Shown one piece after another: positions 1 to 64,000 of a DNA stretch of 64,000 nt. This stretch comes from Odontesthes bonariensis (taxonomy: Eukaryota; Chordata; Actinopteri; Atheriniformes; Atherinopsidae). Numbering within the stretch: the first letter of the stretch is position 1; each line of letters starts with the position of its first letter. The DNA lies in assembly GCF_027942865.1 (NCBI RefSeq), contig NC_134510.1, positions 19,399,209 to 19,463,208 of the forward strand. The letters are read 5' to 3'. The translations under genes were made by a program, and so were the position numbers. The notes under the pieces are model-generated. The model was not told the DNA's origin. It ran no database searches and saw nothing but the letters and a program-made list of their open reading frames with translations.

Positions 1-203
1 CATCTACATCGGAAGCAAAAGTGAGCGATTCAAGTCGATTATGAAGAATGGTTATAAAGCAGCCAACGTGTTGTCGTAACTTTGAAAGTACAACAGTTAC
101 TGAGACTAAAGCTGCACATCACTTTAAAACTGGAAAACAACATTTGACTAAGCAGCGCTGACTTTAGCAACGCACTACGGTCGGTTTTCAAATAAAAACT
201 TAC

Positions 204-290
204 ATTTACAGTCCCGGTGATCAGCAGTTTGACAAAACGATATAACCAAGACGTATCGGTCCATTTCTTGAGAACATTCGTAACTTCAGG
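204..290 (-). other. Possible minus-strand first exon of an unidentified gene downstream of zfat
   Basis: Reading the minus strand, a TATA-like element (TATATAAAC) lies near 304-312 and a strong donor (GTAAGT) at 203-198. A CRE-like GACGTCAA lies near 328-336. An ATG at 264-262 would open a short reading frame into the donor. No protein family was recognised and the rest of such a gene would be outside the window. It could equally be chance. Confidence 0.2.
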
Positions 291-407
291 ATCAACGTTT
301 GTTTATATACATGGCAGCTTTTCCCGCGACGTCAAATTTCCCACCAGTTCTTCTTCTATGCAAAGCGACATGTAAAGAACGTCAACGTCAAATAACATGA
401 AATGCAA

Positions 408-427
408 CACCGCCACCTACTGGACTG
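408..427 (-). promoter_or_regulatory. CTCF-like motif
   Basis: The minus strand reads CCAGTAGGTGGCGGT, which fits every position of the vertebrate CTCF core consensus CCASYAGRKGGCRSY. It lies about 370 bp beyond the zfat stop codon, between zfat and whatever follows. Occupancy is inference. Confidence 0.5.
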
Positions 428-629
428 GGCCTGAACTAACAGATAGGTCAGTGGACATACCTGGCACTGTTGGTGATGCAAACTCACGATTAAGTCAAAT
501 CATTTGAAATGTCTGCAATGATATTTTTAAAGTTTGCAATGAGCAACATGGTCCCTTTGATTTTAATATGGATTATCCCAAAACCCAGCATGAATAACAT
601 TCCTCTTTATGAAAAATAACAATAATAAC

Positions 630-794
630 TTTATTTAAATATACTTTGAACAAAATATACCACACACTCATACATACAACATAACTTAACTGTTCTAATT
701 AATCTGATGAAGGGATCCTGATTATTATAAGTTAACATTCACTAAATCATGACTTTATTGACTACAGCTACATGATGTTAAAACACTTTTGTCA
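630..794 (-). other. zfat: zfat 3' UTR with candidate poly(A) signals
   Basis: Downstream of the TAG at 797-795 there are two AATAAA hexamers on the minus strand, at 759-754 and 635-630. The first is only about 40 bp from the stop, so the second is the more comfortable choice. The real cleavage site cannot be read from sequence. Confidence 0.45.
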
Positions 795-3700
795 CTAGTT
801 GATCTCAACAGTTTGTTCCTGTACATAGACGATATAGTGGTGCATGTTTTCTCCCTGAGTGAGGACCGTCAGAGTCTCCAGGCCATGTGCCTCCTCAACC
901 ACCATCACCTGGTTGCCATCCAGACCGCCCTCTGCATTCACCACCATCAGCTGGTCGCTGCAGTCGCTGACTTCCTGCTCCTCAGCCACCTGCAACTTCA
1001 AGAACAGCTCTGCATCAACATTCTGCCAATCCCTCATTGGTCCCTGAGAAGCTGACATGATGCTGTTTACCTGCTGTACTACTGTCACAGTGCCTGGAGC
1101 CATGGCAACCATAGAGGTGACTGCATCCTGAGTCTCTGAGCTGAATTCAGTGATCTGCTGGATATTAACTGAAGAGATAAGAGGCACGGTTAGTGTACTG
1201 TGTATTTCATGATGAATAATCCTCAGTTTATCTGTTTATCTCCCAATTTGGCTACCGTTGTCCTCCATGACTGCCAGAGGTGCTTCTGTCAGGTGCCCTT
1301 CATCCTCCACAGACACATACTGGGCCTCTACTTCCTCAGCCACCTGCATGTTCACAAATACGGCAGAGACTGCATCAAAAGCTCTCCATTGTGCTGCTGG
1401 TGTCTTGCTCAAGCCTGAATTTTTTTCTCTCTGTATCTGAACACTGCTTACCTCCCATGTGCCTTCTACCACTTTCAGACTGTGTTTGCTCTTGAGGTGA
1501 CGGTTTAGCTCCCACTTTGTTCCGTAAACAAACTCACACTCCGGACACTTCATACCACCTAAACACAGGCACACAAAAGCAAGCGTGTTGAGATTACTTT
1601 TTTTAACCCAACCTTTATGATGTAAAAAATCCCTAAAGTTTACGACAAAATAATATAACAACAGACATATCTGATATTTTCTCAACATCCCTCTAGTGTT
1701 TTTTTTTTTTTAAAGAAGCGTTACACTGGTGAAGAAAGATGTGACTTTAGAGGGAAAGCAGAGATAGGACCTTGCTGCTTGAGAGTGTCAGAGTTAGGCA
1801 GTCCAGGTCCGGCATTCTCGTATGTCTGATCTGGGTGCTTCATGTTGTAGTGTCGCTTCAGAGCACCAGCGATGTTGCAGGAGTAGTGGCAGTGAGCACA
1901 ACGAAACGGCTACAAAACACAAGCACACACCAAGAGAATTCAAATGTTATACATGTGAGATAAAGATGAAAAGTTAGCTTAGCATTTTCACCGGTTATTA
2001 CTGCTCTTTAATCTAAGTTATAACACAACAGCAAAAAAGGAAATTACATTTGACTTTGGTAACACTATAAATCAGACTGACTTACCTCACATTGTTGGTT
2101 TAAACTGTAACATGTTGGTGACATTCTGAATTTATGCCAACTGCTTTTTACACAAAAACAGATTTAACTGGGTTTTTTTTTTTGTTTGTTTTTCTTTTTG
2201 CTGGGGATTTGCCATCACACCGATGTAGTATAGAGATGTCATAGACACCGAAACTGTGCATATTAATACACAGCTATGTAATAGTACTGCATAGTTGTTA
2301 CTAATACTAGTACTAGTAATACTTGTTACTAATATTAGTAACAAGTGCATATTCTCACCTTGAACTTAGCATGTTGCTCCATGTGTCTGAGCAAGGACGG
2401 TTTAAAGACTGAAGAGAAGTCACACTCTGAACACTGAAAGCGCTTCCCTGGACAGAGACAAAACCCATCACTCTTCATGTTTATCATTGCCCAGTCAAAG
2501 TCCTGCTATTCCAACATGAGGCCTGCTGTGTTAACAAATCTGAAGCAGCCTGCGTCGTACCTTCATCCGTGTGACTCAGTCTGTGGCTTTTCAGCGTGAG
2601 CTTAGATTTGAACTTTTTACCGCACAGATCACAGAGGTGATGTCTCTCTATGTTGTGTCGGTTCATGTGAGTCTTCAGATTGCTCCGACTGCGGCTTGTG
2701 TAGTCACACACACTGCAGACATATGGCTTCAAACCTGCCCGCACGGACGCAAACAAACACACTCAGATCAAGACGACAGATACATTTCCATTGTGCGGAA
2801 ACAAAGCAAGAAAAAGGTGACTTAATGAAGACAATTTCATTCTAAAATGCTGTTTTTTTGTTGTTTTTTTTAAATTAAAGGTCATTTGAGAGTAAGTACT
2901 TTAATCAAATATGGCTTTTTAGTGACAGTTGTGGACAAAGTTCTCTATGGGTGACTGATGTATAGGCATGTATGAGCTACACAACAGCTGCCAACGGCTA
3001 AAAACACCACAAAAAGCAGTACTGGGAAAATGAAAGAGATGTTAAAAACTGTGTTCTCTGAAACCTTCACCAACATCTGCTCCGAGCTGCAGTATCTCAG
3101 CCTCAGGACAGCTGTAACTTCAAGGTAAATAGCTCATCAAGGTGAAGGAGTACAGTGGGGGCCGGGAGGAGCATGTGTACGGGAAACAATTAAAACTGCA
3201 CTGCATAGTTGCTGTGGCTCGTGTGTAAACTGCCTCCATCACTTCACAGGAGAATAAATGGGGGAGAGCAAAAATATGTGTGAAGAAACAGAGAAAAACT
3301 GCAAAAGCAAAACAGTCATTATAACCCCAGAATTACATAAGAGAATTACATAGTATGTTCCTACGACGCCTACATGTGCATTTTCATTCTGGTCCTCCCT
3401 TCTGGAGGGCAGCCAGGAGGACGAAGAGACAGATGGCAGCTGGGCTCATAAAGAAATGAGAAAGTCAAACTCTGCGCAGAGCTGTAACCCCGTGCTGTGA
3501 GTGTGTGCTTGTCTGTGTTAGTGCCGGAGTGATATCGCACCTTGGTGTGCCCAGATGTGCTGCTGAAAGTCACTGCTGTTCTTTAGGAAGTAGGAGTCAC
3601 AGTAAGGGCACTTCTCGGCACGCTGCACCATCAGGCCTTTGCCTCGCACGGGCAGTTTGTCTGTCAAAAAACATTTATGCAAACAGAAAAAAAAAAGGTC

Positions 3701-6700
3701 CAATCGCTTGCAGAGAGCTAAAATGAACGAAATGCAGCTGAAACACTATCATGCTTTTAAAGACGGGTAGAAATAGCTTTTAAACAACAGACATTACTGA
3801 GCAGTAAGTGTGTTTTGGCTTTTTCTTTAAATACACTGTTGTCTTGGTGGAAAATGTTTCCTTTACCAGGGTGGGATGATTTAATGTGGTTTTTCAGCTT
3901 GTGCTCTGGATAACTGCGATGGCAGACAGGACAGGTCGCACTGCTACCCTGTAAACGTCAACAAGAGAAAGGAAGATTACCAAAGGAAAGGACTGACGCG
4001 CACATCTATTACAGATATAACGTCGGAGGTGTATTTCACCCGAGACAGCCTCAGATACTCTTAGAGCTGGCATGTTTGATAAATATAGTGTATCGAGGTA
4101 AAAATTAAAGGGGACGAAGTATATACAGTGTTTCTGTGCAATTGCAAATGTCTTCAGGCAGGTTACCTGTTCGTGGTGTGTCCTCATATGGGCTTGAAGT
4201 TTGTACTTATCAGGTGTGGAGTATTTACAGCTGGGACTGGAACAGGGCAGCAGCAAGCCGCTGTGTTTTTGGATCTGGTGCCGCTTTAAAGAACTTTTGG
4301 TGATGGAGGAGTAGCTGCACTTTGAACAGTAATGCAAGTGCTCCTTGGTGTGTGTGCGTACGTGGACATTAAAATGGACTTTGTACCAGAACAGTTTACC
4401 TGTGAAGCAGAAAAATGTGATTAGAAGCAGCTGATACTAGCATTAAAAATACATTTAAAAAAAACTTCAGAAAGCTAGTGTATAAAAGGGGCATCATCTC
4501 ACCGCAGTATTGACATTCAAGGTCACCATAAATTTTTCTGAGCCTCTGGAAAGTCTCCATATCAAGCCGAGTCTTCTGAAGAGATGAAAACACCTGCTGG
4601 AAGGCACTCTGATGGAAAACCTCCGACACCCACCCAGAGAAAAGAAAAAGTCAGGACCAAGCATAACAGGATAAATACTACCTTAGGACACCACAGACAA
4701 ATTAATATATGAGCGCAAACCAAATTAAAATGATGTCTGCTGGTGTGAAAATCACCACTGTTCCATGTAAATAAAGAAAAACCAAAGGTTGTTAATTACT
4801 TGTTGAACTGATAAATTCAGAAAAGGAAACACTCATGCCAATCCAGCTTTAAATTTACCTTTTCTGAGGGCAGAGTTTGGTCATTGTCCACCTGAGGACT
4901 AGAGGACGAATGCGTGTCTGTGCTTAAATCAGACAAGTTTGCGTTTCCAGATGATGAAGATGTGTGAGTATTTTGGGCCGCAGATGTGTTTTCTGCAGAT
5001 GTTTGTGTGTTTTCTTTAGTCTTGTTCTCCAAGAGCGGGGTGTGAATGCTCTCTGGTGATAAAGAGGTATGCGTGTTCTCTTTAAGTCTTTCAGCTGCGG
5101 CAGTGCATGCTGACGCATTGTGTAACTTCTCCTCAACCGTTGCTTCGTCACATCTGTCTTGGGTACTTTGCCGAGTACTTCCTTTATTCAATTGTTCTTC
5201 TGCTTCTACATTTCTTTCCTCAGGTTTGGCTTGTTCTTCCTCCCTCTCTTCCCTCAGCTCCTCTCCATCCCCACTTCGCCGCTCCTCCCTTTCCGCAACA
5301 TTACTTCCAACCTCCTCACTCATCCGGTCGTCTTGGCGTTCCTGGACCACGCTGTGCTCTTCCACCGTTCCTCTCTCCGTCCCCTCGCTCCCTGTGCCTC
5401 CCTCGGGCGGAATCAGGTAGTAACTCATGTTGATGCAGTCGGTGAAGGCCTGCTCTTGAGCCAGCTCGGGGTGCGACTCTTCCAGGTGACTCTTCAGTCT
5501 CTGCGAGCTGACCAACTTCTCATTGCAGACACAGCAAACGTAGAGAAAGAGGTGCTTCCTGATGTGCGCAGCGAGGGCGACCATCTTGGTTGCAGCGTGG
5601 TCACAGAGAAGGCAGGCGAAGGGGCGCTGAGGCCCATGGATCAGCAGGTGGCGCTCCCGCTCCAGCTGGTTCTTGAAGCGTCGGTTACAGGTGGAACAGC
5701 GGTACAGGAGCTGTCTGAGGCCCTGACGTGTCTTTAACCTGGATTACAAGGACAATGAATCAGAAAGGCAGGTGTGTTGGAGTTAAATAATTAAAAGATA
5801 TGAAACATTCAGAAAAACATGTCTCCAAACAATACCACCATCCTTGTAAATAAACTATTTTACCATGGAGACAGAGTAATTACTGTGGGTTTCAACTATA
5901 GTTAAAATCTTTTTCAGACACAGTTAGTTTATGTTATTAGAAATGTGCCTAAGGAGCTATTCGCCATCCCTATGGAAATGGACTTTTATTCATATTAACT
6001 GTAGATCAAAATTGGTCGGCGAAACAGGGTCAAACCTCAGTTGTTGGTAGTTCTGGTAAACAGCCGGATCTTTCAGATTATGTCGTTTCTCCATGTGTTT
6101 CAGCAAGTTCTTCACATCAGAGTACTTTTTGTCACAGAAGATGCAGTGCTGCTTCTTCTTCAGATGGACCCGCTCTATGTGGACCTGCGTCACCAGAAAC
6201 ACAAGAGTTCCAGTTGCCACCGGGAAACACTATTGCCACGCTCAAAATGTATCCAATTAATTTGATTGCAACGGAATTTAATGATTAAATATTTAGACTC
6301 TAAAAGACACGGAATAAAAAAGGGGGGACTAATGTACTGTATTAAGGTAAGTGATGGCATAAATTAAAGAAGACAACAGTTTGGTCATGATGAAAAGAGT
6401 TTAGTCGATGCATTTTGTTTATGCTAATTATGTGAACAAATTAATAACAACACCTTAAGGTGTCCCGGGCTGAGGCAGCTGAAAGGACAGTGCTGACAGC
6501 TGAACTTCTCTCCTGTGTGCTTCCTCAGATGAACGTTCAGGTTTGCTTTAAAGGCAAAAACATGCAAGTAAGAAACACCACTGTCTCTCTTTCCATGTCT
6601 TCCTACTTCAGTTTCTCAAAACAGTATAGTTTTAACATTTTTGGAGTACAAACGTGTTCTTCGTTCTGAGTCCTGAGTCCGCATTTACCTTTGATGGCTG

Positions 6701-9700
6701 ATGCGTAGTCACAGTTTGGACACTGAAAGGGTTTTTCCTGGGTGTGTGTCCTGAGGTGGGCAACCAGCGAGTGTCTGAACTTGAAGATCTTATTGCAAAA
6801 CTCACAGGCAAAGATCTTCAACTGGCTCTGAAGTAAACTGGGAAGCAAGGAGTGAAAATAGTCATTTTACAAGTTCACCAATGTCATTGTTAATGCTACT
6901 GTAGTGATGGGAGGTGTTGTTAAAGTGGAGTAAAACAGATTAGTTCTTCAGTTGGCTACAGAGAAAACATGTACTGCCAACATGCAAACAATGGATTATT
7001 AGAGGGAGCCTTTACCTCCAATTCTAGAAATGTCACAAAATAAAATCAATATCTACATATTTACAAAAAAAAACATAATATTCTAATAGTACTTGGAAGC
7101 TTCCTGCTTGATAGAATATTCCTGGAAGCCTTTGCTGGCGGCTGCTGTTGTAGTAGAGGTTGGGCTAGAGTTAGGAGCAGAAAACATGAGGATCAGAAGA
7201 TCAGGACATTAATAGGTTACACTGCCACTTCCAGCAACTAAAAACATCCAATTTGTTTCAATGTAGCAAGATTACAAGCTATCAGTTCACTGTGACTATG
7301 ACATATGTGTTACATCTGAAGAATTAGAAGAAAAAAGTATATTTTCTATTACTATACCTTTGTTCCTGGTCTGTTGCAGGGTTATTTTCACGTGCAAGGT
7401 GCTAAAAACCCAGAGACATTCAGTGAAAAGGACCATAGAAAATCAGGATTTATACATAAAATCAACTGAACCGGTAATTGTGAGATAATAAAAACTAGAC
7501 TAGACCAAACGTTATCACAGAATCGCCACATTTTATTCATAGATACACTGTAAAAGTGCCACGATTTATTTCAGAAAGCACAAGCTTCAAATGAAACGTT
7601 TATTATGATCAAGTTAAATCGGTTTACTGCATCACAAAATGCTGTCAACAGCTTTATCTGGAGCAGTCTGTAAATGTAACATGATGTAAAATGTTCTACA
7701 AAAACAAGTGGACTATCCAAAGTAGACCAAAATTAATGAAGTTTTATACACCACAAAGGTATTGTAGTGGAGGCACAAATGTCAACATGGTCTCATATCA
7801 TTGTCAAATGTTAGTAAAAGTAAGTGAATTAAAACGTATTTGAAGCTGGCTGAATACAATGCTCCACAATATTCCTTGCTTACCTGCGGTTGAGCTTGGA
7901 CAGCCACAGTTTCTGCTGAACTGTCCTCTACTGGAATCATTTTAGAAACCCCTGGAATTGAATAAAAACACACACACACACAGACATATATATATATACA
8001 CATACACATATAATCTTCCATTTTAGCCAAAATGTAAAAAAAAAAACTAGCACAAAGATCTCTTTCAGACTGACCAGGAAGTGTTTCATCCTCTGTAAGA
8101 ACAACATTGATGACTGTTTTTTTGTGCCCTGCTTCGGTTGATACACGACTTCGGTTACTTCTTGGGGGTCTAAAGTTGCTCACACCTTCATGCGGAGAGG
8201 AGATTGTATTTAGTGCAGACTAAAGGAGTCTTGTTTTGTCCGAGACTACATGTAGATTTCAAAACGTACCTTTTTCTCCATTGAGTCTCGGTCTTGCTGG
8301 GTTTTGTTTTGATTGGTTTGAATCTGCACTTCCAGAATCCAGATTTCCAGAGGCCTCACCCTCTTTTCCACCACAGATGCTCCCTAAAAGTGATCGGGAC
8401 CGTCAATCCGCACAACCTAAAATGCCAGTTTCAATAAAGCTATACTGTCTGTTCTTTTTTCAAACATGTTAAGGTTAATCCAGAGATATTTATTCATCTT
8501 TTAACATGTTGCGTATATCTTCCAATGCACTACTGTTCTGTAGAAGCATCTATAGTACATATTGGCTGCACATCGTTGACACTTAAACAAGTCTGCCTTT
8601 ACTTTCCTTACCATTCTCGGTGTCATCCTCCTCTTCATCCTCTTCCCTCAGGCAGATGTGTTTCAGGATTTGTCGCCTGTTGCGGAACGAACGATGGCAA
8701 TCTCTGCATTTCAGCCCTAAAATCCCCTCTTCTCTCTCACCTCACCAAAGTAAAACAATAACAGTCAGAATGCAGTTATGCACATTGTTTTTTATAGGTT
8801 ACAAATACATTGCAACAATACTACCTTGAGCAGAGGTACTATGTCGGTCTCCTTCCTTTTTCTTTATTTCTTCTCTTTTAAAAGGATCCTCTGGTGAATG
8901 GGTGGTGATGGCCGTGCCCTCAGTCAAATCCACACGTGTCTTCTTTGTAGAGCCCTTCGGTCGTCCTCGTTTTCGTTTCACTGGGCTCTCTGCGAGTCAA
9001 TAAAAGAGTGAGATAATTAAGAAGGCAGCACTGTTTTTGTCTAACTGTAGCCTGCGTATCAAGTCACGTCACAAAACTCCAATTCCTTTTTTCCTTTCTG
9101 ATCATGTGTATTTGTTTTGCATTTCAACTGATTGATAAACAACTATCTACAATTAATTTGATGGGTCCAATAATACATGCCCAGTGTTCAAATATATCCT
9201 TGAGCTGCAGAATGCAGTGATTCTTATTCTACCATAACTTCTACAATTCTAGAAATTCGTAGACACGTTCTGTAACAGTATTGCCAGGGTACTCTTACCT
9301 GCCAGCTTCTCAATAGGCTCTGTTACAAGGGGCTGCAATGCAATGATGATATCATCTGGAGGCTCATGTTGGGGGTGCAGCTGAGAGCAGTGGGTCAGGA
9401 GCTGAGAGCGACTTGGGGAGAAGAGGTTGCACAGCCGACACATGAACACAGACCCAGCTTGAGAGAGACGAGGAGAGAAAAGGTGGCAGATGCAGAGGCC
9501 AGTACACTGTTCAAATATACACTATACATGTATTAAACAACTACTACACAACCATTCATATACTTCCTTTTTAAAATTAACCACAACTGCTTGCCGTGGT
9601 CCGCTTAATTAGGTTTACGGTCTCAAAACTTCCTTTCCTGAACTTTTTCAGCTTGTTAACAGTCAGCTGGCACTTGAAACTTTCATAACAGGCACGTCAA

Positions 9701-9923
9701 AATACTCGGTAACTATTTGTACTTTTACGACAAAGTCTTTACTTAAAGGCCACAGTTTGACAGAAAATAAAAAAAAATTCAAATCAGCGCATGCACGGGT
9801 TTCGATGAGTTTAAATTGGAGTACGTTGGTTTATTTTGATTGGGCCCAAGATAAAATGAGGACCCAATAAACATATTCGAGTTTAAACTAGCCAAAATTC
9901 TCACCTGTTTTTTGCCCCTCCAT
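795..9923 (-). CDS. zfat: ZFAT, zinc finger and AT-hook domain transcription factor
   Basis: Nuclear DNA-binding regulator known from haematopoietic and endothelial development. Coding exons, in transcription order: 9923-9905, 9457-9299, 8989-8825, 8716-8612, 8383-8270, 8185-8075, 7951-7884, 7401-7358, 7164-7093, 6837-6689, 6545-6454, 6184-6036, 5738-4859, 4620(or 4608)-4503, 4399-4167, 3948-3867, 3660-3541, 2734-2561, 2447-2359, 1909-1771, 1558-1452, 1403-1256, 1168-795. All have GT/AG borders and phases join without a stop, giving about 1,236 residues (1,232 with the other exon-14 acceptor), close to human ZFAT (1,243). An AT-hook ([10 protein letters not shown]) lies near residues 64-73. 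I count 19 finger units: two near the N-terminus, seven at about 298-505, ten at about 745-1055. Finger 2 has a CCHC ending. An acidic E/R-rich linker separates the two large clusters. The C-terminus has the conserved [11 protein letters not shown] and YIVYVQE motifs. The start is the only ATG joining in phase to the first finger exon. Exons 5-9, outside the fingers, are the least certain. Confidence 0.95.
2321..2346. repeat. 26-bp perfect palindrome in zfat intron
   Basis: Each arm is 13 nt (ACTTGTTACTAAT and its exact reverse complement) with no spacer. It sits 7 nt into the zfat intron after the GTGAG donor of the exon ending at 2359. A related, less perfect repeat of ACTAGT and TACTAAT units lies just next to it at 2296-2320. 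Confidence 0.9.
7969..8010. repeat. (CA)n/(TA)n microsatellite in zfat intron
   Basis: A CA run followed by a TA run and imperfect ACAT units lies in the intron between the exons ending at 8075 and starting at 7951. Confidence 0.9.
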
Positions 9924-10135
9924 TTGTTCCCACGTCTAGAAAGTCAATTAAATGTACTCTATCAAGTATATATCCTAATGGAATCGCGATATCAAGATTC
10001 AAAGCTTAATTTGACTTTACGAACAGATAAATTTCTGTCGAATCTGCGACACAAGTGCATCCAGCCAGCGGAAGTAGACGGGACTGTCACGCTGGCCCTG
10101 TAACCTGCAGCGCCTCTCAGCGGCGGGAGGACAAT
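9924..10135 (-). promoter_or_regulatory. zfat: zfat 5' UTR and likely promoter
   Basis: This stretch lies directly upstream of the zfat start codon. It is richer in CpG than the AT-rich DNA around it, especially at 10,040-10,130. An ETS-type core (GCGGAAGT) is visible on the plus strand at about 10,068-10,075. No TATA box was recognised. The transcription start is not determined. Confidence 0.45.
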
Positions 10136-10950
10136 AGCTATACATTTAACCACATCTAAAATGGGTTTGGCAAAAAAAATTCTTACATTTCTAGGTACCA
10201 TTTTGATATTAAGTTGGTGAATAACACTATAAGTTTTTACTAATAAAAAAAAAAGAAAATACTTAGACCATCAAAAAATTCTACAATGAGAGAAATAACT
10301 TACAACTGGAAAGCAATGAGAAATAGTTTTTAACTTACTAAGGCTAAATTATTACTTAGTTTTAAAGGTTTTCTCACTGGGTGGAGTGATTTGCAAGTGT
10401 CCAGGCTGTGACTGGAGCAGGCTGAATTATCCTTCTTGACCTTCCTAATGCAGGACTTACAGTAGTTCAAGGTGGTTGGTATTACCATCAATCACTTGCA
10501 AACTCACGGCTGCAGGCAGGCAGATGTCAGCAAAAGTGCAATTCTAATGTGCTCTCGACTTAATTTGAAGAGCCTACCATTCAATTACAAAAAAATTCAG
10601 ATACAGATATATAAGGTAAGGTTTGCTACAAACTCATCTGAATGAACGTTTTGTATTGTGTTGTTTTTTTTACCTCTCTCAAGTAGCAGAACAAAAATGT
10701 TTTAGTTTTGGTAAACAAAATAATTCATAGTCATTATGTAGATAGGTGATTGAATAAGGTTCACCCACTGCTCTTGTTGTATCACTGATTGTATATGTAA
10801 GGTTTTAATTTCAATACATACATTGATCTTTTTAGATCATATATTATAAATGATATACTTTATTAGGTTCCATTAGCCATATGGAGCTCAGTCAGATGAA
10901 AAATTGAAAAAAGTCATGTAAAAAATGGAGGACCCATTGAACAGCGACAG
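10136..10950. other. Intergenic stretch between zfat 5' end and ptp4a3 3' end
   Basis: AT-rich sequence with no convincing reading frame, splice-bordered exon or recognised repeat family. zfat starts on one side and the ptp4a3 transcript ends on the other. Both run leftward. Confidence 0.5.
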
Positions 10951-10959
10951 TTTTGTCAG

Positions 10960-12070
10960 GCAAGACGAAATCTTTATTAAACAATGCAAAAATTTACAGA
11001 CATACATACAGTTACAGCTTCTTTTCTTTTTTTTCCTTTTTTTACATAAAAAAAGTGTCAGCCCAGGCCACCTACAGGATACAACAATATCTAAAGACTG
11101 CTGGTCTCACACACACTCAAACAAACACATGCACACACATCATATGAACAATGCTCTCCTTCATCTTCCCTTAATCTGCCTCTTGTTTACTTCGACTTTA
11201 CGTTCCCTTCTCTCTCTTTGTTTCCTCACAAATTGTTGTTCAGGAAATGAGATCAGGTTGAAGATGATTTTTAGATAAGACCACAAAAGCAACATACTAA
11301 AACATAAATAATGCACACTCTCTATCGTCAGCAAAAGTTATTTGTATATTAAGTGCCAAAAGCAGTTGTGTACATGCATTGTGAAGGAAAAATACAGGTG
11401 CAGTAAACACCAATCAAGTACGTGTTAGAATGCATTATGCATGAGGATTTGTCCAAATATCTCAGATGTTTTAAGACCGAAATTTGCTTTCGATATAAAA
11501 AAAAGAATTTTAGTTTTGATCCTCAGCATTATGTGTTACTAAGGATCTTCAATGTCATAAAAATAGATACTTACAGATGCTAATTATTGTTTCTGTGATT
11601 TAAACTTAAATTTTGCCGAGGTTTGAACATACTGAGGTCATCAAGTTTGATGGTCTGTCGTAAATCGTAATTATCAGACCCACAACAAAGATTTTCATTG
11701 GTGTCCCGATAAAAATCTGAATGTGAGTCACATACTTTAATACATTGTTCACCACCAACAACTTTGCATTCTTTCTAGAAATATCTATATGTAACAACAA
11801 TCAGTTTTAACATCTCACTCCTGTTTTTTTTTTCTGTCCTTCAACCACTATGTGCACTTTTGTGCTCTCTCACCCATACGATGGAGCAAAGGTGCCCACA
11901 AAATAATCAGTGAAAGAGAAGAAATGATTCAAATTAAAGAAGCTAAATTTTGAGCGTGGCCAAATGGGGCCTCTCTTTCACTGTTTGCGACAGCATTGGA
12001 TGGATTCCTGAGACATTAGTTGAGATGTATCATCATATGTATGCATGCGTTTGTCTGACTGTGTGTGTTT
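10960..12070 (-). other. ptp4a3: ptp4a3 3' UTR
   Basis: About 1.1 kb follows the TGA at 12,073-12,071 on the minus strand with no other gene evident. An AATAAA hexamer lies at 10,978-10,973, giving a plausible 3' end near 10,955. The length is inferred from this signal only. Confidence 0.5.
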
Positions 12071-14401
12071 TCACATGGTGCAACATTTGTTCTTGTGCGT
12101 GTGAGAGTCTTTGAAACGGAGTCTGTGCTTCGATCGATATTTCTCCAGGTAGGTCAGCTGTTTACTGTTGATGGCTCCACGCCGCTTCCTGAAACACAAA
12201 TATTTTACAGTGAAAACCAGTGTGGATATCCTTTAAATATTCTCAGTGATTCTCTGTATAGTTATTGATTACAGACATTCTCCATGTTTCACATCCAATA
12301 CTTTACAATCAAGAATCAAAAATAAATATATATATATATATCTTTAGCTGTGTTTGTTTTACCATTGATCGGGTACAACATTAAAACCTCCTGTTTGATA
12401 TTATATTGTTATCTATGAGGGCTTGGTATTCAGGGCCTCTGTGGACTGGCATTTTTCCAGTGTGTCCTCTGAATACTCAGTTGAATTGGGATCTGGCTTT
12501 GGAAGCTGGGTCAGATTTTTGTGGTGTTCTCTGAGTTGTTTCTTAGCGTTTTTTCCATTGGTGAATTGGCCTGCAAGGGAAGGCCACTGCAGTCGGGGAG
12601 TGCTGTTTTCATAAGGTAATTGCATTTGTCCTTAATTATGCTTAGATACTTAGATAGATACCTTTTAGTGGTTTTAATGTTGTAACTGATCAGTGTGTGT
12701 TCATTATGCATTTCTTCCATAATCAGGTTCTTCTTTTGGATTTAATGAAAAGGCTACTTAAAGTTTAATAAGAAAGATTGCTAACTGAAAACTGAACAAC
12801 TGATTGAAATTATCAGCAGTTGTTTTTTTTTTTTAAGTAAAGTTTTCTCATGTACATTTGTGTACTTTGTTGCTACGATATGAAGTCAACAAGCTAGCAG
12901 GTCTTTAAACATAAAAGATGGCATGAATAAACATTGTTAAATTACAAATTCAAGGTACTTTTGAGGCACTGTTAGTATGAACAAAAGATCATTTTAGCAA
13001 GCTACCTCAAAAATAATCCTGTAGGATTATGAAAAACAGAGAGTCAGCAAGTCTGCTGGGAACAGTTTGCAAGCTTCAACACATTTTACAAATGGTTTAA
13101 GTTGCAATAAGGATACTAGTTAACCAATATGAGCCTTCTCTACATCACTTTTTAAATCTTTTTATGTGCTTACAGTAGAAGGGTTATCCTGGCGTACATC
13201 TACATCACCTCACTTAAACAAAAGTCATGCATATATGCCTATTGTGTCTGTGACGTACTTTGAAATCACTAAGCTTTTTTTATTATTATAAGTGTGTCTT
13301 ATTTGGCACAGAATACATACAGATAAAAGAAGAAAAAAACATGAATTCATTCTTCTTCAACTAGTGCCATTTGTTTTGTCCATTTCTCTTAAGGATTATT
13401 GAAAAATTACCAAAATGGATTTAATTCAATTTGATTAATATTTTATGAACTTTGCTATAGGACTTTTAGCTGCGCTGTGTACGATCATTGCTTTGTTATA
13501 TTTTATAAATCAAATTTATAATTCTCTTACTCCATGGCATTTGTTATTTTTGGATATAGTTGTGTATAATAATGTACTTACTGTCTGATGAGTTGAATTG
13601 CATCTTCATACTTCATCCCGCTTTCTATCAGAGCCAAAGCAACCATCACAGGAGCCCTGTATGCAAGCACACACTAAAGAGTCACATCGTCTGTAAAGAC
13701 AGTTTCTAGGTAGATAGAAAATAGACATAGATAGAAAAATAGATAGATAGATATACAGACATGGATAGTCAAATACCTTCCCAGTCCAGCAACACAGTGA
13801 ACAGCCACACAGCTTCCTGGGTCTTCCTGAAACTTCTTCTTCAGCAGACTCAACCAATCATCAACCAATTTACTGGGTGGTGGTGCTCCATCATCGAAGG
13901 GCCAATCCTACATGGCAGCCACAACAGTTACTGCCAGGAACTTTGCATCTTGTAACAGGATGACTACGTTTCAGTGAGACTGGCTGGTAATTTTGTTCTT
14001 ACCACTACAGTAATGCCATCCTTCTCAATTGGTGTTTTGTCATAGGTGATGTCACAAACTCGCACCACGGTGGTTACGCCAAACCGCTTTAAGTCCTGAA
14101 AGGAGCAAACATGAATAAGACTAACTTCAACTAACCTTTTTTTTTTTTTTTTTTTTCAACAATTTGCATAGTTTAAATGGCTACTATTGTTTATTATTGG
14201 TCAGAGGGAGAGGCTCCGCACTCAGAATAAGATGTATGTATATGTAAGATATGTGCTTATGTGCATGTAGGCCCATGCCTTAACTTAAGAACACAAGTTT
14301 CTTACCTCTATGAAGGAGCTGAGTGTACTGTCTGTGGGGTTGTGTGTGATGAGGAATCTCATGTTCCTGTGGGATAGTTCCACTGGAGCTGGACGGTTCA
14401 T
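12071..14401 (-). CDS. ptp4a3: Protein tyrosine phosphatase type IVA 3 (PRL-3)
   Basis: Small prenylated dual-specificity phosphatase acting at the plasma membrane and early endosome. It binds CNNM magnesium transporters and promotes migration. Coding exons in order: 14401-14306, 14095-14003, 13907-13777, 13656-13582, 12188-12071. Together they give 513 nt, 170 residues; human PRL-3 has 173. The start is ATG in a GCCACC Kozak context and matches the second Met of the human protein, so the usual MAR- is absent. Visible features: general acid Asp69 in [10 protein letters not shown], catalytic loop HCVAGLGR at 100-107 (nucleophile Cys101, Arg107), redox partner Cys46, basic KRRGAINSK segment, and C-terminal CaaX box [17 protein letters not shown] and the FKDSHTHK tail fit PTP4A3 better than PTP4A1 or PTP4A2. 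No catalytic residue is missing. Confidence 0.96.
13709..13755. repeat. Imperfect TAGA microsatellite in ptp4a3 intron
   Basis: Interrupted TAGA/GATA units lie in the intron between the third and fourth coding exons. A longer array of the same unit lies at 32,679-32,751. Confidence 0.8.
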
Positions 14402-14438
14402 GGTGGCTAGTTTAACCTTTGACACCCCAGGAGGACCT
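14402..14438 (-). other. ptp4a3: ptp4a3 5' UTR portion of the first coding exon
   Basis: On the minus strand an AG at 14,440-14,439 precedes this segment, which runs into the GCCACC-ATG start. The pyrimidine tract is weak, so the 5' border of the exon is uncertain. Confidence 0.4.
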
Positions 14439-14439
14439 C

Positions 14440-17400
14440 TGACCTTTATGAGAAGGCAGGAATTTGTTAGAGGAAACTGTCTGCTCTTAAAATGACAATG
14501 ATCTTAAATATCTAAACTATATTTAAAGCACCCTTTTTTGTAAAAAAAAAGAAAAAAAAAAGGGTGAGAAAAATGTTCTTCAATGCTGCCTTCATTATTG
14601 TCCACATTATCTTTGAGCATAAATACCTCGCCCTTTCAAAAATAATAACAGTCTTGAATGTAATGCTCAACATTTTTTAAAGAAAACGTGCCTAAGTCTG
14701 TAGGCTATGCCAAATATAAATCTTGAGCTAGCAGGCAGTTAGCTCAACTTAACATTAAGACTGGAAAGGACAGAAAAGAAATTGGCATTATTGCATGTAA
14801 TCGCCTGTAAAATCACAGATTGTCTTTTTCACATTTTTTCTATATGTGAAGATTAAACAGACCTAAAAATGATGTGATAATAATGATCAAAATGTTTAGA
14901 AGCATGTATTGAGGGAGCATGCTTTCTCTGGCCTGTAGCTTTAATGCTAAGCTAATAAGATAAGCAACTCAGCATGAGAGGAAACATACAAAGTCGTATA
15001 CATTTCCAAAAAACAGCAAGCTTTTGTTCAAAAACTCTAAAAACACATCATTTACAGCGAAAACAAGATAAACTGCCTATGGTACAACAGCATTAAAATG
15101 TTGTATACAATACTGCAGATAATGTAGGTAGGCTATGTAGGAAACATCAGTCCTCCCACACAGGTGTTATCAAACCTCCCTTGATTAGACCTTTAGTTTG
15201 GGTCTGTGTATGCTGGAGTACACGTGGCTGATATCTGAGCCTTAAGTAATTTAAGGGGGAACAGAACACACCACAATCAAATCAGACTTTTTGGCTCACA
15301 CATGTTGGAATGTCAATGAATGAAAGGCGTATATGTGATTTTCAGAACTGCATTTAATTTAGGAGTGCTGGTTCCAAGGTCTATAGTATACTTTGTCCTC
15401 TGTCATGACTCGCTAGAATGGACCCATGCAGTTTGTCACTCCTAACTGTTTAGACAAGTCAAAATGTTGGCAGTAAAATCTTGACCACTCAACCTCAACA
15501 GCTCCCCTTAAATCTAGGTTTACAATATAAATGTGAGCATGATTTGTGACATTACAACTAATTGGGATGTCAGTCCTGGATGTATAAAGGACATGTGATG
15601 TGAAAACTTGTGGCCTGCAAAAACACAATGGACCCTCAGTGATAAATTAAGCATCTTGTTTCCTGTGGTTAAACTTCTGAAATCATTTCCATGTGAACTG
15701 TCATAGCTCATGGGATGTTAGAAAAAGAAAAACTTTTTTTTTTGCATTTTTTCACACTGACCATCTTAAAGAGAAACTGCTGCAGAATCTCATAACCAAC
15801 CCCATTTTAGATACCATATCACATAAAGTTGAGTTAAAGTGTTTGCACATCACTATATTTAGTCCAGATCTGGTGACCAGTAACCCCCTCACCTTTAGCT
15901 CCAGAGAAGCAGTTAGTGATTATGTGTTCAGCAACACAGATTGAGCTCCAGGTGAGTCTGGGCTCCCTGTCCCTTTCAGGAATTCAGTTTCAATGTGGTT
16001 TTTTTGGCTGTGAGATCCAGTTATCCGGATTGTTATCCCATCTGTTGACTGTATCCAACAGTCCAGGAGGCTGCAGTGTGTCAGCTCTGTTTGTATCCCT
16101 GTGATTGTCACTGAACCTGGCTTGCCTTGTCTCTCTCAGTCAGTCTATCTTTGCTTTTTTCTCCAGATAGCTTTTGGTGTTGATGCTCCTCTTGTTACCC
16201 CCATGAGCTGGCAGGTTCAGAAGGCAAAGGCCAGTGGTCTTTCAGAAGTCATGGACCCAGGACTGCATGGTGCAGCATCATCCCAGGCAGGGTCTAAATG
16301 TGTTGAGCGTGGCAGTAGTCACCACTCTGTCGCACAAACTCCATCAACCAGCGATTCTACAATACAAAACAAACACAAAAAAGTTTAAAGATCCCACTTG
16401 CAAGAGTAGTTAGAAAGGTTACAAATAATATTTTAACCTCATGTAGGCTATCTTCAAGGAAATTATTAAACAGATAAATTACCCTAGCCCAACACAATAT
16501 TCTGTGATTATTCAATAATGGCATCCTTACCAACAAATACAACATTTTAACTTAAAATCAGCACAATCTTAGCCTGCATATTACTCTAAAAGATTTTGTA
16601 AACATAGAATTTTCCGGCCGCTATTGCCGCTAAGGCTTAGATTAAAAGGGTCTGAATTGCCATATACCAAGATATTATCTCATGTAAATATTCAAAGCTA
16701 CCGATATTTGCACAAACAAATCTTCCTCCTTACACATAATGGACAACAAAACTGGACAAACAGTTTACAGATGATTTCTAAAACAGAAAATCTAAGATTG
16801 CACATTAACAAACAAATTTAATCTGGTCTAGATAATAAAATTCAACCAAAATAAGAAAAATTGGGCTCTATACCATTAATATGTACAGGACTTTTGGCTG
16901 TTGCTCAGCAAGGCAAAGTTTATTGTGTCCTGTTTTGCAATATTTTGCACTGTTAAATGTACCAGAAAGACAAAGTGTCTCAGAAAGATAAGATTTTTGT
17001 TTGCTAACACAGAAATTAGGTTGATGACTGTTTAGGATGAGGGACTGATGGAACTATAAAGTAAGGAAGTCAAAGGTCTAAAATTGTGCTTACTCACGTG
17101 CTCAAATAATCAGAAAAACAACCAGGAAAAGCTTTGGTAATCTGTGGTCACCTCCAACATACTTACACACAGACTTACACACTCACGCAGAAGACTGAAG
17201 TCTGAACCAGGTTGTTTACTGATTATAATTAGAAATTTTTCCTGTGTCGCCTATAATCAGAGTAGAGATTCATTAACCTGAAAATGAGACATAGAGGAAA
17301 AACTAATATAAGGGCAATATATAAATCACTGCCACAAACCTGAATCAAATAAGATATAAACTCATCACAAGTACTGCAGTCACTTTAGGCAGTTAGCAGA

Positions 17401-17820
17401 CATCAAAAGCAGAGTGATTTCATATAGTTATGATAATATCTAGACAATTGATTTATTTCTATTTAACACTGCAAAGCCAATCATCACCGTCATCTTAAAA
17501 TGCATTTTTGTAGATGGTGTATCCCCAGTTATAGGCTGTGTCAGAACCTAAGTTAAAAGTGGATCTTTGTATAATTTTATATGTATAACGAGACATCTCG
17601 TGGAATCAAAAGTTTTCTGAAAGTAAGCTTAACAAGCCACATTAGTAAAAGCCTCAAATAGGATAAATCCTACAACAACATCAATAATTAACGTCCCCTG
17701 ACTTCCAGTTAAACACCCAACAAAGAGATTTAATGACAGTGTCAGTAACTCAACTCACTCTGAAAAAGTCATGCTAAATACCTAAAATTGGGCTGTTACT
17801 GCGTGCTTAAGCCTTTTCCT
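14440..17820 (-). other. ptp4a3: Large 5' intron of ptp4a3
   Basis: No exon of a second gene is supported here. A 95-codon open frame on the plus strand at 16,101-16,388 begins after a pyrimidine-rich AG but matches no family I recognise and ends in low-complexity sequence. A T-rich run lies at 14,137-14,155. Confidence 0.5.
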
Positions 17821-17823
17821 TAC

Positions 17824-17881
17824 CTCTTGGCTGCTGAACAGGGAAATCCTCAAAGCATTGACTGGTAGTTACACTAAAGTC
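17824..17881 (-). other. ptp4a3: Probable non-coding leader exon of ptp4a3 with a three-codon uORF
   Basis: A 58-nt segment is bounded on the minus strand by a strong acceptor (CTTCTTCTGCAG) and a consensus donor (GTAAGG). It is on the ptp4a3 strand, about 3.4 kb upstream of the start codon, where PTP4A genes usually have untranslated exons. It contains ATG-CTT-TGA at 17,858-17,850, a minimal upstream ORF. Assignment to ptp4a3 rests on position and splice signals. Confidence 0.55.
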
Positions 17882-18295
17882 CTGCAGAAGAAGCAGCCCC
17901 ACAAAAGTTTGAGTGCTGACATTCAACCAGCTGACTGCCTGTTATAGTAAACCTTCATAGACACTGAATACCTACAGCTGTATTTATAACTCTAATACTA
18001 GAGGCTGATTCTATGACACATCAAATTTTTGTGGCAACAACTGTTTCCAGACTCTGCACTCTTGTCTTAGCACTCTCCTCCAATTCCAGAGAATTCTGTG
18101 ATTAGCTTGATTGCAATCTCTGGCAGCACTATAAATGTTTACTGAAATTCTCACGAATTCTCGACATTCCTTATCTATCATATCAGCTTAATCTATCACA
18201 TCAGAGCTTGTTAGAGAGGGGCACCACACTTCTGTAAATGATAACCATGAGGGAGTTTGCAACAGCAAAAAAACATATACAATTTGTGTCCTTAC

Positions 18296-18480
18296 CACTT
18301 GGCTCTTTGATGTCCTCTCCAATAGACTAAATTTGAGTCCTTCTGGCTTTTTGCCACTTTGGAGATCAACTTGCTTTTAGTTTTTTTTCACCTGTAACAA
18401 GTGGCTGAGATGGTTGTTGGTCCAGCAGCAGAGAGTAAAGTCTTTCTGCAGCGACCTGCAGCTCTGCCCCACTAAAACAT
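18296..18480 (-). promoter_or_regulatory. ptp4a3: Candidate first exon and promoter region of ptp4a3
   Basis: A consensus donor (GTAAGG) lies at 18,295-18,290 on the minus strand, with no good acceptor just upstream. That is the pattern of a first exon. The interval up to about 18,750 is more GC-rich than the flanks. No TATA box was recognised. The transcription start is not determined. Confidence 0.35.
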
Positions 18481-18759
18481 TAAACTATCCACCTCTCCCT
18501 GTCCCTTCTAGCCTGCTTGGTAATCACTGCGACGTGCTGCATGTGCCAGCTAGTTACTCCGCTCTGCTCTTGTACAGCAGTGTGCTGGGCTGAAGATCTG
18601 CTGTGAGCTGGTCTAATCAGGCTGAGGGGCCGTCTGACCCTGACAGTCCTGTCACCACCAGAATGCGCTAGAGTTAATGCTCTTAGAAAGAGAGGAGAGG
18701 AGACAAGGGTGAGTGAGAGGAGCCTCACTTCTCTCCTCCTCCATCTACTCCTCTCCGTC

Positions 18760-19945
18760 AGTGACTTCAGACAGTCTTTTCTGCCTCCTTAATCCTAGCT
18801 GTAATGAAGTGGTGCTGTGTTGGCCGATGATTGCATGGTCCATGAACTCTCGCACATGGGACCTAACACAAGATGAATGAGGGGCAGTGTTTTTCAGTTC
18901 ACATTCCCCTCAGATAAAACAGAAAATTTGCAAAATAACTCTTTTCGCTAATATCTGTTGCAGTAACGTGTTGACTGAACCTCTGTTGTTTTCCAAACCT
19001 CCCTCACTTTCCCTCCTGGAATCTAAAAATAGATGGTCCTTTAAACTCCTCGACAGATTGGACAAGTGAAGTCACTGCGTCTCAGTTAATGGAATTAACT
19101 TTCTCTCGAAGTGACAATCGTCCAAAGTTTCCTTGTTTCCTTTTAGCTAATCTGTGGTGTGAGCTTATCCTGTAAGGTTACCTCACCGCATCAGTTAATG
19201 TCTTTGTCCAATTAATTAATGGATATGTGAGTACAAAAAGTTGCATGGTAGTCATAGCAGACACGGGACTTTTAAAAGCAGAACAAGTTGGGGCCTCACT
19301 TCTCGAAAAATCACTCTTAGTTAATATGACTGTTCACCAACTCACAGAGCGTGAAAACCCAATTCTTCCTGGCTAAAATTACCTGAAGAACTGGTAACTA
19401 CAACTTCCAATTCATGATATTAAAATATCAATGCTGATGATCTCACCTACTGCTTTAAGTAATTCTGTGTATATTGTATGTATATTTTCTCAGAGCTCAG
19501 GCTGTTTTTGGATGGAATATGGTGACAAGTATTTGGCCCCTGTGTGATGGCTCACTGTTTTCCCACTTTTGCTTTTCGTTACGGTAGCCTGTCGCCTTTT
19601 GTATCCTAGATAACAAGCCTAAAAATAGACACAAGAGGCGATTAGCAAATTCCAAATACAAAGTGACAGTTTGATTGATAAACACTATCAGAACAGAGAT
19701 GTAAGACCTTGATTATTTTTGCCTTGTTGTGAAATGAGAATTGTGACCACTAACAATATCTAATTGTAGAATGGTATTGTGGCTTGTTAACAGTACAGAA
19801 CTGAGGGCATTTTACATATTTTATAGTCAAGTTGTCAACAGTATGTGTGTGAGGCAGCTGAGAGAGGCAGGAATATGATGGCGTAAAAGGTTCAAACGTG
19901 GAATTTAAGATGTGCAGTAAAATGTAGAAATGTAGGCACTCTACA
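18760..19945. other. Intergenic stretch upstream of ptp4a3
   Basis: No gene, RNA gene or classified repeat was recognised. All open frames are short and lack splice or family support. Confidence 0.45.
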
Positions 19946-19949
19946 TTTC

Positions 19950-20530
19950 AAATTTCTGTTATTCTATATATATATTTATATTACTCTGATATATATGTTT
20001 GTTTATAATTAGCTGGTATTCAGTTGAATCCAAGCTTTTTTTCAACCAGTGAGATGTTACCCAAAAATAAGCCCAGAGCATGATCAATCCACCTCCATGC
20101 TTGTAAGTTGGAGAGGGGATGTTTAAAAAAAAATAATCCAAACACACCACTGCGCATCGATGCCAAAAAGTTATTTTTCTTAATTTTTCTGATGCAGACT
20201 TTAGTGGCTATGCTGATGGAAAGTTTTCCTCTGAAGACTCCTCCATGAAGGTGATATTAGTGTACCACAGTGTCTGTGTAAATTTCCTGAGGGTCTGTTG
20301 AAGTAAAATTAGGGTTTTATTTTTATTTTTTTTCTAAGCAATTTCAAGCAGTTCTCTTGAAATCTTTCACAGTCTTCCAGACCACAACTTGACCTCCTTC
20401 CTTCCTGATAACTGCTGTTTCCTATGAACAGAGGAAACAGCTACCTGACAACACTTCAGCTTCTTCTTATAACTTCCTCCTGCTTTGTCGGAGTGCCAAA
20501 CAATTGATAGCTATAACTGCTAATTGCTGG
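19950..20530 (-). mobile_element. Decayed DNA transposon, Tc1/mariner-like
   Basis: The minus-strand translation around 20,105-20,065 reads KHGGGLIMLWAYF, matching the (K)HGGGxIMxWG(C)F block of Tc1-type transposases. The rest is broken by stops and frame changes. The adjoining 20,160-20,530 looks like the same dispersed fish repeat, but its extent is a judgement. Terminal inverted repeats were not identified. Confidence 0.6.
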
Positions 20531-20539
20531 AGAGTTTGA

Positions 20540-23500
20540 GGATTGAAGATTTACGTAGCCTGTAATATACAGTAACCTTGTGACATAGTCTTCATCTCAT
20601 GTCTGTCTTCTGTTTCTCATGTCACCTTGTGTACTGTTCGATCTGCTTGTGGAACAGGCAGCTCCAGTAGGAACCTGTTTGGTTGCTGCAAGCCTTAAGA
20701 TGGCTGCTGCAATGGTTTCTGGACATGTGAGCTGACACTCAGTAGGTCACTTGTCACCTGGCAGTCTTGTGCTTTTTAAGGGGTGCTGGCTATGGCTTCT
20801 CTCCAAGTTACATTAAATAGAGCACCAAGCTGACCTGCAAAGACTTCAGCACTGAATAGTTTTAGCGGTAAGGAAATATCAATGCAGTGTTCAAGTCTTG
20901 TTCCCGCAAACCAAAGACTGCTGATTGTGATGGTCACAGCAGTTAAAGTGAAATAACAGAGCTTTAAGTGAAACTCTCACACCAAACTTTTAAATTCAGA
21001 TGCTGCAATGTTTTTGCATCCGTTTGTGTGAGAGGGCTTTTCAGTTTTAACAATGCTGAGCTTGTTACTAAAACGGGAATAAGGTTTTGTTCCAGAAACA
21101 TTTGGGGTTAGCATAAGAGGTTAAAAATAAGCTGTTTAGGTATGGATTGATGTGACTTGAAGGTTATCAGTGTATGTGAAAGGCAAAAAAAATTGACTAC
21201 ACTCCATGAGAATCTCAAATAGTCCTTATACTCTTGAGCAAATACTGTTGGTGTTGTCAGTGTTGAACTAGATCCTTCTCGGTAGGCTATTCTTGGCATT
21301 ATGCAATGAGTAGTTCTATTTAAACCTCCCATCACCTTTGAAGAGGAGCTCTAATCTGGCTCAGGAGCTTCTGCTCTCACACTGGTGTATTTGTGTTCGA
21401 TGCACAGACATGCACTCTGTGAAAAAAAAAATGAATGAAAATAAGAGTTAAGGCAGCTTCTTTAACAATGTTTTGGGTAACTACAATTCCTATGCTACTT
21501 CTACAACATTTGCTGCTCCTGCGTAGACAAATTCATGACTTGATGAAGATTCTCAGTCATCAAGGTCATGGTAATCCTAAGAGCCTGAATAAGGGCAACT
21601 GGACAAGTTCATATCATAATACCACTAACATTTCTAAGAGTAAATTGCTTGAAGATTATAATTTATTTACAGCTGGTAATTAACAGCAAATAAAAGAGAA
21701 GTCAGAACTTTAGCAGCACTTGTAGTATATATGAAGAAAAACTTTCTGTCTGTTCAAGCTTGTGGCCTGAAAGTTACTTCTCTTGACTTTTTCCCTCTCC
21801 AGCCACTTTCAAAGTTGGTGAAGTTGTACCATGAACTCTTGTGCTTTTAATACGCAGCAAGTTGCCCATGTTTACCTGCAGTCTTCTCAGAAATTAGGCT
21901 AATCTATCAGAGACTCACCTCCTGGTTAGTTACTGGCTAAACATGTTTGGTTCTCAGTATTTCACTCACAGTGAATGACTAAATTAAGAATATGAGTACA
22001 CGTGTGCTTTAAACTGATTAACCATGCTGATACGTAAAATCACACAGTGCATCCCCGCCTCTGGAGTAGTTTGTAATTCTGTCTAACAGGCACACCTCTC
22101 CCATTGCTGTTTGAAATACTACATCCTTCACTGAGAAACTGAGAAGAAACTAGAGATGAAAAGGATGCATAGCTCTTCAGCAAGTTAAAGCTTTTAAAAC
22201 CTGTTTCACACACAAGTAGTGTTAATGAGCTCCACTCCTTGTCAGGTTTCAGATTTAATCCATCTTTAAGGGGCTTCCTGTTGAGCTATCTGAACATTTT
22301 CAAGTTCAGTTGGATTAAATGTATAAACAAATGATAGTGTGCGCCAGTATACTCTATATGATCACACCATATGGAATACGAAGGTACAAACTACTTGTTT
22401 GAAGCGGTTCTAAGCCAGAGATTTCTTTGGCTCAGTCACACATCCTCAGACATAAACTCTCTCACACATAGGGCATTACATTGACTTTCAATACCTGCAG
22501 ACTCAAGCTGATCTTAGCCAAAATGACTAATTAACTAACAAAAGTCACAACCCCAACCCTAATCTTAAAACATTTCTATATTTGAATACTTGGTGCTTTA
22601 GGTCATGAGGTTTTCCACAAGGAAGACACATACTGTACTTAGAACTTGTAAACAGATTTATGTCTCCACAGCATGAGTAAGACCTTGATCACACAGACAG
22701 ACTCACTCATAAACATACAAACAGAACACACACACACACACACAGCCAGGCATGTGGCAAGCAGCAGCAGCTGCTGTGTGTATAATTAGAATGTTTTGAA
22801 AGCTGAGAAACGGACATCAGACTTTTACCTGCAGACAGAAGAGTCCCCACAACAAGTTGTCAGCTTGACAATGAAACATTAGAGAAATTTAGAGAATGTA
22901 GAAAGTAAGAGAAGGAAATGTTCATTAGTTCTATGTCATCAAATACTTCTTTACTCTTCTCACTTTCCATCTCACCGTCCGTAGAGAAGACGCATGGGAT
23001 TATCAAGAGAAATAAGAGTCCAAATGGATTCCCAAAAAATCTTCCCATTTCCATTCTGTTAACTGGGCTACTGCTGTGTGGGCCAGGACTCTGCCGAAAC
23101 CTGGATTTTTCCTGGTGAGACTAAATTCAACCAAAAAAATGAAAAATATATGAATGGAAATTTAGAGCTAAAAATACACATAAAATAAGAGAATATCAAC
23201 CAACTTATATAATGTGATTATAAGGAATAGTGATGTCCCTCGTTTATCACCTTGTAAAACAAAGCATGAGGATAACTTCCCGACCTTCCCCATGCAGTCA
23301 CATGACAAATGACATTAAGAAAGTGGACATGAAACTCCATCTAGTGGACTCTACCTGGAAATGACACAAAGGTGTGCTGCTTAAACCACTCTTTGCACTG
23401 GATTCTGCCAATAATTCCCCCCTAAAAATGAAAGCTTATTAAGGTATATTTCCTGCTTGGCAATGACAGGACAGGCACTCATGTTTGAATAGTCACACTC

Positions 23501-23870
23501 ACCTGTTTAGTTTATATTATCAGATAATTCTTTTGATTTTAAACTTAATTGATTTAAATAACAGTAACCAATGTGCCCTCCATTTTTGTTTCTAAATGAG
23601 GGATGAGCTCAAAGCAGTATCCAGTTTAAAATCAGACTTAGTTGAAAGTCTTTGTATATACAAATGTGAGCCATATAATAAACTATCATCATGCTTTATA
23701 ATGGTCTGTGTGTTTTTAGGTAATTTCCTTTATCATTATTTAACATGTTTTGGAATATTTGAATTGTCAGACATATCAGTACTGGGTAGAAATATTGTGA
23801 GCTGGCAGGGTGAAAGTAAGATTAAGTAAGTGTGGTTTAATTGGATGGACACTAATATTCAAACACAGTT
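20540..23870. other. Intergenic stretch with no confirmed gene
   Basis: No splice-supported gene was found. A short CA run lies at 22,727-22,744. One minus-strand frame, 23,054-22,860, has a signal-peptide-like start. A weak CTCF-like sequence (TCCATCTAGTGG) lies near 23,336-23,347. Confidence 0.45.
22860..23054 (-). other. Orphan 64-codon ORF with signal-peptide-like N-terminus
   Basis: The frame starts MEMGRFFGNPF, continues into a hydrophobic run (GLLFLLIIPCVFS) and then an acidic, hydrophilic stretch with NIS, NFS and NVS glycosylation sequons. It resembles a small secreted protein or the first exon of one. No homolog is recognised and no downstream exon was found, so chance is quite possible. 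Confidence 0.2.
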
Positions 23871-23874
23871 TCTA

Positions 23875-24055
23875 GAACACATCCATCCATCTATTTTCTA
23901 TACCCACTTAATCCAATTCAGGTTCAAGGAGGGGCTGGAGCCTTTCTCAACTGCCATTGGGGAAGAGGTGGGATACAGCCCAGAAGGGGCGCCTGACCAT
24001 TATAAGGTCACACAGAGACAAGCGAGACAAACAACCATCCACTACCAGACTTCCT
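23875..24055. repeat. Dispersed fish repeat beginning with ATCC units
   Basis: A short (ATCC)n start, GGCTGGAGCC, and a degenerate TGGGATACA...CACACAGAGACA...ACAACCATCC block are the hallmarks of a very common dispersed repeat in teleost genomes. It abuts the LINE relic that follows and may be a separate insertion or its tail. Confidence 0.6.
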
Positions 24056-25375
24056 TTTAACAGGAAAAACCTCTGGCAGAACCAGACTCAGGAGGACGGC
24101 CATCTGCCTCGACCTATTGGAGATGAGTGGACAGGAAAGAGGGGTCAACAAACACCATAACACCAGTCCAGGGATACTTGCTGAGAAAGACAAACACAAG
24201 TTATGAACAAAAATGGTCTCATATGTACATGGAGAGCAGAGTGAAGAAGGGTGCATCATTGGAGGTCCCCCCAGCAGTCTAAGCCGTTAGCAGCATAACT
24301 GTGGGGATGTTTTAGGGTCACCTGAGCCACACCTAAATACAAGCTCTCTCAAAAGGGAAACCCACTCTTAAAGATAGAGGATGTCTGCTTCCCAAACCCA
24401 CACTAGCGCCTCGTTTCATGAGAGAGAAGCCTGACAACTGAAGGTTCTGTCTCCGATTCTACTTTTAGAAACTCCAGGAATCAGCAAGGTTAGTAAGGCT
24501 GCAGTCTAGAAGCAAAGTGCTCATTTGGGAAATTACTAAACTACAAGGTCTTTAAGATATGATAAAGGTTGGTTATTAAGAGCTAAGAGAGTTATTGAGA
24601 TTATTGCCTTATACTGCTGCTGTTGATCAGAAACCTTACACCTTAAAAAATACTAGTTATTTAGGTAGTTTGAAGATAGAGATAGGGAGGAGATGTGAGG
24701 TTTTGCAGAAAATCTAACATCTAATAAAGTAACAAGGTTAGATCACAGCATTTTTAAAGTCTTGTCACTGGATTGTTATCTGTGGAATAAGAGACAGATG
24801 TGAAGGCTGACCAATAGAATTGATTTATTGAAAAAGCAGTTCTGACATATGGAGGCAAAAGGTTTTTAAAATATGATCTCTCGTGCTAGTTCTTATCAGA
24901 ACTATAACTGCAGCATTTTGGATCAGCTGGAGGCTTTTCAGAGAATCTTTGGGACGGCCCAATAATAAAGAATTACATTCTTGAAGTAAGAAATGCATGG
25001 ACTAGTTTTTCTGTATCACTTTTTTGGCAATATAGCTGGACAGTGTCCTCTTAAATTGCTCAAGTCCAATGACAACAACTTGAGTTTTATCTGAATTTAG
25101 AAGCAGAGAATTCAGTCATCCAGGCCCTTAAGTCTTCAAGACATGCTTGCAGTCTAACCAACTGATTGGTTTCATCTGGCTGTGGATAACCACAGCTGTA
25201 TGATTTGCGTGGCAATGCAAATTTATGCCATGCTGTCTACTAAAATGAACTAACAGAGGCATGTACAGAGTGGATATTATCAGTCCAAGGGAATTCCATG
25301 ACTCACTACAGAGCATGAAAATTCCTGACTTACATGAACAAAGTGGAATCTATCTGATGAATATAACTATAAGTG
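24056..25375 (-). mobile_element. Truncated L2/CR1-like LINE relic (reverse transcriptase C-terminal part)
   Basis: Minus-strand translations keep recognisable non-LTR reverse transcriptase pieces. ISTLYMPL and INLHCHANHTAVVI (25,280-25,180) align with the LFTLYMLPL...FHCYADDTQLY catalytic block, with the YADD motif destroyed. NSLLLGRPKDSLKSLQLIQN (about 24,980-24,915) aligns with the thumb-like RLDYCNSLL...LQxIQNAAAR block. Frames are broken repeatedly. The 5' half, with the endonuclease, is missing, as in normal 5' truncation. The exact clade (Rex1, L2 or CR1) was not settled. Confidence 0.75.
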
Positions 25376-25984
25376 AATGAAAGTTAGTGACAGACTTGGA
25401 AAAAAATGATCGAATGAACTTGTTTTGAATGTAAGACGTCTGGTGGAATATTGGATAGAGGTTGATGGAGAAATAGGTTTGTAGGCCAGAGCTTAGTCAG
25501 GGCCTCAGAATGACTTGAAGCTGAGTAAGACCCATCTGCCTTCCGCTGCTCATCGGCCACCGCTAAATGGATTAAACCTGCTGCACACATGGCTTTTCTC
25601 CAGCACTGCGTGTTTGCTCCGAGCAGTTGTGGCATTATGTCTTTATGAAGGTGGTTACCGTGCAATCTGCTGTTTCCACTTAGCCAGCTGCTACTGTCTG
25701 CAGGGTAGTCTAGATACAAATATCCACCTCCAATATTGACTGGTTTTTGATTTATAAATCTTATAATTCTAAATAACATTCTGTAGTAACACAGCAAGGG
25801 GTCTTTTTGGACGATGCCTTTGCTATTACTGCATGGATTCAGTGTGTTTTAATTTGAGATTCAGTGTTTTGCAGTTATCATTTGTCTGTTGTTTGTGTTT
25901 TCAGCCATAAGACAAACACTATTTGATATATTAAGGCTGAGGAATAAAAAAAATGAAAATAAAAGAAACAAGACTCCAAGAAAG

Positions 25985-26600
25985 CTCCTCAAACCTATGA
26001 ATATCCCAACTAGGCCTTTGTGAAATCTGCAAAGACATCTGGACCAAACAACACTGTTAGCGAAGCTAAGAAGAACAGACACAAACATATTATAATTCCA
26101 TATGTGGTGGGAGTCTCTGAGAAGGACCTTCTCCAAACATGACATTCCAGTGCACTTCAAACCCAAGAACACACTCAGACAGAGATTTGTTCAACTAAAT
26201 GGACAAAACACCCAAACGCAAACTGAGTGGTGCAATGCAGCGAAGAGAGACCAAACAACAGCTCCACAAGCACATGGCACAACATAGGAGAGCCGTCTCT
26301 TCAGGTCAAGACTCAGCAGTCACGTGCATCTCAAGGAGAAGGGACACTCATTTGAGGACAGTAAAGGACACATTATGGACATAGAAGACAGATGGTTTGA
26401 CAGAGGAATCAAAGAAGCCTTCTATGTTAAACTGGAAAAACTATCTTTGAGCAGAGGAGGTGGTCTCAGGTATCACCTTCCCAGCACCTACAATGCAGCA
26501 TTGTTTCTCCTCTTCAGCGAGTTTCAGAACCATTCACACTTTGGATCCTGTGACCAAAACTCCCCCTTTCAGACAGGTGGACAATTCATCGGTGAGGTGA
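25985..26600 (+). mobile_element. Penelope-like element relic with GIY-YIG endonuclease region
   Basis: Plus-strand pieces in shifting frames resemble the end of Penelope-like retroelements: LRRTFSKHDIPVHFKPKNTL, then QLHKHMAQHRRAVSSGQDSA, then HLKEKGHSFED and DRWFDRGIKEAFYVKLEK. They end in a YNAAL motif. Between the first two blocks, where the GIY-YIG signature (YIGET) should lie, the sequence is degraded. At least two frameshifts make it non-functional. Confidence 0.7.
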
Positions 26601-26609
26601 CTTAAATGA

Positions 26610-28355
26610 CATGCATATTGGTCAGCGGGTTCAGTGACACATGACTGTAACGACCCTCTCTGCTACTTATAAGCTGATTCTCAGCAACATCTAGTTTAGA
26701 ACTAAAGAAGTCTTTCGGATGAGAGGTCAAACGTCTTAAAGATTCAAGAAAACCAGTTCCCCTTATTTAAGCTATTACGACTATTTCACACAATTAAATC
26801 ATGGACACTTAAACACTAATCCAAGGTTTATGATTTTAGTTGTTTTCCAAAACACACTAAAGTTACAAATATGTGTAATTGGGTTTAAAATGGAGATTCT
26901 CTGATATAACCCATTATGTCCTGGTGCAATATAGGTGCCATCTTACTTTTCAAGCCTGGAGTGGGCACACTATGTTAAACTTTCAAAAATAAAGATAAAC
27001 ATGGAGACCAAGTCAGTAATTTAACCTCTCAAGTGGTTCAATTTCATGTTTCTAGTCGAGCCTGAGACATAAAATGTTTTAGTGGACAGTAACAAATGCT
27101 CCAGAAAACCCTCAGCTTTTAGAAGGCTGTTCTAAAGAAAGCCTTGGGTCTGAAGAATCTAATTGGATGAGTTAATTTGATTAACATTCAAATTGGAGGG
27201 AAGGTTTGGAAATTGTAGTTTTATAACGTGTAAAACCCACCTTTTTCTGGGGCTTAAATGAACTTGCACAGTTGATTAATATAATGTTTTTATGGGCAGG
27301 TTTTGAAAGTAGATTTCAAAAGGGACATTTGGAGGTTGCTGCTGTGAATCTACGACAAGTAGAGAATGAAAATTTGGCTGATGTTGAATGATTGTACAAT
27401 CAAAAATCCCTTTTAAAAATGACTAAAAAGCTCTCTTTTGGAGGTAGACGTTGCATTATACGAGTCTGTTACAAAATGAAGTCATCATTCAGTTATCACC
27501 CATCACTTTTCTTTTGTATTTTCCTACAGAATGATCACATCTGCTTAAAGTTAACCCACAAACTGTTTTAAATGTGTAAAAAGGAAAATATAATGCATCT
27601 GTTACCAAATGAAGCCTTGTAATGATGGCACGCTATCAAAGCTTTTTTAGGTCAACATGGATTAACCTGTTTAAGGACCTCTTTTCAGATGTTTTTGTTT
27701 GTGTATGTGAGTCTGTGTCCAAAGTAATACCCCAGTTAGGTTCATTATAGCTTCTGTGCTTACAGTAGAAGCATGTGCAGAACTCAGAGAAGCGATTCTA
27801 ATTCATTTAATAGCCAACATTAACATGAAGGTCAAGATTACGGATGTACAGAGAGCAGCCTGCTTTACTGTGAAGAACAGACGGGCCACTGGGATTAAAC
27901 AGCTGACCTGCTCAAGACTTGGCTGACCGTGTTGTGATTCTACTGATGCCTCACAACAAAACAAGAAATATACTCAGCTTTACTTGTTGATCAAAGTTCA
28001 GTCAACCTCTGTCAAGACCTATGGTGGATTTCAGTCAGTTTCAGGTGTACTAAAGATACATGAATCAAAGCTAAATATAAGACAAAAGAAGTTTAAGAAA
28101 GTCCAAGAAAAACGTAATCTTGGAGGGCTATGAATAAATTATCTATATCTTGTGTTTTTATCTAAGCACTTTAAGAGGCATGTTAATTTCAAAATAAAGT
28201 GTTTTGTTTTGTATTGTTGATGTTAACTCCTTGAAAAAGAAAAAAAGATCCTGTGCTGTCTTTGAGGAATCAAGCAGCCTGAGGTCAGATTAAAGAAGAC
28301 TAGACCAGTTGGCCAAACCTGAGCCAGGTTGGCATTAAGGCTTAGAAACAGATCA
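26610..28355. other. Intergenic stretch upstream of ndrg1
   Basis: AT-rich, with no recognised gene, RNA or repeat family. Any upstream ndrg1 exon used from another promoter could lie here, but I could not identify one. Confidence 0.45.
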
Positions 28356-28366
28356 GTGCCTGAGGA

Positions 28367-28373
28367 TATAAAA
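28367..28373 (+). promoter_or_regulatory. ndrg1: TATA box of the visible ndrg1 promoter
   Basis: TATAAAA lies 172 bp before the ndrg1 start codon. A start site about 30 bp downstream would give a leader of roughly 150 nt if the first exon is unspliced. No stronger core-promoter signal was seen nearby. Confidence 0.5.
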
Positions 28374-28544
28374 ACCAGCTTAAACATATAGTCTGTCACT
28401 TATGTACTGAACTGCTGCTCTCATCCGGTATCCTCCTGCAGGGCTGGCCAGAAATACAGACTGAAAGAATATCACATTTGAAACAAACCATTTACTTCAC
28501 ATCTCTGTGTATAGCTATTGTAATCCATCTTTGAAACAGAAGCC

Positions 28545-31500
28545 ATGGCTCTGGAGGAGCATGACGGCGACTGTGTCTTTATGCCCCATATCACTGTGAG
28601 TATGACAGAAAACTCCAGTTCATCTTGAAGCTGGATCCATCTAATAGTTGATATTTGACATTTGGGTCGAATCTTAGATGGCTTTTTAGTTGGTGTTTAG
28701 TAGTGATTGAGCTTTGTTTCAATCAACATTAGAATTTTACAGTAAAAATAAATGTACTTTGTCGTCAATAACACTGTGCCCCCTTTTAAAATTTGAATGT
28801 ACCTATTTTTATCATTTGTAAACTCTGCAGAGTGACCAACTTCGCATAATTTTGACTTTTGAGCATGGCTTGTTTTGTTTATGTTCACTATTCAACTGAT
28901 TTGTTCTGTCTGTGTAAGAAAGGGACACAAACAGCTGCAAGTTTATAATGAATGACTGTTTTTTGTTTTAGGAAGAGCATGTGGAGACTCCGTATGGGGA
29001 TGTCCACTGCACCATAGTAGGGACTATGAAGGCAAACCGCCCCGTCATCCTGACCTTTCATGATGTTGGACTGAACCGTAAGTTCCAGCTCTTAGACCCA
29101 ACAGTGCAGTGTTTGTAATGTTTACATTCTTCAATCATATCCATAACAAAATTCATAGTAATTTTGGTATAACCCAGGTTTCTGATTTGTTTCATCCGCT
29201 TGAAATATTTCACGAGAAATTTGTGCATCTTGTCTTCTGTCATCTTTAAGCTTAATCCAAGCTCAACTCACAATTTTCTAAATTTGCTTAAAAGAAAGGT
29301 TATTCTAAATTGGGTGTTTTCCTATTGTTGAGTTTGCATCATCTTACATCAACATAATTTCATTTCATCTTTGTGTTTTTTTTCATTGTAGACAAGACCT
29401 GTTTTGAGTCTCTGTTCAACCATGACGACATGCAGGAAATCGTCAGACATTTACCTGTTTGTCACGTTGAAGCACCGGGGCAACATGAGGGAGCCAAAAC
29501 TCTGCCTACTGCGTCAGTAGATGATCTTTATCTTAAGTCTATATTTCCTCGGATGTCTACTTCTCATTGTGTTTATATCTTCATTTCATTTAGCAATTAG
29601 ACAATTATTTAACAAGTTACATGACTACCCATCAGTGGGCCCCTTGTCTGCAGCTGATAAATTTAATGTTTGACCCCTCAGGTATAACTACCCTTCCATG
29701 GACCAACTCTCTGAAGCGCTTCCCATTGTCCTCAAACACTTTGGGTATGATTGACCTGTAGCTTTAGAAATTTCTTCTCTTCCATGGTAACTTTTGAGCA
29801 ATCAACATTTTGACTGTGCTTTGCAGGTTGCGTAGTGTGATTGGCCTGGGAGTTGGAGCAGGAGCACACATCCTGGCCAGATTTGCTGTGAGTTTGAACC
29901 TTTTCTCCAAATCAAATTAAAACTTAAAATGCCGTTGACGCTACATAAGTACATATCCGAACCTGGTATTGATTTCTCCCGCTGTATTTGGTAGCAGTGG
30001 AAGTGTCTCTTTACAGTGCCGACAAACACATATCAATATTCTCATCTATCCTCTGTGTGTAGCTGAATCACCCTGATTTGGTGGATGGATTGGTTCTAAT
30101 CAATATTAACCCAGATGGCGAAGGCATAATGGACTCTGTTGCAAACAAGGTAGGCAATATTTGTGAGTTCATCAACCACTTACAGGATGATTCTTATTCA
30201 TGTTAACATGTGGAAATGACAAGTATAAAAAAAAAACTTCTCCATGATTATGATTTTAAAACCAACCTATGTTTATACAATTAAAGGAACACAAGGTGCA
30301 ACTATTTATGTTATAGATTACTGACTGGACCCATACTCTACCAGACAAAGTCATCACTCACTTGTTTGGAAAGGTAAGCTATCAAGGACACCCAACAGGG
30401 GCTGGCTTTCGTTACGATGACAAGAAAAGCTAATAAGACTATGCCTCTTAAAAAGATTAACGGATAGGATCTTTTTTTTTCTCTTAAAGTGAATAAAGTG
30501 ATGAGGATAGAGGGCTACAGAGCAAATGTACAGAATTCAGACTTTATCTGCTCTACCTTTAATCCTAGGAGGAAATCCAGACAAACCATGACCTCGTAGC
30601 AACTTATCGTCACTACATCACAACAACAATGAACCAGTTCAACCTGAGTCAGTTCTTCCGCTCATACTGCAGCCGCAATGGCCTGGAGGTGGAGAGGCCC
30701 ATTCCTGGAGCAAACATCAATGCCAGGACCCTCAAGTGAGTGAAAACAATTCACCTTTAATGATGATTTATGTCACTCACAGGCTTCCGCATTTGCAGCA
30801 GGCCTGTTCAGATCCTGAAGATTTTGGCCCCTCCGCCTAATTCACCTCTCTGTGGGTTTATAACGTAGGTGCGCATCTCTGCTGATTGTGGGAGATCATT
30901 CTCCAATTGTGGAAGCTGTGGTCGACTGCAACTCTAAACTCAACCCAACCAAGACCACACTTCTCAAGGTAAACACATATATAATGTTTAATCATTAAAA
31001 TCCTTGAGGTGCCATCTTTTTTACGGTAAATTCTGCACCTTGTTTTTTTTCCTAATATGACTTTGTGCAGTAGTAAAACAGTTACCATGCATCACTTTTC
31101 TTTTGTTGTTACCTAGATGGCAGACTGCGGAGGGCTTCCTCAGGTGGATCAGGTACGAAAGGCTGTGCAGACAACACTTAGAACACAGGCTGCTTTTGAC
31201 TGGTTAGGAAAGTATCTAATAAGTTTCATCTTTCTTTCCACAGCCAGCCAATGTGATTGAAGCCCTCAAATATTTCATCCAGGGCCTGGGATACCGTAAG
31301 GGAACATATATTAACTCTAAAATACTTACAGTAGAAATCAGAACAGTTATATATTAGTATTTCAACCGAGTCTTTGACACTCTTTGTTCTGTTATCACAT
31401 CATCATTCAGTTCTTTCCCTGTTGGTTTGGTTGTTACAACCTACTGTTAAACATCACAACCTGTAAGCAGAAGGAGTGATCTTGATCATGTTTGCTGGAA

Positions 31501-31867
31501 AAAATGAATAGATAAATAGAAACCGTTACAGTGAGGAGATTCACTACAGGTTGAAATAATTAAACTTTGAGATAGATAATAAGAGACTATTAACCATTCT
31601 GATTAATTATTGTAAGAACGCACGTCTCCTTTTTCTTTAGTGTCCAGTGCCAGTATGACCAGACTTCGCTCCCGAACAGCCTCCAGCTCCAGCACAGTAT
31701 CTTTTGATGGCTCTCGGAGCCGCTCACACACCAACGAGCTGCAGCGTGGCCGAACACACTCAGACATCACTGACGGGAAGCGTGGGAACGCACACACTGA
31801 TATGTCCATGGAAAGTGTTTCCAATGTCAGCCAGAGCACCTTAAAGAACACTGAAGTGGCATGCTAG
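28545..31867 (+). CDS. ndrg1: N-myc downstream regulated gene 1 (NDRG1)
   Basis: Cytoplasmic alpha/beta-hydrolase-fold protein without known catalytic activity, induced by stress, hypoxia and differentiation. Coding exons: 28545-28595, 28972-29077, 29392-29512, 29682-29744, 29827-29887, 30063-30149, 30317-30373, 30569-30735, 30869-30968, 31117-31152, 31244-31295, 31641-31867. They sum to 1,128 nt, 375 residues (human 394). Family signatures are present: [42 protein letters not shown] (the pseudo-nucleophile elbow, about 120-134), GLVLININP, and MADCGGLPQ. The C-terminal [16 protein letters not shown] and SRSRSHTNE place it with NDRG1 rather than NDRG2-4, but the RSRSHT unit occurs once, not three times as in human. 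The N-terminus ([17 protein letters not shown]) is shorter than human and unlike it. Whether this is the a or b paralog is not decided. Confidence 0.95.
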
Positions 31868-32345
31868 AGTGCACACCACTCTAAGCCTCATGCTCTTACC
31901 TCTTTATATCAACCCATTTGTTTGCTTCTTTCTATCTTTTCCCTCTGCACTCCTCTTCAAGTAATACAGAGACTGTATTCCCTTCCACCTCTGAAAATTC
32001 ACAGGTCATACTTCATTCAACTTTCTTTCATCCCTCTCTTTGTCCATCAATTTCCATTGTGTCTTTTCTTACCAGCATAGGAGGAAATCAGAAAAGTTGT
32101 GAATAAATTCTTTGCTAAATATGTTTATATAAAACTTTGATGTGGTTTTATGTATAGCGGTTACGATAAAGATGTAAAAAAGAAAGTATAACTCAGTTTA
32201 AAAAGTGCATGTTCACAACTGTAAAAAAATTAGTGTGATATTATGCAACTATTACAGCTGTGTACAATTAACGGCAGGAATGTGTTATGGACAGCCACTG
32301 TAGTTCACAAAATGCCATGAATTGGAAAATAAAGTCATATTACGA
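31868..32345 (+). other. ndrg1: ndrg1 3' UTR with poly(A) signals
   Basis: AATAAA hexamers lie at 32,102-32,107 and 32,328-32,333 after the TAG at 31,865-31,867. The second, in a typical GGAAAATAAAGTC setting, is the likely main signal. Confidence 0.55.
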
Positions 32346-32678
32346 CTCAACTGAAGTTTTGCATTCAGTGTGATTATTACATTACCATACGTAACTATCT
32401 CTTGTGTTGGCAGTGAATATTTTTCGATAAGCATCTTTTCAAAGACCGTGCAAAACTGACTGTTGAAACGACAGAATGTTGTTAAAAGAAAGGTGGGTGC
32501 AACACAGTACTAACCGTGGCCCTGTCCAAAACTTTTTTTAGACGTGTTGCTGCCATCTAATTCAAGATGAGCTGATATTTTTAAGGGAAAGAGTAAAATG
32601 TCTCAATGTTTCTCCGCTGAAATGTGACCAAAACCTTATTCATTCCTTATTATTCTATTTTTAATCACATATAATTCA

Positions 32679-32751
<73 letters not shown>
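32679..32751. repeat. (ATAG)n microsatellite, about 18 units
   Basis: An uninterrupted tetranucleotide array of about 72 bp lies about 340 bp after the ndrg1 poly(A) signal. Its length and purity suggest it is highly variable. Confidence 0.97.
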
Positions 32752-32759
32752 AATTCTTC

Positions 32760-34950
32760 AAAATGACCACTAGGTGGAACAATATAACCGTTTCTTTTCT
32801 GTTGCTCTGAAACTCTGGGTTTGTTTAAGCAACTCAAATCCTTACTGTGGTTAATGTCACCTAACTGCAGTGTTAAATAAAAAAATGCATTCAAATGACT
32901 TCAATCATTTAACTTTTGATGTTTATTTCCAACTTCACTCTTCACTTCTTTTTCAGGCTGCTGCATTAAAGTGCACAGTAAAAAACAAGCTTGTCCCCTT
33001 TTAAGATGATGATTTTGTTCCCCATGTTTTCTCATAGACACTCACGTACCATTTATGTGTTCCATCATTCAGCTGTTTGCTCATTCCTACCCCATTTAAG
33101 GTATTCAACAATTTTTGGATTATCTAAAAAAAACCAATCTTTGCGGCATGCATATGAAAATAACAGGACAAAAGGGAACATAATGAGGTAGATGCCAGTC
33201 TTTGGCTGATAAAGTATAAAACTAGAATCACTCAAAATAACTTTATCATAAGAACATGTGTTTCATTTTCCAATCTATAATAAACTATATGACTGTTAAA
33301 ATAATTACAAGCATCATTGTACAACCTTATCATTTATTTGTTCTTTTGACTGACCTGAAATGCCGTTTCTACTGCATAGAGGTTTATTGTATACAGTGCA
33401 CTGTAATGATCTACAATATCTATGTTTCAATTGAAAAAACATGGATAATCGTTTTACTCCAAACATGATGATGCCAACTTGGAAATTTGGGAGGCACAGT
33501 TGGCTCAACATGATGTAATCGTGGCATCGTGAGTTTTTAACCCGTAGAAATCTAACCCTCCCTCACACCACAATTTCCATACCTCATCTGTGGGAGCAGA
33601 GAAATAATCTCTGAAATCAGTGTGCGTCTGCATGAATCTATGTTTGTATGGAAATGAGCTGCATGCATGGACGTACTGAACGTGTAGGTGGCACCGCTTG
33701 TGTAGGCTGGTGAGTAGACGGATTGTTTTGAGTTGTGACTGGAAACAGCCAAGATACAGACCCAAGGCAGCAAAAGGACAGTCAACATCAAAGTCACAAT
33801 TGGTTTGTTTGTGTGCGCATGCGTGCATGTATGTGCGTGCGTTTGGGGTGCATCTTTATTTCAAGGCCTCCTTTGTTTGACTTGCAGCAGAATACTAGAA
33901 TGAATAATTTATGATAGAAACCTCTTAAGATTTTAATTAGACATAAGATGTCAGCTCTCAGTTGTTAAGGAGTTGGAACCTTACATGTATAAGCCCTTTA
34001 ATTTAGTCGTACTGGTCTGCTCCATTTAAAACAGGAAATCACATATTCTATAAAGTGGATAACATGGCTGCTCTGCCACTGTATTGATTACTTCCCCAAA
34101 GAAAGGCTGATAAACTGGAGAGCAGTTGACTCACCTATAGCACGGCTGTTTTGATCACCTCGGGGTATACTATATATCTATTTTGACACTCCCTACACAC
34201 ACACAAGGAAAAACACTGTATCATTCCAGTAAACTCAACACGACAGAACACAATATAGCAGAAAATACAGTGAAGATCCAGAGAACACATAACGAATAAA
34301 ACGCAAAAAAGAATTGGGAAAGCAAAAGTCAAACAAAGAAATTAAACGGCCTCTCAGAAAACACATCCAAACAGAACTTATGCCCCTTTTCCACCGAACA
34401 TTTTTGTACCTATACAGCTCTACACGGTCCCACTCTACCCTGATTGTGGTACTTCAGAGAACACAACAACCACAAAACACAGCATTTCGAGAAAACAACA
34501 ACAACAAAAAGTGAGAAATTGCACATTTTAGTTAAAGACAAAAAAAATTCTCAATTGTCAGCAGTAGATTGCTTGTAGTTTGCTTAAATGTAGTTATTAC
34601 TGATTCGTTGAAAAATCACAGTGTTTTCTGTTATGTGAGTTTTTGGAAGATGTTGTGTTTTATGGAAATTTGATATTCTTGTGTTTGGTCCAATATCACT
34701 TTTTTTTTGTTGCACCGTACAACTTAAACTTCTGGATTTATGTCAAAGATATGTAAGGAGAATTTTGAACACAAATAATGCCGTCTTTATGGGTAATCAA
34801 CTAGTTAACTTTTGTGATGGGAGATATATTTAAAACAAAACCGGTACTGCCACCCATCAAGCACATCATCAACATCACTGTGATCACGAAGCCTCATGTG
34901 CACTCTGAGCAGTTTACTCTATTAGATTTATGGCTCCTTATATGAGCGGG
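32760..34950. other. Intergenic stretch between ndrg1 and ptk2
   Basis: No gene is supported. A partial CTCF-like core (CCACTAGGTGGA) lies at 32,767-32,778. All open frames are short and without family matches. Confidence 0.45.
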
Positions 34951-34959
34951 GGGATCTTT

Positions 34960-35238
34960 CGTCGAAAAACATTCAGGGAGCCTTGATGTATTATTGGACA
35001 CGTACGGCCCCCTCTCCTACTGTCAATGAGCTCTGCCAGCTGCAGCCATGTTGGAAAAAAATCAGGCTCCTCCAGCAGCAGCAGCAGCAGCAGTGCTAAC
35101 AGCTAACGTCAGTGGACACCTTCAGCCGGGCACGGCGCTGTTGTGGACAAAAACAGACAGGGAGACAGACCCATGCACTGAACCGGTCCTGATATCAGCG
35201 GGAATAAATGCAAAATTCACACCTACTTGCAGGATAAG
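34960..35238 (+). promoter_or_regulatory. ptk2: ptk2 CpG-rich promoter and first exon
   Basis: GC and CpG content rises sharply here. A consensus donor (AAG|GTGAGC) follows position 35,238. An ATG at 35,048 opens a frame starting MLEKNQAPP followed by an alanine run encoded by a GCA repeat (about 35,074-35,094). Splicing to 44,093 or 53,888 puts that frame into a stop soon after the junction, so it would behave as an upstream ORF, not as the FAK N-terminus. The exon 5' border is not determined. Confidence 0.55.
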
Positions 35239-35369
35239 GTGAGCGGCTTCAGAGAGAAGGCGCGGCCGCACTTTGGGACTGAAGCGGGTGAGTATTGAGC
35301 CCCTCTTGGGGGCAGACTGAGTGGGAATAGCCCACCGTTAGCCGAACTAGCTTAGCATTAAAGGGGGGC

Positions 35370-35405
35370 AACACACGCACACACACACCCACACACACAC
35401 ACACA
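35370..35405. repeat. (CA)n microsatellite
   Basis: Nearly pure CA/AC run just downstream of the first ptk2 donor. Confidence 0.85.
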
Positions 35406-36068
35406 GACAATGGGGTTAACGTTAATGCTACACGCGTGGGTGTGTTTTCAGTAGCTGGTATCAAGATTAAGGGAAAGTATCGTGGACCAACTGATACGAA
35501 AGACGAGTCATTTTTGACACCATGAAGTCATTTGTATTCCTAACAGACCGACAGTGGTGCAGTGGCCGAAACCACCCCTCTGTGCTACTCCGGTAGGTGC
35601 AAAGGTCCAAACCAAGGAGGGTTTCTGTCAGCAGGAGCAACAACGCTCAGGCGAAACATCTGTGTTTTTGTTGAGCAAAGAGTTTCCCAGAGCTGGTCTC
35701 ATTATTGCAAGCTATGCTATTTTTTTCTTTCCCCTTTTCTTTTCTTCTTTTCTTAGAAAAATAGGTAGATAGTTCTGTATTAACCTGTGTGTCTTCAATT
35801 TTTAACGCGCTGCCTTGTCAACCACAATAACGCACATTTATCTTTTGGTAGGGGGCCGACTAAACTATATCAATATTCAAATAAGGTCTGATTTTGAGAA
35901 AAGGGGAAAAAAAAACCCACAAAACACTAATTCGGCATACTTGGTAGGATCAAACAGAAATGGATGTGACGTAAAAATCTCCAGATTTCTACATTGTGAT
36001 GCCCCGCAGCTCTGTGAATGTGTCGGTTTCCTTCCTTTTTGGTTGCTTTCAGCGGTTTTGATGTCAAA

Positions 36069-36083
36069 GCTGCCCTCTCGTGT
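36069..36083 (-). promoter_or_regulatory. Weak CTCF-like motif in ptk2 5' region
   Basis: The minus strand reads ACACGAGAGGGCAGC, which fits 13 of 15 positions of CCASYAGRKGGCRSY. A similar 13-of-15 match is at 44,911-44,925. Both are plausible but unproven. Confidence 0.25.
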
Positions 36084-37087
36084 CCTGCCGTTTTTCCTAT
36101 TTTGTTTTCCACCAGCAGATGACTATTATCCCATATCTCGTTTTTGTACCCAACAGAACAAAAAAACAAGAGAATCAGGACGTGAAACTAGTGGGATATC
36201 AGATATTCAGATTTAGTTATGGAGAAAAAAACACTGGCTCCTATATGAACAGCTTGCTGACAGCATGATAAAGTACACTCCAGTTAGATGAAAAGGCAGT
36301 CAAGGTTGACATTAGCTCCTTTTTTTGTTGTTGTTGTAAATAGACTCGAATAACCAAGACATTTTTTTTTATTATCATCAAGTAATATCACTTCCTTGCA
36401 TTTACAGTACTAACCAGTTCAGTTGATTGAATGAAACAAGTCAGCTGTTCTGCTGCAGGGTTGGAACAAAAACCTGCAGCCACACCGGCCCTTTCACGAT
36501 CAGTTTGAGACCACTGCTATAGATGAACACGGACACCTTTCTGTCTAGATGTTATTGAAGCTCTTAATTTTGCTGTGTCGTATACCATCAGCTATATAAA
36601 ACATCTCATTTTCCAAAAGACGGAAAGAAAACTTTATTGTATAAATCAGAGCGAGTATTTAGCAAGAGATGTGGAAGAGAACTTCTCCTCGCCTTCTCTG
36701 CTATTACCTCTACATATATGAAGAGGCAGGGATGAGGACAGCAACACTGAGGATGCTGGACTGTTCTTCACCCGCTGTCTTAAATTTCAGTTGGGGAACG
36801 GTGGAGGCGAAAGGTGGAGGATTGTGGATAGGATGGGAAGCAGAAGTGGTGAGAAGGTAATGGGAAATGAGAGCGTATGAGATCAAAAAAAAAAAGAAGA
36901 GGCAGCTGTTCGGAGGTAAAACTCAGCCCCCAGGTGTGTCGCTCCGAAACAAGTGGGCGGGCGTTTTCCCTCTTCCACACAGTGACAGCATACAGTTTAC
37001 GAGGAAGTGGAGAGACCAGGAGAGGAACGTTCACGGACGCTTTGGGATTTTAGCAGAGGTTTGACCCTCTGTGAATCAACTGCCAAC

Positions 37088-37124
37088 ATGCAGTTCTTGG
37101 ATTTTTTGGGCTGCACCACTGGAG
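37088..37124 (+). CDS. ptk2: Alternative first coding exon of ptk2 (extended N-terminus, form 1)
   Basis: ATG (A at -3) opens MQFLDFLGCTTG and then a GTATGT donor leaves one base of a codon. That phase fits the 27-nt microexon at 44,093-44,119 and, equally, the FERM exon at 53,888. In both cases the frame stays open into the canonical FAK start. The protein would carry 36 extra residues with the microexon, or 27 without. Upstream DNA (36,900-37,087) has a GC box (GTGGGCGGGC, 36,953-36,962) and an ETS-type GAGGAAGTGG, consistent with a promoter. Expression is inferred. Confidence 0.5.
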
Positions 37125-39829
37125 GTATGTAGGTGCTGTGGTCATGCTGACGGCTCGCTGAGTCCGATAGTTTGGTATATGGGTGCTCGGCAAGTAGAGA
37201 GGGTCTGGCAGGCTGAGGGCTGGAAAGGAATTTGTGTTGCTCACCGCTGAGCAAGCAGTTGCATGCGAAAAACCTCACAGACAGGTAGAGAGTAGAGCGC
37301 AAACAAAGAGGCTTGAACATCTGATACGGTGACAGCCCTGTTGTGTTTCACTTTGATTAACCTGGCTGGTTGCTGCTGACAACAGATTTGACAGATGGGT
37401 TAAGTGGCGCAAATGTGTTTATCTCTCTGAATCTACTTTGGATCGCAGCTGCCAGGCTTCCTTCCAGGGAAAATGTGCTGTCTTATCAGAGTATGCTCAT
37501 ATATTCTGGTGAAAGATTTTAGATTCTTGCCGACCTGGAGATGGGATATCACAACCACTGCTGACTGTATCACAGTGATCCTGAAAGTGTTACATTTAAT
37601 CGTCACTGACACTTATGCCAATGAAAGCCAAAATGTCAACAGCTGTAATTTAACAACCCGCTTATCTGCAGGAGCCATTTTCAATCAATTTTCAATCACC
37701 TGACTCTGTTATAATGTCCGGAGGTCATTTCCTCCGGCAAAACTTGCATTAATTGAGGCAAAGGGGTCTCGATGTTTAATCTGGTTCCGATGGTGTCTTT
37801 TATTTTGTTGTCTACTGTGCAGAAGGACCGTATGCAATCTGATCTTGTAGACTTCTTTGGGCCTTCGGGTTTGGTCATACCTGTGATGCCAAGTGTTAAC
37901 AGATGTTCCTCTGTACAAATGCTGCTTAAAAGTGACAGGCCTCAGCTATCAAATGTCCCTTTTGTCGTCCACAGGAGGACGTGTAGGTGTGCAACTGTTG
38001 TCACGACGTGAGAACTAGTGGCGAACAATTCGAAAAGCTAAAAACACTCTTCTCACCGCTGACCCTGTAGAGGAGTAATAACGTAAAAGATCTGGTCTTG
38101 ACTTTGCAGCCAGATGAAGATGGTCCTCAGGTCTATGGACTTAAATACATAGCGAGTTTATGGCTTCAGATGTAGGAAACAAAAGAATGCACACCCTCCT
38201 GATCTATTAGGGAGTTAAAACTTTACCCCGTTATCTCGGTTAAGTTGTGTGTCTCTTAGTCTTGCCTCCAGTGTGATTACTTTATTGTGCTGTATTGAAT
38301 TCCAGGAGAGGTTTGCCTCCGACACCCAACCTGTGCCCCAGGCCATGTTTTCTGCTGCCGCACTAATAGATAGCTAAGATACCTTATAGTTTCTGTCATA
38401 TCCTTCAGATCATATATCCTCTTTAAAAAAGCAGAAAGAAGACACTGATGGACCCAGTTCTTTTGCTGCAGTATCCACGAATGATATATGATAAGATGAC
38501 AAAATTGCATGTACTTGATGGTGAACATATTCGCAGCCGATCGCTATTTTAGTTCAAAACAAACAAACTTTTGAGAAGACACGGTTGGGATCAGTGGTTT
38601 TTTTATTTCGATGAGCAGGTTATGCTTCCTGTTACAGGCAAAAGAGGAGAAAAGAAAAGATTGAAACACTCCTGCGCCATCATCAGTTGGCCCTTATTTG
38701 CATGAAGAGCTTGCTGTTTTGTTTATGTTATTCGCTACGGTCAGCACTTTGACTCAGGCACAGAGGTTATATGATGACAAAACACACCTCATGTAAGGTA
38801 CTATGGTTGTTTGAGTTCACGTAAAGTTGTGGGTGCATCTTCTATGCGAGTTAATGTGGTATATTTGATTCCTCCATATGTCTATCTCATCACCCTCAGG
38901 CAGCCCGATATGGAAGAAGGTCAGCGTTGCTATAGATGGAACAATTGTGTTTACAAATGTTTCATCTGTCACGAACAAATGACCTAAAGTTTTGAAGTTT
39001 ATCATTTATCACATTGGAATGACTTCTGAAGTCGTCATTGTATGGCGAACCTGATTTTGCAGCTAATGAATATTATTGTCCACATCCACAAACCCATTTG
39101 TGTAAATGACACAGTTAAAACTGTAAACTGCACTGATTTGCAACTCAGCACAACACTTTGTAACTGAAATAGTAAAAATCTCAGATGTTAAAACTTGTCA
39201 ATTTTATATGCTTGTTTTTTGTTTTAAGTGCCATTTTATTGTGAATTTAACGACAGCAAAGTGTATCAAAGAAGCTTGGACATTAAACCTTTGGACCTCA
39301 GAATCCATCCATCCATCGACATGAAGGCGACTGAAGCTGCCTGAAGCTGGAAACGGGGTGCAGCATAATGGCTCCATGATTGTATCTGACAGCAGACGAC
39401 AGCAACTGTTGACTTGAAAAGTTATGTTAGAAAATGAAATAAAACATCTAGAGGGACATCTCATGACCGATTAGGTTAATCGGTCACAAGTTAGTAACAT
39501 GATTGGGTATAAAGAGAGCGTTCGTGATTGGTTGAATGGCAAATAGCTCAACAGTTTGAAAATAAAGTTTGTCACATGATGTCATAGACATTCATTTATT
39601 TATTTTTTTTGACATTTCAAATTTTTTAGTTCATCTGTAGAAAAATTGTGAGCAAGGGACAAGGCTAACAACCAGTATGAGAGGGTTGCTTTAAAATCAG
39701 TGAGAGTGAAAAGAAGCTTTTCGCTGCATCGTCAAATTCAAGTTAAGGCTTCACATTGTACAAAGCAAAAAAAAACATTAAAACAGTTCTTAAATGAGCC
39801 GGTGCTAATTTCAGTTGGGCAGAAGTAGA

Positions 39830-40140
39830 GGGGGAAACTATCTTGTAGTCTAACGTGAATCACAGTTTGAAATTCATTTTGGAAACACTACGCCTGCTGG
39901 AGTTAGAGGAGGAGAAGGAACCATCTGATTTGTTATCAGTGCACAGAACAAGTCCCGACATCCTTCATGGTATGTTAAGCATTATTGCATGCGGAAAGGA
40001 GTGAGTTGCACATTTGTGAAGACGCCAAAAAGGCCTAACATACAGGTTTTGGAGCATCATATGCTGTCTTTTTCAAGGAAGGTCCTGGTAATTTCAGGTA
40101 GACGATCCCAAACCACACAGCTCGTTCACTGCAGTTCAAA
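39830..40140 (+). mobile_element. Tc1/mariner transposase relic
   Basis: Plus-strand pieces resemble the catalytic half of Tc1-type transposase: HGMLSIIACGK (the HGGGSxMxWG block), then NIQVLEHHML and a broken FQGR..CLFQQDNAKPHSA equivalent (sequence near 40,070-40,125). Several frameshifts and stops are present. No terminal repeats were recognised. It lies beside a Penelope-like relic in opposite orientation. Confidence 0.65.
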
Positions 40141-40146
40141 TGCAAA

Positions 40147-40870
40147 TCAATGTAAAAGCACATCCAAGCAGTTACAATTCAAAATACATTCAAGCCTAAA
40201 GTTATCGTTGAACCCATTTGATATCATAGTGTCGAGTGTGTATATCCAAAACAGCAACTCCCGTTGAGGAGTTTTTTGGGGGGTTTTTTTATGAATTTTT
40301 TTAAAAAGCTGATGTTGTAACCCACTGAATTCCACAACACCTCAGTGACGTAGGTGACGCATGTTTTGCTTCAGCATAATGTTTTGCAGTTGCACAATCC
40401 ATGTTGCCGGTACATATTGCTGCTTTTTGTTCACTGATGCTTATCGTTTCAAAGCTCTTTTAGTTTGTCCAGCATATACTAAACCACAGGGACATCACAA
40501 CATATAGATTGCATCGGGTAGATTTACAATTTACAAAATCCTTAATTGGAGTTTTGCTCCTCGTATGAGGGTGATTGAACGATTTAATATGTATTGCACA
40601 ACAAGCACAGTTACCACATCTGTACATGCCGGTGGTGTTAGCCATGAATTCTTTTGTCTATGACACATTTGTGTTTATAACAACATTTTTGATGGTTGGT
40701 GTTCTCCTGAAAAATATAACAGGCAGAGGTCGTTGTTTTGGATCTATACCGTTAACACTATGGTACCATATCATAGACCTAACGATGACCTCAGCCTTAA
40801 ATGTATTTGGAATGAGATTGTTTGTCTGTTTGGATGTAGTTTTGCATAGTTTTCTATTTGATCTCAAATG
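40147..40870 (-). mobile_element. Penelope-like element relic, GIY-YIG region
   Basis: Minus-strand translation shows, in order, PLPVIFFRRTPTIKN, GMYRCGNCACCAIHIKSFNH, HPHTRSKTPIKDFVNCKS, a CPCGLVYAGQTKRALK block (GIY-YIG motif as VYAG) and FWIYTLDTMISNGFNDNF. This is the usual RCGNC...CPCGxxYVGxTxR...FWIYTLxTMxPNGxN order of Penelope-like reverse transcriptase/endonuclease proteins. It is broken by stops. It is a different family from the relic at 25,985-26,600. Confidence 0.75.
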
Positions 40871-41439
40871 AAGATGTGACCTGAGCTGGATCCGGAGTAA
40901 TTCTCTCTTCCTTATTTAGAGGTTGAGTTGTGAGACCCTTCTAAACACTTTGGAAAACTTGTTGGATTTTTTGGCGTCGCTCTCCACTGAAGAGTCCGCG
41001 GTTGAAGTGCGACCTCGTCCCTTTGACTTGTGTCAAATTTTCTCAGCCTTTTCTTCTGTTAACGGGCCGAGCTCTCTGGATCGAAGTGGAAGCACTTGCA
41101 GTAGTCGTGCACATGTATGGATGCCTAACATAAAAAATGCAGATGTGAAAAAGGGTGGCGGTGTACACGAGAGTGTGTTCTGTCTTCACTCCCGTGCCTC
41201 TGCATTAGTTCCACTTCTTCAGTGAGATTGTTTTTGTTGCCGCTTACAGCAACAGCCGCCTCATTAAAGCCGTAGCTGCCACTGTGGTGACTTTTTGCCG
41301 CTCTCTCTGATGTTGCATCGTCTCTCTGCTCGGCTGTACATTACTCTCATTACACATGACTGTTGTTGTTTCCCTGATGAGGATGGAATTGTGCAATGCC
41401 CCTAGCATGGACTCAGCTGGCTTAGTCTTTGTGGTTTAC

Positions 41440-41442
<3 letters not shown>

Positions 41443-41475
<33 letters not shown>
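41443..41475. repeat. T33 homopolymer in ptk2 intron
   Basis: Uninterrupted run of 33 T. It may be the A-tail of a minus-strand retroposed sequence, though no body was recognised next to it. Confidence 0.95.
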
Positions 41476-41479
<4 letters not shown>

Positions 41480-44092
41480 TTTGAGTGGGAGAGAGAACAA
41501 AACAGGCTGAGATCATGAGAGGGGGAATGTGATGGAGTGGGACGGGAGAGTCTGCGAGGACTTATCATACCAGTGAAAGGCAGTTGTAGTGACAGATGTT
41601 GCAGCGCCGCTTTGAGGTTCCAGATTTGTGGCATTGAAAGGTTAAAGTTGGGCTGTTTTTCATGACGCTGGGAGAATACGTCTTGATGTGAAAATGGTAA
41701 AAAGAAAAAAAAACAAGTCTCCTGGATAAAGTATGCATGTGTGTGCCGATGTTATGATTGTACTCCTTTGTGTTCATAGTTGGAATCTTTCTGAAGATAC
41801 AGTAAAAAAGATCTGTGGACTGTTTTCAAGGGGAATAGAGCCTCAAAATTCTGCACGCAGATAAGCCCAGGAAACATTTCAATACATGTTTAATCCGTTG
41901 GCTGCCTTTTCTTGAATGTGCTGCCAGTCCTGGCTAAACTATGCCTATTCTCTATTAATGCTGTATGCATCACTGGTGGATGTTCGAATGAAAGTAAGAG
42001 AGAATAATGCCAGGATTGGTGTCATGTTGTTTGTTCATAGCTACTTTGTAACTTTGTAGCCCACAATTGGACACAAAGGAACAAATTGGATTATGTGATT
42101 ATAACAAATTAATGTGAGGTGGCAAAACACACACTGAGCACCCAGTAAAAGTGGGTAAAGTATTGGATTGCATAAAGGAGCAGATTAAGATCATGTACAC
42201 ATGCAGTTTGATGCGTTAGCCATCAATTAAAGGAAAAACAAATTCTGTGAAATGTTTTTAGCATTCACTAAAATGTGGTAAAAAATGTCCCAGATATGAG
42301 GACGACCTCTACAGTATTTTCTCTGAGCAAATAGTTTACTGTAATTCTTTATCATAAGCACTTCTTATTTCCCAATTTATTTCCCAAACTTGCTTAAAAT
42401 GCATATCCGTGGCGTACACAGTACACTTCAAAGTGAACTGAGAGCTGCTCAAGCACCCCGTTGAGTAAATGCTTGGTCCGTTACATTTTTTTTGTAAATC
42501 GATGCCTGCAGATGTGCGTAGTTGTCCGATGTCTTGTACAGATCCAGTCCACATAAATCTATAATTTGATGGCAATAGCCTGTGGACGTGACATGAGAGC
42601 TCCTATAGGTTTGAATTAGGTGTCAATCAAAAGTCTTCTGAAATCAGCATATCAAGAACGTTTGTATCCAGACTAGACTTCTAGGAGAGAATACATGAAA
42701 GATGAGGCACAGCGGCTGGCCATATGATGCCGAAACAGCAACATGTAGGAATATATTTAAGGAAAGGGTTTTTTGGAATAAAACCTTTAGTGAGCTTGAT
42801 TTTCAGGATATTTGTCAGTAAAAAAAAAAGGTCTTGTTTTTCTTTTTTCACACTCTTGGGGTGAGTCTTTACAATACTAATGTTTTAATATTGGGGTAGT
42901 CTCTATGTTTTCTAGATGTTTTGTGGACAAATAAAAGTACGTACTTTTTTTTTTTTTTTAACTTACTTTAAGCAGCGGTTTACACAATGTATGCTAGTCA
43001 GGGTCTGTAAGAAGTTAGAGCAAAGCTTTTATTCCGTGTGTCTTCTAAAGGCAAAGCCATAACATTTCATATGCACTACAGTCCTGCTTTGTGGCTGTTG
43101 CTTAGTGACAGAAGTCAGCATAGCATCAGAGTGCAGGACTTGTAATCGTGTTGCTAATTTTGATGTCATTTTTTTTTGCTAGAGAATGCCACAAAGTGTT
43201 TGCGAAAAAGGTTGAATGTAGGAGTGGTGAGCAGAGGGTGCCTGGAGGTCATGAGGCAGCTTTGACAGTCGGGGTAAAGTTATTGCAGCATGACAGAGCA
43301 GATACACTCTGCCAAGTCATGGCTCTCGCCTCGCCCTAGCTGTCTGGGATGCAGCACACATCGTACATCCTCCTGATTCATTAATTAAACTTGCTGCATG
43401 GCCTGATCGGCAAATGCTGACTGACATGTAAACAAGTGGATGTGCTTAGCGAGATTAGGAATTGACTCGTGCCGATAAAGCGGGCGATCACTTAGACTGA
43501 ATCATTAGGCTTTTCGAGGGCTCAGAGTCCTCTTTGATTTGCCTGTAACTGTTGTTCAGTTATATTTGCTGTTTGTCATTTGGTACTCAGGCCTTTCTTT
43601 CACATGGTCTCCCTCAATGGCTCTTTCTTTGTACCACTTGTTTTCTGTCCTTTTATACCCCCCATTTTTTTTGTATCCCTTTCTGTCGTCTTGTGAAGGC
43701 TAATGAGGAGCTCTTGAAACTGGATTGGAGAATGTAGGCAAACAAATCGCTCCTTAATGCACTTACAAAGAGACGCTGAAGGATGCACAGACGGCAATCT
43801 TGTCTTTTCATTCATGCAAGACAAATCTTTGTCATCGGCATGATGAGATGATTGGACAATGTATTCCATTTGTTTTATTATCGAGGTTCAGAAACGCCAC
43901 ATTCTTTGGAACACAGAACAGTCTTGCAATAATTGCACTGTGGTTGCATGCTGCGCAGTGCAGTGCGTTGGCTCTCATCGATTAATTGATTTTATGCTAT
44001 TGTTCTGAATTATTTCCCTTTGTAAGTCACTGAATTTTCCGAACAGATTTATGGAAGTAAAATGGATTTTCTTCTTGTCTTTTCTGTTCCAG

Positions 44093-44119
44093 ATATTTCC
44101 AGGATATCTTACTACACTG
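44093..44119 (+). CDS. ptk2: 27-nt candidate microexon of ptk2
   Basis: Bounded by a strong acceptor (TTTTCTGTTCCAG) and a consensus donor (GTGAGT). Length is a multiple of three. Joined after 37,124 it reads DISRISYYT and then continues into EYDSQLAP at 53,888. Of the three frames, only this one avoids a stop in the next exon, and it is the one supplied by the upstream coding exon. Confidence 0.5.
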
Positions 44120-47100
44120 GTGAGTAAAAAAAAAAAAAAACGTGAACAGGTTTTTCCTTTTTTAATTGCATGTCAGTATTGTCGTTTCCACCTGTCTTTA
44201 AATACACTGCAGCATTACATACGTGTGTGTTTGAGTGAGCTGTGTTCTGCATGAGTTCTTGTGTCGGAACTGTTACAGAGGGGATGTTTCACTTATTTTT
44301 TCCTGAATATAGTTTTGTTTTTGAACATTGACGGTATATGATCAATTTTTCATGATTAACACATGCAATACACACAAGGTTTTTCAAAAAGTCACGATGC
44401 GGCTTTGCTTCAGTCTGAAAGAGATGCCTTCACTGTGTCACGGAGTGGATCGAGGAAGAGCAGAATATTTTTTAGAGGTATAGATAAGATGTTTTGTGGC
44501 CCCTTAGCTCCACTCTCCTTCCTTGGTTGTTGCTAGGTAACAGCTGATCCTACAGCATGTCTTCCATCAGAATGTTTGGAGCGGAGAACCTCTCTTTCTT
44601 AAAAAGGAACCGAAAAGTAATTAAGATTTCCGAAACTCAACTTTGGTTGCTCTCCAGTGGGAGGTGCACTGCTTTTTTTTCTCCGAGATTCTCATGAACT
44701 GAAACTTTAAATAAGATGATCTTTTTTTCGTATTTGCTAATGAATTGTTTTGCTGATCGGTATTACTTTTAATTAAAACCTAATGATCTGGCCTTGGCGG
44801 ATGATGGGATGACTGAGCACTCGTGTTATTCTAGGGTTTCTCAAGTGCTTGACAATGTTGTTGCTTTCTTCACCCACTCGAACATACGCTCACTAAGAAA
44901 TGGCAACAAAGCTGCCCTCTGATGCTGTGAGCAACCAACCACTGATCCAAAGCCACCCAGTGGAGGACAAACTGAGCGCAACATTCAGCCTCTGTATGTC
45001 TGTCATGGCACATTTTATATCCTAGAGTACTTTGATAAAACTCAAACCCAAAATTTCCGGGTTCTTGGTTTGCAAAGCCGGTCTGCCTGTGCTTCCTTTT
45101 ACTGATGGTATATTAAACTGGTCTCAGCTTTAAACACGACGATTCTGTAAAACAGCATACATTTATGTCAAGTGCTCCCCCTGGAAATGTCTTCATATTG
45201 TCGGGGCTAAATGGGAAACAAGAGAATGAAACGATCAATTTACTGTATTAATTACAATTATGTCAAAGAAGTTAACAGATTCTTAACACGATCTCACAGT
45301 GGATGTATAATTAGATTCCTGATCTCCAGTTCAATCTAGCTGATGCTGGCAAAGTACCACTGAGCTATTTTTCACTGGCTGCTAAACAAATGAGAAATCG
45401 CTCCACGCACGCTCTTTGAATCAGTGTGTACCGCTGAGAAATTTACAGGCAAGCCGAGCACTAAACTAGCACCGAGGCTGTGGCTGCGGCCACAAAAAGT
45501 GGCAGGAGTCCTGGCAACGCTGTGCCACTGATCGCTTCTTCTGAGCATGCCCCCTACTGAGTTCATGTGCGACGAACCACAGTCTGCACTACACGGTTAA
45601 AAGCTGTCCGTCAATCAACCCCCAGCAAATCAACAGTAGTCATCCAGTTACCTGTTACCAGTTGTAATGTCTATTGAAACCACCTTCCTGCTGATGCAGT
45701 GTCTTACCTTTTTTTCATGGCTGATGACTCATTATCAACTCTGTAGCTTATTTTTATTACAGTCTTCAGTATCGTGCTGAACAGGATGAAACTGTGTGTT
45801 TCGCCAGTCTGGCTGCACCAGAGCGTCCTTCCATAATCCAGAACTTTATTTTTTTGTATGTGCTTTGAAGTATTGATTCAAAATGTAATCATCTTGAAGC
45901 CGAACGAGCTCATCTTAAAAGCAAATGTATTTCGCATCCGAAACGCTAGAAATGTAGCGGCCCAAGTCTCACAATTTCTTTGACAGATACGTGTCGATAT
46001 TTGTAAGATGAGACCTAATTTAGTCCTGAAGGGCGCTGATATGCCGGGGGAAATGGATGTGCAAATCGGTGCATAAATTTGAGCATGAAAACTGTCTTTG
46101 TACCGCATGATGTTTAATTCAGGACCCCTCATCTGCTTGTTGTTCTCGTTTTAGAGAGGGAATATTTCCACGAGCTATGCTGTTTTAATTGAAAATGTAG
46201 CAGTCAGCTGATTTGACAGAGCTGTAGATGTTCTTTTTTGAAGAGTTATTTCACTCATTGCAGTTTCACAAAAGACACGAGCACTTAATGTGGCAACCGA
46301 TGCACCTCAGAGTTGACAGCAGCGTTTTATGTGCCTCATCCACAGGCTGACTTTTGATAATCCAGCAATTGTGTTGATATTTGTAAATATAATTTTGACA
46401 ATTTCCGTGGAGTGAAGATCTCTTGCCCCTCCTGTGATCTTTGGCGCCCCCCGTAGGGGATGGGGGGGACTCCAGGTTGGGAGCCACTGCTTTAGATAAC
46501 AGTTATTCTGAAATCCAGGCCCATCTACACACCTACTGGCTATTTCTGAGTTATTTAACCAACGCTGTCTGGTCATATATCTGAGCGGAATCCAACTTCT
46601 CAAAATCACTATGCCACAACCACCATCGCATTACCCACAATGCCTCCTTCTTAAAGGAGAGGGCTCGGCTGGTAGAGTAACAGTTCTGAATTGGCTTTTA
46701 AGCAGCTTTTCTTTGGAAAGATTTCAGATTGCATGAAATTTTCATTTAATTGACAGCGAAGAGTCATGCAGTCGAAGATTTGAATGAATGACAATTAATA
46801 CTTTCGAATTGTGATCATTTTGTTTGCTCTGAAACTTTTACAGTAATGATTTAATGTACACAATGCTTTTGCCACGGAAGGGGTGACATTTCACAGGAGC
46901 TGGCAAATACGTTTGGAGAGAAGGAGAGGAAACTAAGTGAAGATAGGAGGCAGTGGAGACAGAGAAGGAGAAAACAGAGAGAGAGAATCAAGTGTTGAAA
47001 GCAGTAAAAGGGAGTAAAGTACGTTTTCAATAGCTTAGCACTGATCTTCTAAGACCTTGTGAGTACGTGGTTATATGAGTGCCAGTTGATTATCGATGGG

Positions 47101-47220
47101 GAGTGTGGTCCTCTTTATCATAGTGTCCAATCAGCTTGCCTATTTTCCACTGCATCGGGTCTCAATTACAATATTTCTATCTCTCTATCTTCCTCCTCCT
47201 CTTTCTCTCCTTCCCTGCCC

Positions 47221-47412
47221 TACACACACACACACAAACACACACCCACGCACACTCCATCGTTGCCCTCCCTCGATGGTTTTGCCTGTTAGAGATCAGA
47301 GCAGCTTTTTCACAGCGTGGACACAGCAGAGGAGAAACACTTGGCTCATGCTCACTTTTTGCTGACACTCACACATGCACTCGCAGGATTTGACTTTTAA
47401 TATTTCTCTCTC

Positions 47413-47444
<32 letters not shown>

Positions 47445-47460
47445 GCACACACACATGCAG
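47221..47460. repeat. (CA)n and (CT)n/(CA)n microsatellites
   Basis: CA runs at about 47,223-47,255 and a CT-then-CA run at about 47,405-47,456, within pyrimidine-rich ptk2 intron DNA. Confidence 0.85.
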
Positions 47461-49438
47461 TTGCGTCCCTCCTTACCAACATGCACACACACTCTCGTTC
47501 ACCCCCTCCTGGCTTACACACATACGTTCTCCTTCTACAGGCTCTTTGGCGCACTCAGTTTGACTGCTCAAGGATTCAGCTGGATAAACTCTGTGTTTAT
47601 GTTTTGCTGTGTTGTGTGTGAACGGTTGGAAATGAGACCGTGATCTAACTTCTCTTGCACTGCCACAGAAGAACGCCTTCAGAAGCCAGAGTAAACAACG
47701 CTCAGTGGATTTACTTTAATAACGGATTTACTGCATCAAGCCCGCTCTTTCAATCCAATTTTTCCTTTCGTAGTCTTCCTTCCATCCCTTTTCTTTTTTC
47801 CTTTTTCTTTTTTTTTTTTACTCTCTACATCTGCATTCAGGTCTCTGTCACATCATGTTCCTCTCCAACATCAGATACCTGTTTTGGCCTGGCTGCCTCT
47901 CGCAGGCTCTGAACAATGTGAGCGAGCTTTGGAGGATGTGAGGCTCAGCTTCTCCCTGGGGTTTCTCAGTTTTCTTTTTTTATTCTGCTCATTTTATTAA
48001 CCCTTCTTTCTCTTCACAATTTATGTTTTCTTTCCTTTTCGATCTTTACAATCTTTTCCAACTCAAGATCTTATTCTCTGCTTTCCTGCTCTCTCTGTGT
48101 CCTTTTCTTGTCTTTGCTCTCCTTTTTCCCTCCTGCATTCTCCGCTCTCCTTTTCCTCTCCCTCACTATGCTCCATTTCTCTGCGTCCCCTCTCTGCCCT
48201 ACATTTGTTTCTTTTTCCTGTGATGCCCATTTTTCATTTCTTCTTAATATGATTTACCATTCTCTTTAAGCATGGATTTACAGAACAAAAGTACTACTCT
48301 TTTGGAAAATTGCTCTCTGATGGTACTGACCGTAGTTATCCAGTGAAGGCTGCCCGTGTCATTTTCTAACCTGGATATTTGATGTGCATTGCCAATCCGA
48401 GTGACTTAAGATTTATGGCTGTGCGGACAAGACCGTCTTTGAATTTCATGTCACGGATTGATGAATTGGACAATTAGGTCTGCACTGATGGCCTGAATTT
48501 GATCATTTGTGAGGATTTATTAGACCACGGGATGACCTAATGGGCAAGGAAATGATCTGTTAACTACAGAAGCAAAGCTTGAGCATCTGATTTTTAAAAG
48601 CTTCCACCCAACTGAAGTATTCAGCACATTACGGAGTTATCTGTATCCTCTGAGACTCTGACTCCTTCAGATGAAGGAGCTAAAATAAAAGAGCTTCTTG
48701 ACTGGAGATCATTACAGATCCCATTGCACAATGGTGAAGTTATTTTGCTGGGTCAAAGGTCATGACGTGAATTGAATGGATTGATTATGTGGACCTCCAA
48801 CGCACGCTGCTTCAAGTCATGAAAACGTCTCAACAAGATGGAGAGGGCTGATTTCTTTCTTCCTGGGGTACTCTACATTCAAATCTGAGTGGATCTTATT
48901 TGATTGGTAAATAAATGATCACAGAAAAGAGGGACTGACTTCAAATGAACATTGCTTTGGACAGAGTAAGATGCCCGGAGCAGACTTTTATCTCATTCTT
49001 TCTCAAAGATGAATGTATTTGGATCTTGTCTATCAGTTGGACTAGTACCCTGATAACAGATGTCAAATGCAGAGAGAGCCACAGACAAGTCTTTCCTGGA
49101 CCCTCTTCATCACCAGATTTTAGAGAACTATTTGACCTTCTGTTTCCTCTTATTGGATCATTGGCTTTGCTGAAGTAAGCAGCAACCAGTTTTCAGTACA
49201 GCGGGTGTCGAGGTTTAACTTTTTGTGGGATATTTTTTAGACACCCTTCTCGTTCCTCTTCCTCGACTTATCCAGATATATCTACCTGGAATTGTTTTTT
49301 TCCTAGAATAGACAAGCTTGGGACAAGGGTGGCAGATTAGGAAGTGGTCCTAGTCTTTGGCTCTATGCTCTTTTTTTGGGCCCAGAATCTCTGTCTGGGC
49401 CCCGTAGCCCAACCTGACACTACCTCCCCAAAGAGAAA

Positions 49439-49511
49439 ATGGAGAACAGCGGCTGCATCCCTCTCTGCTGGAGCAAAGCTGCCTGCATCTATGCGCAGCG
49501 CTCCTTACCAA
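49439..49511 (+). CDS. ptk2: Alternative first coding exon of ptk2 (extended N-terminus, form 2)
   Basis: ATG in a strong context (AAAATGG) opens a 24-codon frame beginning MENSGCIPLCWSKAAC and ending at a GTATGT donor with one base left over. That is the same phase as the 37,088 exon, and it joins in frame to 53,888 (..LPKYDSQLAP). A pyrimidine-rich AG at 49,304-49,305 suggests the exon may itself be spliced to an upstream leader. No protein evidence is available here. Confidence 0.4.
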
Positions 49512-52500
49512 GTATGTACTAAAAATGGTCTCTGTCAAAAGTCCAGTCAGAACTAGAAAACTGTATGATGCAGTTAATTGTTTACTCTTTGTCATTAGAT
49601 CCTCCAAAATGACCTCCTCGTGTGCACTAATCTTTCATCTGTCACCATCAGCTAAAATGTTCTCGTCCACCAAACAGGACTTTCTACTTTATAGTGGTGC
49701 AAATCTGACGGTCGTGAGACAAATCATGTATTTTACCTCCTTAGTTATTTGGAGAACTTCTTATTGGAAGATTATCACAATTTACTGTAATAGATGACAA
49801 AATACTGCAAACATTACTATGGAAAAGTTTCCGTCTTCTGTATCTGTTGGCCGTCAGTAATTATGACAAATCTCATTTTTAATTCATTTTTCCCTGAAGA
49901 GAAAAAAGGCTCCCAAAGATGGAAAGTTTTATTTGATTTGATTTATTTTAGTATTTGCTTCCACTCATATAAGAAACATTAGAGCTGGGGGTTATTCACA
50001 TATTTTTATCAATATACAACTAGTGTTTACGCGTCACACTTTTGCCTCTCCTTTGTTGCAGATGATGCGCATCCCTGGCAGAGGAAAGTGGTGGATTAGT
50101 AGAGTGAGAGAGGGCGAAGGCAGAGGGAATTGTTTGTGGTGAAAAGAAAGATGAGAGGCAGGAAGGAAGAGAGCTGGTTCAATAGGACAGGAGGATCAAA
50201 TGGAGATGATAAGACGGGAACGGAAAGGTCTGTAAGAATGAAAGAGGTGAGACGGGAGGAGTTCCAGCTAGGAGATGAGTTACAGATGAAAGGTGAAAAG
50301 ATGGAGACGGATGGATGCGGGAAATTTGGCGGATGACAACTGAAACAGGAAGAATGGAAAAAGGGGGGGGATGAGCATGTGAGGAGAAGAGATAGAAAGG
50401 GGGTGGTAAATGGATGGAGAGGGCTCAGATCCCCCAGGAATGGGCTAACTCCAGTAACCCAGATACACTTAAAGAAGAAGATAAGCAGTCCTCCTGCTGC
50501 TGCTATGGGGCAAGGCCCAACCACAGCCTACTGCAGTTTAACGGGCTCACTGTCAGTTAGATGAGCCCCGCGGAGAGGGAGAGGCTGGTGGGCCTGCCAG
50601 CTGCTTGATCCCATCCTGGCTGCTGCCCTACTTGATTCGATTTCTGTCCTTGTGAGAGTTTGAGGGCATCTGTGTGTGAATTTAGTGCTGCCAGTTTGAG
50701 GAGAAATTGGTTCAAATGAGAGACGCTTTCATATGCAATATGTAGTGTAATGCACCTACTTTGATATAGTGCAATGTAGCAGTACGCTGTATCTTCGAAC
50801 CCATAGAATGGTTATGCGTTCATATAATTCAAAGTTATAGGGTTCGATGGTGTATATTGGTTTGTTATTTTCATAACCTGATGGACTGGAATGCAGTTCT
50901 GTTTATCAGAAACATACCAGGCTTCAGAGCTTTCAATGATCTCAATGATGAAAAACTGAAAATGCACCATAAGTCGTTCCCCTAAAAAAAAGTTGGTGGT
51001 ATTTTCCCCTATTACAGTACAATACAGAGTCCATCACATGCTAGTAGGTTTGAACACGATGGTGCTCAGAAACAGGCAGACATGGTTTTAGTACATTTCC
51101 CTGAGGTGTGATGTAACGGTATTTGAAGTATGAAGTGGGCCGTATGCATGCACGAGAATATAGAAATTCCTGCTTCTCTAATAGGATTTAGAAAAGCCGA
51201 GTTGTATTTAGATCATGGTTACGTGTACGCGATTTTGCTTCACCTTTGTGCTTTGTACATTGTGACACTGTTGCTCCTACTTAAAAATGTGTTGCGGACA
51301 AAATAATGCCCCCCGATGCATTTTTCTAACATTTCCCATAGAGAGGAAGAATGAAAGCAGGAGACGGTGCTGTTAAAACAGCCGAGGATGTGAGAGCCAA
51401 CTGCCTCACGACTAATTCAGGACTTTCTTGATTCGTCACAATTATTCACAAAGTGTTGTAGTTTCAATTCACTCCCCACAATTTACAGTAAGGATTTGTT
51501 GACTGCAAATTAAGAATAGTCAGTGCAGTCTTTTTCCATTAAAACCACAGTCTTGAATTTGATTTCAATAAATCCAATGATCGAAGGGTGATTAGTTTCT
51601 CAGTGGCGATGTTTCTTACAAGAAACAACAAAATGTCCTGAAGTTACCAAAAAAAAAAAAAAATCATTTTTCATGGAGTAAACTATGAAGTTTATTTGCT
51701 CTGTAAATTAAGAAAGGATTGTGACTAATGGGATATTTTCAAAATGATAGGGAACACGCTGCCTGGGATTGTCTCCGCATAGCGCATCGCACAAAAAGCA
51801 CAGCTCAGTCCAAGAAAAGTCAGGAGCAGCGTCAGCAGCTGCATTGTGCCTGCACCTTTTTAAATGCATGCTTGGATCTTAAGCAAGGCTTTTAAAACAG
51901 ATAAACCACAGGAGCTATAAGGGATCCAGCTCAGAGTACCTCGAAATGTAAGTATCGTCACCCAAAGACACAGGACCAGGCTTTTATTGCCTCATTGTGA
52001 AGCTTAAGAGTTCAGCTGCAATAAAAAGTATCAAGAGGGATTCTTAACACCCTATGATGTAAAACCCCAATTATACATTTATTGGGTTCAAGGGAGCAAA
52101 ATGATCTCATGTTACAGTTTTAACATATCCTCTGTGATGATAGGTTATAGATAATTAATATTTCACTGCTTTTGTTTCTGGGATCTTTTGACCTTAGTCA
52201 TTGTGATGTTTCCGTGCTGTTGCAGGTGACCCCCTGCCGAAAAAACCCAAACGCAACAACCACTGTCACACAGTGACGATAAAGCATATAACAATCTCAA
52301 ATGGAGGTTATATAAAACAGCTATATTAGATAATGGATTCAAAACTGTTACAAAAAAAAAAAAGCGATGACTTGAAGAAATGAAGAGCGAGAATCTTTCA
52401 AGCCAAAACAGCCACAAGAAAAACTTTGTCTCTCCATAGGACCAAGAAGTGATGTGTGCACGAACACAGCCACATTTAATGTCCTCATTTACACTTTTGC

Positions 52501-53931
52501 AGTCATTCACTAAGACGCATCACATATTTCATAGCGTTTTCCTCGAAAAGGCAGCTGGCGGTCAACCTCCTTAAAGTGCTGAAACAATGTTTTCTGGATC
52601 AGTTTCCGTATTTCTGCCTCTTTCTGTTTCACTAGAAAGCAATCTGGATGTGACCCGAGCGCAACACAGAAAATGCTGAATATACTGATTTAAATGTTAA
52701 TGCAAGTTTTTTTTTTTTTCTGCTTGCTGCAGGCTGTTCATCTGCAGTAACTTTGTCTGTTGAATTTACTCTCTCAATATTTTGTAGATCAGGGGTGTAA
52801 TCTAACGAACCAGAGCATGTTGATTCTAGCTTTGATTGGTATTTTCGCCAGTTATTTTAATACAATAGCCCAAAATCACAGTCGGTTGGGGCCAGTTCCT
52901 TTAGCGATGATGACTCAACAAACCCAGCTGGGATAGCCAGGAAGTGACAGTAAGCTGGAGGAAGCATCGGGGTATGCGGTATTCTCACTAAACGATAAGA
53001 CTGTGGCAAGACTACAGTAGAAAGAGAGGATAAATCTATAACTCGAAACAGAAGATGGGGGATAAAGGATGTTGTTGTTTCTGCTCAATTCTGGTTGTTT
53101 GCATCAGTTAAGCTCTGCGACATATTTGTTGTAGCTTCATACTTCTGTGTCAGTAAATGTGCAGCCTTGCCTCCAGGATGTATCTGTAGTGAAAGTCGAG
53201 CTCCGAGTATCAGATGAAGAATCAGGGTTGGGAAATACCTGGATGTGGAAAGGCTTTCTTATCGTGGGCCACGACTAGTATGTCCGGAACTATCCACTTA
53301 TCCTCCGTGTCTGACATATTGTTGTTTTGCTTCTAGCCGGGCAGTCACTTGGCCCGATCAGGGTGCTAGATATGCACACACGAGAGGCTCAATTCTGGCT
53401 CGTAGATGTGGGCCTCATACTCATTACACTGCGGGGAGGATGTTCTGACCAGTTCCCTTGCGCACTGTTGAACCTAATGCTTAACAAAACTGCCGACATA
53501 GTTCATTTAGAAACTGGCTGTCTTTACAGTTTTACAGCTTTATTTCCCAGTGTTTGAAGATTTGTTATCATGGTTTAGAATATTGTTCACTTAATGGACT
53601 CTCAGTCCCTTGGGACCTCATTAAAAAAATTTTTTCTCTACAACTGGATTTGTTTGCCTGTTTTGGTCATGACTGAGAGGCTGTGTGAGTGTCTCCATTT
53701 AAAACAAGATTGAGAAGTATTTTACGACATTCTCTCATCATATTAGCTCTGTTATACTGTAATACTGTGTTATTCTGAAGATAATTAAAGGACTTTCCCC
53801 TTGAGGAATTTTGAAGTTCATGAGAGTGTAATATAATGGGCACTAATGCTCCTTACACTAATATGTTTTTTCCATCCCCATTTTCAGAATATGACAGCCA
53901 GTTAGCCCCAGCAGGACCGTCTGAGTCTGGC

Positions 53932-56900
53932 ATGGCATCGTCTTCCTACCTGGAACCAAGCCTCAATCACTCCGCAGCGGGTGGTTGTGGGGTTAAGTCC
54001 CGGCCTGGAATGCCTAGCGGTCCCAGCACAAGTGGCTCTGCTGGAGGACTAGAGCGGCCCCCAGGCTCCATGGACCGGGTTCTTAAGATCTTCCATTACT
54101 TTGAGACAAACAGCGAACCATGCATGTGGGCAAGTAATATCAGGCACGGCGATGCCACAGATGTTAGGGTAAGATGCACAAACCTTTCACACATGTCAAG
54201 TCCTCAACCGCTCCCCTGAGTGACTTTTACTGTCGCTTTTACTTTGTTTGTCGTCTTGTTTCAACAGGGTGTTATCCAGAAAATAGCAGAAATCCACAAA
54301 CTGCGCTGTGTATCTTCTTTGGGCCTCCGGCTAACCCATTTGCACTCTGACGCTCTCCACTGGTTACACCCTGATTTGGGTGTGTCTCATGTGAGAGAGA
54401 AATATGAGAAACGGCATCCACAGGAGGAGTGGAGGTAAAATTCCCAAGATTCATCATCTGCTCCCACTCCTTGTCTCCGCCCTTCTTAAACTCCCTACTT
54501 TAGGAATACTAGAGGGTAATAGTAAGGTACAGTCTGTGGAAGATTATCAGTACTCAGTTAAGGCTGACAGAGTCTCTTTTTTGCTTGTTATTTTCTGCTT
54601 GACTTCTAAAGTAAACATCCCACATTCCACAATGTTGTGCTAATATAAAACAGCAGGGCAAAAAAACTGGCTTCACTCTGTTCAGAGTAAGATAACTGTC
54701 TGATCGATAAATAACCCTGCCAACTAACAATAGTTTATCACATCTGCCTTACAAGCTGTTGCTGGATCCCATTAAGCTCCTCATTTAATAGTCTCATGAA
54801 ACATCACAGCAAGATGTAAAAAAAAATTGCCTATGTAAGCTACTCTATGCAAATAATATAAAATTCACCCCAATATTACCCCCAGTAGTAAGTTCCTGAT
54901 ACTTTAATACAGTCCAAAGTTGATCTTTATCATTCTTCTGTACCATACAAACGTTTGTGGATTATTCAATTCAAATCATTTGAATGCCCTTTTCATCTTA
55001 TTAGGCGACACAGTTGCCAAATGTGATGTTTTATGGAGAAATCATTCATTACTTTTTCTTAATGCTCAGCATTTGAAACCAGCTCAGTCCATTTTTAGCC
55101 TGAACACCAACCATTCTGGCACTTGGCCGTCCTCAGGTCAGTTGATGTTCTTAGCAGCTCTCCTCAAAATTCAGTCCTCTGCCATTTGATGTTCCACCCG
55201 AAGTCATTACGATTTAAAGGAATTCAAAAAAGAATTCAACAAGAACCATTAAGATGGAGCGCAAGAGGTCTGCCATTTGTTGCAGCCAGTGTGCCTCAGA
55301 GGGCGGCAGAGCTGCAAGCCCGCAGGAGTTTCTGCTGCTGCCAAGCTATTGTTAGAACAGCAGCAGCAGCTCAGGGGATGGACTCACTCTGTCTCACTCC
55401 GTTCTCTCTACCTTGCGTGTTTAGTGTTATTCTTTCTCGTGTGTGCACGCTCTCTCCTTTCACTTTGATCCTTCTGTCCACCCTTTTTATAAATATTTTT
55501 TTCTCCTTTGCGTTCCCTCGTTTCTCTCGAGCACATTATTTTCTTTCCTTTGGATTGATTCATAATAGAATAGAAATGATTTATTCATTTTGTCCTCGGC
55601 CTTGATAAGCCTTGTTATCTAACTGCAGGCATGTAGCATCACAGCAGTGAGGAGCTCACTACTCTCCTGACCTATTTCTTTCTCCTTTAGTCACTGCAAT
55701 GTGTCACTTATGAACAAATATGCCAATGCAAACATTCGTGCCCTATGTGGGCACATCTGTGGGCAAGTGTAGATGCACGAGTATGTTTATGCTCTGTCCT
55801 ATTACAGCTTAATCACTTTCAGTCAGTTGATGTGTCAGCAAATCATTACGTAACATTTACTGCACCACCAGATATAGTACAGTGAATAGAGAGAGCCACG
55901 TCCTTCAACTTCAAGACACAAGAGTTTCATGCTCTTTTGTTGGCAAACGGCCACCATGTTAAAGTGATGCAGCGAAATGAGCACAACACACAGAATCTAC
56001 CCTGATCCATCAGTACTGTCCTGTCAGATGCTCTCTGTACCTCTCTGTGCACATGGGGGGGGGGGATATCCCACTGTCACATTGTCCCTGTCATTCTCAG
56101 GTATGAGTTGCGGATACGGTACCTTCCTAAAGGTTATCTCAGCCATTTTTCTGAAGACAAACCTTCTCTTAACTACCTCTATCACCAGGTGAGGACACCC
56201 AGCAGGATCGCAGAGAAAGAGGAGAGAGAGAGAAAGTGTATTTGCTTTGAATTATGTCTATCTTTTTATTGACACCTGTTAAATGCGACTGCTTCCCATC
56301 TTTTACATCTTAACCACGCTGGCATGCATGAAATCGCTGAAACATACACTCGAAGGAATTTTGCTGAAACCTGAAATGGGATGATGATGTTGTGTCATTC
56401 CAGGTGAAAAGTGACTATATGCAACATATAGCAGACCAGGTGGATCAAGATGTTGCGCTGAAACTAGGCTGTTTGGAAATAAGGTGAGAAAAAAACAGGA
56501 GTAAACGCAGTTAGTAGCTGTGTTCCCACCCAACCGTCAAGCACACTTGAAATGCTTAAGGAGAGGCCTTCAGGAATTTGTTGCGGGTGGGGTTGTGTCT
56601 ATTCTTTTATGCGAGTATGAACCATGATTGATTGGTTGGATTGGAATTTATTTGCAAAGGGCATTTTCGTTTACCCTGATATCTATCAACTCTTTGAAAA
56701 TGAAAACTTTCTTGTTCAGTGAAGACGCCTTAAAGAATTTAGCATTTTCTAATGTGCGACGTGCATATACAAAGAATAGATGGAAAAGCCCACTGGTAAC
56801 AGCTGTCTGGCTGTCAGAATTTAAGTTAACGCTTTCAGTCTTGGTGAGTTAGTCGTTGCTTATATCACATACATTGCGTAAACTATGACACAAATTCTAG

Positions 56901-59900
56901 TTTATTTACAGACATCTTTTAACTCTGCTAATACGCAATGTCACCTTCTGCCGATGAACTACACAGGAGGTTCTTCAGAGAGATGCCAGGCAACGCGCTG
57001 GATAAGAAATCCAACTATGAACTACTAGAGTAAGATGGATATTTGGTCCACACTGTGAACTATGTTGCCTCAAATTCAACTCTCATGATCATATTTAACA
57101 GTGTGTGAATGTAGATTTGTAACAAAGATAAACGTGGCATTGTTCTTTGCAGGAAAGACGTGGGTCTGAGAAGGTTCTTCCCCAAAAGCCTGTTGGACTC
57201 CCTGAAGGTGAGGTGAAACCGCTGGAAAACAAACAAAGCCAGTTAGGGATTTTTATGTGTACCACAGTCTGAAAAACTGGAGGCTTCAAAAGCAGTAATG
57301 ATATCCAAACCCTTCTTAGTGTGCTGGTTGAATTACAGCTGACAGGCTGTTTGGTCGACTGACAGGAGAACAATCTTTATGACTGAATGGATGTCTGATT
57401 ATTTGATGATTGTACTGAATTTTGTGAAACCCCCTGTTATCATCTCGCAGCATGCCCCATCAGTTATGTGTTGTACTTTTCTTGGCTGTGAACCAACTTT
57501 CTCTGAGGGATTTAACCCTAATGTAATGCATTTTTTTTTTCTCCCTCTCTCCCCTCTCTTTAGGCGAAGACTCTTCGTAAGCAAATCCAGCAGACCTTTA
57601 AGCAGTTTGCTAACCTCAACGATGAGCAGAGTATCCATAAGTTCTTTGAGATACTCTCTCCCATCTATCGCTTCGACAAGGAGTGCTTCAAATGTGCTTT
57701 AGGGGTAGGATGACGCTCTGCTTTTTTCTTCTTTATACTTACATTTGCAGTTTTTGGACCACATGCCTACTCAGATTTAGAATTTAGTTTGATTACACTT
57801 TTCTCTACAGCAATGTTTTATTACTTTGCAAACCTGTATCCTGTCTTTGGGGGGCTTTTTATATCAAAATGAGATCAGATGAGCATTATTCTTTATTTTG
57901 TAATGTTTCACCAAACATTTTTTTTTTGTCAGTACAATATTAAGACAAAAACAAAGCTATTTTTAATCAGAGATATTTGAATTTAATGTTTTTCTTGCTG
58001 TCTTTTCTTCTCGCCCTTAGTCTAGTTGGGTAATATCAGTAGAGTTAGCAATCGGACCAGAGGAAGGAATCAGCTACCTCACAGATAAGGGCTCAACGGT
58101 GAGTATGTACACATATCTTATACATGCATACTTACAAGTATACGTTATGCTCTTGATTGGGATGAATGGTTGCAATCCACCATAGAGCCCTCTACTGGTT
58201 TGTCTGTGTAAGCCAGATTTCCTCTCGTCTCCACAATTAGTTTTAATGAGTTTTTGAAATGCCTAAAAGCCCAAGCAGCTTCTGCTATAAGTAATGTGTT
58301 AGTATGTGCCAGTAAGAAGGCCAAATGTGTTATCAACAGGTCACAGTGTAATTGGGAAAACTGAACAGCACTAAGCAGGTACTGCAATAAGGAATCAAAA
58401 TATAATGGACACGTTGAATAGATGTAGTATCGACATCTATACAAAAACAATAAGTCTCAAATATCATCCTCTTTGTGCTGTAAGCAAACCTCAGCGATTT
58501 CGGTCAAGTTCTGAGTCCTGCGCCCTCGACCCTGCCAACTCTCCCTCACATTTGCAGTAGCGATAACACCCGGAGGCACAGAATCACCTGATGAGATAAG
58601 CTTGTGTAAACAGCAGCTGCTGAGAAATTCTCCATCCATCGTCCTAAAAGATGTTGGTGTTTATATGTGAAAATTGCTTTGAAGTACTTTCTTGAGTTCA
58701 CTGTGTGCACTTCTTGAAATCTTTGATTTACTGGTTAGAAAACCTATGATGTTAAAACTCTTTGGCCTCTCCTAAATGCTAAGTGGTGCACACTTAAACA
58801 GCACTGCTTTTTTTTCTCAGTCAAAGCTCTACAAGTTTTTAATGCAAGTGCACAACTCCAGAGTAGTGAAACACCCCTGGGCAAGAATATTCCCCCCACC
58901 ATGTTCCACTCTGGGTTTGATACCCTGCTGCATAAATGCCTTTCTTGTTCATCTCTCTAAATAAAGTCCTCTCTTACCTTGGATTGATAAATATATAGAA
59001 CTTTGCTTACATGCACTGTTATCTTTATTTCTGCTGTATTTTCAATTGATTTCAATTCAGTTTTATTCAGAAAGTGCCAAATCACACCTTCCTTCAAGGT
59101 TGGCTCTCCCCCATCATTGTGAAGTATAATTCGCCAAGCGGAAGATTGTTCACCCACTAAAAGGGAATGTGAGCTGGGTTTAGACTGTCGTGAGACCGGC
59201 TAGTTTTACCCCCTCTGATGATGTGTTGTTGCAATAGAAACAACACATCATCATTTGATACAGCTGATCTAGTTTCCACAGCGCTTCCAAGTGCCTCCCT
59301 GCCTCCTTAGAGATCTCCAGTCTATATTATTTGATGCTGAAAAAGCTCCTCTATTACTATCGTGATTTCCACTATTACTTTGTAATGTGCAATTTCCAAC
59401 GTATGATGGAAACTTGAGACACAATCACACGTAGTGAGCTGCAAGAGGATTTTCTTGAACTTGCTTCTGTGTGCAATCTCAGCGGCACCTCAATGAGTAC
59501 ATCTCAAGTAAATCTGAAAAATTGTTGCCTTTTAGGAGCAGCTGGGTTTTATTTTTAGATTTAGAGATATGTTTAGAATCCATCTTGCCAGCATCCACAC
59601 TGTCAGTTTGTGGTGAAATCGTAACAGTTAGAACCAGTTAGTGTCCTACATGGGTAGTTACAGGCTTTAGGTGTGATAACATTCACCAGTGGCTGCTCCC
59701 ATTCACAGACTGGTTTTGTGTGATTCTTCTTGATCCATCTGATTGGCTGAAGAACACTTGGCTTTGATGCTTTGATAATTAGATACAGCATCAAATCGAA
59801 TCTTTTTTTAAAAAGCCTGCCCTTTTTTTCAAACTGATCCTGACGACGGCTCGATGGTTGAGTGAAAAAAACAAAAACATGAGGCTCGTCAGTTCCGAGC

Positions 59901-61487
59901 AATGATGCAGAATCTGAAATAGTTTTTTCTCAGTTTACGGTCCAAACTTCTTTTCTCAATATCCGTTTCTACATGAATGCACTTTGTGATTAATTTAAGT
60001 TTGCACGTCAATCGATACTTGCATCATATGGGTCCGAATGTCTTTTGTCTCTGCAGCCTACTCACTTAGCTAACTTTAACCAAGTCCAGTCCATTCAGTA
60101 CTCTGCTTTGGAAGAGAAGGACAGGAAAGGGATGCTGCAGCTAAACGTGGCAGGAGCTCCAGAGGTAAACATGTACCTTGAATCCTATTCCTTTGGCTTT
60201 TCCATTCAAGGGTGGCTAGTGAAAACGTTACTTATTGCTTGTTACATTAGAAGCACAAGTACTTTAGGGTACTTATATATCCCTAAATATACATATATAT
60301 ATATATATATATATATTTATTTAATTTTATGAATCTAAATCCAAAATCCCGTTGCTGGTATGTACATGGCTTTTAACCATATTTGGCGCATTGTATTTTA
60401 GGCACTATCTTGTTCCTTTTTTTTTCTTAAAGACCATCGTTACTAAGAACGAAAGAAAGAAACATACAGTATATTTATCTTGTTTAACAATTGAAGTTGT
60501 ATTACCACACAGGAAAAAAAAAACAGCATTTGAGTATGTGAGGGCATCTGTTGCCATACCCACTTGAGAGTCAGAGTGGGTCTGTGTTTGCAGCAGGCCT
60601 CAGTTGATGGAAAAGCATGTGTGCATCACTGCGACAGAATCAGTGTAGGGGTGTGTACGCCTAGATCATGTGCACAGACTGGTAGGGGACGTTATTCCCA
60701 ATAAAGCTCTCATTGTGCCATTGTGAAGCAACTCCCTGTGGCACTCTTACACTAATCCCTCTGTCTGTGTGGGTGTGCAGCCCCTCACTGTCACTACGGC
60801 ACTGCTTACTACGGCGGAAAACATGGCTGACCTGATTGACGGCTACTGTCGGCTCGTCTCCTCAGTTACTCACTCCTTCATTGTCAGAGTTCACAAAGGT
60901 AGGGTGCACAACTGCTCGGATTTTACGCTAAACACGTGTGCCCAAATGTGGGTTTTCTGGAATGTTGTACAGCATTATACTTAGTGGTAGAGTTCTGCAG
61001 AGCAACATGATGATTGTGATCTTTTTTTTTTTTGTGTTATTTGAATAGTAGCTGTGGGAAGGGGAAGAGAAACCTTATAGCAAAAATAGTATCCAGACTG
61101 AAATTTTAAACTGTACTTAACTCTGATTGTTGCTAGAGAGACTTCGTGCTTGTCACTTTGAATAATAACCAGCCCGTGTGTTGTTAGTCCTCTCTAAAAA
61201 TAGCTATGGCTGCAAAGAAATGGCTGCAGTTAAGTTGGGGCTCTAACAGGAGGTCAGTCTGCTCTCCGTCTAATTCATCTGCTCATTTTGTCTCTGCAGA
61301 GGGTGATAGAGCCCTTCCTTCTATACCAAAGTAAGTGAACTAATTCCCTTTATGGATATATAGAGATGTAAGATGTAAAAGCTTTAGCTGGTTTCACACA
61401 CTAGAAGTGTTTTTTGTTTTTTTTTAATCAAAGGTCTGCTTATGGATAAGAAAACAGCATATGTTACCTCACTTTTGCTAGGACATC

Positions 61488-61524
<37 letters not shown>

Positions 61525-62978
61525 TTGATTCAATGTCTGGCTCTAATCCACAGCGACATCTTAATTTTGATAAGTTTTTCGGTCCTGTAATTGCTGATAC
61601 GATGAACAGAATATTCCGAGGGATATACAGACACTTGCCTGGGTTCTTAGTTTAACACTGTGAAGCAGGACACCTGACAGCAGGAGCTTCCTTTTCTCTC
61701 CGCGTTTCTACAGATAGTAGCTTATTCTGACTATGCTGCTTGGGTTAATGTGAGCCAAATCTCAATAACGATTCTCTCATCTCTGCTGCAGAGTTTCAAA
61801 TCATGAGAAGCGGATGGAGAAACGGATGGAAGGAGTACGAACGCGAGCTGTTTGTGTTTCAGGTATAAATCCCCGTCTTGTTTTCTCTTTGCCACTTTGT
61901 CCACTTCACCACCGTCTGCTTTAAATGTCATGAAGGACAGTGAGTGTTGGGTAAAAGCTTCATAGATATGTGTGTGCGTACCCAGCTTCCCTGATAAAGC
62001 CTCATCTGTGCGTGCAGTGAAGAGTCCTTGTCTCGCCAGATGTCCTAATGGAGAGCTTTAGTCACTGTCACTGGTTCTGCTCTGACCTCTGACTGACTCA
62101 CAGTTTAGAATGAAAACATCTTCAGTGCTGTGGTTGGCGCTTAAATTCTAGATTTTGATCCCATTAAGAGGAAACTAATGCCTTGTTTTTCTCTAATGTG
62201 TTTGTGTTTCATGCTGCATGTGGCTTCTGCAGGTCACATTAGTGGCGATGGTAAACTCATTCTTTTTATTAAACCTCTTTAGGTAGTAACACAATAAGAT
62301 TCGGGGGCTTTTTCTTTTGCAGTTAGTGTGTCGTACATATGCACCGTATCTTTGTGTCTCTTTTTTTGTGTGTGCGCTAGCTGATGTTTTTGTGTGACCC
62401 ATGACTCAGGCTGGGTTTCTTAAGCTTGTTTCTCTGGAAAGAGAAAATCTTTCCATTCCTCCCCTTTCCTCTTGCCTGCATTTTTCTGCCTTTGTCTCTC
62501 ACTATTGAACTGCTCTGGCTCATTCCTTTTGTGCATCTGTTCAGTAGTACATGAACATGGTAATTGTCGCCCTTGCGTTTTGAATCGGGTACGGTGGCAG
62601 TCTTTTGGAAAGGCACTTCTGTCTGATGAGTGTTTCTGTTGCAGTTTGTCTCTGTGAGGGTGTGTTCACTGAATTTTTTCGCTGCGTGCAGTGATTTGTG
62701 TTAATGGGAGGTGGTAGATGTCAGGAGAAGGGTTACAGTTTTTCATAACACAAAGCGAAGATCCAACTTTTTGTTCTGTGCTATGTCAAAGATGTGTTCT
62801 GTCATCTTTTTGAGTTTTTGAGCTGACTTTGTTGTCAGCTCTCTGTCTCTTATCTGTCACCAACTGAGACGTGATGTTTCTTGGCTCTTTCTCCTCTCAT
62901 GACTTCATTTTGGCTCTGCAGAAACAGACGACTATGCTGAGATCATAGATGAGGAGGACACTTATACCATGCCTTCAA
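53932..62978 (+). CDS. ptk2: Focal adhesion kinase (FAK), FERM domain and linker; 5' part of gene
   Basis: Non-receptor tyrosine kinase of integrin adhesions. Exons: 53888-54168 (canonical ATG 53932), 54268-54434, 56101-56188, 56404-56483, 56967-57029, 57153-57207, 57564-57704, 58021-58098, 60057-60164, 60781-60898, 61300-61330, 61792-61862, 62922-62978. All phases agree, giving 431 codons plus one base. The start [13 protein letters not shown] aligns with human MAAAYLDPNLNH. The FERM domain spans about 49-369. The basic patch KAKTLRK, the Src SH3 site RALPSIPK, and autophosphorylation Tyr417 in [15 protein letters not shown] (human Tyr397) are all present. Oddities: Phe replaces human Tyr180 at residue 194, the linker has six extra residues with a KRMEKRME duplication, and the N-terminal tail before FERM is 14 residues longer. 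The open frame before the ATG continues to 53,888, supporting longer forms. Kinase, proline-rich and FAT regions lie outside the window. Confidence 0.96.
58187..58198 (-). promoter_or_regulatory. CTCF-like core motif in ptk2 intron
   Basis: The minus strand reads CCAGTAGAGGGC, matching all 12 core positions CCASYAGRKGGC. The following flank fits less well. It lies in the intron after the exon ending at 58,098. Confidence 0.35.
59091..59238 (+). pseudogene. 28S rRNA-derived fragment
   Basis: About 150 bp closely match the 3' part of eukaryotic 28S rRNA. Landmarks are ATCATTGTGAAG, ATTGTTCACCCACTAA, GTGAGCTGGGTTTAGAC, TAGTTTTACCC and TGATGATGTGTTGTTGCAATAG, all in the right order with scattered substitutions. 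It stops before the sarcin-ricin loop sequence. It lies inside a ptk2 intron on the sense strand and cannot be a functional rRNA. A CAATTCAGTTTTATTCAG...GCCAAATCAC repeat-like block precedes it. Confidence 0.85.
59217..59252. repeat. 14-bp inverted repeat at the end of the 28S fragment
   Basis: GATGATGTGTTGTT at 59,217-59,230 and its exact reverse complement at 59,239-59,252 flank an 8-nt loop (GCAATAGA). The left arm is genuine 28S sequence. The right arm is not the 28S continuation. Confidence 0.9.
60293..60316. repeat. (AT)n microsatellite in ptk2 intron
   Basis: Pure AT run of about 24 bp after the exon ending at 60,164. Confidence 0.9.
61492..61522. repeat. A31 homopolymer in ptk2 intron
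   Basis: Uninterrupted run of 31 A between the exons ending at 61,330 and starting at 61,792. No retroposed body was recognised upstream. Confidence 0.95.
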
Positions 62979-64000
62979 GTAAGTAAACATACGCTGATGG
63001 ACATACACTCAAGATGTTGACGGTAGCTAATGTGTCAGGTGTGTCAGTGTGTGTGCGTTTCTGCTGACCAGTGTAGAATACTGTGAGTGTGTGTGCGAGC
63101 GTTTCATGATGTGTGTGCAGATGGAAAGGTTACGTGGTGATATGTGGAGAAATATGTTGACATGTGTCTGTGTGTGTGATTGTACTTTTAAGTTCTGCAT
63201 TTAACAGCAGAGTTGAGAAAAACATTTTTACGTGGAGACCTCGTTATTCTGTCTGAAAACCAGATAAAGGATGTCTCCTTAAAGAATATTAAAGTCACAT
63301 GGAAGGTCAGATTCAGCTTTGAAAAATGCATTTCTTTGAAGCTCAGGACCATGGTATGCTATTAACCGTATGTTATTTAATTAAGTCAGACATCAGCTTT
63401 CATTCGAGGTCTTTTCAGATGGCTAAATAGATGGATGACTGACCTTTGAATGAAACTACATTTTCCATAGTAACATTCAGTCTTCACATTCAGAAGAGGA
63501 AGCTTCTTGAAACACACGCTGTGTACTATTACGCTTGCAGTCTATATTTGTTTTGGTGAGTTGCCACAGGATTAAGCAAGATTTGGGGATTTCCCTTTGA
63601 CACATTATCTACACCACGTCTGAATTATAGTCAACACTCTAAATGATTCTGTATCTCTCAGAGTGCCAGTGTGTTATTATTTTCAGTGTGAAACATTAGT
63701 TGATTAAGATATTGTACTTGAGGAAAGCCTGCATTAGCTGCTGAGTAGTGCCTGTTCATCAGGTTTAGGACTGTTGCTCATATTATGCTCACTGCAACGC
63801 TAAATGGGCAACATTGAGAGGCAGAGAAGATGGGTGATGTGACCTAAATGTAGGGGAAGCAAAGCTTGGGCATTAAGTAACAATATTTCACATCACTTGG
63901 AAAAAAAAAAAGACTTTTTGGAATTGCCCATTTAAACTGCCCCAAAATGCTGCCTGGATATTGTAAACTCATGTTCCATCCAGCGCTTGCTTTTTGACCA
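62979..64000 (+). other. ptk2: ptk2 intron running off the window
   Basis: Starts with the GTAAGT donor after the exon carrying the autophosphorylation site. GT-rich stretches lie at about 63,040-63,180. No further exon was recognised before the end of the window. Confidence 0.7.

Follow-up and report, generated by a model that had tools for sequence, protein, structure and literature searches.

Judged by homology, the window (the whole 64-kb stretch of DNA that was analysed) holds on its plus strand the 5′ part of a FAK (PTK2) gene. The first canonical exon matched the Pfam family FERM_N_2 with an E-value of 6e-5 (24 bits, the cut-off being 23.8), and a comparison with solved FAK chains returned nine distinct sequences at E ≤ 0.1, all of them focal adhesion kinase 1, the best with an E-value of 9.8e-13. 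A tblastn search with a human FAK sequence recovered the second FAK exon of the window, with its acceptor at 54268, and the further ones, to about 62.98 kb; as for the kinase and FAT domains, the query was matched up to residue 413 only, and the window ends at 64000. A FERM domain followed by a linker with the Tyr-397 segment was thus found by tblastn, solved chains and Pfam, which places the gene within FAK (PTK2). Exons are not complete from 61330 to 62922: the interval 62922-62978 is out of frame after 61330, so an exon or a border is missing there. Relatives of the first FAK exon were looked for in prokaryote genomes and in viral contigs, where none of the 489 and 27 pattern matches, respectively, was confirmed, as expected of a vertebrate gene.

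Table 1 Features of the 5′ part of the FAK gene in the window, with positions in the window.
Feature	Position	Strand	Basis
Possible promoter/leader of the ATG exon	36955..37087	+	GC box, ETS-like site, base composition
Candidate for the first coding exon, reading MQFLDFLGCTTG, with donor GAG/GTATGT in phase 1	37088..37124	+	
RBFOX motif TGCATG, 148 nt ahead of the microexon	43945..43950	+	
Acceptor of the microexon with its polypyrimidine tract; in-phase ATG at 44062	44062..44092	+	
Probable coding microexon, 27 nt, (G)DISRISYYT, both borders in phase 1	44093..44119	+	Splice scores, frame
Two TGCATG motifs, at 44167 and 44248, 48 and 129 nt past the last microexon base	44167..44253	+	
First canonical FAK exon	53888..54168	+	FERM_N_2 Pfam match and FAK chain matches
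Later FAK exons, for FERM and linker	54268..62985	+	tblastn with human FAK query

The canonical ATG is located at 53932, 44 nt into the exon that starts at 53888, and the FERM domain begins after it. The frame is open through these 44 nt, from 53888 to 53932, as had been claimed, and encodes the pre-ATG peptide EYDSQLAPAGPSESG, which begins with EYDSQLA; such openness is expected 45% of the time, as it is for any 42-nt stretch when the frame is given. Re-reading of the sequence returned the same coordinates and phases for the two upstream exons (37088-37124 and 44093-44119) and for the acceptor at 53888 as in the original prediction, and its single open frame across the three exons held: when joined, MQFLDFLGCTTG, DISRISYYT and EYDSQLAPAGPSESG run without a stop into the canonical Met and add 36 residues. 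Skipping of the microexon keeps the frame and leaves 27 added residues. An upstream in-frame ATG exon joined to the frame of canonical exon 1, the arrangement of an N-terminally extended FAK, is therefore present at the level of sequence, and extended FAK isoforms are plausible. The 36 residues are slightly acidic (5 D/E versus 1 K/R); residues 19, 20 and 23 are tyrosines, and the single cysteine is residue 9; a role for the tyrosines of YYT and EYDS or for this cysteine would be speculation.

Splice sites were scored with a simple position-weight matrix of base frequencies, not with a trained fish model. Flanked by TTCTGTTCCAG on the acceptor side and by GTGAGT at the donor, the microexon has an acceptor ranking 11 of the 4144 AG sites and a donor ranking 9 of the 3813 GT sites, in line with the strong splice signals noticed at the outset; the acceptor of the FERM exon ranks 27 of 4144. 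Among all acceptor-donor pairs 3 to 60 nt long with both sites scoring at least 8, on either strand of the window, this pair has the highest summed score. The ten usable known FAK exons (two of the 12 intervals, the one with a wrong border at 54331 and the one at 62922-62978, were left out of this comparison) all lie below it in summed score, while single sites of these exons can exceed those of the microexon, up to 14.4 for an acceptor and 12.5 for a donor. An equally good pair was obtained in 8 of 200 simulated 64-kb sequences (second-order Markov, one strand), and two of these eight pairs had a length divisible by three. These simulated pairs, together with the simplicity of the scoring matrix, leave some room for a chance splice-like pair in a 17-kb intron that is never used as an exon, a reading which is quite improbable given that the microexon is the top pair of the window, that the expectation scaled to the intron is about 0.01, and that the microexon in addition fits the frame and has TGCATG on both sides. 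The microexon thus clearly exceeds chance.

With its length below the 51-nt limit and divisible by three, its usable splice sites and its open frame, the 44093-44119 element has the characters of a coding microexon. Chance alone keeps phase 1 open in 45% of random 27-mers. The statement that the microexon is readable in one frame only did not stand, because none of its three frames contains a stop; the two that are not used break at the junction with the FERM exon or inside it, so that the FERM exon contributes as much as the microexon to there being a single readable frame. On its sequence features, the element probably is a genuine coding microexon, lying in the 5′ part of the FAK gene.

We found also that TGCATG, which occurs 33 times on the plus strand of the window, is present in the downstream intronic flank, the position that characterises an RBFOX-regulated microexon. 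At least two copies within the following 150 nt are seen for 0.34% of window positions and, among the 10 GGTRAGT donors, that of the microexon is the only one with two TGCATG downstream, two others having one. A UGC shortly before the acceptor is characteristic of neuronal microexons of the SRRM3/4 type. Here the nearest TGC on that side starts at 43995, 98 nt from the microexon, and none starts in the 97 nt between; this argues against SRRM3/4 control, and control of the SRRM4 type was rejected. In Li et al. 2015 (PMC4317164), the inclusion of microexons in brain, muscle and heart is described as promoted by RBFOX binding, chiefly from the 3′ flank, and PTBP1 may repress microexons through binding to the pyrimidine tract or indirectly; splice sites are weaker in the microexons regulated by either protein, and T is more frequent directly upstream of constitutive ones. 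The element described here resembles the regulated group in its TGCATG in the 3′ intronic flank, its pyrimidine-rich tract and its tiny in-frame exon, and differs from it in that both splice sites are among the strongest of the window, although the weaker sites of RBFOX-regulated microexons are a tendency and not a strict criterion. The tract just upstream has T at 11 of 16 bases. The tissue-specific isoform originally proposed is a possibility favoured by the flanking TGCATG motifs, while the strong splice sites and the T-rich tract are more like those reported for constitutive microexons. In the reading that we prefer, the microexon would be controlled by RBFOX/PTB-type factors.

The ATG at 37088 opens a 37-nt stretch whose donor ranks 35 of the 3813 GT sites. 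Its context has an A at −3 but a C at +4, and that of the canonical ATG, GGCATGG, is stronger. Upstream, a GC box (GGGCGG) is found at 36955 and an ETS-like site, AGGAAGTG, at 37002, and no ATG was found between 36880 and 37087. Compared with the other candidate start exons (seven in all, at a donor threshold of 8.0), the 300 nt before ATG 37088 have the highest GC content (0.51) and the highest number of CpG (12), and only this ATG has no other ATG in the preceding 100 nt. The observed/expected CpG ratio in 500-nt windows is 0.58-0.60 from 36501 and 36751 and 0.44 from 37001, the median of the whole window being 0.41, and it is higher at several other places; the putative 37-kb promoter is no strong CpG island. 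A phase-1-open ATG precedes 5 of the 21 donors scoring at least 8.8 between 9.6 and 53.86 kb, these five including the donor of the ATG 37088 exon and the microexon donor with the upstream ATG 44062, and 6 of 31 donors over nearly the whole minus strand. The open phase-1 frame of the ATG exon by itself is not beyond chance. A self-BLAST search gave no second copy of this exon in the window, and a repeat origin, as far as one would be visible in the window, was rejected. Judged from these features, use of ATG 37088 as a start is plausible.

The ATG at 44062, which is in phase, open to the donor at 44119 and has an A at −3 and a G at +4, might instead mark the 44-kb element as an alternative first exon, driven by an intronic promoter before 44062 and giving a product MDFLLVFSVP-DISRISYYT-EYDSQ and so on. 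This is very improbable: a first exon would not need the very strong acceptor (rank 11 of 4144) that lies directly before the 27 nt, the coding look of the tract may stem from its richness in pyrimidines, the 300 nt upstream have a GC content of 0.39, and two more ATGs are present in the preceding 100 nt.

In mouse and human FAK, multiple 5′-untranslated exons combined in many ways are described in Corsi et al. 2006 (PMC1570463). The microexon and the 37-kb exon could be ordinary untranslated exons of this kind, their frame being coincidental or unused and the protein being made from ATG 53932. The mammalian transcripts, the stronger context of the canonical ATG and a joint frame coherence that is only mildly unlikely all speak for this reading, which we consider somewhat unlikely for two reasons. 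In a transcript that starts at about 37.0 kb, ATG 37088 would come before all other ATGs, and it has an A at −3, so that at least some use by scanning ribosomes is to be expected; and the pre-ATG peptide EYDSQLA is identical at 5 of 7 positions to human EYDRYLA. Across the six frames of the window, which contain 87,284 stop-free 7-mers, only two match the human peptide that well; one is this site, and the other one, an EYDR-like match at 28598, was taken as chance. The likeness favours a conserved element at the exon start, which might be coding or regulatory, in this one species pair. The long N-terminus could be the default and ancient form of this fish FAK, with a constitutive microexon and a pre-ATG frame of exon 1 that has been coding since the fish-tetrapod ancestor. 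We regard this as improbable; if it holds, some of the vertebrate FAK 5′-UTR described would be coding sequence, with extra tyrosines before FERM.

The reading that we prefer, with a probability of roughly 0.55, is a promoter near 37 kb, the ATG exon, a genuine 27-nt coding microexon and canonical exon 1, together giving an extended FAK. Transcripts starting from this promoter would carry ATG 37088 in their first exon and would be spliced through the microexon into the first canonical exon, with every boundary in phase 1. The product would be a FAK with 36 extra residues, or 27 without the microexon, ahead of the N-terminal tail of FERM. Leaky scanning past ATG 37088, a start of medium strength, could yield the canonical protein from the same mRNA at the strong GGCATGG. 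Of the isoform originally proposed, the in-frame passage from 44093-44119 into the FERM exon and a human precedent stand, and the start at ATG 37088 is plausible only. The FERM domain holds FAK inactive, and a different tail before it could thus alter membrane or partner binding. If the isoform is real, reagents designed on the canonical ATG of the fish gene would miss the form with the upstream start, and gene models would label coding sequence as untranslated. Annotated gene models may already contain the exon.

The closest known case is human NM_005607, in which the upstream exon −3bH supplies an alternative ATG and MISADCNLCLPEYDRYLASSKI before the canonical Met (PMC1570463). As in our model, an upstream ATG exon is joined to canonical exon 1 and gives an in-frame N-terminal extension of FAK. 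In that paper, the extension has 22 letters in the table, where the junction is unmarked, versus 25 residues in the text; NM_005607 was not amplified by RT-PCR from adult brain, and its ATG diverges from the consensus, its use being undemonstrated. The human −3bH exon is described there as Alu-like, present in chimpanzee, not conserved in mouse and without a microexon; the ATG exon here has no second copy in the 64-kb window. This kind of extension was therefore already known, which lowers the surprise, though the human one is built from a different exon. Among the matches listed from the open-licence literature, the human extended peptide was found in PMC1570463 only, and no report of the fish exon or extension described here was found in titles and abstract openings. 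The main-text passages covered from the zebrafish papers PMC7058935, PMC4782988 and PMC4471347 gave no start-region sequence, and PMC11297290, as far as its available text goes, concerns Ptk2b and not Ptk2.

In human brain, the 18-bp and 21-bp microexons of PTK2 are predominantly neuronal, unannotated alternative microexons were detected by MicroExonator in four mouse genes including Ptk2, the place of the one in Ptk2 not being given (PMC7821500), and a zebrafish microexon paper cites raised Ptk2 autophosphorylation on microexon inclusion (PMC13281805). The mouse and human exons −1 to −4 likewise are several alternative exons that lie between the promoter and canonical exon 1; they are described as untranslated, in contrast to the coding reading proposed here. 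FAK exons 13, 14, 16 and 31 (boxes 28, 6, 7 and PWR) are conserved, alternative, short and in-frame coding exons, as the microexon would be; they sit around Tyr-397 and before FAT, whereas the microexon would insert its residues before FERM.

Shortly upstream of the proposed FAK start exon (37088-37124), we found another ATG exon, open in phase 1 (MRAYEIKKKKKRQLFGGKTQPP), with a donor scoring 10.2, higher than the donor at 37124. A 47-nt acceptor-donor pair resembling an exon, possibly a further 5' exon, combined a good acceptor (9.5) with the highest-scoring donor of the plus strand in the window (13.1). An ATG in good context, which may serve as an alternative start, opened an in-phase reading, MDFLLVFSVP, through the pyrimidine tract of the 27-nt microexon.

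Features in and around the 5' part of FAK
Feature	Position	Strand
Second ATG exon	36867-36933	+
Exon-like pair	15905-15951	+
ATG reading through microexon	44062-44119	+
CpG-rich stretch	45501-46400	
rRNA-like fragment	59091-59201	+
Zinc-finger gene	795-9521	-
Portion of the zinc-finger gene scanned (Pfam zf-C2H2)	4817-5740	-

The intron between the microexon and exon 1 contained a stretch with a CpG observed/expected ratio of up to 0.88 and a GC content of 0.41, possibly a promoter or a young repeat. Within a FAK intron, a fragment scored 90.1 bits against the Rfam model of eukaryotic large-subunit rRNA (RF02543, positions 2875-2984 of 3401); it may be a piece of rDNA or a mobile element derived from 28S. 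A C2H2 zinc-finger gene lies in head-to-head orientation to FAK; its ORFs appear to resemble ZFAT, and zf-C2H2 was detected in the one portion scanned.
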